NCBI GenBank assembly: GCA_945860375.1
Contig: CAMAQR010000034.1
Location: forward strand, 1-39,519
Reading direction: 5' to 3'
DNA length: 39,519 bases
From: Pseudorhodobacter antarcticus
Lineage (GTDB): Bacteria > Pseudomonadota > Alphaproteobacteria > Rhodobacterales > Rhodobacteraceae
The position numbers and the translations under genes were made by a program. Below the pieces are notes generated by a model, which made no database searches, had not been told where the DNA came from, and saw only the letters and a program-made list of their open reading frames with translations. The stretch's first letter is position 1. Every line of letters starts with the position of its first letter. Below are positions 1 to 39,519 of the stretch, one piece after another.

Positions 1-144
1 ACAGAAATCGCATCGAACGCGCGTTTGGAAGGCTCAAAGACTGGCGGCGCATCGCAACACGATACGACAAGCTTGCCAGGAACTTCGCTTCAGCCGTCGC
101 ACTCGCTGCAGTCATCATCTGGTGGACTTGATTGAGTCTGGACC
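1..144 (+). mobile_element. IS5-family insertion sequence, right-end fragment
   Basis: This is the 3' end of an insertion sequence whose body lies left of the window. It holds the last 42 codons of a transposase and a short right terminal repeat ending GAGTCTGGACC at 144. The next four bases, 145-148, are CTAG, a target typical of many IS5-family elements. The last bases are an imperfect inverted match (about 9 of 14) to the element start at 39377, so both ends may belong to copies of the same or related IS. Exact copy boundaries cannot be proved without the missing part. Confidence 0.75.
3..131 (+). CDS. IS5-family DDE transposase, C-terminal fragment
   Basis: The reading frame open at the left edge ends at TGA 129-131. 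It encodes RNRIERAFGRLKDW near its start, which carries the R-(3)-E-(6)-K signature around the catalytic glutamate of IS5-family transposases, followed by RRIATRYDKLARNF and a hydrophobic tail. The family acts on IS terminal repeats by DDE chemistry. Only the last 42 residues are present, so whether the whole gene is intact is unknown. The style matches the IS427-type group of IS5, in which the transposase is often split over two frames. The right-edge fragment at 39450 supplies the matching N-terminal part of such a protein. Confidence 0.8.
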   Translation, partial: RNRIERAFGRLKDWRRIATRYDKLARNFASAVALAAVIIWWT

Positions 145-1290
145 CTAGGCCGCCTGCGCCATCCGCGCGGCGCAGGTGCCCAAGGGCATCATATCCGCGC
201 CCAGAACCAGCAAATCATCGGCATCGCGCCCGATGATTTGCGCCAGACCGGGTGCGCCAATCACCATGGAAGGCACCGTGACCGCCATCCGCAATGCCGC
301 CTCTGGCGCAATACCCAGCACCTGCACCAACCGTGATACGCTTTCAGCCATCGTGATATGCGCGCCCGCCAGCGACCCTTCGGCATTCACCAAGCGCCCG
401 CCGACCACCCGCACCTCTTGGCCGTAAAGCACGAAGCGATCCGACCCGCCGACAGTGGACATGGCGTCTGACACCAGAAACATCCGGTCCGGCACAGGCC
501 GTGCCCGGATCGCAAGTCCCAGCATGGCGTCGGCCACATGATGCCCGTCGCAGATGAATCCGCAGTACGCCGTCGAATTGATTGCCGCCCCCGTCACGCC
601 CGGCGCGCGGTTCAACATTGGCGACATCGCGTTGAAAAGATGAGTGAAACAGCTTGCTCCCTCGGCCAGCGCAGCCTGAACTGCCTCCGCCGTGGCATCG
701 GAATGGCCGATGGAGACGACCGCCCCCATCGCAACCAGGGCAGCTATCTGACCCGGCTGTACCGCTTCGGGCGCCAAGGTGGTTTTCACGAAAACGCCCC
801 TGTCGCGCAGCCGTTGCACATGCGCCATGGTCGTGCCGTCCAATGGCCGGATGAACTCTGAAGCGTGGGTGCCCCGGCGTGGCAGGCTCAGATGCGGGCC
901 CTCGATGTGCAAACCCAGAACGCCGCGCATGTCCTTGGCTTTGATCGCCGCATCCACCACCTGCGCCAACACCTCGGGCGTATCGCTGATCACTGTAGGC
1001 AAAATCCCCACCGTGCCAAACCGCCGGTGCGCGGCAGCCATGACCGCCATGGCTTGCGCCGTGGGTGCATTGTTCAGCAGCGCATCGCCACCGCCGTTGA
1101 CCTGCAAATCCAGATAACCCGGCGTCACAATCCCGCTCACACCGCGCCGTTCACCCCCTTGTGGAACTTCGGCCAACGCCGCCAATGCCACCACCCGGCC
1201 CTTCATCATACCAATCGCCATCCCGCTGCGCAGGGCTTGGCCATCAAAGACCTGATCGGGGCAAAGCCAAACGGGATGAGCGGAGGTCAT
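145..1290 (-). CDS. nagA: N-acetylglucosamine-6-phosphate deacetylase
   Basis: Cytoplasmic amidohydrolase removing acetate from GlcNAc-6-P (and possibly GalNAc-6-P) to give the amino-sugar phosphate. The 381-residue product has the family hallmarks in order: PGYLDLQVNGGG near residue 57, HIEGP near 128 (metal-binding Glu), GHSDA near 195, THLFNAM near 217, DGHH near 248 and VSDAM near 273. Length is normal for NagA. It is the last gene of the amino-sugar operon, and its ATG overlaps the stop of the GatZ-like gene by 4 bases (ATGA). The stop codon TAG lies inside the CTAG next to the left IS, so the IS inserted exactly at the 3' end of the gene without visibly shortening it. Confidence 0.93.
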   Translation of the reverse strand: MTSAHPVWLCPDQVFDGQALRSGMAIGMMKGRVVALAALAEVPQGGERRGVSGIVTPGYLDLQVNGGGDALLNNAPTAQAMAVMAAAHRRFGTVGILPTVISDTPEVLAQVVDAAIKAKDMRGVLGLHIEGPHLSLPRRGTHASEFIRPLDGTTMAHVQRLRDRGVFVKTTLAPEAVQPGQIAALVAMGAVVSIGHSDATAEAVQAALAEGASCFTHLFNAMSPMLNRAPGVTGAAINSTAYCGFICDGHHVADAMLGLAIRARPVPDRMFLVSDAMSTVGGSDRFVLYGQEVRVVGGRLVNAEGSLAGAHITMAESVSRLVQVLGIAPEAALRMAVTVPSMVIGAPGLAQIIGRDADDLLVLGADMMPLGTCAARMAQAA

Positions 1291-2582
1291 GGCACAGGCT
1301 CCTTGCCAAAGCTGGGGGCGGTGTCAAGGAAATAGGGTTCAAGGGCCAGCTGAACTTTGGCAAGAATAAGCGCCTGTGGCATTGGCCCCGCAATCTGTGC
1401 CGCGCGGGCAATCACGTCGGGGCCAAAGGCCTGCGTCAACAATGGCGCTGGCAACTGGCGGCCCTGCAGATCGTCCAGCACGGCTTTGACCGCTGCCATC
1501 GCCGCAGGCTGCGGCCAGTAATAGCGCATACGGTCGGCCAAACCGAAATGCCGCTCCACCCGCAGATCGCCGCTGCCACCCTGATAATGGCCCTGCCAAT
1601 AACCGGGCTGGGCCAGCATCAACCGTTCCATCACCTCACAAAGCGGCTCTGTGCTGGCCCAACCGGCCTGCTGTCGCAAACTGTCGAGACCGTACAGCGC
1701 CTGCCGATAGGCAAAGGTGAGCGCTGGACCAACCTTCTGGAATGCAAAGCCAAGTTGCGCCAGCCGTGGGAATACCACGGGGTGCTGGTAGTCGGTCGAA
1801 TGCGCCTCAAGGCAGACACCCGGCCAATCGGCCAGCACCGCCAGCAACCCCGGATCGCGGGGGGTCGGCATGTGATGAATGTCCATCGGCGAAAACTCGA
1901 CCCCCGGCTGCACCACCAGCCCACCGATCTGTCGCAGGGCATGCCCCAAGCCCGCTGCCTTGAACGCCTTGGCATGCGCCGCCAAGGTTGCCGCCGCATT
2001 GGCCGGAGTGGTTGGGGCAATCTCGCCATGCTCATCTGCACGCGCGCCACCCGGAGGCGGCACTTCGGTGCCGATCACGAACAGCAGCGCCCTCGGATCG
2101 CGCGCCGCCGCCAACGCCGCCGCTGCCAAATCTGCCGCCCGCGCCGCCGCCAAACCATCGCCCACCTGCGCAGGTTCGCCCTGACAGCCCTCGCTGCAAT
2201 CAAGGTGAATCTTGTTGAACCCGGCACGCACATAGTCCGCCACCAGCACGCGGGCCTTCGCCATCGCCAGATCGGCAGGGCCCTTGCGCCACGCCTGCGG
2301 ACCCAGATGGTCGCCGCCAAAGATGATCCGCGTCCGGGTCACCCCCGCCGCAAAGGCAATGCCATGCACAAAAGCGATGAAATCGGCGGGCCGCATCCCG
2401 GTGTAGCCGCCATCCTGATTGACCTGATTGCTGGTCGCCTCAATCACCACCGGGCGGTCCAATCGCTCGGCCAGCATCAGACTGGCCCGCAGCACCTCGG
2501 GATGGGCCGAACACACCGACGGAATCGCGCAGATTTGCCCGGCCCGGTTGCGCGCGATGATGTCCCGCAGAATGTCAGCCAT
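1287..2582 (-). CDS. GatZ/KbaZ-family protein, probable D-tagatose-6-phosphate 4-epimerase
   Basis: A 431-residue member of the GatZ/KbaZ family, historically called the non-catalytic subunit of tagatose-bisphosphate aldolase. Visible family features are IPSVCSAHP near residue 20, VIEATSNQVNQDGGYTGM near 46, FGGDHLGP near 90 and KIHLDCSEGC near 125. No GatY/KbaY aldolase and no tagatose-6-P kinase is present in the window. Some alphaproteobacterial GatZ-like proteins are established as tagatose-6-P 4-epimerases (known from Agrobacterium polyol pathways), which would convert AgaS product to fructose-6-P. That role is inference. The start at 2582 is chosen because the ATG overlaps the kinase stop by 8 bases; an upstream in-frame extension lies inside the kinase gene. 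Confidence 0.8.
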   Translation of the reverse strand: MADILRDIIARNRAGQICAIPSVCSAHPEVLRASLMLAERLDRPVVIEATSNQVNQDGGYTGMRPADFIAFVHGIAFAAGVTRTRIIFGGDHLGPQAWRKGPADLAMAKARVLVADYVRAGFNKIHLDCSEGCQGEPAQVGDGLAAARAADLAAAALAAARDPRALLFVIGTEVPPPGGARADEHGEIAPTTPANAAATLAAHAKAFKAAGLGHALRQIGGLVVQPGVEFSPMDIHHMPTPRDPGLLAVLADWPGVCLEAHSTDYQHPVVFPRLAQLGFAFQKVGPALTFAYRQALYGLDSLRQQAGWASTEPLCEVMERLMLAQPGYWQGHYQGGSGDLRVERHFGLADRMRYYWPQPAAMAAVKAVLDDLQGRQLPAPLLTQAFGPDVIARAAQIAGPMPQALILAKVQLALEPYFLDTAPSFGKEPVP

Positions 2583-3480
2583 GCCCAGCCTCCCGGTAGG
2601 CCGCGTAAGCTGCCCCGCGCGCGCCGGTGGCATCGCCGCCTTCGGCCAATCGAAGCAGTGGAATTTGAAATCCGGCCAGTTGTGCCTGTTGCAAACGGAT
2701 GGTCAACTCGTCCACCAACCCCTCGGCCCGTGCCAAACCACCACCCAACACCACGCAAGCGGGGTCAAGCGTCAGGGTCAGTGTCACCATCAGATCGGTT
2801 AGCAGGTCCATCCAGATCGACCAACATTCGGCAATGTCAGTCTCTGTTCTTTGCGCAACAATTTCTTGCGGCAGCATCTGCCGCCCGGTTTTCAACGCCA
2901 CTATCCGCGCCAAACCCGGCCCAGAGATCAGGGTTTCGGTGCACCCAATCCGGCCGCAGCCGCAGGCCAGCAAGGGCAACCCGTGGCGAATCATTGGCCC
3001 TGCGGACAGCGGAAAATGCCCAAACTCGCCGCCCGTGCCCGAAGGACTGTCCAGCAAGTGCCCATCCACAACCACCCCACCCGCCACGCCAGTGCCAAGG
3101 TTCAACCCCATCGCGGTCTTGAATCCCCGCGCTGCGCCGAACATCGCCTCTGACAGGGCCTGAGCGCGGCAGTCATTGACATAGGTGATGGCGCGGCCCG
3201 CCATGGCCTGAATGTCCGCTGGAAAGGGGCGGCCCGAGGCGGGCAAATTGGCCGTCAGCGCCAGTCCACTGGTCGGATTGATCAAACCCGCAGCCGAAAC
3301 GCCAATCGGAATCGGCCCGGCGCGCGCGGTGATCCAATCTATTTGATCGACCATCGCCCGCACCAACATGTCGTACCCCTTGGGCGTCGCTATGCGAAGG
3401 GAATCGACCCTGTTCCACGCGGAGTCAAAGAGTTGCGCCTCTATCTTGGTGCCGCCCAGATCAATCCCCGCCGCAATCAT
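2575..3480 (-). CDS. nagK: ROK-family N-acetylhexosamine kinase (NagK-like)
   Basis: A 301-residue sugar kinase of the ROK family. It opens with the phosphate-binding motif GIDLGGTKIEA, has NDCRAQALSEA near residue 103 (the position of the catalytic Asp region), GLNLGTGVAGG near 125, GEFGHFPL near 152, and the zinc-binding CGCGRIGC near 172 that defines ROK kinases. ROK kinases in this context phosphorylate free GlcNAc or related N-acetylhexosamine at O-6, consistent with an ABC importer that delivers unphosphorylated sugar. It overlaps the AgaS-like gene by 4 bases upstream and the GatZ-like gene by 8 bases downstream, so all are translationally coupled. The exact sugar (GlcNAc, GalNAc or ManNAc) cannot be read from sequence. 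Confidence 0.87.
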   Translation of the reverse strand: MIAAGIDLGGTKIEAQLFDSAWNRVDSLRIATPKGYDMLVRAMVDQIDWITARAGPIPIGVSAAGLINPTSGLALTANLPASGRPFPADIQAMAGRAITYVNDCRAQALSEAMFGAARGFKTAMGLNLGTGVAGGVVVDGHLLDSPSGTGGEFGHFPLSAGPMIRHGLPLLACGCGRIGCTETLISGPGLARIVALKTGRQMLPQEIVAQRTETDIAECWSIWMDLLTDLMVTLTLTLDPACVVLGGGLARAEGLVDELTIRLQQAQLAGFQIPLLRLAEGGDATGARGAAYAAYREAGHG

Positions 3481-4547
3481 TTCGCCACCACCGGATAGAG
3501 CTTTACCCCTGAAACCACCCGCGACAACGTGCCTTGGCCCGCAAACGGGTCATCAACGGGCAGACCCAAGGCATCAGACCAGACCACGGCCAAAACTTGC
3601 GCCAACACCACGGGCAGAATGATACCCCATCCGCCCGTCGGAATGTCCACATCGCCCCCCGGACCCGCCAACGTCGTCACAGACCCCGGAAACTGCACCC
3701 GTAACTCTGCCACCAGATCGGCATCATATCGGGCTGCGTGCGGGTCATCTGACCCAAACACCCAGATATTCGTAACCCCCCGTACAAAGGATTTCGGTCC
3801 GTGGCGGAATCCCAGTGTTGATTCCCAAAGAGCCGGAATTTGCCCTGCCGCCAGCTCCATCACCTTCAGCGCCGCCTCACGCGCTGCAAAGGTCAGCGGG
3901 CCAGAGCCGACAAACACCACCCGTTCGGGGATATGTGCGATCTGCGCAAGGCTCGTGAACTCCGGTAACAAACGGGTCAAGATTGTGGAAAGCGTCTCAA
4001 ACACCGCCGGAATCGCGCGCAATTCGACCGACCGATCGAACAGCGCCAGCGCCGTCAGCAGCATGGTCGAAAAGCTGGAGGTCATTGCAAACCCGGCGTC
4101 GTGCGTGGCGTCCGGCAGTACCACCACCCGCTGATGTCTCGCCGCGCGCGTGGCCAGTGCAGACACCGCGTTGCAAGTGATGTTCAGCCGGGGCGCGTCC
4201 GGGGCCAAGGCGTCCAACGCATCCAGCACCCCCAGCGTTTCCGCGCTGTCGCCAGACCGCCCAAAGCTGACGATCAGCGGATTGCGCCCGGTCAGATAGG
4301 CCCATGGCCGCGCCACCAGATCCGTTGTTGCCACGGCGCGCACCCGCGGACCGCCTTCCAAAGCGGCCTCGACCATCTCGCCGATATAGGCGGAAGACCC
4401 GGCCCCGCAGAACCAGACCTCGTCCACCGCCAGCCCGTCAATCCAGCCGCGCAGTCCGGCCACATCAAGCCGATTGCCCCAATCCGCCCAGATCGCAGGC
4501 TGTGCCTGTATCTCGCGCCACGTCGCATAGCGTGTCAGATCGGTCAT
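3477..4547 (-). CDS. agaS: SIS-domain aminosugar isomerase/deaminase, AgaS-like
   Basis: A 356-residue cytoplasmic protein with two SIS (sugar isomerase) domains. The first contains VWFCGAGSSAYIGE near residue 44 and SFGRSGDSAETL near 94, typical phosphosugar-binding loops. The second contains VVFVGSGPLTFAAREAALKVMEL near 210 and GFRHGPKSFV near 246. The combination resembles AgaS, which deaminates and isomerises galactosamine-6-P to tagatose-6-P. It stands between a second SIS protein and the ROK kinase with ATGA overlaps on both sides. Two different SIS enzymes in one operon suggest that both gluco- and galacto-configured aminosugar phosphates are handled, which is inference. Confidence 0.8.
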   Translation of the reverse strand: MTDLTRYATWREIQAQPAIWADWGNRLDVAGLRGWIDGLAVDEVWFCGAGSSAYIGEMVEAALEGGPRVRAVATTDLVARPWAYLTGRNPLIVSFGRSGDSAETLGVLDALDALAPDAPRLNITCNAVSALATRAARHQRVVVLPDATHDAGFAMTSSFSTMLLTALALFDRSVELRAIPAVFETLSTILTRLLPEFTSLAQIAHIPERVVFVGSGPLTFAAREAALKVMELAAGQIPALWESTLGFRHGPKSFVRGVTNIWVFGSDDPHAARYDADLVAELRVQFPGSVTTLAGPGGDVDIPTGGWGIILPVVLAQVLAVVWSDALGLPVDDPFAGQGTLSRVVSGVKLYPVVAK

Positions 4548-5563
4548 GTCGTTTGCGTCACTTTCGATAAGGTAGTGGGGTGGTCCGGGTCATGCCCAAG
4601 CGCCAAAGCCAAGGCCAGAACCAAGGGGTAAGTCAGATACAGCAGCAGCGCCGCCGCCGCCGCCGGTGTCAGATCCCTTGCGTCAACATCCATGGGGCGC
4701 AGCCGGAACACAGTGCCACCGGAATTGCGAAACCGCGTCTCGGCCGCGTCCAGACTGGCCTGCACCTCGCGCTGCCCAGTGTCCAGGATCAACACCAAAA
4801 GCGGCTTTGTGACCAGTTGCAGCGGGCCGTGCAGCACTTCGGTGCTGGAATAGGCCTCGGCATGCAGGGCGCAGGTTTCCTTCAGCTTGAGCGCCAGTTC
4901 CTGCGCCGCGCCAAAGCCGGTATCGCGACCGATGATATAAACGTGCTGGGCGCGCAACAGGGCGGACAGCAGGGCCTTGGTTTGAGGATGTTCCGCCCCA
5001 GCCAGCAGCGCGATGATCTGCGCGGAAGCCTGCGCGCGCGCGGCGTAATCTGGCTCTAACACAGCCAAAAATGCCATACCCGCTGCGATGGACCCGATGA
5101 CGGATTTGGTCGCGGGCACCGCCAGTTCGGGCCCCGCACCAATCGGAATTGTCACCTGCGCAACCTTTGAAACAGGCGAATCCGGCGCATTGACCAGTGC
5201 AACAACGGCGCCGCCACTGTCGCGGGCACCACGGGCAGAGCGCAGCAAATCCTCGCTTGCCCCCGATTGCGACACCACAAGCGACAGCGTTCCGGCCATA
5301 TCCACCCCCCGCCCCAAGGAGAATACCGAAGGCGGCAGCGACGTCATTGGCTTGGCAGTTTCGCGCATGAACTCGTAGGCCAAGATAGTGGCAGCAGCGT
5401 CGGACGACCCGCGCGCTATGGTGTAGATCGCGCGGCAATTGTCCAAATGCAGTGCTGCCAATTCTGCCCGCGCCCTTTCAGAAACCGCCTCTGCCACTGT
5501 GCGGGCGAAAACGCCGGGGGCTTTTGCAATCTCGGCGCTCATATATTGGCCGGCTGTGGTCAT
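4544..5563 (-). CDS. GlmS-like SIS-domain glucosamine-6-phosphate deaminase/isomerase
   Basis: A 339-residue protein equal to the isomerase half of GlmS without the glutaminase domain, the layout of NagB-II type GlcN-6-P deaminases. Motifs: TIARGSSDAAA near residue 48, SQSGASEDLL near 98, PATKSVIGSI near 149, IGRDTGFGAAQELALKLKE near 210 and AEAYSSTEVLHGP near 231. The expected reaction is GlcN-6-P to fructose-6-P plus ammonia. The start at 5563 is chosen because its ATG overlaps the preceding stop as ATGA; a second in-frame Met at 5542 is possible. No NagB of the classical fold is present, which fits this protein filling that step. Confidence 0.82.
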   Translation of the reverse strand: MTTAGQYMSAEIAKAPGVFARTVAEAVSERARAELAALHLDNCRAIYTIARGSSDAAATILAYEFMRETAKPMTSLPPSVFSLGRGVDMAGTLSLVVSQSGASEDLLRSARGARDSGGAVVALVNAPDSPVSKVAQVTIPIGAGPELAVPATKSVIGSIAAGMAFLAVLEPDYAARAQASAQIIALLAGAEHPQTKALLSALLRAQHVYIIGRDTGFGAAQELALKLKETCALHAEAYSSTEVLHGPLQLVTKPLLVLILDTGQREVQASLDAAETRFRNSGGTVFRLRPMDVDARDLTPAAAAALLLYLTYPLVLALALALGHDPDHPTTLSKVTQTT

Positions 5564-6702
5564 TTGCGCAGACCGTAGGCGTCCAGCCTTGCCCAAACAT
5601 CGGTCAGGTCCACCACCTGACCGGTTTCCCGGGCTTGGTCCAGCGCGATGGCGGCAATTCCAGCTTCCATCGCGTCCAGAATTGACACCGGCAGATGGTC
5701 GGTCTGGCCGCGCAGATAGCGCGCGATATCGGCGCACATCAACTGATCCGCGCCATAATGCGCGCCCTTTGCGGCGGCGCCCTGCGTGTAATCATGATCC
5801 ACCAGCCGCGTACCATCTCGCGCCGTGACCTTCAGAAAGCCCCGCACAAAGTCCCCCTCGGCCATGCCATGCGTGCCCATCACGCAAAACCGCCTGTGTT
5901 CATCCGGCACGTTCAGGTTGGTGTGAAATGCCAGTGACGCCCCACTTTCATACTGCAAGATTGCGGTCTGAAAGTCGATGATATCACCATCCGACCGGAA
6001 CGGATCATCGGTGCTTTCCCAAACCGACTGTTTCACGTGAAACAGCTCCGCCTCGGCATTCGATGCGGGCGCGTTCTCCGGCACAAACGATTTGCGCCCG
6101 CCAAAGCTGGCCACCCGCACCGGACGCGACCCCGTGACCATGTTATAGATATCAAGGTCATGGCAGCATTTTTCCAGCATGAAGCCGCCCGCCAGATCCG
6201 TCCGCCGCCGCCAATCGCGCATGAAGAACGCGCCATGATAAGGGGCGATATGCTCGTTCGCTTCAAGCGACACCACGCGGCCCAATTGCCCTGCCGCCAT
6301 GGAACTGCGCAGATCAACCATGTGCTGCGAATAGCGCAGTACCAGCCCCACCATCGCCCGGTTGACACCGCCATTTTCCGAAAGCAACCGCGCCAGTTCC
6401 AGCGTTTCGTCAATCGAGATCACCACCGGCTTTTCGGTGAACAGCTGCACACCGGCCAGCAATCCCAACCGTACCTGTTCCAGGTGAAAAACGTTGGGCG
6501 AGAACACGCAGTACAAATCCGGCTTGGCCTGCGCCAGCATCGCCGCGATGCTGTCATAGCGCGGCGTGTCCAGACCGATCATGTCCAGATGCGTCGGCTG
6601 CGGATCATAGAAGCCCACAATCTCGACTTCCGGCATTTCAGCCTTCAGCGTGGTCAGCACATGCCCAGCCCGCAGGCCAATGCCCGAGGTTACAACGCGC
6701 AT
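5560..6702 (-). CDS. Gfo/Idh/MocA-family NAD(P)-dependent oxidoreductase
   Basis: A 380-residue sugar-type dehydrogenase. The N-terminal nucleotide fold begins RVVTSGIGLRAGHV, and FTEKPVVIS near residue 93 matches the EKP signature of the family. The C-terminal half has GGFMLEKCCHDLDIYNMVTG near 178 with the usual conserved Lys/His/Asp type residues. Substrate is not determinable; in this operon an aminosugar, or an oxidised sugar of the imported oligosaccharide, is likely. The start at 6702 is preferred over an upstream TTG because AAGGAGAG sits 5 bases before its ATG. The gene starts 11 bases after the transporter ATPase stop, and its stop overlaps the GlmS-like gene. Confidence 0.82.
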   Translation of the reverse strand: MRVVTSGIGLRAGHVLTTLKAEMPEVEIVGFYDPQPTHLDMIGLDTPRYDSIAAMLAQAKPDLYCVFSPNVFHLEQVRLGLLAGVQLFTEKPVVISIDETLELARLLSENGGVNRAMVGLVLRYSQHMVDLRSSMAAGQLGRVVSLEANEHIAPYHGAFFMRDWRRRTDLAGGFMLEKCCHDLDIYNMVTGSRPVRVASFGGRKSFVPENAPASNAEAELFHVKQSVWESTDDPFRSDGDIIDFQTAILQYESGASLAFHTNLNVPDEHRRFCVMGTHGMAEGDFVRGFLKVTARDGTRLVDHDYTQGAAAKGAHYGADQLMCADIARYLRGQTDHLPVSILDAMEAGIAAIALDQARETGQVVDLTDVWARLDAYGLRK

Positions 6703-6713
6703 TTTTCTCTCCT

Positions 6714-7808
6714 TCAAGCCGTCAGGGCAGGGGCAGACCGGCGGCGCATCACGTTGCCGCTGGCGTCAAAAACATGGCAATCGGCAGGGTTCACAGTGAC
6801 GCCAATGGTTTCGCCTTCGCGCACCGGGGTATCGCCGGGCAAAGCGGCACAAAGGCGGGTGCCGTCGGCCATCTCTCCATAGGTGATTGATACCCCGCCC
6901 AGTCGCTCCAGCACCCGCACCTGCATCGACAGGCCGGTGCCCAGCGTCACATTCTCGGGCCGCATCCCGACCTCGACCCTATCGCCCGGTTTGGCAGTGG
7001 CGGTATCCACCGGCAAGGTCATCTGATGGCCGCCATGGAACTCAACCGCCAGCCCGTCAGCGGTCCCCAACACCTTGGCAGGCAGCAGGTTCATATTTGG
7101 CTGGCCGATGAACGTCGCCACAAACCGCGTGGCTGGGTGGTGATACAATTCCATCGGCGTCCCGAACTGTTCCACCTTTCCCTTGTTCAGCACCACGATC
7201 CGGTGCGCCATCGTCATCGCCTCGATCTGATCATGGGTCACATAGATCATCGTGGCCGACAGATCGCGGTGCAATTGGCTCAGTTCCACCCGCATATCGC
7301 CGCGCAGGGCGGCATCAAGGTTCGACAAAGGCTCGTCGAACAAGAATACCTTGGGGTTGCGCACAATGCTGCGGCCAATCGCGACCCGCTGCCGCTGCCC
7401 GCCAGACAGCTGCCCCGGCTTCAACTGCAACTTGTCCGTCAGTTTCAAGATATCGGCGGCCTTGGCGACTTTGGCGCGCACCTCGGCTTCGGGCAACTTT
7501 TGCACCCGCAGCGGAAAGGCGATATTTTCAAACACCGTCAGGTGCGGGTACAAAGCATAGCTTTGGAACACCATGGAAACCCCGCGATCCACTGGGGCGG
7601 CGTCCGACACATCGACGCCGTCAATGACAATCTGACCCGACGTCGCCTCTTCCAACCCGGCCACGATCCGCAACAATGTGGACTTGCCGCAGCCCGAAGG
7701 CCCGACGAATACCACGAACTCCTTGTCGCGGATGGCCAGATCAATGCCATGCAGCACGGCCGCCGCGCCGAAAGATTTGGTGATGTTTTGCAGGTTCAGC
7801 GTGGCCAT
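6714..7808 (-). CDS. ugpC: Carbohydrate ABC transporter ATP-binding protein (UgpC/MalK-type)
   Basis: A 364-residue inner-membrane-associated ATPase that powers the sugar importer encoded upstream. Walker A is GPSGCGKST near residue 38, the Q-loop is in VFQSYALYPHL near 80, the signature LSGGQRQRVAIGR is near 134, Walker B is VFLFDEPLSNLD near 154 and the H-loop is YVTHDQ near 188. A C-terminal TOBE/OB regulatory domain, as in MalK and UgpC, follows from about residue 235 (MRPENV near 288). The ATG at 7808 has GAGGA upstream. It follows the binding-protein gene across a 64-base gap that contains a GC-rich hairpin. Confidence 0.9.
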   Translation of the reverse strand: MATLNLQNITKSFGAAAVLHGIDLAIRDKEFVVFVGPSGCGKSTLLRIVAGLEEATSGQIVIDGVDVSDAAPVDRGVSMVFQSYALYPHLTVFENIAFPLRVQKLPEAEVRAKVAKAADILKLTDKLQLKPGQLSGGQRQRVAIGRSIVRNPKVFLFDEPLSNLDAALRGDMRVELSQLHRDLSATMIYVTHDQIEAMTMAHRIVVLNKGKVEQFGTPMELYHHPATRFVATFIGQPNMNLLPAKVLGTADGLAVEFHGGHQMTLPVDTATAKPGDRVEVGMRPENVTLGTGLSMQVRVLERLGGVSITYGEMADGTRLCAALPGDTPVREGETIGVTVNPADCHVFDASGNVMRRRSAPALTA

Positions 7809-7843
7809 GGGCGTCCTCGGAGGGTTGGGCTCAGGAAAATGGG

Positions 7844-7863
7844 GGGGGGCGGCAAGGCCCCCC
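7844..7863 (-). terminator. Intercistronic GC hairpin after the sugar-binding-protein gene
   Basis: Bases 7844-7850 pair with 7857-7863 in a seven-pair GC stem with a 6-base loop. On the minus strand it lies 10 bases after the binding-protein stop and is followed by CATTTT. Such structures commonly protect the 3' end of binding-protein mRNA or act as partial terminators so that this component is made in excess. The role is inference. Confidence 0.45.
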
Positions 7864-7872
7864 GCCGTTGGT

Positions 7873-9099
7873 TTACTTGACCTCAGCCAGCTCAACGCCC
7901 GCTTGGGTTACAAGCTCATCCACCGTGCCACCTTCGCCCAGCATCACGCCTTGGATCATGTTGGTGAACACACCCTGCAACGATTTGAAGTCCGTGACCA
8001 AAGGCTCTGGCCCGCCGGTCGAGATGCCATTGACGAAAATCTGCCAATCCGCATCGCCCACATAATAAGGCGCCTCGACCCCCAATTTGTCATATTGCAA
8101 GATTGGCGTCAGGCCCCAGGACTTGTCCAGATCATACTGAGCCTCGCCGCTGGTCAGCACCTGCGCCAGCTTTTGCGCGGCTGCCTGCACCGCCGGATCG
8201 GCCTGCTTGAAGACCGCAATCGAGTCGGTGATCAGGATGGTGCCCGACACGCCTGAAGGCCCATGCGGCACCGGCGCGATGATCTGGTTCGGCACCTTTT
8301 CGGCGTGCTGACCCTTACCCCACGGCCCGTTGACATACATCCCAAGCTTGGCGTCGTTGAACAGGTCTTTCATCTGATCCCGCTCCCAAGCCGTCGCACC
8401 TTCAATCCCGTAGGGCAGGATATCGGCATACATCTGCAGGGTTTCGCGGGTCTGTGCAGAGTCCAAAGCCGGCGCGCCAGTCACCGGATCTTGCACCGTG
8501 CCGCCGTTGGAATAAAGGAAATCGAGGAACATATGCATCGTGTTGTCAAAGTCTTTGCCAGCCAGACCGATGCCCGCAACATTGTGCTTTTCCTTGATCG
8601 CCTTGGCCATCGCAATCATGTCGGCCCAGGTTTCCGGCGCTTTGCATTCCATGCCCGCCGCCGTCACCAGATCGCAGTTGATGTACAGCGCCTTGGTCGA
8701 AAACGCGTGCGGATAGCCCCAGTATTTGTTGTCATAAGACACTGTTTTCAAAACGCCGGGCTGATAGCTGTCCACCATTTCCGCCGGAATTTCCGCCGGA
8801 ACGATCAGCCCTTCGGCCGCCAGCTTCTTCAACGTCCGCGACCCCATATAGGCCACCGAAACCGGTGTGCCCGCCGCGGCCAGCGTCATGGATTTGTCTT
8901 GGCAGGTGCCCCATGGCACGATCTCCATCGTCACTTTGACGCCGGGGTTATCGACCTGAAACTTCTCGATCGCGGCCTTGTCTGCCGGGCGCTCATCGCC
9001 GCACATGATGAACGAAAGGTTCACATCCTGCGCCGAAGCCGTCAGGGCCGAGCTGCCCATCAGGGCGGCAGCGACCATCAGGGTTTTGGTATAGTGCAT
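7873..9099 (-). CDS. Extracellular sugar-binding protein of ABC importer (family 1 type)
   Basis: A 408-residue periplasmic solute-binding protein. A Sec signal peptide (MHYTKTLMVAAALMGSSALTASAQ) ends with an Ala-x-Ala cleavage site near residue 23. The mature part begins with VNLSFIMCGDERPADKAAIEKF and has the DNPGVKVTMEIVPW segment usual in family 1 carbohydrate-binding proteins. The start at 9099 is set by GGAG upstream and by the signal peptide; the frame stays open further upstream inside the permease gene and is ignored. It captures the mono- or oligosaccharide in the periplasm; with GH20 and NagA nearby, a chitobiose- or GalNAc-containing ligand is likely. Confidence 0.88.
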   Translation of the reverse strand: MHYTKTLMVAAALMGSSALTASAQDVNLSFIMCGDERPADKAAIEKFQVDNPGVKVTMEIVPWGTCQDKSMTLAAAGTPVSVAYMGSRTLKKLAAEGLIVPAEIPAEMVDSYQPGVLKTVSYDNKYWGYPHAFSTKALYINCDLVTAAGMECKAPETWADMIAMAKAIKEKHNVAGIGLAGKDFDNTMHMFLDFLYSNGGTVQDPVTGAPALDSAQTRETLQMYADILPYGIEGATAWERDQMKDLFNDAKLGMYVNGPWGKGQHAEKVPNQIIAPVPHGPSGVSGTILITDSIAVFKQADPAVQAAAQKLAQVLTSGEAQYDLDKSWGLTPILQYDKLGVEAPYYVGDADWQIFVNGISTGGPEPLVTDFKSLQGVFTNMIQGVMLGEGGTVDELVTQAGVELAEVK

Positions 9100-9134
9100 G
9101 GGTCGTCTCCTCTGTTGAACGTCTTTTGTTAAGG

Positions 9135-9980
9135 TCACTCTTTGATCGCGCCAGCCGTCAGGCCCGCCACGAGGTATTTTTGCAAGAACAGGAACACCAG
9201 CATCACCGGTAAAATCCCTGTCAGCGCCGCCGCCATCATCTGGTTCCATTCGACCGTCTGATAGCCGATGAATTGGTTCAATCCGGCGGGCAAAGGCTGC
9301 AACTCCGCCACCTGATTGAAGGTGATCGCGAACAGGTATTGCTGTGCATAGGCCCCGATGAACACCGACACCCCCACCACCACCATCCCCGGCACCGCCA
9401 GCGGCAGCACCACGCGGCGCAGGGTGTAAAGGCGGCTGGCCCCATCCATGAACGCGGCCTCTTCCAGTTCTTTCGGGATTTTCTCCAGATAAGACCGCAA
9501 CAGCCAGATACCCGTCGGGATCAGAAACGCCACTCCCGGCACGATCATCGACCAATAGGTGTTCAGCAGGCCAAGCGTGTTCATCACCCGGTACAGCGGG
9601 ATCAGCAGCACCGCCCCGGTGAACATGTTGACCGACAGGAATATCCCCAGCGACAGGTTCTTGAACGGGAAATCCAGCCGCGCATAGGCATAGGCGGCGG
9701 GGATCACAAAGATCATGGTGATCGCCGTCACCGAACTGGCAATGAAGATCGAGTTCCAGATATAGCGGCCCAGCAGCGGCACCTTATCCCACATCTTGAA
9801 ATAGGCATCGAAACTGAAACTGTCGCTCCAGATTTCATAGGGGGCGTGGAAAAGGTGGCTCATCGGCGACAGGCTGGTGCGGAACATCTCGACGAAAGGC
9901 AGCAGGATAAAGGCCATGAACACCGCAATGGCGCAGTAAATCCCGATCTTTTGCAGCAGGGTGTATCGGTCCATCAACAT
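9135..9980 (-). CDS. Sugar ABC transporter permease (MalG type)
   Basis: A 281-residue inner-membrane protein with about six membrane segments. It begins with a short cytoplasmic N terminus, then IGIYCAIAVFMAFILLPFVEM as the first helix. The EAA loop that contacts the ATPase reads EEAAFMDGASRLYTLRRVVLPLAVPG near residue 190. It pairs with the MalF-type permease upstream. ATG codons at 9980 and 9974 are both possible; 9980 is given because it lies two bases from the upstream stop. Confidence 0.88.
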   Translation of the reverse strand: MLMDRYTLLQKIGIYCAIAVFMAFILLPFVEMFRTSLSPMSHLFHAPYEIWSDSFSFDAYFKMWDKVPLLGRYIWNSIFIASSVTAITMIFVIPAAYAYARLDFPFKNLSLGIFLSVNMFTGAVLLIPLYRVMNTLGLLNTYWSMIVPGVAFLIPTGIWLLRSYLEKIPKELEEAAFMDGASRLYTLRRVVLPLAVPGMVVVGVSVFIGAYAQQYLFAITFNQVAELQPLPAGLNQFIGYQTVEWNQMMAAALTGILPVMLVFLFLQKYLVAGLTAGAIKE

Positions 9981-9981
9981 G

Positions 9982-10908
9982 TCACTTCACCCCGTAATGC
10001 GTGTTCACCCGGTCAAGGATCTTCAGATACAGCAAGCTGAACACCCCCAGGATCAGTACGATCATCACCGCGCGTGCCGAACCTTCACCGAATTTGAAAT
10101 TCCCGATTGCCGTCTTGTAGGTGTCGATGATCATCGTGGTGGTGCCCCCGCGCGGCCCGCCTTGGGTGAAAATCCAGATGATTTCAAAGCTGTTGAAGGT
10201 CCAGATCGCCGACAGCAGCGCCATCGACACGATCACCGGCATGATTTGCGGAATGGTGATCCGCCGAAACCGATACCACCGCCCGGCCCCGTCGACCCAA
10301 GCCGCCTCATAAAGATCGCGGTTCACACCCTGCATCGCGGCAAGGAAAAACAGGCTGACCATCGGCGTGCCAACCCAGACGTCCGTCACGATGGCGGCGT
10401 AAAACGCCGAATTCTTGTAGGCGAGGAATTCGAACGGTCCGTCCAGCAACCCAAACCGCTGCGCCATCCCCGACAGAAAGCCAAACTGCCCGTTGTACAG
10501 CCAAAGCCAGCCAATGCAGCCAATCGCCACCGGAATGACCCAAGGCGGCATGATCATCATCCGAAACATCGCCCGCCCCGGCACCGCTGCGTTCAACAGT
10601 GTCGCCCCGATCAACCCAACGATCAGCTTCAGCCCCACCGAAAGCACCATCCAGAAAAACGTCCGCCCGACGATCTCAAAGAACTTCGCCCCCGACAGCA
10701 GCTTTTCATAATTGGCCAGACCGACCCAGTTCTCGCTGCCCATGTCGGCATCGGTGAACGACAGTCGGATGGTTTCCAGCAACGGCCAAGCCACGATCAC
10801 CGCGATGAACAACAGCGCCGGGGCGATCAAAGCCCAGGCAAACCAGCTTTCCGAAAGGCCTTTCCGGCGCGCTTTGATAACAGGCAAAGCTGTGGTCAAA
10901 TCGGTCAT
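9982..10908 (-). CDS. Sugar ABC transporter permease (MalF type)
   Basis: A 308-residue inner-membrane permease, first gene of the sugar operon. The N-terminal helix is SWFAWALIAPALLFIAVIVAWPLLETIRLSF, and the EAA-like loop reads YEAAWVDGAGRWYRFRRITIPQIMPV near residue 205. About six transmembrane segments are expected. The start at 10908 (MTDLTTALPV) is preferred to an upstream in-frame extension because that extension is Arg/His/Cys-rich and untypical; a GGGGGA stretch precedes the ATG. The gene diverges from the GntR regulator across about 224 bases that hold the candidate operators. Confidence 0.86.
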   Translation of the reverse strand: MTDLTTALPVIKARRKGLSESWFAWALIAPALLFIAVIVAWPLLETIRLSFTDADMGSENWVGLANYEKLLSGAKFFEIVGRTFFWMVLSVGLKLIVGLIGATLLNAAVPGRAMFRMMIMPPWVIPVAIGCIGWLWLYNGQFGFLSGMAQRFGLLDGPFEFLAYKNSAFYAAIVTDVWVGTPMVSLFFLAAMQGVNRDLYEAAWVDGAGRWYRFRRITIPQIMPVIVSMALLSAIWTFNSFEIIWIFTQGGPRGGTTTMIIDTYKTAIGNFKFGEGSARAVMIVLILGVFSLLYLKILDRVNTHYGVK

Positions 10909-10965
10909 ACGGTCGTCCCCCCAACGGATTCGGCAGTGTCGGCAGTGCCGAATCTCCAGTTGCAG

Positions 10966-11116
10966 CGACAATACCAAACAAAACCATTTTGGCTACCTAG
11001 TTAATACCAATTCCCGCAGAAATCGTGTATCCTGCCGAAATAGTTCTTGTTTTTCCCAGAAAACAGAGGCCAATTGCAGAGCGAGGGCAAAGATGGTCTT
11101 ATCACGACAATACCAA
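10966..11116. promoter_or_regulatory. Divergent regulatory region with repeated AATACCAA elements
   Basis: The 224-base gap between the first permease gene and gntR contains the exact 12-mer CGACAATACCAA at 10966-10977 and again at 11105-11116, in the same orientation, plus a third core TTAATACCAA at 11001-11010 next to TTGGCTACCTAG. The core AATACCAA resembles a half-site of the TTGG/CCAA-type operators bound by GntR/HutC-family regulators of aminosugar genes. Autoregulation and control of the divergent operon by the adjacent GntR are inferred. No convincing -35/-10 pair could be fixed on either strand. Confidence 0.45.
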
Positions 11117-11132
11117 TCCAATGGGAAGCTTT

Positions 11133-11897
11133 ATGGACGATCACGCCACCTTGTTCCGCAGCGAAGCGTGGTTTCGCGCCGGGCGCGGCCCCCGCTATGA
11201 ACAGCTTTACCGCTATATTTCCGCCGCGATCAGCACCGGCGATCTGCAGCCCGAAACCCAATTGCCGCCCGAGCGCGAACTTGGCGAAATCGCCCAAGTC
11301 AGCCGCGTGACCGTCCGCAAAGCCGTGGCGCAATTGGTCGAAGATGGTGTGCTGGAACAACGGCGTGGGGCCGGAACCTTCGTGCGCGCCCCGCGCGCCA
11401 AGCTTGAACATTACCTGTCGACGCTGGTGTCTTTCACCGAATACATGCGTCAGCGCGGCAAAACCCCCACCAGTCGCATCATGAATCGCGGCCTGTTTGC
11501 ACCGATTCCGGATGAGCAGATCGCGCTGGGCCTGTCTGCCGCCGACCGTGTGGCACGGATTGAACGCCTGCGGTCTGCGGATGGCATCGCGATGGCCGTC
11601 GAATGGTCTTCGTTGCCGCAAGACATTCTGCCCGACCCGGATGAGGTTGAAACCTCACTTTATGATGTGCTGCGGGCCAAAGGTTGCGCGCCGTCGCGTG
11701 CGGTGCAGCGCATCACCGCCGTCAACCTGCCCAGCCAAGAGGCCCGGCTTCTCAACCTGCCCGAAGGTGCAGCCGTCCTGCGCATCGACCGCACCAGCTA
11801 TCTGCCCTCGGGTCGCCCGATTGAATTCACGCGGGGCCTTTACCGGTCCGACATCTACGACTTTATCGCGGAACTGCGACTGGACCCGAACCCATGA
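11133..11897 (+). CDS. GntR-family (HutC subfamily) transcriptional regulator
   Basis: A 254-residue DNA-binding regulator. The N-terminal winged helix-turn-helix spans about residues 20-85, with LPPERELGEIAQVSRVTVRKAVAQL as recognition region and GAGTFVRAP as wing end. The C-terminal UTRA effector domain runs from about residue 100 (SFTEYMRQRGKTPTSRI) to the end, with the typical FTRGLYRSDIYDF close. UTRA regulators of this kind sense phosphorylated aminosugars. The start at 11133 follows GGGAAG at good spacing; ATG at 11121 is an alternative with no ribosome site. It overlaps the hexosaminidase by 4 bases (ATGA) and probably controls both divergent units. Confidence 0.88.
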   Translation: MDDHATLFRSEAWFRAGRGPRYEQLYRYISAAISTGDLQPETQLPPERELGEIAQVSRVTVRKAVAQLVEDGVLEQRRGAGTFVRAPRAKLEHYLSTLVSFTEYMRQRGKTPTSRIMNRGLFAPIPDEQIALGLSAADRVARIERLRSADGIAMAVEWSSLPQDILPDPDEVETSLYDVLRAKGCAPSRAVQRITAVNLPSQEARLLNLPEGAAVLRIDRTSYLPSGRPIEFTRGLYRSDIYDFIAELRLDPNP

Positions 11898-13675
11898 ACC
11901 TGACCTTCGACGCCCGGATCGTCGGCCCCGAGATTCATGCCGAAATCGGCTCTGACACTGCGCTTTTCCAGCCGACCTTCTGCTTCTCCCTGATGGCAAA
12001 AGCCCGCGTTGTGGCGGGCGGTATTCTGACCAAATCCGTCGCGGGCTACACCGAGGTTGCAGTGCCAGATCTTGCGCCCGGCGTACCCAACCGCCTGATC
12101 CTCACCCATGCCGAACCGGCCTTCGTCCCCCGAAACCGCGCTTGGTTGCCTTTGGGCCCCTATTTGCGTGTTGGCACGAAAACCCACCCTCTGCCCGCGC
12201 TGCCCGCAGGCGTGATCGGCGAAACCGTCCGCCACGCGCCGCCGTTGCCTGACGACAAGTTGCGCCTGATTCCGCAGCCTTCCGATTGGCAACCCGCGCC
12301 CGGCACCTTGTTATGTGCCATGCTGCAAACCGATCATCCGGCCTTTGCCGCCCTTAACCCATTGGCTGCGCGCCTTAATCTGCCACCGTTGATCGGCCCC
12401 GGCCTGATCCCCACAATCACCCAATCGGTTGACCTTGCCGCCGAATCGTACCGCATCACCATCACACCCGACACGCTGGAAATCGCTGCCGCGAGCGATC
12501 ACGGCCTGTTCAATGCCGCACTCACCTTGTTGAGTTTGCGCGAAACACATGGCGCGTTGCCTTGTGGCACCATCACCGACGCACCGCGCTTTGGATGGCG
12601 CGGCCAACACCTTGATTGTGCGCGGCATTTCTTCACGGTTCCAACCATCCTGCGGTTGCTGGACCTGATGGCGCTGCTGAAACTGAACCGCTTTCATTGG
12701 CATTTCGCTGATGACGAAGCCTTCCGCCTTGAAGTCGAAACCGCACCCGAGCTGTGGCAGAAAACGGCTTTTCGGGGCGAGGGGCAGCTGGTTCCGGGCG
12801 TCTTTGGCGGCGGCATCCGCGCGGGTGGCAGCTATTCCCGCGCCGATGTGGAAACCGTGCTTGCCCGTGCTGCCGCCCTGCACATTCAGGTTCTGCCCGA
12901 AATTGAGGTTCCAGCCCATGCTTTCGCGCTGAACAAAGCCATTCCCGGCCTGCGTGACCCCGCCGACAACGGCGCAGAGCACAGCGTTCAGGCCTATTCT
13001 GAAAACATCATCAACCCGGCCATGCCAGCCACTTGGGCCTTGTTAGAGCCGCTTTCCTTGGAAATCGCCTCGCTTTTCTCCATCGGTATCCTGCATCTGG
13101 GCTGTGATGAATTGCCCCCTGCTGCGTGGGAAGGCTCGCCCGCCGTTCATGCCCTGAAGGCCCGCGAAGGCTTGCAAGGCCGCGACGATGTGCAAGGCTG
13201 GATGATGGCTAAGCTGGCAGCTTATCTGATCAGCCACGGCATCCGCCCAGCGGCTTGGGAAGAGGCGGCCAAGGGCGCGAATGGCGGCATCGGCCACAAT
13301 GCGATTCTGTTTTCTTGGACGGGTCAGGCCCCGGGGATAGAAGCCGCCCGCCGCGGTCATGACGTTGTCATGTGCCCGGCGCAGCACGCCTATTTCGACA
13401 TGGCGCACACCCGTGACCCCGCGGATTGGGGCGCGGTTTGGGCCGCGTTCATCGCGCTGGAAGACACGGTCAACTGGCTGCCGGTGCCGAAAGGCGCCGA
13501 GGACATTGCCCAACGCGTCATCGGGGTGGAGGGATGCTTCTGGTCTGAATTCACCACTGAGGACACGCAGCTTGATGCCATGCTGGCCCCGCGCATCCTT
13601 GGCCTTGCCAACAAGGCGTGGGACTGTCGGGACAGCGTCGATGGCCCCACTTTGCGCGCCTTGGCGGCACATTAA
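11894..13675 (+). CDS. Cytoplasmic beta-N-acetylhexosaminidase, GH20
   Basis: A 593-residue glycoside hydrolase. An N-terminal beta domain of about 210 residues precedes the TIM barrel. Barrel motifs: FGWRGQHLDCARHFF near residue 235, NRFHWHFADDEAFRLEV near 257, QVLPEIEVPAH near 333, the catalytic Asp405-Glu406 pair in HLGCDELP, VVMCPAQHAYFD near 492 and GVEGCFWSE near 545. GH20 enzymes use the Asp-Glu pair and the substrate acetamido group to release terminal GlcNAc or GalNAc. There is no signal peptide, so it should act in the cytoplasm on imported disaccharides. A Cys stands where many members have Gly before the Asp. Confidence 0.88.
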   Translation: MNLTFDARIVGPEIHAEIGSDTALFQPTFCFSLMAKARVVAGGILTKSVAGYTEVAVPDLAPGVPNRLILTHAEPAFVPRNRAWLPLGPYLRVGTKTHPLPALPAGVIGETVRHAPPLPDDKLRLIPQPSDWQPAPGTLLCAMLQTDHPAFAALNPLAARLNLPPLIGPGLIPTITQSVDLAAESYRITITPDTLEIAAASDHGLFNAALTLLSLRETHGALPCGTITDAPRFGWRGQHLDCARHFFTVPTILRLLDLMALLKLNRFHWHFADDEAFRLEVETAPELWQKTAFRGEGQLVPGVFGGGIRAGGSYSRADVETVLARAAALHIQVLPEIEVPAHAFALNKAIPGLRDPADNGAEHSVQAYSENIINPAMPATWALLEPLSLEIASLFSIGILHLGCDELPPAAWEGSPAVHALKAREGLQGRDDVQGWMMAKLAAYLISHGIRPAAWEEAAKGANGGIGHNAILFSWTGQAPGIEAARRGHDVVMCPAQHAYFDMAHTRDPADWGAVWAAFIALEDTVNWLPVPKGAEDIAQRVIGVEGCFWSEFTTEDTQLDAMLAPRILGLANKAWDCRDSVDGPTLRALAAH

Positions 13676-13729
13676 GCACCGCTTTTTGATCGGATCGGCT
13701 GGAAGCGCAACAAGGCGGCATAACAGGCT

Positions 13730-15406
13730 CTATTGGCCAAACAGAGCCTTGGACTGCGCTGCCGTATACCGCCCCAACCGCACATCTTCCGCCACCAATG
13801 CAGGGTCGCGCAAAGCCGGGTCACCATAACCGCCCCCCCCCGGCGTGCGCACCCGCACCCGGTCGCCCGGTTGCAGGGCGATGTCCTGCGCCTTGGACAG
13901 ATGCTCTGGCACCATCACAACGCCGCCCCGCGTCACCTCCACCCGGTTCACCGCGCCATCCATTCCACCCGCCGCGCCCAAAGGTCCGGTCCGCCCGTGA
14001 TCCATCACAAACGACGCCCGCGCGTTGCCCCGCAGCAGTTCTATTTCGTAATCCAGCCCAAAGCCGCCCCGATGTTGCCCCGCCCCGCCAGACCCTTCGT
14101 GCAACGCATAGCGGCGGTACAGAACCGGGAAGTTCTGCTCCATGATCTCCACCGGCGGCGCTTTGGAAATGCCAATGGTCGAACAGCCGTTGGACAGCCC
14201 GTCATGGTCGACATTGCCGCCATATCCGCCGCCAGAGATCTGATACATCACAAAGTCCCGGCCTTTTTCCGGGTCGTGGCCGCCCAGCCCAAAGTTGCCG
14301 CTGGTTCCCGCCGGGGCTGCGGTCACACGGTCTGGTAGGGCCTGCACCAAGGCCGCAAATACCGCCTCGGCAATGCGTTGGCTGACCTCGGCGGCACAAC
14401 CAGACACCGGGCGCGGATATTGCGCATCAAGGAAAGTTCCTGCAATTCCAGTCACATGCAGCGGTTCAAACGCCCCCGCCGATATGGGCACATCGGGGAA
14501 GATATGCCGTATCGCCAGATAGACCGACGACAGCGTCGTCGCCCGCACCGAATTCATCGGCCCCATACAAGGCAGCGATGATCCCGCGAAATCAAAGGTC
14601 AGATCGCCCCCCGCCCGCGTCACCGCCAGCGCAATCACCAAAGGTTCATTCACCACGCCGTCGCTGTCGACATAGGCTTTTGCGCTGTAGGTTCCCTCGC
14701 GGATCAACCCCACCATCGCCCGCATCTGCCGCGCCGCCAGCGCGCGCATTTCGCCGATAGCCTGAAACACCACTGCATCGCCGTAGCGGTCCATCAGGCC
14801 TGCCAGCCGCTCTGCGCCGACCAGCAAAGCCCCTGCCTGCGCCTTCACATCGCCGATCCTCTGCTCTGACACCCGGATGTTGCTGCAGATGATCTGCCAG
14901 ATTTCGCGGTCCATCTCGCCGCGTTTGAACAGTTTGACGGGCGGCAGCCGCAGCCCTTCCTGTTCGGCCGACGTCGCGCTGGCCGAAAAACCGCCGGGCA
15001 CAGCCCCCCCGGTGTCCGGCCAATGCCCGGTGTTTGACAGCCAGCAGGCAATCTTGCCCTCCCGCCAGAACGGCATCGCAAAGCGCACATCCATCAGATG
15101 GGTGCCGCCCAGATAGGGATCGTTGACAATGTAAATATCACCCGGTTCCGGTGCCGCCGTCTCGCCACTGGCGATGCGCGCGATGATGGTGCGGGTCGAA
15201 AACTGCATCACGCCGACAAAAACCGGCAGGCCCTTGGACCCTTGGGCGATCAGGCTGCCATCCTCGGCGGAATAAATGCCATCCGACCTGTCGTTGGCCT
15301 CGGCAATGACCGGGCTGAACGCGGCGCGGGAAAAGGTCAAGTCCATCTCGTCGCAAACCTGCTGCAGACCCGCTTGGATGACGGCCAGAGTGACGGGATC
15401 AAGCAT
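13730..15406 (-). CDS. hyuB: Hydantoinase B / oxoprolinase beta-type subunit
   Basis: A 558-residue protein of the HyuB/acetone-carboxylase-alpha family. It begins DPVTLAVIQAGLQQVCDEMD, the family N terminus, with EANDRSDGIYSAEDGSLIAQG near residue 35, GDIYIVNDPYLGGTHLMD near 88 and a C-terminal RVRTPGGGGYGDP near 530. With HyuA it performs ATP-dependent opening of a cyclic amide such as a hydantoin, 5-oxoproline or a related lactam. It overlaps hyuA by 8 bases and is the last gene of the 16 kb operon. It faces the GH20 gene with a 54-base gap in which no strong terminator was seen. Confidence 0.9.
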   Translation of the reverse strand: MLDPVTLAVIQAGLQQVCDEMDLTFSRAAFSPVIAEANDRSDGIYSAEDGSLIAQGSKGLPVFVGVMQFSTRTIIARIASGETAAPEPGDIYIVNDPYLGGTHLMDVRFAMPFWREGKIACWLSNTGHWPDTGGAVPGGFSASATSAEQEGLRLPPVKLFKRGEMDREIWQIICSNIRVSEQRIGDVKAQAGALLVGAERLAGLMDRYGDAVVFQAIGEMRALAARQMRAMVGLIREGTYSAKAYVDSDGVVNEPLVIALAVTRAGGDLTFDFAGSSLPCMGPMNSVRATTLSSVYLAIRHIFPDVPISAGAFEPLHVTGIAGTFLDAQYPRPVSGCAAEVSQRIAEAVFAALVQALPDRVTAAPAGTSGNFGLGGHDPEKGRDFVMYQISGGGYGGNVDHDGLSNGCSTIGISKAPPVEIMEQNFPVLYRRYALHEGSGGAGQHRGGFGLDYEIELLRGNARASFVMDHGRTGPLGAAGGMDGAVNRVEVTRGGVVMVPEHLSKAQDIALQPGDRVRVRTPGGGGYGDPALRDPALVAEDVRLGRYTAAQSKALFGQ

Positions 15407-17420
15407 GCTGCACCTCGATGATCAGATTGCCGTCGGCGTCCGATGTCACCAGACAGCCCGGCTCTACCAATGTCGTCGTGTCCATCTGTTCAATGATGGC
15501 AGGGCCATGAAGTGCCAGATCCAACGGCAGATGATCGCGCCAGTAAACCGGCACATCGACCCATTCCCCGAACCAGACCCGGCGAGTGTCCTTGACAGAA
15601 ACAGTCTCTAAACGGCCTGCAGGGTCGATAAGCCGACCCAGATCCAGTTCTGGCCGCCTGCCCGTGACAGAGACGTTCAGGTTCACCAGATTGGCACGGA
15701 TGTTGGGCAGATCGACGCGGAAACGGGCGTGATAGGCGGCCTCAAACAGCGCCTGCAGTTCGGTGCGGCTCGGGGTGGCGTGCGGCAATGGCACCCGCAG
15801 CAGATGGGTCTGGCCGACGAACTGCATATCGGCGGAGTATTCGGCCTCAATGGCCATCAGCGTGATTTTTTCAGCGGCAATCAGCCGTTGCCCTTCGGCC
15901 TCTTGTTCCGTCAACACGCCATGCACCGCCGCCATATCCACCGCGTCCAATGGTCGGTTCAGTGTGCGTACAAAGTCGTGCCGCAGGTCTGCCACAACGC
16001 AGCCCAAAGCATTGGTAATCCCCGGTCGCGCCGGGATCAGCACATGCGGAATGGCCAGTTCGCGCGCCAAGGCCACCGCATGCAAGGGCCCCGCACCGCC
16101 AAAGGCAAACAATGCGAAATCACGCGGATCGGCCCCCATCGAGATCGAAACCATGCGGATCGCCCCCGCCATATGGGTGTTGGCAATGCGCAAAACCGCC
16201 TCGGCGGCTTGCTCCACCGTCAGGCCCAAGGGCACGCCGATCTGTTCGGCCATGGCCGCCCGTGCCGCTTCCACCGCCTGCCCAAACCGCGCCGCGGGCA
16301 ACCGCCCCAGCAACAGATTGGCGTCGGAAATCGTCACCTTCGTGCCGCCGCGCCCATAACAGATCGGCCCCGGCGTGGATCCCGCGCTTTCCGGCCCAAC
16401 CCGCAGCATGCCCCCCGCATCCACCCGCGCGATTGACCCGCCGCCAGCGCCGACCGTGCGCACATCCACCATGGGCACATGGATCGGCATCGCATATTCG
16501 ACCTCAATCTCATTTGAAACCGGGGCTTTACCACCCCGGATCATCGCCACATCGGTAGAGGTGCCGCCCATATCATAGGTCAACAAGTTCGCCATTCCGG
16601 CCCGCCGCCCGGTTGCAACTGCTGCCATCACGCCGGATGCCGGTCCCGACATCACGGTTTTTACGGCTTCCCGACTGACCTTGTCTGCCGCCACCATGCC
16701 GCCATTGCCATTCATCACCAACAGATCGCGCGCATAGCCGCGGGCGCGCAATTCCCCCGCCAGCCGCGCGACATAGCGCTCCAACAACGGCTGCACCGAG
16801 GCGTTCACCGCTGCCGTCACCCCCCGCTCAAACTCGCGGCTTTCAGACAGCAGCGCGTGACCCATCGTGATGTAGGGCGTCGGCCAGATTTCGCGCGCCA
16901 CCTCTGCCGCCCGCAATTCATGTGCCGGGTTGGCATAGGCGTGCAGGAAGTGGATCACCAGACTTTCACAGCCCGCGTCGGCCAGGGATTGCACTGCCAC
17001 ACGCAGCGCGTCCTCATGCAAAACAGTCACCACACGGCCCATAGCGTCCATTCGCTCGGGCACTTCCAGCCGCAGATCGCGCGGAATGATCGGCACAAAG
17101 CGCCCCGTCATGCCATAGGCGTTGGGCCGCGTTCGCCGCCCCAATTCCAGCACATCGCGAAAACCGGCCGTGGTGATCAGCCCGGTCTTGCACAAGGCGC
17201 GCTCCAGCACCGCATTCGTCGTCGTGGTCGTGCCATGCACGATAAGATCAACCTCGGCCAGATCGACCCCTGCGGCATCAAAGGCCGCCAGCACGCCGTC
17301 CGCCTGATTGGGCAGGGTGGTCGGCACTTTGGCAAGCCGCACATCCCCCGTTGCCGGATCAAGGATCATCAGATCGGTGAACGTCCCGCCAACGTCCACG
17401 CCCGCCACAAGTCCCACCAT
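15399..17420 (-). CDS. hyuA: Hydantoinase A / oxoprolinase alpha-type subunit
   Basis: A 673-residue ATP-using subunit of the HyuA family. The actin-like ATP-binding fold shows GVDVGGTFTDLMILD at residues 8-22, HGTTTTTNAVLE near 62, TYDMGGTSTDVAMIRGG near 280 and FALFAFGGAGPLHA near 425. It would phosphorylate or activate the cyclic amide for hydrolysis together with HyuB. Its ATG follows the livF stop directly (TAGATG), and its own stop overlaps hyuB by 8 bases. Coupling to a Liv-type importer and a molybdenum hydroxylase suggests that the ring it opens is a product of upstream oxidation/reduction rather than a dietary hydantoin; this is inference. Confidence 0.9.
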   Translation of the reverse strand: MVGLVAGVDVGGTFTDLMILDPATGDVRLAKVPTTLPNQADGVLAAFDAAGVDLAEVDLIVHGTTTTTNAVLERALCKTGLITTAGFRDVLELGRRTRPNAYGMTGRFVPIIPRDLRLEVPERMDAMGRVVTVLHEDALRVAVQSLADAGCESLVIHFLHAYANPAHELRAAEVAREIWPTPYITMGHALLSESREFERGVTAAVNASVQPLLERYVARLAGELRARGYARDLLVMNGNGGMVAADKVSREAVKTVMSGPASGVMAAVATGRRAGMANLLTYDMGGTSTDVAMIRGGKAPVSNEIEVEYAMPIHVPMVDVRTVGAGGGSIARVDAGGMLRVGPESAGSTPGPICYGRGGTKVTISDANLLLGRLPAARFGQAVEAARAAMAEQIGVPLGLTVEQAAEAVLRIANTHMAGAIRMVSISMGADPRDFALFAFGGAGPLHAVALARELAIPHVLIPARPGITNALGCVVADLRHDFVRTLNRPLDAVDMAAVHGVLTEQEAEGQRLIAAEKITLMAIEAEYSADMQFVGQTHLLRVPLPHATPSRTELQALFEAAYHARFRVDLPNIRANLVNLNVSVTGRRPELDLGRLIDPAGRLETVSVKDTRRVWFGEWVDVPVYWRDHLPLDLALHGPAIIEQMDTTTLVEPGCLVTSDADGNLIIEVQHA

Positions 17421-18119
17421 CTAAACACCCACATAGCGGGCAAACTGCGGCGCATCTGCGCGCAGCCCCGCGCAGGCCACAACTTCCGCCACTTGTCCCT
17501 GATCGACAAACGCCACCCGGTCGGCCATGCCCAGCACCGCCGTCACCCGTTGTTCCACCAGCACTGTCGCCACGCCTGTCGCGCGCAACCCGACCACCAC
17601 ATCGCGGATCAGCGCGATCATCGACGGTTGCAAGCCCTCGGTCGGCTCGTCCAGCAACAGCACCTTGGGTTCCAGACAAAGCGCCCGCGCAATCGCCAGC
17701 ATCTGCTGTTCACCTCCCGAAAGCGTCTCGGAAACCTGCCCCAACCGCTCGCGCAGCCGGGGGAACAGGTCCAGCACCCGGTCGCGCACAGCCGCCCCGC
17801 GTCGCCGTGTCATCAGCCCGATTTCGATATTCTCCGCGACAGTCAGTGGCCCAAACAACCGCCGCCCCTGTGGCACATAGGCAATCCCCAGCCGTGGCAC
17901 TTCATGCACGGGCAGACCCTGCACTGCCAAACCGTCCAAAGTCACCACGCCCGCCTGCGCCGGAACCAATCCCATGATGCACTTCAGCAGCGTCGATTTG
18001 CCGACCCCGTTGCGCCCCATCACGCAGGTCACTTCCCCCGCCGCCGCCTGAAACGACAGTCCGCGCAGCACCGTCACCGCGCCATAGGCCGCCGTCACCC
18101 CGTCAAGCTGCAGCATCAT
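17421..18119 (-). CDS. livF: Liv-type ABC transporter ATP-binding protein LivF
   Basis: A 232-residue ATPase of the branched-chain amino acid (HAAT) transporter family. Walker A is GRNGVGKSTLLK near residue 35, the Q-loop QGRRLFGPLTVAENIEIG near 88, the signature LSGGEQQMLAIARAL near 136 and Walker B VLLLDEPTEGLQP near 158. The H-loop is VLVEQRV near 192 (Gln-Arg variant, usual for LivF). The start at 18119 lies inside livG (17-base overlap) behind a GGGGGG stretch; a second ATG follows directly at 18116. It forms the ATPase pair with LivG. Confidence 0.88.
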   Translation of the reverse strand: MMLQLDGVTAAYGAVTVLRGLSFQAAAGEVTCVMGRNGVGKSTLLKCIMGLVPAQAGVVTLDGLAVQGLPVHEVPRLGIAYVPQGRRLFGPLTVAENIEIGLMTRRRGAAVRDRVLDLFPRLRERLGQVSETLSGGEQQMLAIARALCLEPKVLLLDEPTEGLQPSMIALIRDVVVGLRATGVATVLVEQRVTAVLGMADRVAFVDQGQVAEVVACAGLRADAPQFARYVGV

Positions 18120-18825
18120 CGCCCCCCAGATAGGCCGCCTGCACGGCCCGGTTGGCGCGTATTTCGGCAGGGGTGCCCCGCGCCAGAACCTGCCCATGGT
18201 TCAACACGGTGATGCGGTCGGCCAGACCCATCACCACCTCCATATTGTGCTCGATCAACAGCACCGAGGTTTGCGGCATCAAACGGCGGATCAGCGCCAC
18301 AAAATCGTCAATCTCGCCCGCCGCCAGCCCCTGCGTCGGCTCGTCCAAGATCAGCACGCGGGGCGACAAAGCCAGCCCCATCGCCACTTCCAGCAACCGT
18401 TGATGCCCATAAGACAGCGTTCCGGCTTCTTGCGCTGTCCGGTCCAGCAGACCAACCCGCTTTAGCACCTCGGCCACAGCCGCCGTCAATTCCTGCGCGC
18501 CCCGCGACTGCACTGCCAGCGCCACGTTGTCGAACACCGACAGGCGCGGATAGATCGAGGTGATCTGAAACGTGTAGGCCACCCCCAGCCGCACCCGTGC
18601 ATGCGCAGGCAGCGCCGTGATGTCGCGCCCCTCCAACGTGATAATCCCGGCATCTGGCGCGATCCGGCCCGACAAAAGGCCGACAAAGGTGGTCTTTCCC
18701 GCGCCATTCGGGCCGATCAGAGCCTGAATCTCTCCGGCCCGCAGGTCAAAATCCACCCCAGCCACCGCGCGCAACCCGCCAAAGGCGCGCATCAATCCCG
18801 TTGCCTGCAAGATCACGGCAGCCAT
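18103..18825 (-). CDS. livG: Liv-type ABC transporter ATP-binding protein LivG
   Basis: A 240-residue ATPase of the HAAT family. Walker A is GPNGAGKTTFVGLLSG near residue 36, FQITSIYPRLSVFDNVALA near 85 gives the Q-loop, LSYGHQRLLEVAMGLA near 140 the signature, and VLILDEPTQGLA near 160 the Walker B. LLIEHNMEVVM near 195 holds the H-loop His. The C terminus RANRAVQAAYLGG is the usual LivG ending. ATG at 18825 is chosen; an in-frame GTG at 18834 is possible. It overlaps livM by 13 bases. Confidence 0.88.
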   Translation of the reverse strand: MAAVILQATGLMRAFGGLRAVAGVDFDLRAGEIQALIGPNGAGKTTFVGLLSGRIAPDAGIITLEGRDITALPAHARVRLGVAYTFQITSIYPRLSVFDNVALAVQSRGAQELTAAVAEVLKRVGLLDRTAQEAGTLSYGHQRLLEVAMGLALSPRVLILDEPTQGLAAGEIDDFVALIRRLMPQTSVLLIEHNMEVVMGLADRITVLNHGQVLARGTPAEIRANRAVQAAYLGGDDAAA

Positions 18826-19757
18826 GGCAGCCACCGTTCCCGCACCATGCCCAGCAGCCCGCGTGGCGCGAACAGCACCAGCAGCACCAAGGCTACCCCC
18901 ACCACCAGCAAATGCGCCGAGGTCACGCTGGACGCGATATCAATCAGATAGAACATCGCCGCCGCGCCCAGCAGCGGCCCCAAAACCACCCCCGCCCCGC
19001 CCAGCAGCACGTAAAGCATCGGCAGGATCGAATACTGCACCCCGGCAAAGTTCGCGCCAACATAGCCGAACAACACACCGTAAGCCGCCCCCGCAGCCCC
19101 CGCGTAAAGGCCCGAGATCACCATCACGAGCAGTTTCACGCGGAACGGATTGTAGCCCAGCATCCGGCTGCGCTCTTCGTTTTCCCGCATCGCCACCATC
19201 ACCCGGCCAAAAGGTGATCGCACCAACGCCAGCTTGGCCAACAGCGCCATGCCGAACAAAACAAACGCCGCCACCGCGCGCGGCCCGTCATGCGCAAGGT
19301 CATAACCAAAGGCCTGCCGCCCGATCGCCTCGACGACAAAGCCCTCATCCCCGCCGGTATAATACCCAAAATACAGGATGATCAGATAGCCAGCCTGCGC
19401 AAACATCAGCGTCACGATCATAAAGCTGACCCCCGCCGTCCGCAGCGCCAACAGCCCCACCGCCCCCGCCACGATACCCCCGGCCACCAAGCCCATCGCC
19501 AGCGCCGGGAACAGGGTCCATTCCAGCTGCCACACCGCCAATCCCGCGCCATACATGCCTGCCGCAAAGAACAACGCATGACCCAGTGACAGCAACCCTG
19601 TGTAACCAAAGGAAATATTATACCCCATCGCAAACACCGCCAGCACCATGATCCGCGCCAGATTGTTGGCGTGATAGGGCGGCAAGGTGAACTGAGCCAC
19701 CAACAGCGCCGCCAAAACCGCCAGATGCAGCGCCCAAACCTTGCCCGAAACGCTCAT
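18813..19757 (-). CDS. livM: Liv-type ABC transporter permease LivM
   Basis: A 314-residue inner-membrane permease with about eight to ten membrane helices. Family marks are YNISFGYTGLLSLGHALFFAAGMY near residue 50 and AMRENEERSRMLGYNPFRVKLLVMVISGLYAG near 205, the region contacting the ATPases, followed by GGAGVVLGPLLGA near 268. The start at 19757 is fixed by the ATGA overlap with livH; the frame is open far upstream only because of the high GC content. The imported compound is unknown; by operon context it is a nitrogen heterocycle or its amide rather than leucine. Confidence 0.88.
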   Translation of the reverse strand: MSVSGKVWALHLAVLAALLVAQFTLPPYHANNLARIMVLAVFAMGYNISFGYTGLLSLGHALFFAAGMYGAGLAVWQLEWTLFPALAMGLVAGGIVAGAVGLLALRTAGVSFMIVTLMFAQAGYLIILYFGYYTGGDEGFVVEAIGRQAFGYDLAHDGPRAVAAFVLFGMALLAKLALVRSPFGRVMVAMRENEERSRMLGYNPFRVKLLVMVISGLYAGAAGAAYGVLFGYVGANFAGVQYSILPMLYVLLGGAGVVLGPLLGAAAMFYLIDIASSVTSAHLLVVGVALVLLVLFAPRGLLGMVRERWLPWLP

Positions 19758-20632
19758 GCCTTCGCTCCGAACAGACCTTGCGGGCGGAACACCAGCACCA
19801 GCGCCACTAGCAACGTCGCAATAATCTTGGCCAAAGTGGGTGAGAAGAACATCGAAATCACCCCATCCCCCAAGCCGATCACCAGCGCCGCCACCAAAGT
19901 GCCGCGCAAAGATCCAAGCCCGCCGATGATCACCACGATGAACGACAGCAACAACGGATCGCCGCCCATCAGGTAATGCGCCTGCTGAATCGGCACCACC
20001 AACACCGCCGCCACCGCTGCAAGGCCCGCCCCCAGCGCGAAAACCCCGGCATAAACCTGGTCCACATTGATGCCAAAAGCCTGTGCGGTTTGGCGATCCA
20101 CCTGCGTCGCCCGCATGATCAACCCGGCGCGGCTGCGCGTCATCAGCGCCCAGATCCCCGCCAAAATCACCGCCGCCGCCGCAACGACGAACAACTTGTA
20201 CCCCGAATAGCCAAACCACGGCGTCTGTATCCGCCAAGTGAACGGCGCCTGCACCGGACGCGCCTCGGGGCCATAAAGCGTCAGCGCGGTTTGCTGCAGG
20301 ATATACAGCAGCCCGATGGTCGCCACGATGGTGGCCTCGGGGTCATAATGCAGCCGCTTCAGCACCGCCCAATCCGCCAAAGCCGCAACCGATGCCACCA
20401 CCAACGGTGCGATAACCAGCGCCGCAATGAACCCCACCGCGGGCGGCCCACCGATGTTTTGCGTCACAAACCACGCCAAAACCGCGCCCAACATGAAAAA
20501 CTCACCATGCGCCACGTTGACCACGCGCATGACGCCAAACACCAGCGACAGGCCAACGGCAGTCAGCGCCAGCACTGCCGCCGTCACCGTTCCCTCCAGC
20601 AGGGCCAGCAATAAAAAGGGGCCAAATGCCAT
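19754..20632 (-). CDS. livH: Liv-type ABC transporter permease LivH
   Basis: A 292-residue inner-membrane permease with about eight helices. It opens LLALLEGTVTAAVLALTAVGLSLVFGVMRVVNVAHGEFFMLGA, the standard LivH N terminus. IMRATQVDRQTAQAFGINVDQVYAGVFALGAGLA near residue 175 is the ATPase-facing loop, and VVIIGGLGSLRGTLVAALVIG near 235 the conserved late segment. The start at 20632 has no clear ribosome-binding site. It lies directly behind the hairpin at 20640-20663, so its translation or transcript level may be lower than that of the binding protein. Confidence 0.87.
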   Translation of the reverse strand: MAFGPFLLLALLEGTVTAAVLALTAVGLSLVFGVMRVVNVAHGEFFMLGAVLAWFVTQNIGGPPAVGFIAALVIAPLVVASVAALADWAVLKRLHYDPEATIVATIGLLYILQQTALTLYGPEARPVQAPFTWRIQTPWFGYSGYKLFVVAAAAVILAGIWALMTRSRAGLIMRATQVDRQTAQAFGINVDQVYAGVFALGAGLAAVAAVLVVPIQQAHYLMGGDPLLLSFIVVIIGGLGSLRGTLVAALVIGLGDGVISMFFSPTLAKIIATLLVALVLVFRPQGLFGAKA

Positions 20633-20639
20633 CCGAAAA

Positions 20640-20663
20640 GGGCAGGGGCCGCAGCCCCTGCCC
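20640..20663 (-). terminator. Perfect 10-bp hairpin between the binding protein gene and livH
   Basis: GGGCAGGGGC at 20640-20649 pairs perfectly with GCCCCTGCCC at 20654-20663 around a CGCA loop. On the minus strand it starts 6 bases after the binding-protein stop and is followed by TTTTCGG, so it looks like a weak intrinsic terminator or mRNA stabiliser. It would raise the binding-protein level over the permease genes. The structure is seen; the function is inferred. Confidence 0.65.
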
Positions 20664-20669
20664 GGTCTT

Positions 20670-21959
20670 TCAGAACGACATGGTGGAGTAGTCCACCGCG
20701 TCCGGGTACATGCCATCCTCGATCGCGGTCCGGTGCACCCGCATCATCTTGCCGCCTTCAACCTTCGAGATGTTCTGATGACCAAAGACCTGATGGGTCT
20801 TGCCATTGAACTTTTTCGCGCCCTGCACATGGTCAGCACCTTCGGCAAAATCGGTCATCGCCTCCACCGCTTCGACAAACTTCTGCCGATCCGCCGGGCC
20901 TTGATAGCCCGAAGCCTCCATGCCCTTCTTGATCACATGCAGCGTCTCCCAAACCGAGAACATGTGGGAATAAGTCGCCACATCCGCCGGATCACTGATC
21001 GAAGCGCCGTTGTCATCGACACCCACCGCCGCGCGGTAGGCGACCTCGGCTTCGGAAGCATCCGCCTGCTTCACCCGGTTGTGCGCTTCCCAGAAATGGG
21101 TGCCCTCAAGGAATTCCAGCCCCGGCGAAGCCGTGTCCACAGCCTCCAGAGAGTCGATGAACCCGAAAATCTGCGGCCGCGCGCCGGTGCCGTAAAACTC
21201 GCCCAACTCTTTGACAAAGGTCAGAACCGCCGGACCGACCATGACGTGATACAGCACCTCTGTCTCCGCCGGGATCTGCGGCAGATAGCGGGTGAAAGTG
21301 GTCTCCGTCGGCGGAATGGCGATCTGCGCAATCACCTCGCCGCCCTGCGCCTTCACGGCCTCGGTGAAGAAATCACGGTGGTCATAGCCAAAGGCATAGT
21401 CCGGGAACACCATCGTGATCTTCTTGCCAAGGTTCTGTGTGACCCAAGGCGCCATCGACGACACCTGCGCCCGCACATCCGTGATCCCCGGCTGCATGGT
21501 CCAGCGGTTCAGCATGCCAGAGGCCACATGATACCCTTCGGAACAGACCAGATACGGCACCTTCAACTCACCCGCACGCGGGGCCGACCCAATCACCACA
21601 TGGCTGAACAGCGGCCCAAAGATCACATCCGCGCCGTGCTGGCTGGCCAGTTTATCGACCACCTCGGCCCCGCGTGCCGGGTCTGTGCCATCGTCTTCAA
21701 ACACAATCTCGACCGGGCGGCCATTGATGCCGCCTTCGTCATTCACCGCCTTCAATGCCGCCTGCGCGGTGCGTTCGTACCAATGGCCATAGGCCGCGCC
21801 AATCCCGGTCCGGTGCAGCTGAAACCCCAGCTTGATCGGCGCAGCTGACTGCCCCCAGGTCACACCCGGAAAGGCCGAAGCCGAAATCAGCCCAGCGCCC
21901 GCCCCCATCAGAACCGAACGCCGCGTGGGCGAAAGTCCAATCAATCCCTTGCTTTTCAT
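20670..21959 (-). CDS. Liv-type periplasmic substrate-binding protein with Tat signal
   Basis: A 429-residue type I periplasmic binding protein. The N terminus has a twin-arginine motif (SPTRRSVLMGAGAG, residues 9-22) followed by a hydrophobic stretch, so export by Tat is likely. The mature part begins PIKLGFQLHRTGIGAAYG and has NDEGGINGRPVEIVFEDDGTDPARG near 67, the canonical Leu/Ile/Val-BP-like fold. The start at 21959 has GGAGAA upstream. The ligand is unknown. Folding before export (Tat) is used by several binding proteins in this group and does not by itself imply a cofactor. It heads the livHMGF-hyuAB part of the operon. Confidence 0.87.
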   Translation of the reverse strand: MKSKGLIGLSPTRRSVLMGAGAGLISASAFPGVTWGQSAAPIKLGFQLHRTGIGAAYGHWYERTAQAALKAVNDEGGINGRPVEIVFEDDGTDPARGAEVVDKLASQHGADVIFGPLFSHVVIGSAPRAGELKVPYLVCSEGYHVASGMLNRWTMQPGITDVRAQVSSMAPWVTQNLGKKITMVFPDYAFGYDHRDFFTEAVKAQGGEVIAQIAIPPTETTFTRYLPQIPAETEVLYHVMVGPAVLTFVKELGEFYGTGARPQIFGFIDSLEAVDTASPGLEFLEGTHFWEAHNRVKQADASEAEVAYRAAVGVDDNGASISDPADVATYSHMFSVWETLHVIKKGMEASGYQGPADRQKFVEAVEAMTDFAEGADHVQGAKKFNGKTHQVFGHQNISKVEGGKMMRVHRTAIEDGMYPDAVDYSTMSF

Positions 21960-22009
21960 CGTTCTTCTCCACTGTTGTCGGACGCGGTTCACCCGCGCCT
22001 CTTGGGTTA

Positions 22010-22040
22010 AGTCTGTCGTCCAGTCTGTCTAAAGTCTATC
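22010..22040. repeat. Three direct repeats AGTCTGTC/AGTCTATC upstream of the Liv binding protein gene
   Basis: AGTCTGTC occurs at 22010-22017 and 22022-22029, and AGTCTATC at 22033-22040, giving a helical-turn-like spacing of 12 and 11 bases. They lie 51-81 bases before the binding-protein start and just after the upstream stop at 22053 (minus-strand order). A regulator site or internal promoter region is possible. The rest of the 93-base gap holds only a 5-bp CGCGG/CCGCG hairpin. Confidence 0.35.
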
Positions 22041-22052
22041 GAAATTCCCACG

Positions 22053-23393
22053 TTACGCCCCCCGTGCCGTCGACAAAAGCCAAAGCCCCAGCACGGTATA
22101 TCCCACCATCAGCAGGGTCAGCGGCAGATGCGCCACTGCGCGCGTTGTCCCGGCCAGCTGCAGCGACAACACCACCGCCAACACATGCGCGCCCAGCACC
22201 GCCGCGAACTGCGCCGCATAAACCGCCATCATCACCGCGCCGACGCTCAGGAATCCATAAGACACATAAAACGGCTCCAGCCCCAGAAACGCATCGCCGC
22301 GAAACAGCGGATCGTTCAGCGCCGACAGCGTGAACTGCCCCGCCGTCAGCAGCGTCACCAGATAATGCGCCGCATGATACCCCGCCGCAATTGCCAGAAA
22401 GGACAGCACCGCTGGCCCCACCGCAAAGCCACCGCCCAACCGCCGCCCGGCTGCCAGAACGCCCAGAATTGCAACAACGGTCAGCGCCCAAACCCCCAGC
22501 AGCCCCGCCGTATTCACCCCTTGCACGGCAGAGCGCCCGGTGAATTCCAACGGGTTCTCGCCAATCAGACCCAGCCAGAAAAACGTCTCTGACAAACCGT
22601 CAAACGTCAAACTCGCCAGCGCCAGCGTCACAAACGCCACCTGCGAAACGCTTAACGCGGGCAGGCGCAACACCTGCGCCCCCGGCAGCCCGACATAGGC
22701 GCGCACCCCCGGTCCGCGCTCTCGCCAGAACGGCGCAATCCGCGCGATCATGGCGAAGAACACCGTCAGGAACTCGCCTTGCTCCAGCCACTCCTCACCC
22801 TCCGCCGCCGCAGCGACAAAGATCACCCCCCAGTAGACCGCCGCCGCTGTCGCCAAAACCCGCGGATCATCCGGTGCCATCGACACGATCTGAAACCAGC
22901 TGAAGCCGAGCAGCCCCGCTACCGCTGGCCAATGGTCAAACCGCGTCAGCCCCACCGAACCGCGCCACCCGAACAGCAACCGCGTGATCCGCACCATCGC
23001 CAACCAAGGCGAGATCCCCGCCCATAAATTGCCGAAAATCATCGAGGCCAGCGGCAAAGCAATCCAAACCCCCGTCCAGAACACCAGCGTCAACAGATTG
23101 TGCATCGGATCTGTCGCCCCGAAGAACCCGATCAGCAGCAGGCCCAGAAACGCCAGAAACGCCAGATAAGACGTCATCGCAAATGGAAACCGGCCCGGCC
23201 CCGCGTAAACCAAATGCGGCTCAAACCCCGGCAACCGCCCCGACGCAGCCCCCAACAACGCCGTCAGCGCCACCGTCACCCCCGCCCCGGCGATATACAG
23301 CCCTGTCGGCAGGGTCAGGATCACCGAAGGCGGCAGGGCGCAGGCAAACGCCGCCCCTGGCATCAACGCGAACCCTGACGCCCACAGTTTCAT
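22053..23393 (-). CDS. Multi-pass inner-membrane protein of unknown function
   Basis: A 446-residue hydrophobic protein with roughly eleven membrane segments (for example near residues 26-46, 72-92, 100-124, 155-172, 180-196, 290-312, 325-350, 375-405 and 415-440). A cytoplasmic or periplasmic loop near 135-150 is basic (RITRLLFGWRG). From memory, the pattern VFWTGVWIALPLASMIFG, ISPWLAMVR, then GEFLTVFFAMIARIAPFWR and LTFDGLSE resembles a family annotated automatically as fenitrothion hydrolase; that name is not a proven function. Its ATG shares a base with the PF06684 stop (TGATG), so it is coupled to the catabolic genes. A secondary transporter or a membrane enzyme are both possible. Confidence 0.65.
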   Translation of the reverse strand: MKLWASGFALMPGAAFACALPPSVILTLPTGLYIAGAGVTVALTALLGAASGRLPGFEPHLVYAGPGRFPFAMTSYLAFLAFLGLLLIGFFGATDPMHNLLTLVFWTGVWIALPLASMIFGNLWAGISPWLAMVRITRLLFGWRGSVGLTRFDHWPAVAGLLGFSWFQIVSMAPDDPRVLATAAAVYWGVIFVAAAAEGEEWLEQGEFLTVFFAMIARIAPFWRERGPGVRAYVGLPGAQVLRLPALSVSQVAFVTLALASLTFDGLSETFFWLGLIGENPLEFTGRSAVQGVNTAGLLGVWALTVVAILGVLAAGRRLGGGFAVGPAVLSFLAIAAGYHAAHYLVTLLTAGQFTLSALNDPLFRGDAFLGLEPFYVSYGFLSVGAVMMAVYAAQFAAVLGAHVLAVVLSLQLAGTTRAVAHLPLTLLMVGYTVLGLWLLSTARGA

Positions 23394-23974
23394 CAGCGCA
23401 GCCCGTCCTCGCCCTTGACCTGATGCACTTCAAGTCCGCCCATCCGGGAATGCACCCGCCCGCCCATGGCCATTGCCAGCACGAACACAATCTCGCCCGC
23501 CCTTGGCCCGTCCGGCACAGACACGGTAATCGCGTCAAAATGGCTGCGCACATAGGCCGCGTTGATATGGCCCAACGGAATGTCCAGATTGCCGCCCATC
23601 CCTGCAACCTTCATCGCACTTGGCACAATCGCCCGGCTTTCCCCCAAACGCTCACGCATCGCATAGCCCCCCGGCACATGCCACAATGACCCATGCTCGG
23701 ACTCGCCACCCTCGCCCACCATCGCGCCCTTGCCATAGGCGTCGATGCCATCCCGACCGCCCAAAGCCGCGATCAAGCGGTCGGTCAGCATCAGGCCCAA
23801 AGGCTTCAGATCCTCCATCGCGCCCTGCAAATCCGCAACATAGCCGCCCGCAAACGGGTTGCGCACCACCGCCATGATCGCGCCCCGGCGATAGGGCAGC
23901 GCAGGCGCGGGCCCACCCTCATGCAGAATATCTTCTATCAACAGGCTGATGCGGCGAATGGGAAAATCAGACAA
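23393..23974 (-). CDS. PF06684 'amino acid synthesis' family protein
   Basis: A 193-residue soluble protein of the PF06684 family, whose name is historical and whose reaction is not established. Recognised by IRRISLLIEDILHEGG at the start, AIMAVVRNPFAGGYVADL near residue 32, AYGKGAMVGEGGESEHGSLWH near 79 and DIPLGHINAAYVRSHFD near 129, with a run of conserved acidic and His residues. No signal peptide is seen. It overlaps the UPF0280 gene by 8 bases and is coupled to the membrane protein gene. In this operon it is a candidate for isomerisation or hydrolysis of a reduced heterocycle, which is inference. Confidence 0.8.
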   Translation of the reverse strand: MSDFPIRRISLLIEDILHEGGPAPALPYRRGAIMAVVRNPFAGGYVADLQGAMEDLKPLGLMLTDRLIAALGGRDGIDAYGKGAMVGEGGESEHGSLWHVPGGYAMRERLGESRAIVPSAMKVAGMGGNLDIPLGHINAAYVRSHFDAITVSVPDGPRAGEIVFVLAMAMGGRVHSRMGGLEVHQVKGEDGLR

Positions 23975-24794
23975 ATTCAGGCTCCTTCAGGGCAATGGTT
24001 CCAAGGGTGCGCACCTCAGGGTGCAGGAAAAGCGCGGCCGAGTCTATCAACCCCCGCGCCCGGTATTCCGCCGCCGCAACCATGCCATGGCCCAGTGCCC
24101 GATCAACATCCGCAGCGGTCAGCCCGGCAACGGCCACCGTCACCAACCGCCCGCCCAGATCGCTGTCGGCCTGCAGGTCAACGGCAGGTCGCTGCACAAT
24201 CCCCGGATGGCCGGGCAAATCCACTGCATTGGCAATCATCGTGGCAGCCGCATCGGCCTGACTGGCGGTTTTGGCCAGAACAGTCACACAATCCGCTATT
24301 CCCAGCGACCAACTCCGCCCCCGCCAACCACTGGTGGCAATCCCCCGCACCGGATCACCAAACCCAACATCGACCATGGCCCCCGTCCCCGTTCGCATCC
24401 CCGCGACCGCACAGCGCAACGTGGTCCCCGGCGTCAGATACAGCGCAATATCACCGCCATTGTTGACATAAGCCCGCAGCACCCCCGGCCCCACCATCGC
24501 CGCCAGCACCGCCTCGGCCACGGCCCCCGCCACCGCCGCCATCGGCGTGATGAACAGGGGCCGATAAGGCAAAACCGCCGCCGCCATCACCCGCGCTATC
24601 GGCCCCCGCAGATCTGCATCCACCCCACGCAACGAAGGCAACTCCGCCACCAGCTCCGTCAGCAGCCCCTCAAACCGCGCAATGGCCCTCGCATAAGCCG
24701 CCGCCTCATCTCCCCAAGCCTGACAGATCAGATCAATCGGCCCCTGCTGCAAATGCAGCCGCCCATCCGGCAGCCATGCCACTTGCGCGCTCAT
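23967..24794 (-). CDS. UPF0280 family protein (ApbE-like fold)
   Basis: A 275-residue protein of the UPF0280 family, distantly related to the FAD:protein FMN transferase ApbE. Key segments are VMAAAVLPYRPLFITPMAAVAGAVAEAV near residue 68, YVNNGGDIAL near 108 (compare the NxGGD of ApbE), and GIATSGWRGRSWSLGIADCVTVLAKTASQADAAATMIANAVD near 149. Its reaction is not known. It sits between the hydroxynicotinate-reductase-like gene and PF06684, overlapping the latter by 8 bases. The 127-base gap upstream of its start holds a hairpin element, and no good ribosome site is visible before its ATG. Confidence 0.8.
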   Translation of the reverse strand: MSAQVAWLPDGRLHLQQGPIDLICQAWGDEAAAYARAIARFEGLLTELVAELPSLRGVDADLRGPIARVMAAAVLPYRPLFITPMAAVAGAVAEAVLAAMVGPGVLRAYVNNGGDIALYLTPGTTLRCAVAGMRTGTGAMVDVGFGDPVRGIATSGWRGRSWSLGIADCVTVLAKTASQADAAATMIANAVDLPGHPGIVQRPAVDLQADSDLGGRLVTVAVAGLTAADVDRALGHGMVAAAEYRARGLIDSAALFLHPEVRTLGTIALKEPEFV

Positions 24795-24800
24795 GATGTT

Positions 24801-24845
24801 TCACATTGGTAAAAATATCCGGGCCGAAATCCTGGGATTTCGGCC
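24801..24845. repeat. CACATTGG-N3-AAATATCC repeat with perfect 10-bp hairpin (copy A)
   Basis: TCACATTGGTAAAAATATCC at 24801-24820 is followed by GGCCGAAATC (24822-24831), loop CTGG and GATTTCGGCC (24836-24845), a perfect stem. Read on the minus strand the stem is followed by GGATATTTTT, so inside the operon it could work as an attenuator between the reductase-like gene and UPF0280. Related copies are at 33192 and 36557. The remaining gap bases 24846-24921 show nothing further. Confidence 0.65.
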
Positions 24846-24921
24846 AGCCGAAGGCAACCCGCGCGCAAGCGCTCAAGAACCTTGCGGCGCAGCCGCGCCA
24901 TCGGATCACCCCAACAGCCGC

Positions 24922-26349
24922 TCATGGCCATCGCTCCAGCCGCGCAGCCTCCGCATATTCCCCGCCCTCCAACATCACCTGATCCAGCGACCTGATCGAG
25001 GCCTCATGCCCGCCCATCGCCAGATAGGCCTCGCGCGGCAGCGTAAACTCCAGCGGCGCAACCAACGCCGGAGTCGGCACAGAGCCAAACGCCCCTTTCG
25101 GCAGCCGGGTCACATCGACCATAAAGGTGATCCCACCCCCCGGCCAAACATAGCACTCCGCCCCGCCCGAGGTCAGAACCGTCTCGCCGCCCTGCACCGA
25201 CCGTGTCAGCCGCACCGGGTTGCGCGTCACCCCCGCCCGCAAAGACCCCCCCGCGCCACCCATGAACAACACGGTGCACAGCGACGGCTCGCAATTCTCA
25301 TCAATCAGCCCCACCGTCGCCCGCAGCGCATCGGGCAACGCCATTTTCTGCGGGATCAAGGCCACATCCAGCTCGTAATAGGCAAATTCCTCGCCAGTCG
25401 TGGACACCATCAGCAACCGCAATCCGGCCCGCGCGCCTTTCTTCGGGTTCCACGGCCCCAGAATTTCCAACGGATCGGTCAACCGCGTGCCACCCCAGCC
25501 CAAACCCGGTTCCGACACCTTGAAGTACCGCCCGGGCGTCGAGCGATGGCCCACTATCTTGATCCCCGAAGGTTCCCACCCCAGCACTTTCCCGGCCTGA
25601 TGTTCCGAAACCACCCCGGTGATGTGGTCATCGACCACCACCACCTCATCGACCAGCCCAAGCCACTGGCTGGCGAACATGCCAATCGTCGCCGACCCGC
25701 AGCCGACCCGCATCCGCTGTTCCGCAACACCGTCGACAATCGGCGCGGCCCCGGCCTGCACCACCACAGATGCCCCCCCGTCAATGGACAACGCCACCGC
25801 CTCGCCATTGCACAGCGCCAACATCGCAGCGCAAGTCACCCGCCCTTCGGCCTTGCTGCCCCCGGTCAGATGATGCACCCCGCCCAGCGACAGCATTTGC
25901 GACCCATATTCGGCGGTGGTGACATGGCCCACCACTTCCCCCTGCGCCCGCACCACCGCACCTTCGATCCCCAGATGTCGGTCGGTGTCGATCTTTACCT
26001 TCACACCGCAATAGGAAAAGATCGCCTCTGTCACCACCGTCACCATATCCGCGCCTGCAATGGTCGAAGACACGATGAACGGCGCTGGTTTATAGTCGGG
26101 GTAGGTCGTGCCCGACCCGATTCCGGTGACAAAGGCATCGCCCGACATCGGATCGCCGTCCCAGTCCCGCGCGCCAAACGGCACCACCCGACCGCCATCT
26201 GCCAGAGCATGCGACAGCATCACCACCGGGTCGGTCCGCACGATGCGCCCGGCGTCATTGGCATAACGATCACAAGCCCCGGTCTGACCGGGGGCGATGA
26301 AGCACATCACCGGACACGCGTCGCAGCGGATTTTCTCGACCCCGCTCAT
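24922..26349 (-). CDS. 6-hydroxynicotinate-reductase-like iron-sulfur protein
   Basis: A 475-residue soluble protein of a family annotated as 6-hydroxynicotinate reductase (known from anaerobic nicotinate fermentation, where it reduces the pyridone ring with ferredoxin). The N terminus has IRCDACPVMCFIAPGQTGACDRY, a C-x2-C-x3-C-x9-C motif suited to a [4Fe-4S] cluster. Later segments include GIGSGTTYPDYKPAPFIVSS near residue 70, EAIFSYCGVKVKIDTDRHLGIEG near 107 and RVGCGSATIGMFA near 213. The start at 26349 is the first good ATG; a TTG further upstream lies in the intergenic repeat. An actual pyridone or pyrimidine substrate is inferred from the neighbouring Mo-hydroxylase. Confidence 0.75.
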   Translation of the reverse strand: MSGVEKIRCDACPVMCFIAPGQTGACDRYANDAGRIVRTDPVVMLSHALADGGRVVPFGARDWDGDPMSGDAFVTGIGSGTTYPDYKPAPFIVSSTIAGADMVTVVTEAIFSYCGVKVKIDTDRHLGIEGAVVRAQGEVVGHVTTAEYGSQMLSLGGVHHLTGGSKAEGRVTCAAMLALCNGEAVALSIDGGASVVVQAGAAPIVDGVAEQRMRVGCGSATIGMFASQWLGLVDEVVVVDDHITGVVSEHQAGKVLGWEPSGIKIVGHRSTPGRYFKVSEPGLGWGGTRLTDPLEILGPWNPKKGARAGLRLLMVSTTGEEFAYYELDVALIPQKMALPDALRATVGLIDENCEPSLCTVLFMGGAGGSLRAGVTRNPVRLTRSVQGGETVLTSGGAECYVWPGGGITFMVDVTRLPKGAFGSVPTPALVAPLEFTLPREAYLAMGGHEASIRSLDQVMLEGGEYAEAARLERWP

Positions 26350-26394
26350 CGTGGCAAACCCTTGTCTTGCGACGGGCTCAGGGTGGTTGTCCGC

Positions 26395-26430
26395 CCCAAA
26401 CCCCCAAAGGATATTTGCCCCCAAAGGAGG
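26395..26430 (-). repeat. Degenerate AAATATCC intergenic repeat (copy B)
   Basis: On the minus strand, TTGGGGGCAAATATCC followed by TTTGGGGGTTTGGGG lies in the 91-base gap between the Mo-hydroxylase stop and the reductase-like start. It shares the core AAATATCC of the other copies but has no clear hairpin and the opposite orientation. No promoter was recognised in the gap. Confidence 0.4.
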
Positions 26431-26440
26431 ATGGCAAGAG

Positions 26441-29095
26441 TCATGGCTTCACCGCCTTGATCGCCGCCAAAACCCGGTGCGGCAGCGCGGGCAGCCTGTC
26501 AATCTCGGCCCCGGTGGCATGGCGGATGGCGTTCAATATCGCTGGCGCAGTGGGGATCAGCACATGCTCACCCAGACCCTTGGCACCATAAGGACCGTCG
26601 GCGTCCGGCACCTCGATGATCAGGCTTTCGATCGGGGGAACGTCGCCAATGGTCGGGATCAGGTAATCATGCAGGTTTTCGGTGCGCCCCGGCAGGTACT
26701 CTTCCATCAAGGCCATGCCGATGCCCTGCGCGATACCGCCCTCGATCTGCCCCTCGACCAGCTGGGGGTTGATTGCGCGGCCAACATCATGCGCCGCCGT
26801 GATCTTGATCAGGCGCACGGTGCCCAGCGCTTCATCCACCTGCAATTCCACCATCTGCGCGCCATAGCCATACACTGCATAAGGCGCGCCCTGACCGTTG
26901 GCATCCAACGCTTGGGTTGGCGGATCATAGCTTTCCTGCGCCGACACCGCATAGCCGAACGGGTCCAGCGGCAGCGCGCCCAGATCAATCCGCCGCCCGC
27001 CCACCGTGACAGCCCCCGGCTCAAGCCCAATTGCGCCATCGCCATTCGCCAGCCGCACCAACTCTGCCCGCAAAGCCAGCCCCGCCGCCATCGCCGCCCG
27101 CCCTGACACAAAGGTCTGCCGTGAGGCCGAGGTTTTCCCGGCATCCGGGCTTAGGGCAGTGTCCGGTCCGATCAGCGCAAACGCCCCCACCGAAACGCCC
27201 AAAGCCTGCGCCGCGATCTGGGTGATCACGGTGTTTGACCCTTGGCCAATATCCGTCGCCCCCTGATGCAGCACCAATTGCCCGGCCCGCGTGATGCCCA
27301 TGCGAATGGTCGACGGATTGGGCAAAGCCGTGTTGCCGCAGCCGTACCAACAAGAGGCAATGCCAACCCCGCGCCCCGGCACCCCCGCCGCATCGCGCAG
27401 CGCCCGCGCCCAATGCGGTTGCAACGCGGTCAGGCATTCGGCAATGCCCACCGCCGACATCACCTGCCCGGTGGCAGATGCCTGCCCGTCGCGCAGCGCG
27501 TTGCGCAGGCGGAACTCCAGCCGGTCCAGCCCTGCCTTCTCCGCCAGCCGATCAAACAGCACCTCTTGCCATGCCGCCGCCTGCGGCACGCCAAAGCCGC
27601 GAAAGGCGCCCGACACCGGCCCATGCGTATGCACCGCCCGCGCCCGCGCCGCGACATGGGGGGTGAAATACGGGCCGGTCACATGCACTGGCACCCGGTT
27701 CGCCACCGTCGGCCCCCAACTGGAATAGGCCCCGGTGTTGAACCGGCCCTCAAACGCCACCGCTGTCAGCAGCCCGTTTGCGTCGCATCCAATCCGCCCC
27801 GACATTTCCGCCGGGTGGCGTTTGGTGGTCGAAATCATGCTTTCACCACGGCTGTAGACCATCCGACAGGGCCGCCCCGTCAGCAATGTCACCAGCCCGA
27901 TCAACGGCTGCACCGACACATCCAGCTTGGACCCAAAGCCGCCGCCCACCGCCGAATCCATGATCCGCACCCGGTCCAAAGGCAGGCCCAGCACCAACGC
28001 CACCTCGTCGCGGTCCATCACCGGGGCTTGGGTGCAGGCGCGGATGCACAGGGTATCACCCTGCATCCAAGCCGCCCCGGCCTCGGGTTCGATATAGGCG
28101 TGCTCGACAAAGGCCGTGGTCATCGTCCCCGCCACCACATGCGCCGAAGCATCCAAAGCCTGCGCCGCATCACCCTTGATCACGCGCCCTTCAATCAACC
28201 GGTTTTGCGCACGATTCGGGTGGATCAGAGCCGCATCCGGGGCCTCGGCCTCTGCCGGGGTGGCAAGGCTGGGCAGAACCTCCCACTCTATCGGAAACCC
28301 GGTCAGATCAGGCACGATCCCCGGTTCAAACGCCACCAAAGCCACGCATTCGCCGCGAAACCGCGCCACAGCTTCGGCAATCGCGGGCTGATCGGCAAAG
28401 GCCGGAATGACGCCAAAGGCGTTGCGCCCCGGAATATCACTTGCGCTGAAAACCGTCGCGCGCGTCCCCGCCCACAGCCTCAGATCGCCAAACCGGAACG
28501 CGGCATGCGGATGCGGCGACCGCACCGCCTTCACCACCAGCGCGCCATCGGGCACCACATCGGCCCCGAACAGATCGCCTGCCACCTTGGCCGCGCCGTC
28601 CAGCCGCGCAATGGCCTCGCCCACGGCACCTTGCGACACCGGCACCGCCACCACTTGCCAAGCATCACACACCGCCGCGATGATCTTGGCGTATCCCGTG
28701 CAGCGGCACAAAACCCCGGCCAGCGCCACTTGCACCTGCGCCTCTGAAGGCCGCATCACTTGGTCCAGCAACTCCACCGCCGCCATCAGCATGCCCGGCG
28801 TGCAGATCCCGCATTGCGCCGCCCCGTGCCGCAGAAACGCCGCGCGCAACCGGGTCAGCGTGTCGCCCGTGCCCTCAACCGTCTCCACCGCGCAGCCGTC
28901 AACCCGCCCCGCTGCCGTCAAACAAGCGCAAACCGAACGCCCGTCCAGCAACACCGTGCAGGCCCCGCAATCGCCCGCATCGCAACCAACCTTGGTGCCC
29001 CGCGCGCCCAGATCTTCGCGCAACACTTCCGACAAACGCGCAGTCGGATCCGCGTCTGCCGTCACTTCAACCCCGTTCAGGCGAAACCGGATCAT
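26441..29095 (-). CDS. Xanthine-dehydrogenase-family hydroxylase, fused [2Fe-2S] and molybdopterin subunits
   Basis: An 884-residue fusion of the small and large subunits. Residues 1-150 are the [2Fe-2S] part, with CDAGDCGACTVLLDGRSVC for the plant-type cluster and QCGICTPGM...CRCTGY for the second cluster. From about residue 165 the molybdenum-cofactor part shows DSAVGGGFGSK near 390, GPVSGAFRGFGVPQA near 495 and a late YGAKGLGEHVL carrying the catalytic Glu. Such enzymes insert oxygen from water at a carbon next to ring nitrogen. Substrate is unknown; nicotinate or another azaheterocycle fits. The start at 29095 is set by the ATGA overlap with the FAD-subunit gene. Confidence 0.88.
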   Translation of the reverse strand: MIRFRLNGVEVTADADPTARLSEVLREDLGARGTKVGCDAGDCGACTVLLDGRSVCACLTAAGRVDGCAVETVEGTGDTLTRLRAAFLRHGAAQCGICTPGMLMAAVELLDQVMRPSEAQVQVALAGVLCRCTGYAKIIAAVCDAWQVVAVPVSQGAVGEAIARLDGAAKVAGDLFGADVVPDGALVVKAVRSPHPHAAFRFGDLRLWAGTRATVFSASDIPGRNAFGVIPAFADQPAIAEAVARFRGECVALVAFEPGIVPDLTGFPIEWEVLPSLATPAEAEAPDAALIHPNRAQNRLIEGRVIKGDAAQALDASAHVVAGTMTTAFVEHAYIEPEAGAAWMQGDTLCIRACTQAPVMDRDEVALVLGLPLDRVRIMDSAVGGGFGSKLDVSVQPLIGLVTLLTGRPCRMVYSRGESMISTTKRHPAEMSGRIGCDANGLLTAVAFEGRFNTGAYSSWGPTVANRVPVHVTGPYFTPHVAARARAVHTHGPVSGAFRGFGVPQAAAWQEVLFDRLAEKAGLDRLEFRLRNALRDGQASATGQVMSAVGIAECLTALQPHWARALRDAAGVPGRGVGIASCWYGCGNTALPNPSTIRMGITRAGQLVLHQGATDIGQGSNTVITQIAAQALGVSVGAFALIGPDTALSPDAGKTSASRQTFVSGRAAMAAGLALRAELVRLANGDGAIGLEPGAVTVGGRRIDLGALPLDPFGYAVSAQESYDPPTQALDANGQGAPYAVYGYGAQMVELQVDEALGTVRLIKITAAHDVGRAINPQLVEGQIEGGIAQGIGMALMEEYLPGRTENLHDYLIPTIGDVPPIESLIIEVPDADGPYGAKGLGEHVLIPTAPAILNAIRHATGAEIDRLPALPHRVLAAIKAVKP

Positions 29096-29913
29096 GCCTG
29101 GCCCCCGCATTCCGCAACAGCCCGCGCCACCATTTCGGCGGCCGCCTCCAGCCGATAAGCCGCAGTCGCCCGCACATCATCAATCGGGGTCAGCACGGCC
29201 ATATCCGCAGCCCGCACCGCCGCCCGCAACTGCCCGACCGCAACGCCCACCAGCGCCGCCTCAACCAACCCCAACCGAACCGCCACCGCCGAGCAGGCCC
29301 CTACGGCCACAAACGCCTCTGTCACCACACCGTCCACCACCACCAACCGCACCGCAACCGAGGCGATCGAAATCACCAGATACGCCCGCGCCCCCAACTT
29401 CGCGAACACAGATCGCCCTGCCAAAGCTGCCGCTGGCACATGCACCGCCACCAAAACCTCATCCGCCTGCAAAGCCGTCCGGCGCGGCCCCAGCACGAAC
29501 GCAGCCAAAGCCAATCGCCTCACGCCACGCACCGACGCCAGCTCCACCTCAGCCCCCAGCACCAGCAGCGGCGGTATCCCATCCGCGGCAGGCGAGGCGT
29601 TGCACAGGTTCCCGGCCAGCGTTCCCGCGTTCTGCACTTGCCGCCCGCCCACCGCCCGCGCTGCCATTTGCAACGCCGCACAGGCTCCGGGCAGCTCTGC
29701 CTCGGCAATCTCGCTCCACGTCACCGCAGCACCGATCCGCAACCCATCCCCGCGCGAGATCCCGTGCAACGCCGTCACGCCGGAAACATCCAACACGTCG
29801 CCCGCCACCGCAGCCCCCGGATAAACATCCGTTCCCCCCGCCAGAACCCGCGCGCCGCCAGCCCGCAAAGCCAAAGCGCGGGTCAGATCACTGGGGCGGG
29901 CATACAGCGTCAT
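29092..29913 (-). CDS. FAD-binding subunit of xanthine-dehydrogenase-family hydroxylase
   Basis: A 273-residue subunit (CoxM/XdhB type) that passes electrons from the Fe-S clusters to an acceptor. ARVLAGGTDVYP near residue 25 and GGRQVQNAGTLAGNLCNASPAADG near 92 are the two FAD-contact motifs, and the C-terminal CO dehydrogenase flavoprotein domain follows. It is the first gene of the operon and overlaps the fused subunit by 4 bases. ATG at 29913 (MTLYARPSDL) gives the standard family start; an in-frame ATG at 29940 would add nine residues but falls inside a palindromic operator candidate. Neither has a strong ribosome site. Confidence 0.85.
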   Translation of the reverse strand: MTLYARPSDLTRALALRAGGARVLAGGTDVYPGAAVAGDVLDVSGVTALHGISRGDGLRIGAAVTWSEIAEAELPGACAALQMAARAVGGRQVQNAGTLAGNLCNASPAADGIPPLLVLGAEVELASVRGVRRLALAAFVLGPRRTALQADEVLVAVHVPAAALAGRSVFAKLGARAYLVISIASVAVRLVVVDGVVTEAFVAVGACSAVAVRLGLVEAALVGVAVGQLRAAVRAADMAVLTPIDDVRATAAYRLEAAAEMVARAVAECGGQA

Positions 29914-29922
29914 GCGGTGGCC

Positions 29923-29972
29923 TGAATTGTTTGTGTACATATCAGTCTGCCGTCCCGCCCCGCACCTGTCAA
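29923..29972 (-). promoter_or_regulatory. Candidate MarR operator and promoter of the heterocycle operon
   Basis: TGAATTGT at 29923-29930 and ACATATCA at 29937-29944 form an imperfect 22-base palindrome (6 of 8 positions) between the divergent FAD-subunit and marR genes. This size fits a MarR dimer site. A perfect TTGACA lies on the minus strand at 29972-29967, but no good -10 is found at standard spacing. The assignment rests on position and symmetry only. Confidence 0.35.
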
Positions 29973-30012
29973 CGTTCTTGCACCACAGGCCCGCGCGGGC
30001 TACCGATGGTCC

Positions 30013-30426
30013 ATGCCCAGCGAATATATCCTTGATGACCAAATCGGCTATGCGCTGCGGCGCGTCACGCAGCGCCACTTGTCGCTGTTTTCCGACCTGA
30101 TCCCCAATGTGACGACAACGCAATTCGCGGTCCTGGCCCGGCTCGACGAACTCGGACCCCAATCGCAAAATCTGCTGGGCCGCGCCACCGCCATGGATGC
30201 AGCCACCGTCAAGGGCGTGGTGGACCGCCTTTCTCGCCAAGGCCTTGTGCAAACCGCCCCCGACCCCGAAGACCGCCGCCGCCTGACCGTCACGCTGACC
30301 GCCGCCGGGGCCGCCCTGTTTCACAGCCACCGCGCCACTGCGCTGCAAGTGTCAGACCGCACCTTGCAACCGCTGACCGCGTTGGAACGTGCGCAACTGA
30401 TGGCCTTGCTGTCGCGGCTGACCTAA
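30013..30426 (+). CDS. MarR-family transcriptional regulator
   Basis: A 137-residue winged-helix regulator. TTTQFAVLARLDELGPQSQNLLGRATAMDAATVKGVVDRLSRQGLVQTAPDPEDRRRLTVTLT forms the helix-turn-helix and the DxRR wing typical of MarR proteins. It diverges from the hydroxylase/reductase operon and should repress it, releasing on binding a pathway compound, as NicR does for nicotinate genes in Pseudomonas (family knowledge, not homology shown here). It converges with the TetR gene, and the two stop codons overlap by 3 bases (30424-30425 shared), so the terminators must lie within the opposing genes. Confidence 0.88.
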   Translation: MPSEYILDDQIGYALRRVTQRHLSLFSDLIPNVTTTQFAVLARLDELGPQSQNLLGRATAMDAATVKGVVDRLSRQGLVQTAPDPEDRRRLTVTLTAAGAALFHSHRATALQVSDRTLQPLTALERAQLMALLSRLT

Positions 30427-31043
30427 CCGCCGTGCCGCGCCCGAAACGTTGCCAACTCTTGCACGCTCGGTGCTTGCGCGGTGAAGATCAGCACATAGTC
30501 CGGTATCCGCTGCAACCGCAGCTGCAATGATTCCTCGGTCCGCATCGCGATGTAGCCCACCTGCGTCAGATACACCGTCTGCGCCCGGATCCGCGCCTCT
30601 TGGGGTGCAAAGAAGAACGTTTCAAACATGCCGGTTAGGGCCTGAATCCGCACCTCGTCCACCTCTGCCAAAACCTCTGCCAGATCACCGTCGGTCAGCG
30701 CCCAAGTGCGGATGGCAAATTCCATCCGGCTGTCAAACAACGCGGGCGTGATCCAGCAATCACAAACATTCAGCATCGCCTCGGCCACCGAATCCGCCGG
30801 GGCGCAGGTCCGCGCGATCAGATTGGCGGTGTTCTGGCTTTGCCACCGCGCCACCAACCCGGCCAGCAAGGCCTCACGGTCCGCGAAATGCCAGTAGAAA
30901 CTGGTGCGCGACAGGCCAAGACGGGCGGCCAAAGGCATAACCTTCACCGACTCGACCCCGCCTTCGACCAAAAGATCATAGGCCGCGTTCAGCCAAATTT
31001 CCGCCGATCCGCGCCAACCGCGCATCTGTTGCACCTGTTCCAT
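30423..31043 (-). CDS. TetR-family transcriptional regulator
   Basis: A 206-residue regulator. The N-terminal helix-turn-helix includes SVKVMPLAARLGLSRTSFYWHFADREALLAGL near residues 34-64. The C-terminal ligand-binding part has conserved aromatic residues (ETFFFAPQEARIRAQTVYLTQVGYIAMRTEES), characteristic of a subgroup found beside catabolic operons. ATG at 31043 is used; a TTG two codons earlier is possible. It diverges from the flavoprotein gene and is the likely regulator of region 3. It may also act on the P450/amidotransferase divergent promoter, where an ACATGT core recurs. Confidence 0.86.
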   Translation of the reverse strand: MEQVQQMRGWRGSAEIWLNAAYDLLVEGGVESVKVMPLAARLGLSRTSFYWHFADREALLAGLVARWQSQNTANLIARTCAPADSVAEAMLNVCDCWITPALFDSRMEFAIRTWALTDGDLAEVLAEVDEVRIQALTGMFETFFFAPQEARIRAQTVYLTQVGYIAMRTEESLQLRLQRIPDYVLIFTAQAPSVQELATFRARHGG

Positions 31044-31086
31044 CCGCAAACATTACCACCCCTGCCTACATCGGCAACGCAAAAAC

Positions 31087-31102
31087 TTGACACACATGTC
31101 GA
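31087..31102. promoter_or_regulatory. Palindrome between tetR and the flavoprotein gene
   Basis: TTGACACACATGTCGA is a 16-base imperfect palindrome (TTGACA / TGTCGA, 5 of 6). It contains a perfect -35-like TTGACA on the plus strand, 46 bases before the flavoprotein start, so a bound TetR could block the promoter. No good -10 could be named. The core ACATGT recurs at 33937-33942. The other bases of the gap 31044-31137 show no further structure. Confidence 0.35.
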
Positions 31103-31137
31103 CTCCCGCTTTCATACCGAAAACCACGGAGTCCATC

Positions 31138-33171
31138 ATGTCCACCGATCCGCTTTTGCAGCCCTATCAGATGAAACACCTGACTCTGCGCAACCGGATC
31201 ATGACCACCAGCCACGAACCCGCCTATCCCGAAGACGGCATGCCCAAGGACCGTTACCGTCTGTACCACCTTGAGCGCGCCAAGGCCGGTGTGGCGCTGA
31301 CCATGACCGCAGGGTCCGCTACGGTGTCCAAAGACAGCCCGCCCGTGTTCAACAACATCCTCGCCTACAAGGATGAGGTGGTGGGCTGGATGAAGAAACT
31401 GACCGATGATTGCCACGAGGCCGGCGCGGCGGTGATGATCCAACTGACCCACCTTGGCCGCCGCACCCGCTGGGACAAGGGCGATTGGCTGCCCGTGGTC
31501 GCCGCTGGCAAAACCCGTGAACCCAGCCACCGCGCCTTTCCCAAAGTGATCGAAGACTGGGACATTGCCCGCATCATCACCGACTATGCGGATGCCGCCG
31601 AACGAATGCAGGCTGCGGGCGTCGATGGGGTTGAATTCGAATGCTATGGCCACTTGATGGACCAGTTCCTGTCGCCCTTCACCAATGATCTGGACTCCCC
31701 CTACGGCGGCAGCTTTGAAAACCGCGCCCGCTTTTCGCTCGAAGTGCTGGCCGCCTGCCGCAAACGCGTTGGCCAGAATTTCCTGCTGGGCGTACGCTAT
31801 ACCGCAGATGAGGTCGAACAAGGCGGCATCAGCGCCGACGAAGGCATCGCAATCGGCAAGATGTTCCGCGACTCCGGCAATGTCGATTTCCTGAACATCA
31901 TCAAAGGGCGCATCCACACCGACCCCGCAATGACCGATGTGATCCCGATTCAAGGCATGAAATCTGCCCCCCACCTCGATTTCGCAGGCCGCGTCCGGGC
32001 CGAGGTGGGCCTGCCCACCTTCCACGCCGCCCGCATTCCCGATGTCGCCACCGCCCGCCACGCCATTGCCACCGGGCAACTCGACATGGTGGGCATGACC
32101 CGCGCCCACATGGCCGACCCGCATATTGTGCGCAAAATCATCGAAGGCCGCGAGGGTGACATCCGCCCCTGCGTCGGCGCCACCTATTGCCTGGACCGCA
32201 TTTACCAAGGCGGCATGGCGCTTTGCATCCACAACCCGGCGACGGGCCGCGAAGAAACCATGCCCCACACGATCACCCGGGCCCTGCGCGCCCGCCGCGT
32301 GGTGATCGTCGGCGCAGGTCCGGCCGGGCTAGAGGCCGCCCGCGTCGCCGCCGAACGGGGCCACAAGGTGACGGTGTTCGAGGCAGCCGCTCACCCCGGC
32401 GGTCAGGTCCGCCTTGCCGCTCAAACCAAACGCCGCGCCGAGATGATCGGCATCATCGACTGGCGCATGGCCCAATGCGCCGCCCTCGGGGTCGAGTTCC
32501 GCTTCAACACCTGGGCCGAAGCCGCTGATATTCTTGCGGAAAACCCAGAAGTTGTCATCATCGCCACTGGCGGTTTGCCCGAAAAGGACATCCTGCAGTT
32601 TGGCAATGACCTGACAGTCTCGGCGTGGGATATCCTGTCTGGCGATGTCAAACCCGGTGCCAACGTTCTGCTTTACGACGATGCCGGCGACCACACCGCC
32701 CTGCAAGCCGCCCAAACCCTGACCGAATCCGGCGCCAAGGTCGAAATCATGACCCCCGACCGCAGTTTTGCCCCTGATGTGATGGCGATGAACCTTGTCC
32801 CCTACATGCGCGCCCTGCAGGATAAAGATGTCACCTTTACCGTCACTTACCGTCTGACCGGGGTGGAACGCGACGGCAACCAGATCAAGGCCACCATCGG
32901 CAGCGACTACCTGCCCCTGACCAAAACCGCGCAGTATGATCAGATTGTCGTCAACCACGGCACCCAACCGCTCGCCGACCTTTATTTCGACCTGAAACCC
33001 CGGTCGCAAAACCTCGGCGCGGTGGATTATGACGCCCTGATCGCGGGTCAGCCGCAAACCCTGAACGGTGGCCGCCAAGGCTTCCAACTCTTCCGCATCG
33101 GCGATGCGGTGGAATCCCGCAACACCCATGCCGCCATCTACGACGCCCTCCGCCTGATGAAAGACATCTAA
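31138..33171 (+). CDS. Trimethylamine-dehydrogenase/OYE-like flavoprotein, possible N-demethylase
   Basis: A 677-residue iron-sulfur flavoprotein. Residues 1-340 form an FMN TIM barrel of the OYE family (LRNRIMTTSH, MIQLTHLGRR, GVDGVEFECYGHLMDQFLSPFTN, GMTRAHMADP). A cluster region CVGATYCLDRIYQGGMALC has Cys345, Cys351 and Cys363, but Ala348 where trimethylamine dehydrogenase has its second Cys. From about residue 380 a nucleotide-binding domain starts VVIVGAGPAGLEAA. The family includes trimethylamine, dimethylglycine and N-methylproline demethylases, so oxidation of a methylated or alkylated amine is likely. GGAG precedes the ATG at 31138; the in-frame ATG at 31087 falls in the promoter palindrome. 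Confidence 0.82.
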   Translation: MSTDPLLQPYQMKHLTLRNRIMTTSHEPAYPEDGMPKDRYRLYHLERAKAGVALTMTAGSATVSKDSPPVFNNILAYKDEVVGWMKKLTDDCHEAGAAVMIQLTHLGRRTRWDKGDWLPVVAAGKTREPSHRAFPKVIEDWDIARIITDYADAAERMQAAGVDGVEFECYGHLMDQFLSPFTNDLDSPYGGSFENRARFSLEVLAACRKRVGQNFLLGVRYTADEVEQGGISADEGIAIGKMFRDSGNVDFLNIIKGRIHTDPAMTDVIPIQGMKSAPHLDFAGRVRAEVGLPTFHAARIPDVATARHAIATGQLDMVGMTRAHMADPHIVRKIIEGREGDIRPCVGATYCLDRIYQGGMALCIHNPATGREETMPHTITRALRARRVVIVGAGPAGLEAARVAAERGHKVTVFEAAAHPGGQVRLAAQTKRRAEMIGIIDWRMAQCAALGVEFRFNTWAEAADILAENPEVVIIATGGLPEKDILQFGNDLTVSAWDILSGDVKPGANVLLYDDAGDHTALQAAQTLTESGAKVEIMTPDRSFAPDVMAMNLVPYMRALQDKDVTFTVTYRLTGVERDGNQIKATIGSDYLPLTKTAQYDQIVVNHGTQPLADLYFDLKPRSQNLGAVDYDALIAGQPQTLNGGRQGFQLFRIGDAVESRNTHAAIYDALRLMKDI

Positions 33172-33191
33172 AATCTGTCTAAAATTTGGTT

Positions 33192-33235
33192 CATCTTGGC
33201 ACAAATATCCCGGGGGTCCGGGGGCTGGCCCCCGG
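33192..33235. repeat. TTGG-N3-AAATATCC repeat with GC hairpin (copy C)
   Basis: CATCTTGGCACAAATATCCC is followed by CCGGGGGC (33218-33225) and GCCCCCGG (33228-33235), an 8-bp stem. It lies between the convergent flavoprotein and amidotransferase stops and touches the latter gene's 3' end, so it can serve as terminator for both directions. On the minus strand the stem is followed by GGGATATTTG. Confidence 0.6.
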
Positions 33236-33236
33236 T

Positions 33237-33911
33237 TCAGCCGCCCTCAAAAAACCGCACCATCCGCGCCGCAATTGCGCCCCGGTCCGCCTGCGCGCTC
33301 AAACTCGCTGCCGCCCGTGCCGCCGCCCCCTCTGGCAGCTTCGGCCCATATTCCGCCACCAAAGCCGTCATGAACCCCGGCGTCATCTCGGGGTGATATT
33401 GTGTTGTCAAAACGCGGCCCATCGCAAAGCCCCCCACCGGACATTCTGCATTTCCGCCCAGCGAAACCGCACCCGCAGGCAAAACCAAAACCTGCTCACG
33501 ATGGGCCGCATAGAGCCGCATTCTGACGCCCTCCATCTCGGTTTCCACCAATCCAAACACCCAGCCGCCCGGATTGTCCCCAACAACCCCGCCCAGCGTC
33601 TTGGCAATCGCCTGATGCCCGAAACAGGCGCCAAACAGCGGCTGCGCCTGCGCCACCAGATCGCGGATCAGCGCCTCCAAGCGCCCGACCCACGGCGCGG
33701 TATCATGCACAGAAGCCGGGCTGCCCGTGATGATCCAGCCGTCATAAACCGCCCCCGCCGCCGGGAACTGCCCGTCCTTCACGGAATACACCGTCACCCG
33801 CCAATCGGGGCGCAGCTCCTGCAACAGCGCCTCAAACTTCGCGCCATCCCCCGGATGCACCTGCGCAAAATCGCTCTCATCCGTGTTCGCCATCAGCACT
33901 GCTATACGCAT
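33237..33911 (-). CDS. Class I glutamine amidotransferase-like gamma-glutamyl hydrolase
   Basis: A 224-residue stand-alone GATase1 protein. The nucleophile is Cys96 in LFGACFGHQA, and the His173/Glu175 pair is in TQYHPEMT, completing the Cys-His-Glu triad. The oxyanion strand is GWIITGSPASVHD near residue 58. There is no synthetase domain. Such free-standing proteins beside a glutamine-synthetase-like ligase remove gamma-glutamyl groups in polyamine (PuuD) and aniline (TdnT/AtdA2-type) pathways, which suggests the same here. The ATG at 33911 is the natural start; the frame is open far upstream opposite the P450 gene and is not coding there. Confidence 0.83.
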   Translation of the reverse strand: MRIAVLMANTDESDFAQVHPGDGAKFEALLQELRPDWRVTVYSVKDGQFPAAGAVYDGWIITGSPASVHDTAPWVGRLEALIRDLVAQAQPLFGACFGHQAIAKTLGGVVGDNPGGWVFGLVETEMEGVRMRLYAAHREQVLVLPAGAVSLGGNAECPVGGFAMGRVLTTQYHPEMTPGFMTALVAEYGPKLPEGAAARAAASLSAQADRGAIAARMVRFFEGG

Positions 33912-33921
33912 GATCTTCCGC

Positions 33922-33952
33922 TTTACATATTTATGAACATGTTTAGTATATT
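33922..33952 (+). promoter_or_regulatory. AT-rich divergent promoter with near-palindromic operator
   Basis: The 72-base gap between the amidotransferase (minus) and the P450 (plus) is markedly AT-rich. On the plus strand TTTACA (33922-33927), 16 bases, TAGTAT (33944-33949) fit -35 and -10. Between them lies TGAACATGTTTA (33934-33945), a 5-of-6 inverted repeat in the position of a repressor site. GAGGAA before 33984 is the ribosome site of the P450 gene. Confidence 0.45.
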
Positions 33953-33983
33953 TTGAAATCGCCCTTCCGGCAAGCGAGGAAAC

Positions 33984-35240
33984 ATGACGCTCTGGCACCC
34001 CTCCGATGACGGCCACGCCGATCTGTCCAGCCATGACGCCTTTGCCAATGGCGCACCGCTGAACACCTTCGCCCGACTGCGCCGCGACGATCCGATGCAT
34101 TGGACCGACTATGCGCAGGGTGAAAATTACTGGTCCGTCACCCGCCACGCCGATATCTTTGAACTCAACCGCCAGACCGATCTGCTGTCCTCGGCCCGCG
34201 GCATCCGCATCGAAGACCAGTCCTATGAGGAATACCTCGCCCGCCGCACTTTTCAGGAAACCGATGGCCCGGAACATATGGCCACCCGCATGCGCGTCGC
34301 CCGCGCGTTTTCCCGCCCGGTGATTGCGCAATTCGAACAGGTGATCCGCGACATCTGTGTCGATATCCTCGACAAAACCCTGCCCAAACTCACCTTCGAC
34401 GCCACCACCGACATCGCCCGCCAACTGCCGATGCGGATGTTGGGGCGCATTATGGGCACGCCGGACGCAGACCTGCCGTGGCTGGTGGCCAAGGGCGACG
34501 CGCTGATCGCCAACTCCGATCCCGATTTCACCACCCATGTGCTGGACCGCATGACCACTGATGAATTTCGGATGATGCCCTTCAACTCGCCTGCGGGGGC
34601 AGAGTTGTTCGTTTATGCCAAAGACCTGATGGCCCGAAAAGCCGCCACGGGTGACACCTCGGGCATCCTGCCGCTGATCATCGCGCCAGCCGCCGATGGC
34701 TCGGTGATGCCGGAACACGAGTTTCGCAATTTCTTCTGCCTGCTGGTCGCCGCGGGCAATGACACCACCCGCTATTCCATTGCCGCCGGGATTCAGGCGC
34801 TGGCGCACCAGCCCGAATTGCTGCCCCTGCTGCAATCCGGCGCCGTCTGGGACACCGCCCCCGACGAAATCATCCGCTGGGCCACCCCGGCCATCTATTT
34901 CCGCCGCACCGCCACCCGTGATTTCGACTACCACGGCAAGCAGATCAAAGCCGGGCAAAAGGTGGTCTATTGGTGGCTGTCCGGCAACCGGGATGAAACC
35001 GCGTTTGCAGACCCCAACCGCGTCAACTTCGCCCGCCAGAACAATCGCCACATGGCCTTTGGCCAAGGCGGCCCGCATGTCTGCCTTGGCATGTGGCTGG
35101 CCCGGCTTGAGGTGCGTGTGTTGTTCGAAGAACTTGCCAAAAGGCTGCGTTCCATCGAACCTGCTGGGGCGCAGAAATTCCTGCGATCGAACTTCGTCGG
35201 CGGCCTCAAATCGCTGCCTGTCTCCGTCACGCTGCAATAA
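33984..35240 (+). CDS. Cytochrome P450
   Basis: A 418-residue soluble bacterial P450. The I-helix oxygen-activation motif is AAGNDTTRYSIAAGIQAL near residue 256, the K-helix ExxR is EIIRW near 294, and the heme loop is FGQGGPHVCLGMWLARLEV with ligand Cys367. Length and the absence of a membrane anchor fit class I bacterial P450s, which need a ferredoxin and reductase; neither is encoded in the window. It is followed after 9 bases by the glutamine-synthetase-like gene, so the two are co-transcribed. The likely role is hydroxylation or N-dealkylation of a gamma-glutamylated amine or of the free substrate; this is inference. Confidence 0.9.
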   Translation: MTLWHPSDDGHADLSSHDAFANGAPLNTFARLRRDDPMHWTDYAQGENYWSVTRHADIFELNRQTDLLSSARGIRIEDQSYEEYLARRTFQETDGPEHMATRMRVARAFSRPVIAQFEQVIRDICVDILDKTLPKLTFDATTDIARQLPMRMLGRIMGTPDADLPWLVAKGDALIANSDPDFTTHVLDRMTTDEFRMMPFNSPAGAELFVYAKDLMARKAATGDTSGILPLIIAPAADGSVMPEHEFRNFFCLLVAAGNDTTRYSIAAGIQALAHQPELLPLLQSGAVWDTAPDEIIRWATPAIYFRRTATRDFDYHGKQIKAGQKVVYWWLSGNRDETAFADPNRVNFARQNNRHMAFGQGGPHVCLGMWLARLEVRVLFEELAKRLRSIEPAGAQKFLRSNFVGGLKSLPVSVTLQ

Positions 35241-35249
35241 AGGGCTGCC

Positions 35250-36551
35250 ATGACCGACCATCCCCAGCGCCTGCGCGCGATGTTCTGCGATCATCTGTCG
35301 ATCATGCGCGGCAAATACCTGCCCGCGTCGAAACTCAAAGACGATGAAAGCCGCTTCGCCCGGCCCACGTTTTCCGTGCATTACGACAAGGATCTGCTGA
35401 TCGAAGCGCCGGGAACCCTGTGCCTCGAAGGCATCCCGGACATGGCTTTGCGCTGGAATGGTGACGATATTCGACCGGGATGGGAGCCGAACACCCATGT
35501 CGTCACCGGTGACCTTTATGCAGGCGATGGGACAGAGATTCCGCTGTGCCCCCGCCTTGCCCTCAAACGCGCCGTCGCGGCATGGCAGGCGCTGGGCCTG
35601 ACCCCGAAAGTCGGCATCGAACTGGAGGCCTACGCCTTCATCCGCGCCCCCGATGGCCGACTTGTGCCCTATGACACCCCCGGCGGCGTGGTTTATGGCA
35701 CCGGCAATTTCAGCGATCCGTTGGGGTTCACCACCGCGATCTGGAACAAGGCGCAGGAAATCGGCCTGCCGCTGGACCTGATCACCGCCGAATACGACAC
35801 GCCGCAGTATGAATTCACCCTGACCTTCGGCCCCGCGGTAGAGCACGTCGATACCGTGGTGCTGTTCCGCCAGATGGCCCGCGAAGTGGCGCTGGCCCAT
35901 GGCGTCATCCTGACCTTCCTGCCCAAACCGATCCCCGGCAAGGGCGGCTCCGGCATGCACATCAACCTGTCCTTCACCGACGCCCACGGCACCAATGCGC
36001 TGGCCAATGGCGACCGCGGCGACCCCCACAACATGAACGCCCTGACCAAAGCCTGCATCGCCGGCTGGATGCATCACCACCGCGCCATGGCCGGTCTGAT
36101 CGCCCCCAACGCCCTGTCCTACAACCGCCTGCAACCGGCCAGCCTGTCTGGCTATTGGTGCAACTGGGGCGGTGACAACCGCAACGTCACCGTCCGCCTC
36201 TCGGCCGAGGGTGGCAAGAAAGCCCGCCTCGAACACCGTATGGCCGACGCCGCCTCAAACCCTTACACCGCTGTTGCCACGGTCTTGCAAGCGGCCCTGC
36301 TGGGCGTTCAGAACCATTACCCCCTGCCGCCGCTGGAAACCGGCAACGGCTTCACCTCCAACGACGCCGCCCACGGCACCGCCGCTTCCCTCACCGAGGC
36401 CCTGAACGACCTGGAATCCGACACTGCCTTGACCGCCGCTCTTGGCGCAGGCCTCGTCGAAAACCACCTCTACATGAAACGCGCCGAAGTCACCAAAACC
36501 GCCGACCTTGCTCCCGATGCCCTGCGCGACTGGTACATCTGGTATCTCTGA
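35250..36551 (+). CDS. Glutamine-synthetase-like gamma-glutamyl-amine ligase
   Basis: A 433-residue GS-superfamily enzyme. GS motifs are VGIELEAYAFIR near residue 120 (metal-binding Glu), EYDTPQYEFTLTFGP near 182, GKGGSGMHINLSF near 230 (ATP/metal site), NRNVTVRLS near 311 and RLEHRMADAASNPYTAVATVL near 326. The N-terminal beta-grasp is shortened and divergent (MRGKYLP, SVHYDKDLLIE). GS-like enzymes outside nitrogen assimilation ligate glutamate to amines (PuuA, GMAS, TdnQ). With an amidotransferase and a P450 next to it, that role is more likely than ammonia assimilation. The repeat with hairpin just downstream may end transcription. Confidence 0.85.
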   Translation: MTDHPQRLRAMFCDHLSIMRGKYLPASKLKDDESRFARPTFSVHYDKDLLIEAPGTLCLEGIPDMALRWNGDDIRPGWEPNTHVVTGDLYAGDGTEIPLCPRLALKRAVAAWQALGLTPKVGIELEAYAFIRAPDGRLVPYDTPGGVVYGTGNFSDPLGFTTAIWNKAQEIGLPLDLITAEYDTPQYEFTLTFGPAVEHVDTVVLFRQMAREVALAHGVILTFLPKPIPGKGGSGMHINLSFTDAHGTNALANGDRGDPHNMNALTKACIAGWMHHHRAMAGLIAPNALSYNRLQPASLSGYWCNWGGDNRNVTVRLSAEGGKKARLEHRMADAASNPYTAVATVLQAALLGVQNHYPLPPLETGNGFTSNDAAHGTAASLTEALNDLESDTALTAALGAGLVENHLYMKRAEVTKTADLAPDALRDWYIWYL

Positions 36552-36556
36552 CCCTT

Positions 36557-36600
36557 CACATTGGCCCAAATATCCCGGGGGCTCGGGGGTTGGCCCCCGA
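36557..36600. repeat. CACATTGG-N3-AAATATCC repeat with GC hairpin (copy D)
   Basis: TCACATTGGCCCAAATATCCC starts 5 bases after the GS-like stop and is followed by TCGGGGG (36583-36589), loop TTGG and CCCCCGA (36594-36600). It shares CACATTGG and the 3-base spacing with copy A. Its place after the last gene of the unit suggests a terminator. The rest of the gap to the ParB-like gene shows no promoter. Confidence 0.6.
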
Positions 36601-36656
36601 AGGCTCACCCCGAACGCCCGCCCCAAAAACCGCACCTTAACCAGTCCCGCGCTTCC

Positions 36657-37547
36657 ATGGCGCAAACGAAAGGCCGCGCCATGGACATTCACCACATCCC
36701 CACCGACCAGATCCTCGACGACGCCCTGCTGCGCGATCGCAGCCATCTGCCCGAGGACGCCCTGCAAGACCTCGTCTTCTCGATCTCGCGTGATGGCCTG
36801 CGCCAACCCATCGAACTCTTCGAACTGGCCGAACCGCCCGAGGGCAGCCCCGACATCCACCGCTACGGCCTCATCTCCGGCCTGCGCCGCCTCTCCGCCA
36901 TCCGCCGGCTTGCCGCCTGGCGCGCCAACGGCGACTTCGCCACCATTCCCGCCTTCATCCGCACCCCCGCCACCATCCCCGAGGCGATGGCCCAGATGAT
37001 CGCCGAAAACGAAATCCGCGAAAACCTGTCCCCGTGGGAGCGCGGGCTGACCATCGTCACCGCCGTCAACCGCGGCCTTTTCGACAGCATCGATCAAGCC
37101 ATCGTCGCCCTGCACCCCACCGCGCTCAAACAAAAACGCAACCGCCTGCGCACCCTCGCCCTTGTGGCAGAAGAGTTGGAGGGTCACTTCTCCACCCCCG
37201 AAACCCTGACCCAATCCCAGATGGAACGCCTCAGCGCCGCCCTGCGCGGTGGCCTCACCGCGCTGATCCGCCAGATCCTGACCGAGAACGCGGGCAAAAG
37301 CCTGCAAAGCCAATGGGCCGCCCTGATCCCCACCCTGACCGAGGCCCTCAGCCCCGAAACCGAACCCACCGCCACCACCCCAGGCCGCCCCCGCCGCCTG
37401 CTGCACCTGAAGCAGGGCCTGGTGATCCGCCGGGAGCTTTGCAAGAACGGCTGGGCCTTGAAGTTCACCGGGCCGGAAGCGCGGAGGGGTGGTATGATCG
37501 ACGATGTGATGGACTACATCGAGCAATGGTTTCAGCCGGGGGTGTGA
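36657..37547 (+). CDS. ParB-like nuclease-domain protein
   Basis: A 296-residue protein of the ParB/RepB/Spo0J superfamily. The N-terminal ParB domain has IPTDQILDDALLRDRS, SISRDGLRQPIELF near residue 48, YGLISGLRRLSAIRRL near 70 (the CTP/nuclease-like GxRR box) and MIAENEIRENLSPWERG near 110. A helical DNA-binding part follows to about residue 215. It lacks a partner ParA, so plasmid partition is not implied; related stand-alone proteins occur widely in Rhodobacterales with unknown roles. ATG at 36657 or 36681 are both possible and neither has a good ribosome site. Confidence 0.72.
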   Translation: MAQTKGRAMDIHHIPTDQILDDALLRDRSHLPEDALQDLVFSISRDGLRQPIELFELAEPPEGSPDIHRYGLISGLRRLSAIRRLAAWRANGDFATIPAFIRTPATIPEAMAQMIAENEIRENLSPWERGLTIVTAVNRGLFDSIDQAIVALHPTALKQKRNRLRTLALVAEELEGHFSTPETLTQSQMERLSAALRGGLTALIRQILTENAGKSLQSQWAALIPTLTEALSPETEPTATTPGRPRRLLHLKQGLVIRRELCKNGWALKFTGPEARRGGMIDDVMDYIEQWFQPGV

Positions 37548-37562
37548 GCGGGTTGAGCGCCC

Positions 37563-37592
37563 TTGACGTGGTACAATTTTTAGTAGGATACT
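37563..37592 (+). promoter_or_regulatory. Candidate promoter of the OLD-family gene
   Basis: TTGACG at 37563-37568 and GATACT at 37587-37592, 18 bases apart, match the -35 and -10 elements in five and four of six positions. Base composition turns AT-rich exactly here, about 50 bases before the gene start. Confidence 0.35.
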
Positions 37593-37644
37593 GTTCGAAA
37601 GAGTAATAAAACTAAAATTGGCAGGCATCTATTGGAGTAGAAAA

Positions 37645-39372
37645 GTGAGATTGGTTTCATTTTCGGTTGAAAACTACAGAAGCATAACAAATGCGAGAAA
37701 AATACCTCTCACTGACTATTCGATTCTTATTGGAGCAAATAACGAGGGAAAATCAAACATCCTTCACGCGTTGGCTTTGGGAATGGATTCCCTAGCAAGC
37801 TGGTTCGAGACTGTACGAAGGTTGCCTGATGGACGGGTTGTTAGGCCTGCACCAAGGATGAGTGGCTACCGTTCGGCAATTATATATGATTGGAAAAGAG
37901 ATTATCCGATAGGGAAGCAAGCAAAGGCTGGTACTGGTGCAAGCACAAAAATAACGCTTGAATTTCTGCTTGACGATCAAGATTTGGAGGCATTTAAAGA
38001 AGAGATAAAGAGCAACTTAAATGGAACATTGCCAATATTGCTCACATTTGATCAGAGTAATTTTGACCTATCAGTTCAAAAGCCGGGGAGAGGCCATGCG
38101 ACCATCAACAAAAAGTCCACGAGAATAGCTGCATTCATATCGAAAAGATTAAGGTTCAGCTATATTCCGGCAATACGAACGTCAGAGTCTGCCACTAGCG
38201 TTATTTCTCGCCTTGTAGAGCGTGAGTTACGAGATGTTGAGAAAGATTTAGAGTATATTGCAGCGATCGAAAAGATAGAAAGTATACAACAGCCAATTTT
38301 TGATGAACTTGGGCAGACGATCCAAAGCACAATCTCAAAATTTCTACCATCAGTAAAATCAGTTAAACTGAAGCCCCTTCGCGAAGCTCGTTATAGCGCT
38401 TTACGCAGAGAAATTGAGATTTTGGTTGATGACGGAAGTTTAACAAGTCTAGCGCGAAAAGGTGATGGCATCCAGAGTCTTGCTACCCTTGCGTTGATGC
38501 GGCATGCTGCTGATGAAAGTGATACGACAACAAGCACAATTATCGCAATTGAAGAGCCAGAATCTCACCTGCACCCGCGTACAATTCATGAGTTACGCTC
38601 AGTCATTGAGGAAATATCGAAGAAGAATCAAATCGTTCTAACAAGTCATTCCCCACTCTTCGTCCGTCCAGGACATTTGGAGAATACAATTATTGTAAAT
38701 AGAAGCCGGGCTAAGTGCGCAAGACATGTTTCTGAAATTCAAGAGGCTCTCGGAGTTCGATTCTCTGACAATCTGCAAAATGCACGGCTCGTCATAGTTT
38801 GTGAAGGGAAGGATGATGTGTTAGCGCTAAAAAGCATTTTGTGTGCCAGAAGTGATTCCATTAAGTCAGCCTTTGATGAGGGAGCAATCGCGTTCGACGA
38901 CCTTGGAGGCGCTAGCTCTCTTTCACAGAAGGCGTCCTTCTATCAAGCCTCAGCATGCGAAATTCAAGCATTTTTGGACGATGATACTGCAGGCAAATTG
39001 GCAGTAAAAAAAGCGCTCTCCTCGAGGGCTGTAAAAATAGCAGATGTTAATCTTTCTGTCGTGCCCGGAGCGGCAGAGAGCGAGTTGGAAGATTTATATG
39101 ATCAGAATATTTATTCGCAAGAATTTCTCAAAAAATTCGGTGTTGATGTGAAAAAGAAGCCACTTGGAAAGACAAAAAGTAAGTGGTCTGATACAGTTGG
39201 TCGCCAGTTTGCAGAAAGCGGCAAGCCGTGGGACGAACAAACAAAATGTGAATGTAAACTTTGGCTAGCTGAATTCGCCGCAGCGAATCCCAAAACAATT
39301 GTGAGGGTTTCAACAGATTCTTCACTTCTGGCGTTAATAAAATCGGTTGAATTAAAAATAGCGCCTACTTAG
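37645..39372 (+). CDS. OLD-family ATP-dependent endonuclease (AAA ATPase plus TOPRIM)
   Basis: A 575-residue protein. Residues 30-37 are the Walker A GANNEGKS after a RecF/SMC-like start (LVSFSVENYRSI). GDGIQSLATLAL near 272 is the signature region, IIAIEEPESHLHP near 303 the Walker B, and LTSHSPLFV near 334 the H-loop. The C-terminal TOPRIM nuclease has VCEGKDD near 387 and FLDDDTAG near 443. OLD proteins are nucleases used in phage exclusion (P2 Old, Gabija GajA), but the partner type is unknown here. GTG at 37645 is chosen with TTGGAG upstream. GC is about 40 percent by eye, with AGA and ATA codons, far below its neighbours, so it was probably acquired by transfer. Confidence 0.82.
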   Translation: MRLVSFSVENYRSITNARKIPLTDYSILIGANNEGKSNILHALALGMDSLASWFETVRRLPDGRVVRPAPRMSGYRSAIIYDWKRDYPIGKQAKAGTGASTKITLEFLLDDQDLEAFKEEIKSNLNGTLPILLTFDQSNFDLSVQKPGRGHATINKKSTRIAAFISKRLRFSYIPAIRTSESATSVISRLVERELRDVEKDLEYIAAIEKIESIQQPIFDELGQTIQSTISKFLPSVKSVKLKPLREARYSALRREIEILVDDGSLTSLARKGDGIQSLATLALMRHAADESDTTTSTIIAIEEPESHLHPRTIHELRSVIEEISKKNQIVLTSHSPLFVRPGHLENTIIVNRSRAKCARHVSEIQEALGVRFSDNLQNARLVIVCEGKDDVLALKSILCARSDSIKSAFDEGAIAFDDLGGASSLSQKASFYQASACEIQAFLDDDTAGKLAVKKALSSRAVKIADVNLSVVPGAAESELEDLYDQNIYSQEFLKKFGVDVKKKPLGKTKSKWSDTVGRQFAESGKPWDEQTKCECKLWLAEFAAANPKTIVRVSTDSSLLALIKSVELKIAPT

Positions 39373-39376
39373 CTAG

Positions 39377-39519
39377 GCTCAGAACTCATTAATCCACTTG
39401 TTTCCGGCCCGTTTCACTGATTCATTTGCGGCATCGGGGAGGTGTCGCATGGGTGATCTATTCTGGCTGACGGACGCGCAGATGGAGCGGTTGAAGCCGT
39501 TCTTTCCTTTGTCGCATGG
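39377..39519 (+). mobile_element. IS5-family insertion sequence, left-end fragment
   Basis: The element starts right after CTAG at 39373-39376, which itself follows the OLD stop codon. GCTCAGAACTCATT is the likely left terminal repeat, partly inverted relative to bases 131-144. A 73-base leader with GGGGAGG precedes the transposase start at 39450. The element runs out of the window. Confidence 0.7.
39450..39519 (+). CDS. IS5-family transposase, N-terminal fragment
   Basis: MGDLFWLTDAQMERLKPFFP, followed by a few more residues, is the characteristic start of IS427-type IS5 transposases (first reading frame). Only 23 codons are inside the window. GGGGAGG lies 7 bases upstream. Together with the C-terminal piece at 3-131 it suggests that one IS type bounds this segment on both sides. 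Confidence 0.82.

What the first reader, a model, noticed from the sequence alone, without database searches (positions are those of the whole stretch)
30423..36551. P450-dependent gamma-glutamylation cassette for an amine
Seen: a GS-like ligase, a stand-alone class I amidotransferase with an intact Cys96-His173-Glu175 triad, a P450 with heme Cys367, and a trimethylamine-dehydrogenase-like flavoprotein, with a TetR gene alongside. Known: polyamine (Puu) and aniline (Tdn/Atd) pathways pair a GS-like ligase with an amidotransferase to attach and remove gamma-glutamate around an oxidation step. Inference: here the oxygenase is a P450 and the flavoprotein is a possible N-demethylase, so the substrate may be an alkylated or aromatic amine. 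I do not know of a described pathway with this exact set.
Basis: partly seen in the sequence, partly recalled or inferred. Interest (0 to 1): 0.78.

Follow-up and report, generated by a model that had tools for sequence, protein, structure and literature searches.

The report
P450 glutamylation cassette, aromatic amine breakdown
Three neighbouring genes in a Rhodobacter-type bacterium look like a kit that tags an aromatic amine (probably tyramine) with glutamate, oxidises it with a cytochrome P450 and removes the tag, so that it can enter a known ring-opening pathway.

Summary
The five genes are real and intact, with the stated catalytic residues. It is amidotransferase / P450 / GS-like ligase / [2Fe-2S] ferredoxin: P450 in 40 of 40 relatives, amidotransferase in 39, ferredoxin in 34, flavoprotein in 4. 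The window has lost the ferredoxin gene. The flavoprotein lacks TMADH's FMN-binding Cys, so an N-demethylase is not supported. The cassette goes with tyrosine catabolism, above all the homoprotocatechuate meta pathway: HpaE is in 59 of 62 ligase-bearing genomes against 73 of 332 others (kinship not controlled). In the closest collinear relative a whole Hpa operon lies on the same contig. In a class-wide sample, 7 of 10 cassette regions hold ring-cleavage-type genes and 4 an aromatic-amino-acid-decarboxylase-like gene. Best reading: gamma-glutamylation-dependent P450 oxidation of a tyrosine-derived amine, most likely tyramine to dopamine level. It works like Puu and Tdn/Atd, with a P450 as oxygenase. 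Substrate and order of steps are inferred. New variant of a known kind.

The parts
33237..33911 (-). Class I amidotransferase-type hydrolase, predicted gamma-glutamyl amide hydrolase (224 aa)
   Evidence: PF00117 43 bits; triad C96/H173/E175, invariant in 65 of 65 aligned; matches gamma-glutamyl peptidase 1; beside P450/GS in 39 of 40 loci
33984..35240 (+). Cytochrome P450 (418 aa), predicted oxygenase acting on the glutamylated amine
   Evidence: PF00067; Cys367, ExxR 295, I-helix AGNDTT, heme Cys and ExxR invariant in 71 of 71 aligned; closest solved chain CYP125MRCA
35250..36551 (+). Glutamine-synthetase-like ligase (433 aa), predicted gamma-glutamyl-amine synthetase
   Evidence: PF00120 234 bits; below the cut-offs of all five NCBIfam families matched; Glu327 position is Leu299, Leu or Met in 69 of 69 aligned
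36553..36692 (.). Scar where the cassette's ferredoxin gene is missing; the hairpin-like stretch (36568-36599) that precedes the ferredoxin gene in relatives is kept
   Evidence: Ferredoxin ORF lies here in L035, L003, L001; the window runs from that stretch into the ParB-like gene's leader
31087..33171 (+). FMN/FAD oxidoreductase of the NCR/DCR/TMADH superfamily; accessory gene of this clade, role unknown
   Evidence: in 4 of 40 relatives
30423..31049 (-). TetR-family regulator that travels with the flavoprotein gene
   Evidence: PF00440 38 bits; in 3 of 40 relatives, all with the flavoprotein
185..5542 (-). Amino-sugar catabolic genes collinear with the G001 contig, where an Hpa operon lies immediately beyond them
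   Evidence: blastn 75-77% identity to L113/L001; L113 HpaI-like gene ends at 14248, the window match begins at L113 14272; L113 genes named

Best explanation
A catabolic cassette for an aromatic biogenic amine. The GS-like ligase joins glutamate to the amine (ATP-dependent). The P450, driven by a [2Fe-2S] ferredoxin, oxidises the neutral gamma-glutamyl amide. The class I hydrolase removes the glutamate. The product is deaminated and oxidised to 3,4-dihydroxyphenylacetate and cleaved by the Hpa enzymes. The most likely substrate is tyramine, with the P450 adding the 3-hydroxyl (gamma-glutamyl-tyramine to gamma-glutamyl-dopamine). Shown: gene content, conserved active sites, genome co-occurrence, physical linkage. 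Inferred: substrate, reaction, order of steps. The window copy has lost its own ferredoxin and would need another.
For: Ligase: Leu or Met at the Glu327 position in 69 of 69 aligned, a non-polar residue as in described amine ligases. HpaE over cut-off in 38 of 40 genomes holding the loci; in the family sample of 394, 59 of 62 ligase-positive against 73 of 332 ligase-negative genomes. HpaE within 25 kb of the ligase/P450 in 14 of 74 (8 of 62 and 6 of 12), against 0.9 expected at p = 0.0125 per genome (p as used). 8 of 40 loci hold four or more Hpa-type genes. Class-wide sample: P450 in 11 of 385 genomes; of the 10 new regions 7 hold ring-cleavage-type genes and 4 the decarboxylase; in L133 profiles confirm HpaE-like, LigB, FAA hydrolase and decarboxylase genes before P450, ligase, ferredoxin and a ferredoxin reductase. 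The decarboxylase is closest to solved DOPA/tyrosine decarboxylases and found in 68 of 74 cassette-positive, 48 of 62 Hpa-positive cassette-negative and 14 of 60 double-negative genomes. Transaminase NF005683 over cut-off in 35 of 40 (no cassette-negative control). Closest collinear relative: Hpa operon on the same contig, HpaE, HpaD, HpaH over cut-off; L035 has HpaI-like (319 bits, cut-off 369) and MarR genes beside tetR.
Against: No enzyme assay, growth test or expression data. Co-occurrence is not corrected for kinship. No Hpa gene or decarboxylase lies in the window, and its whole genome is not held. 20 of 40 loci show none of the panel's tyrosine/Hpa genes within the fetched flanks. In L021, L023, L029 and L030 the neighbours are homogentisate genes (homogentisate dioxygenase and fumarylacetoacetase confirmed by profile), and G030 has no HpaE over cut-off. 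In 39 Hpa regions of cassette-negative genomes, 12 have the decarboxylase and 9 the transaminase but none the P450 or ligase, so the pathway also runs without the cassette; HpaB is as rare there (absent in 51 of 62) as in cassette genomes (63 of 74). No amidotransferase was found by tblastn in L131-L134. The nearest solved P450s (CYP125, CYP124) hydroxylate aliphatic chains (recalled).
Confidence: 0.52

Rival explanations
1. Same pathway, other chemistry: the P450 removes a methyl group (for example O-demethylation of 3-methoxytyramine) or oxidises the side chain of a phenethylamine, rather than adding the 3-hydroxyl.
For: Genome context fixes the end of the pathway (a catechol entering Hpa or LigB-type cleavage) but not the P450 reaction. 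Hpa regions with the decarboxylase occur without the cassette (12 of 39), so dopamine-type substrates may not need it.
Against: Linkage to an aromatic-amino-acid-decarboxylase-like gene (11 of 74 within 10 kb; L131-L133, L137) favours plain tyrosine-derived amines.
Confidence: 0.16
2. The cassette serves tyrosine or phenylalanine breakdown through the homogentisate branch, not the homoprotocatechuate branch.
For: In 4 of 40 loci (L021, L023, L029, L030) homogentisate dioxygenase lies near the cassette, HPPD in 5 of 40; G030 has no HpaE over cut-off.
Against: HpaE over cut-off in the other three of those genomes and in 38 of 40 in all; homogentisate needs no amine intermediate (recalled).
Confidence: 0.07
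3. One reading: a pathway for alkylated amines, anilines or betaines in which the flavoprotein is an N-demethylase.
For: All four genes are neighbours in the window and in L001, L008, L035; overall similarity to TMADH.
Against: Flavoprotein in 4 of 40 relatives; FMN-binding Cys position Glu44, Fe-S Cys position Ala365 in 4 of 4 aligned; linked genes belong to tyrosine catabolism.
Confidence: 0.07
4. A cyclic secondary amine system like mycobacterial pip/mor, where a P450 opens piperidine or morpholine and a GS-like gene is nearby.
For: In Gulosibacter, P450 genes bioI and pipA (GMOLON4_437, 3051) carry tags adjacent to those of glutamine synthetases GMOLON4_438 and 3052 (passages of PMC9477822). 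The window also has a caprolactamase-like pair at 13730-17420.
Against: The caprolactamase-like pair lies in a stretch absent from the collinear relative L001; the conserved linkage is to Hpa genes. The P450 was not compared with PipA or MorA sequences.
Confidence: 0.07
5. Conjugation for detoxification, storage or biosynthesis: gamma-glutamyl-tyramine is made and oxidised as an end product.
For: Gamma-glutamyl-tyramine is an intermediate of methanofuran biosynthesis in archaea (recalled; a methylofuran and an MfnB paper seen only in the listing).
Against: Neighbouring genes are catabolic: ring cleavage, aldehyde dehydrogenase, transaminase, uptake. No search for mfn genes was made.
Confidence: 0.06

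Closest known systems
Puu pathway (PuuA gamma-glutamylputrescine synthetase, PuuD hydrolase; recalled) and Pseudomonas PauA/SpuI ligases
   Same: GS-like ligase plus class I hydrolase around an oxidation step; best NCBIfam match of the ligase is GGputSyn (181 bits, cut-off 650)
   Different: Oxidation by a P450, linked to aromatic ring cleavage; far below the GGputSyn cut-off
Aniline oxygenase systems Tdn/Atd (GS-like TdnQ/AtdA1, amidotransferase TdnT/AtdA2; recalled)
   Same: Glutamylate an amine, oxidise with an oxygenase, feed a catechol into meta cleavage
   Different: Those use a Rieske oxygenase and anilines (recalled); here a P450, and the linked pathway is homoprotocatechuate
pip/mor P450 systems of mycobacteria and Gulosibacter
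   Same: A P450 with ferredoxin partners and, in Gulosibacter, a glutamine synthetase gene with the next locus tag (passages)
   Different: Cyclic amines; contiguous ferredoxin reductase; no Hpa linkage mentioned in the passages seen
3,4-dihydroxyphenylacetic acid catabolon of Pseudomonas putida U (tyramine and dopamine; title seen in reference lists)
   Same: Tyramine and dopamine funnelled to 3,4-dihydroxyphenylacetate
   Different: Tyramine there is, as recalled, deaminated first and hydroxylated by HpaBC; here hydroxylation is proposed at the level of a glutamylated amine
GlnA4 and PauA7, gamma-glutamyl monoamine/polyamine ligases (passage of PMC6529630)
   Same: Non-polar residue in place of Glu327
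   Different: Ethanolamine and polyamines; no P450 partner in the passage seen

Membership tests
Gamma-glutamyl-amine ligase (GS-like, not glutamine synthetase) | Glutamine synthetase catalytic fold with catalytic Glu/Arg positions kept | tested here: met
   PF00120 234 bits; E124, E126, E188, R293, R311, R316 invariant in 69 of 69 aligned (their roles recalled)
Gamma-glutamyl-amine ligase (GS-like, not glutamine synthetase) | Loss of the ammonia-handling Glu327 | tested here: met
   Leu or Met in 69 of 69 aligned (position set by the alignments)
Gamma-glutamyl-amine ligase (GS-like, not glutamine synthetase) | Loss of Asp50 | tested here: inconclusive
   The region aligns ambiguously; an Asp of the query faces Asp50 in one alignment
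Gamma-glutamyl-amine ligase (GS-like, not glutamine synthetase) | Ligates an amine, not ammonia | not testable with these tools
   Needs enzyme assay
PuuA (gamma-glutamylputrescine synthetase equivalog) | Score over the curated NCBIfam cut-off | tested here: not met
   181 bits against a cut-off of 650
Puu/Tdn-type glutamylation cassette | Class I amidotransferase-type hydrolase beside the ligase | tested here: met
   In the window and 39 of 40 loci, triad 65 of 65 aligned; not found in L131-L134
Tdn/Atd aniline oxygenase | Rieske oxygenase components | tested here: not met
   The oxygenase of the cassette is a P450
Trimethylamine/histamine dehydrogenase | Cys for covalent 6-S-cysteinyl FMN and four Fe-S Cys | tested here: not met
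   Cys30 position Glu44; one cluster Cys is Ala365, both in 4 of 4 aligned
Homoprotocatechuate pathway locus | hpa ring-cleavage genes at the locus | tested here: not met
   None in the window; operon on the collinear contig of G001
Class I P450 system | Ferredoxin encoded with the P450 | tested here: not met
   In 34 of 40 relatives, missing in the window; L133 also has a ferredoxin reductase

The most novel reading that the evidence does not exclude
A bacterial tyrosine-amine route in which ring hydroxylation is done by a P450 on gamma-glutamyl-tyramine (bypassing HpaBC), giving gamma-glutamyl-dopamine; and in the L131-L134 lineage, where no amidotransferase was found, the catechol ring may even be cleaved while the glutamate is still attached.
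Probability: 0.32. Interest if true: 0.78.

Novelty: new variant of a known kind. Interest (0 to 1): 0.62.

Why it matters
Tyramine and dopamine turnover in bacteria is usually explained by deamination plus HpaBC (recalled). Of the 74 family genomes with this cassette, 63 lack the HpaB family while 70 carry HpaE. A glutamate-masked P450 step could explain part of that gap, though HpaE genomes without the cassette also mostly lack HpaB (51 of 62). It would give a third oxygenase type for gamma-glutamylation pathways and assign function to a ligase family that is labelled glutamine synthetase wherever a source named it in the 120 listed hits, one 'hypothetical protein' apart. It makes a concrete substrate testable with four purified proteins.

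Tried and rejected
Rejected: a four-gene unit including the flavoprotein (4 of 40). Rejected: HpaB absence as a signature of the cassette (63 of 74 against 51 of 62). Rejected: the flavoprotein as a replacement for transaminase NF005683; of the four flavoprotein-bearing genomes G001, G008 and G035 still have it, G002 (a 2.7 Mb bin) does not. Rejected: a link to the window's caprolactamase-like pair, which lies in a stretch that L001 lacks. Tested and failed: an HpaI end at the window's left edge, predicted from synteny; positions 1-132 read instead as the end of an IS-type transposase (recognised from memory, not searched).

Led nowhere: ten literature searches, of which the listings showed 20 of 39, 15 of 318, 2 of 2, 15 of 33, 2 of 2, 20 of 177, 10 of 100, 9 of 9, 10 of 13 and 20 of 24 papers. 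Papers were seen as listings only, except passages of PMC9477822, PMC10606097, PMC6529630, PMC10537072 and PMC12718150. No listed paper described a P450 plus GS-like plus amidotransferase pathway for tyramine or dopamine by title or abstract start; most subscription papers are not held. Structure prediction and fold search were not used. Not compared directly: PipA/MorA and TdnQ/AtdA1 sequences.

Limits of counts: the co-occurrence test is not corrected for phylogeny. The 32 regions were partly chosen for nearness to HpaE and are not used for proportions, except that the 11 regions of P450-without-ligase genomes among them are counted as such; the proximity count uses all 74 genomes. In one search five of the 13 Hpa-linked loci count only through HpaR-, HpaF- or HpaI-type hits (L018, L019, L020, L025, L035); eight hold four or more Hpa-type genes. 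The alignments include the window's own sequence and leave out hits under 80% coverage; the flavoprotein alignment has 4 rows (window, L001, L008, L035). Gene calls in relatives are by simple ORF and tblastn rules.


Full report
What is there. Counting from MRIAVL, the amidotransferase has Cys96, His173 and Glu175; the P450 heme cysteine is Cys367. The amidotransferase (33237-33911, minus) diverges from the P450-ligase pair (33984-36551, plus). To the right lie a ParB-like gene and an AAA/OLD-type ATPase; to the left a MarR gene, a molybdenum hydroxylase, a branched-chain/urea-type ABC transporter, a caprolactamase-like pair and amino-sugar genes.

The conserved unit. One scan of genome contigs with the ligase gave 40 loci, nearly all Rhodobacterales or other Alphaproteobacteria by their titles. 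Among these 40, P450 is found in 40, the amidotransferase in 39 (the other, L022, starts inside the P450 gene), a ~103-aa [2Fe-2S] ferredoxin in 34, a GntR gene in 20, the flavoprotein in 4 and the TetR gene in 3. So the core is amidotransferase, P450, ligase, ferredoxin. The window lacks the ferredoxin: the hairpin-like stretch that precedes it in L035, L003 and L001 is kept at 36568-36599, then the sequence runs into the leader of the ParB-like gene. L026, L027, L038, L039 and L040 also show no such gene; L008 ends just after the ligase.

Active sites. In alignments that include the window, the amidotransferase triad is invariant in 65 of 65, the P450 heme Cys and ExxR in 71 of 71, and six catalytic Glu and Arg positions of the ligase in 69 of 69; the position of Glu327 of glutamine synthetase is Leu (43) or Met (26). 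A published passage describes loss of Glu327 and Asp50 in the amine ligases PauA7 and GlnA4, with Trp or Phe in place of Glu327 (PMC6529630). Our Asp50 position is ambiguous. The amidotransferase matches gamma-glutamyl peptidase 1 among solved structures. The P450 is closest to CYP125/CYP124-type chains.

The flavoprotein. It belongs to the NCR/2,4-dienoyl-CoA reductase/TMADH superfamily (232, 191 and 140 bits). The residue aligned with TMADH Cys30 is Glu44, and the Fe-S motif has Ala365 where TMADH has its second cluster Cys, in 4 of 4 aligned sequences. An N-demethylase is therefore not supported; the role is open.

What the neighbours say. In relatives the cassette often sits beside genes of the homoprotocatechuate meta pathway: HpaD, HpaE and HpaH over NCBIfam cut-offs, plus HpaG- and HpaI-like (below cut-off), CHMI/HpaF-like and MarR/HpaR-like genes. 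Also nearby are an omega-transaminase over the NF005683 cut-off (solved relatives), 4-hydroxyphenylpyruvate dioxygenase, a TctABC transporter and a PLP decarboxylase whose best solved relatives are DOPA, aromatic-amino-acid and tyrosine decarboxylases. Of the 40 loci, 13 hold at least one Hpa-type hit other than HpaE (8 of them four or more), 11 the transaminase, 5 HPPD, 4 homogentisate dioxygenase, 2 the decarboxylase, and 20 at least one of all these; 20 hold none.

Co-occurrence. HpaE is over its cut-off in 38 of the 40 genomes that hold those loci (misses G002, a 2.7 Mb bin, and G030). In 394 genomes of one family, the ligase (E <= 1e-120) is in 62, HpaE in 132 and the P450 in 72. HpaE is in 59 of 62 ligase-positive and 73 of 332 ligase-negative genomes (Fisher p 3e-29, kinship not controlled). 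The decarboxylase (E <= 1e-100) is in 68 of 74 cassette-positive genomes, 48 of 62 Hpa-positive cassette-negative ones, and 14 of 60 with neither (the 60 are the lowest-numbered such handles).

Linkage. HpaE lies within 25 kb of the ligase in 8 of 62 genomes, and of the P450 in 6 of the 12 genomes with P450 but no ligase hit at that threshold. Taking 50 kb in 4 Mb as the chance per genome, 0.9 of 74 would be expected (binomial tail). In 9 of the 11 fetched regions of those 12 genomes a 42-48% identical ligase does lie beside the P450. The decarboxylase lies within 10 kb of the ligase or P450 in 11 of 74. As a control, 39 Hpa regions from cassette-negative genomes hold the decarboxylase in 12, the transaminase in 9 and the P450 or ligase in none.

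A wider sample. In 385 genomes of the class the P450 (E <= 1e-80) is in 11, including G003 itself. Of the 10 new regions, 7 (L131-L136, L139) hold ring-cleavage-type genes, 4 (L131, L132, L133, L137) the decarboxylase, 4 (L135, L137-L139) the transaminase, and L140 (a 7.9-kb contig) none; the ligase follows the P450 in 8 of 8 where the contig continues. In L133 the order is MarR, HpaE-like dehydrogenase (512 bits, cut-off 638), LigB-type dioxygenase, FAA hydrolase, acetoacetate-decarboxylase-family protein, aromatic decarboxylase, P450, ligase, ferredoxin, ferredoxin reductase; L131 and L132 look alike by tblastn only. No amidotransferase was found by tblastn in L131-L134.

The window's own lineage. 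The window is collinear by DNA with the contig of L001 (G001): window 185-5542, 11088-11892 and 30430-36553 match at 75-82% identity. On that contig an Hpa operon (HpaR-, F-, E, D, G-, H, I-like; HpaE, D and H over cut-off) ends 24 bp before the point where the window's match begins; about 6.4 kb of amino-sugar genes and GntR separate it from tetR there. In the window that point is occupied by what reads as the end of an IS-type transposase (positions 1-132), so what lies beyond cannot be seen. Another relative, L035, has an HpaI-like (319 bits, cut-off 369) and a MarR gene directly beside tetR. Relative to L001, the 11.9-30.0 kb stretch of the window, with the caprolactamase-like pair and the molybdenum hydroxylase, is extra.

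Mechanism proposed. Tyrosine is decarboxylated to tyramine; the ligase makes gamma-glutamyl-tyramine; the P450 with ferredoxin hydroxylates the ring; the amidotransferase releases dopamine; transaminase and aldehyde dehydrogenase give 3,4-dihydroxyphenylacetate; Hpa enzymes cleave it. Gene content, conservation and linkage are shown; every reaction is inferred. Masking the amine would make the substrate neutral and may keep the catechol amine from auto-oxidation (inference). Alternatives that keep the pathway but change the P450 reaction (O-demethylation, side-chain oxidation) are not excluded.

Results against this reading. Hpa regions with the decarboxylase exist without the cassette (12 of 39). 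The HpaB family is missing from 63 of 74 cassette genomes but also from 51 of 62 cassette-negative Hpa genomes. In L021, L023, L029 and L030 the linked genes are homogentisate genes, and G030 has no HpaE over cut-off. Half of the loci show no linked tyrosine gene. The closest solved P450s act on aliphatic chains (recalled).

Known or new. It works like Puu and Tdn/Atd (glutamylate, oxidise, hydrolyse) but scores 181 of 650 bits against the PuuA family and is not a Rieske system. P450 genes with neighbouring glutamine synthetase tags are known from pip-type loci (passages of PMC9477822). The searches listed no paper describing this set for tyramine or dopamine; the library is limited and the lists were partly capped. 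I call it a new variant of a known kind.

Noticed in passing
window 1-132: Reads as the C-terminal end of an IS-type transposase (recognised by eye) exactly where the collinear relative has an Hpa operon; an insertion or an assembly break at an IS.
   Followed up: partly
window 13730-22000: Caprolactamase-like pair (CapA-like 480 bits, CapB-like 295 bits, cut-offs 1000) next to a urea/branched-chain ABC transporter; the stretch is absent from the collinear relative L001.
   Followed up: partly
window 26441-29910: Fused 2Fe-2S/molybdopterin hydroxylase with FAD subunit, xanthine-dehydrogenase-like but below the cut-offs of the families listed; substrate unknown.
   Followed up: no
window 36561-39372: ParB-like gene and an AAA/OLD-type ATPase distantly similar to defence ATPases (MADS3, retron Eco8); the ParB-like gene also follows the cassette in L003, L004, L035.
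   Followed up: no
L131-L134: Compact operons with LigB-type dioxygenase and acetoacetate-decarboxylase/MppR-like protein (profiles run on L133, L134), P450, ligase and ferredoxin but no amidotransferase found; a second P450 (25-26% identical) lies at the other end.
   Followed up: partly
L016, L018-L020, L022, L024, L025, L034 downstream of the cassette: A fusion of a kynureninase-like and an arylformamidase-like part beside the cassette, with an inositol-monophosphatase-like gene in most of these loci; role unknown.
   Followed up: no
L016, L028, L030, L032-L034 (HDAC-like); L017, L021, L029, L030, L032-L034 (MBL fold), upstream of the cassette: Histone-deacetylase/acetylpolyamine-amidohydrolase-like protein (recognised by eye; no NCBIfam match for the L034 and L032 copies) and an MBL-fold hydrolase near the transaminase.
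   Followed up: no
L027: Cassette at 63-68% identity (ligase, P450) in a MAG titled Granulosicoccaceae (a gammaproteobacterial name): horizontal transfer or mis-binning.
   Followed up: no
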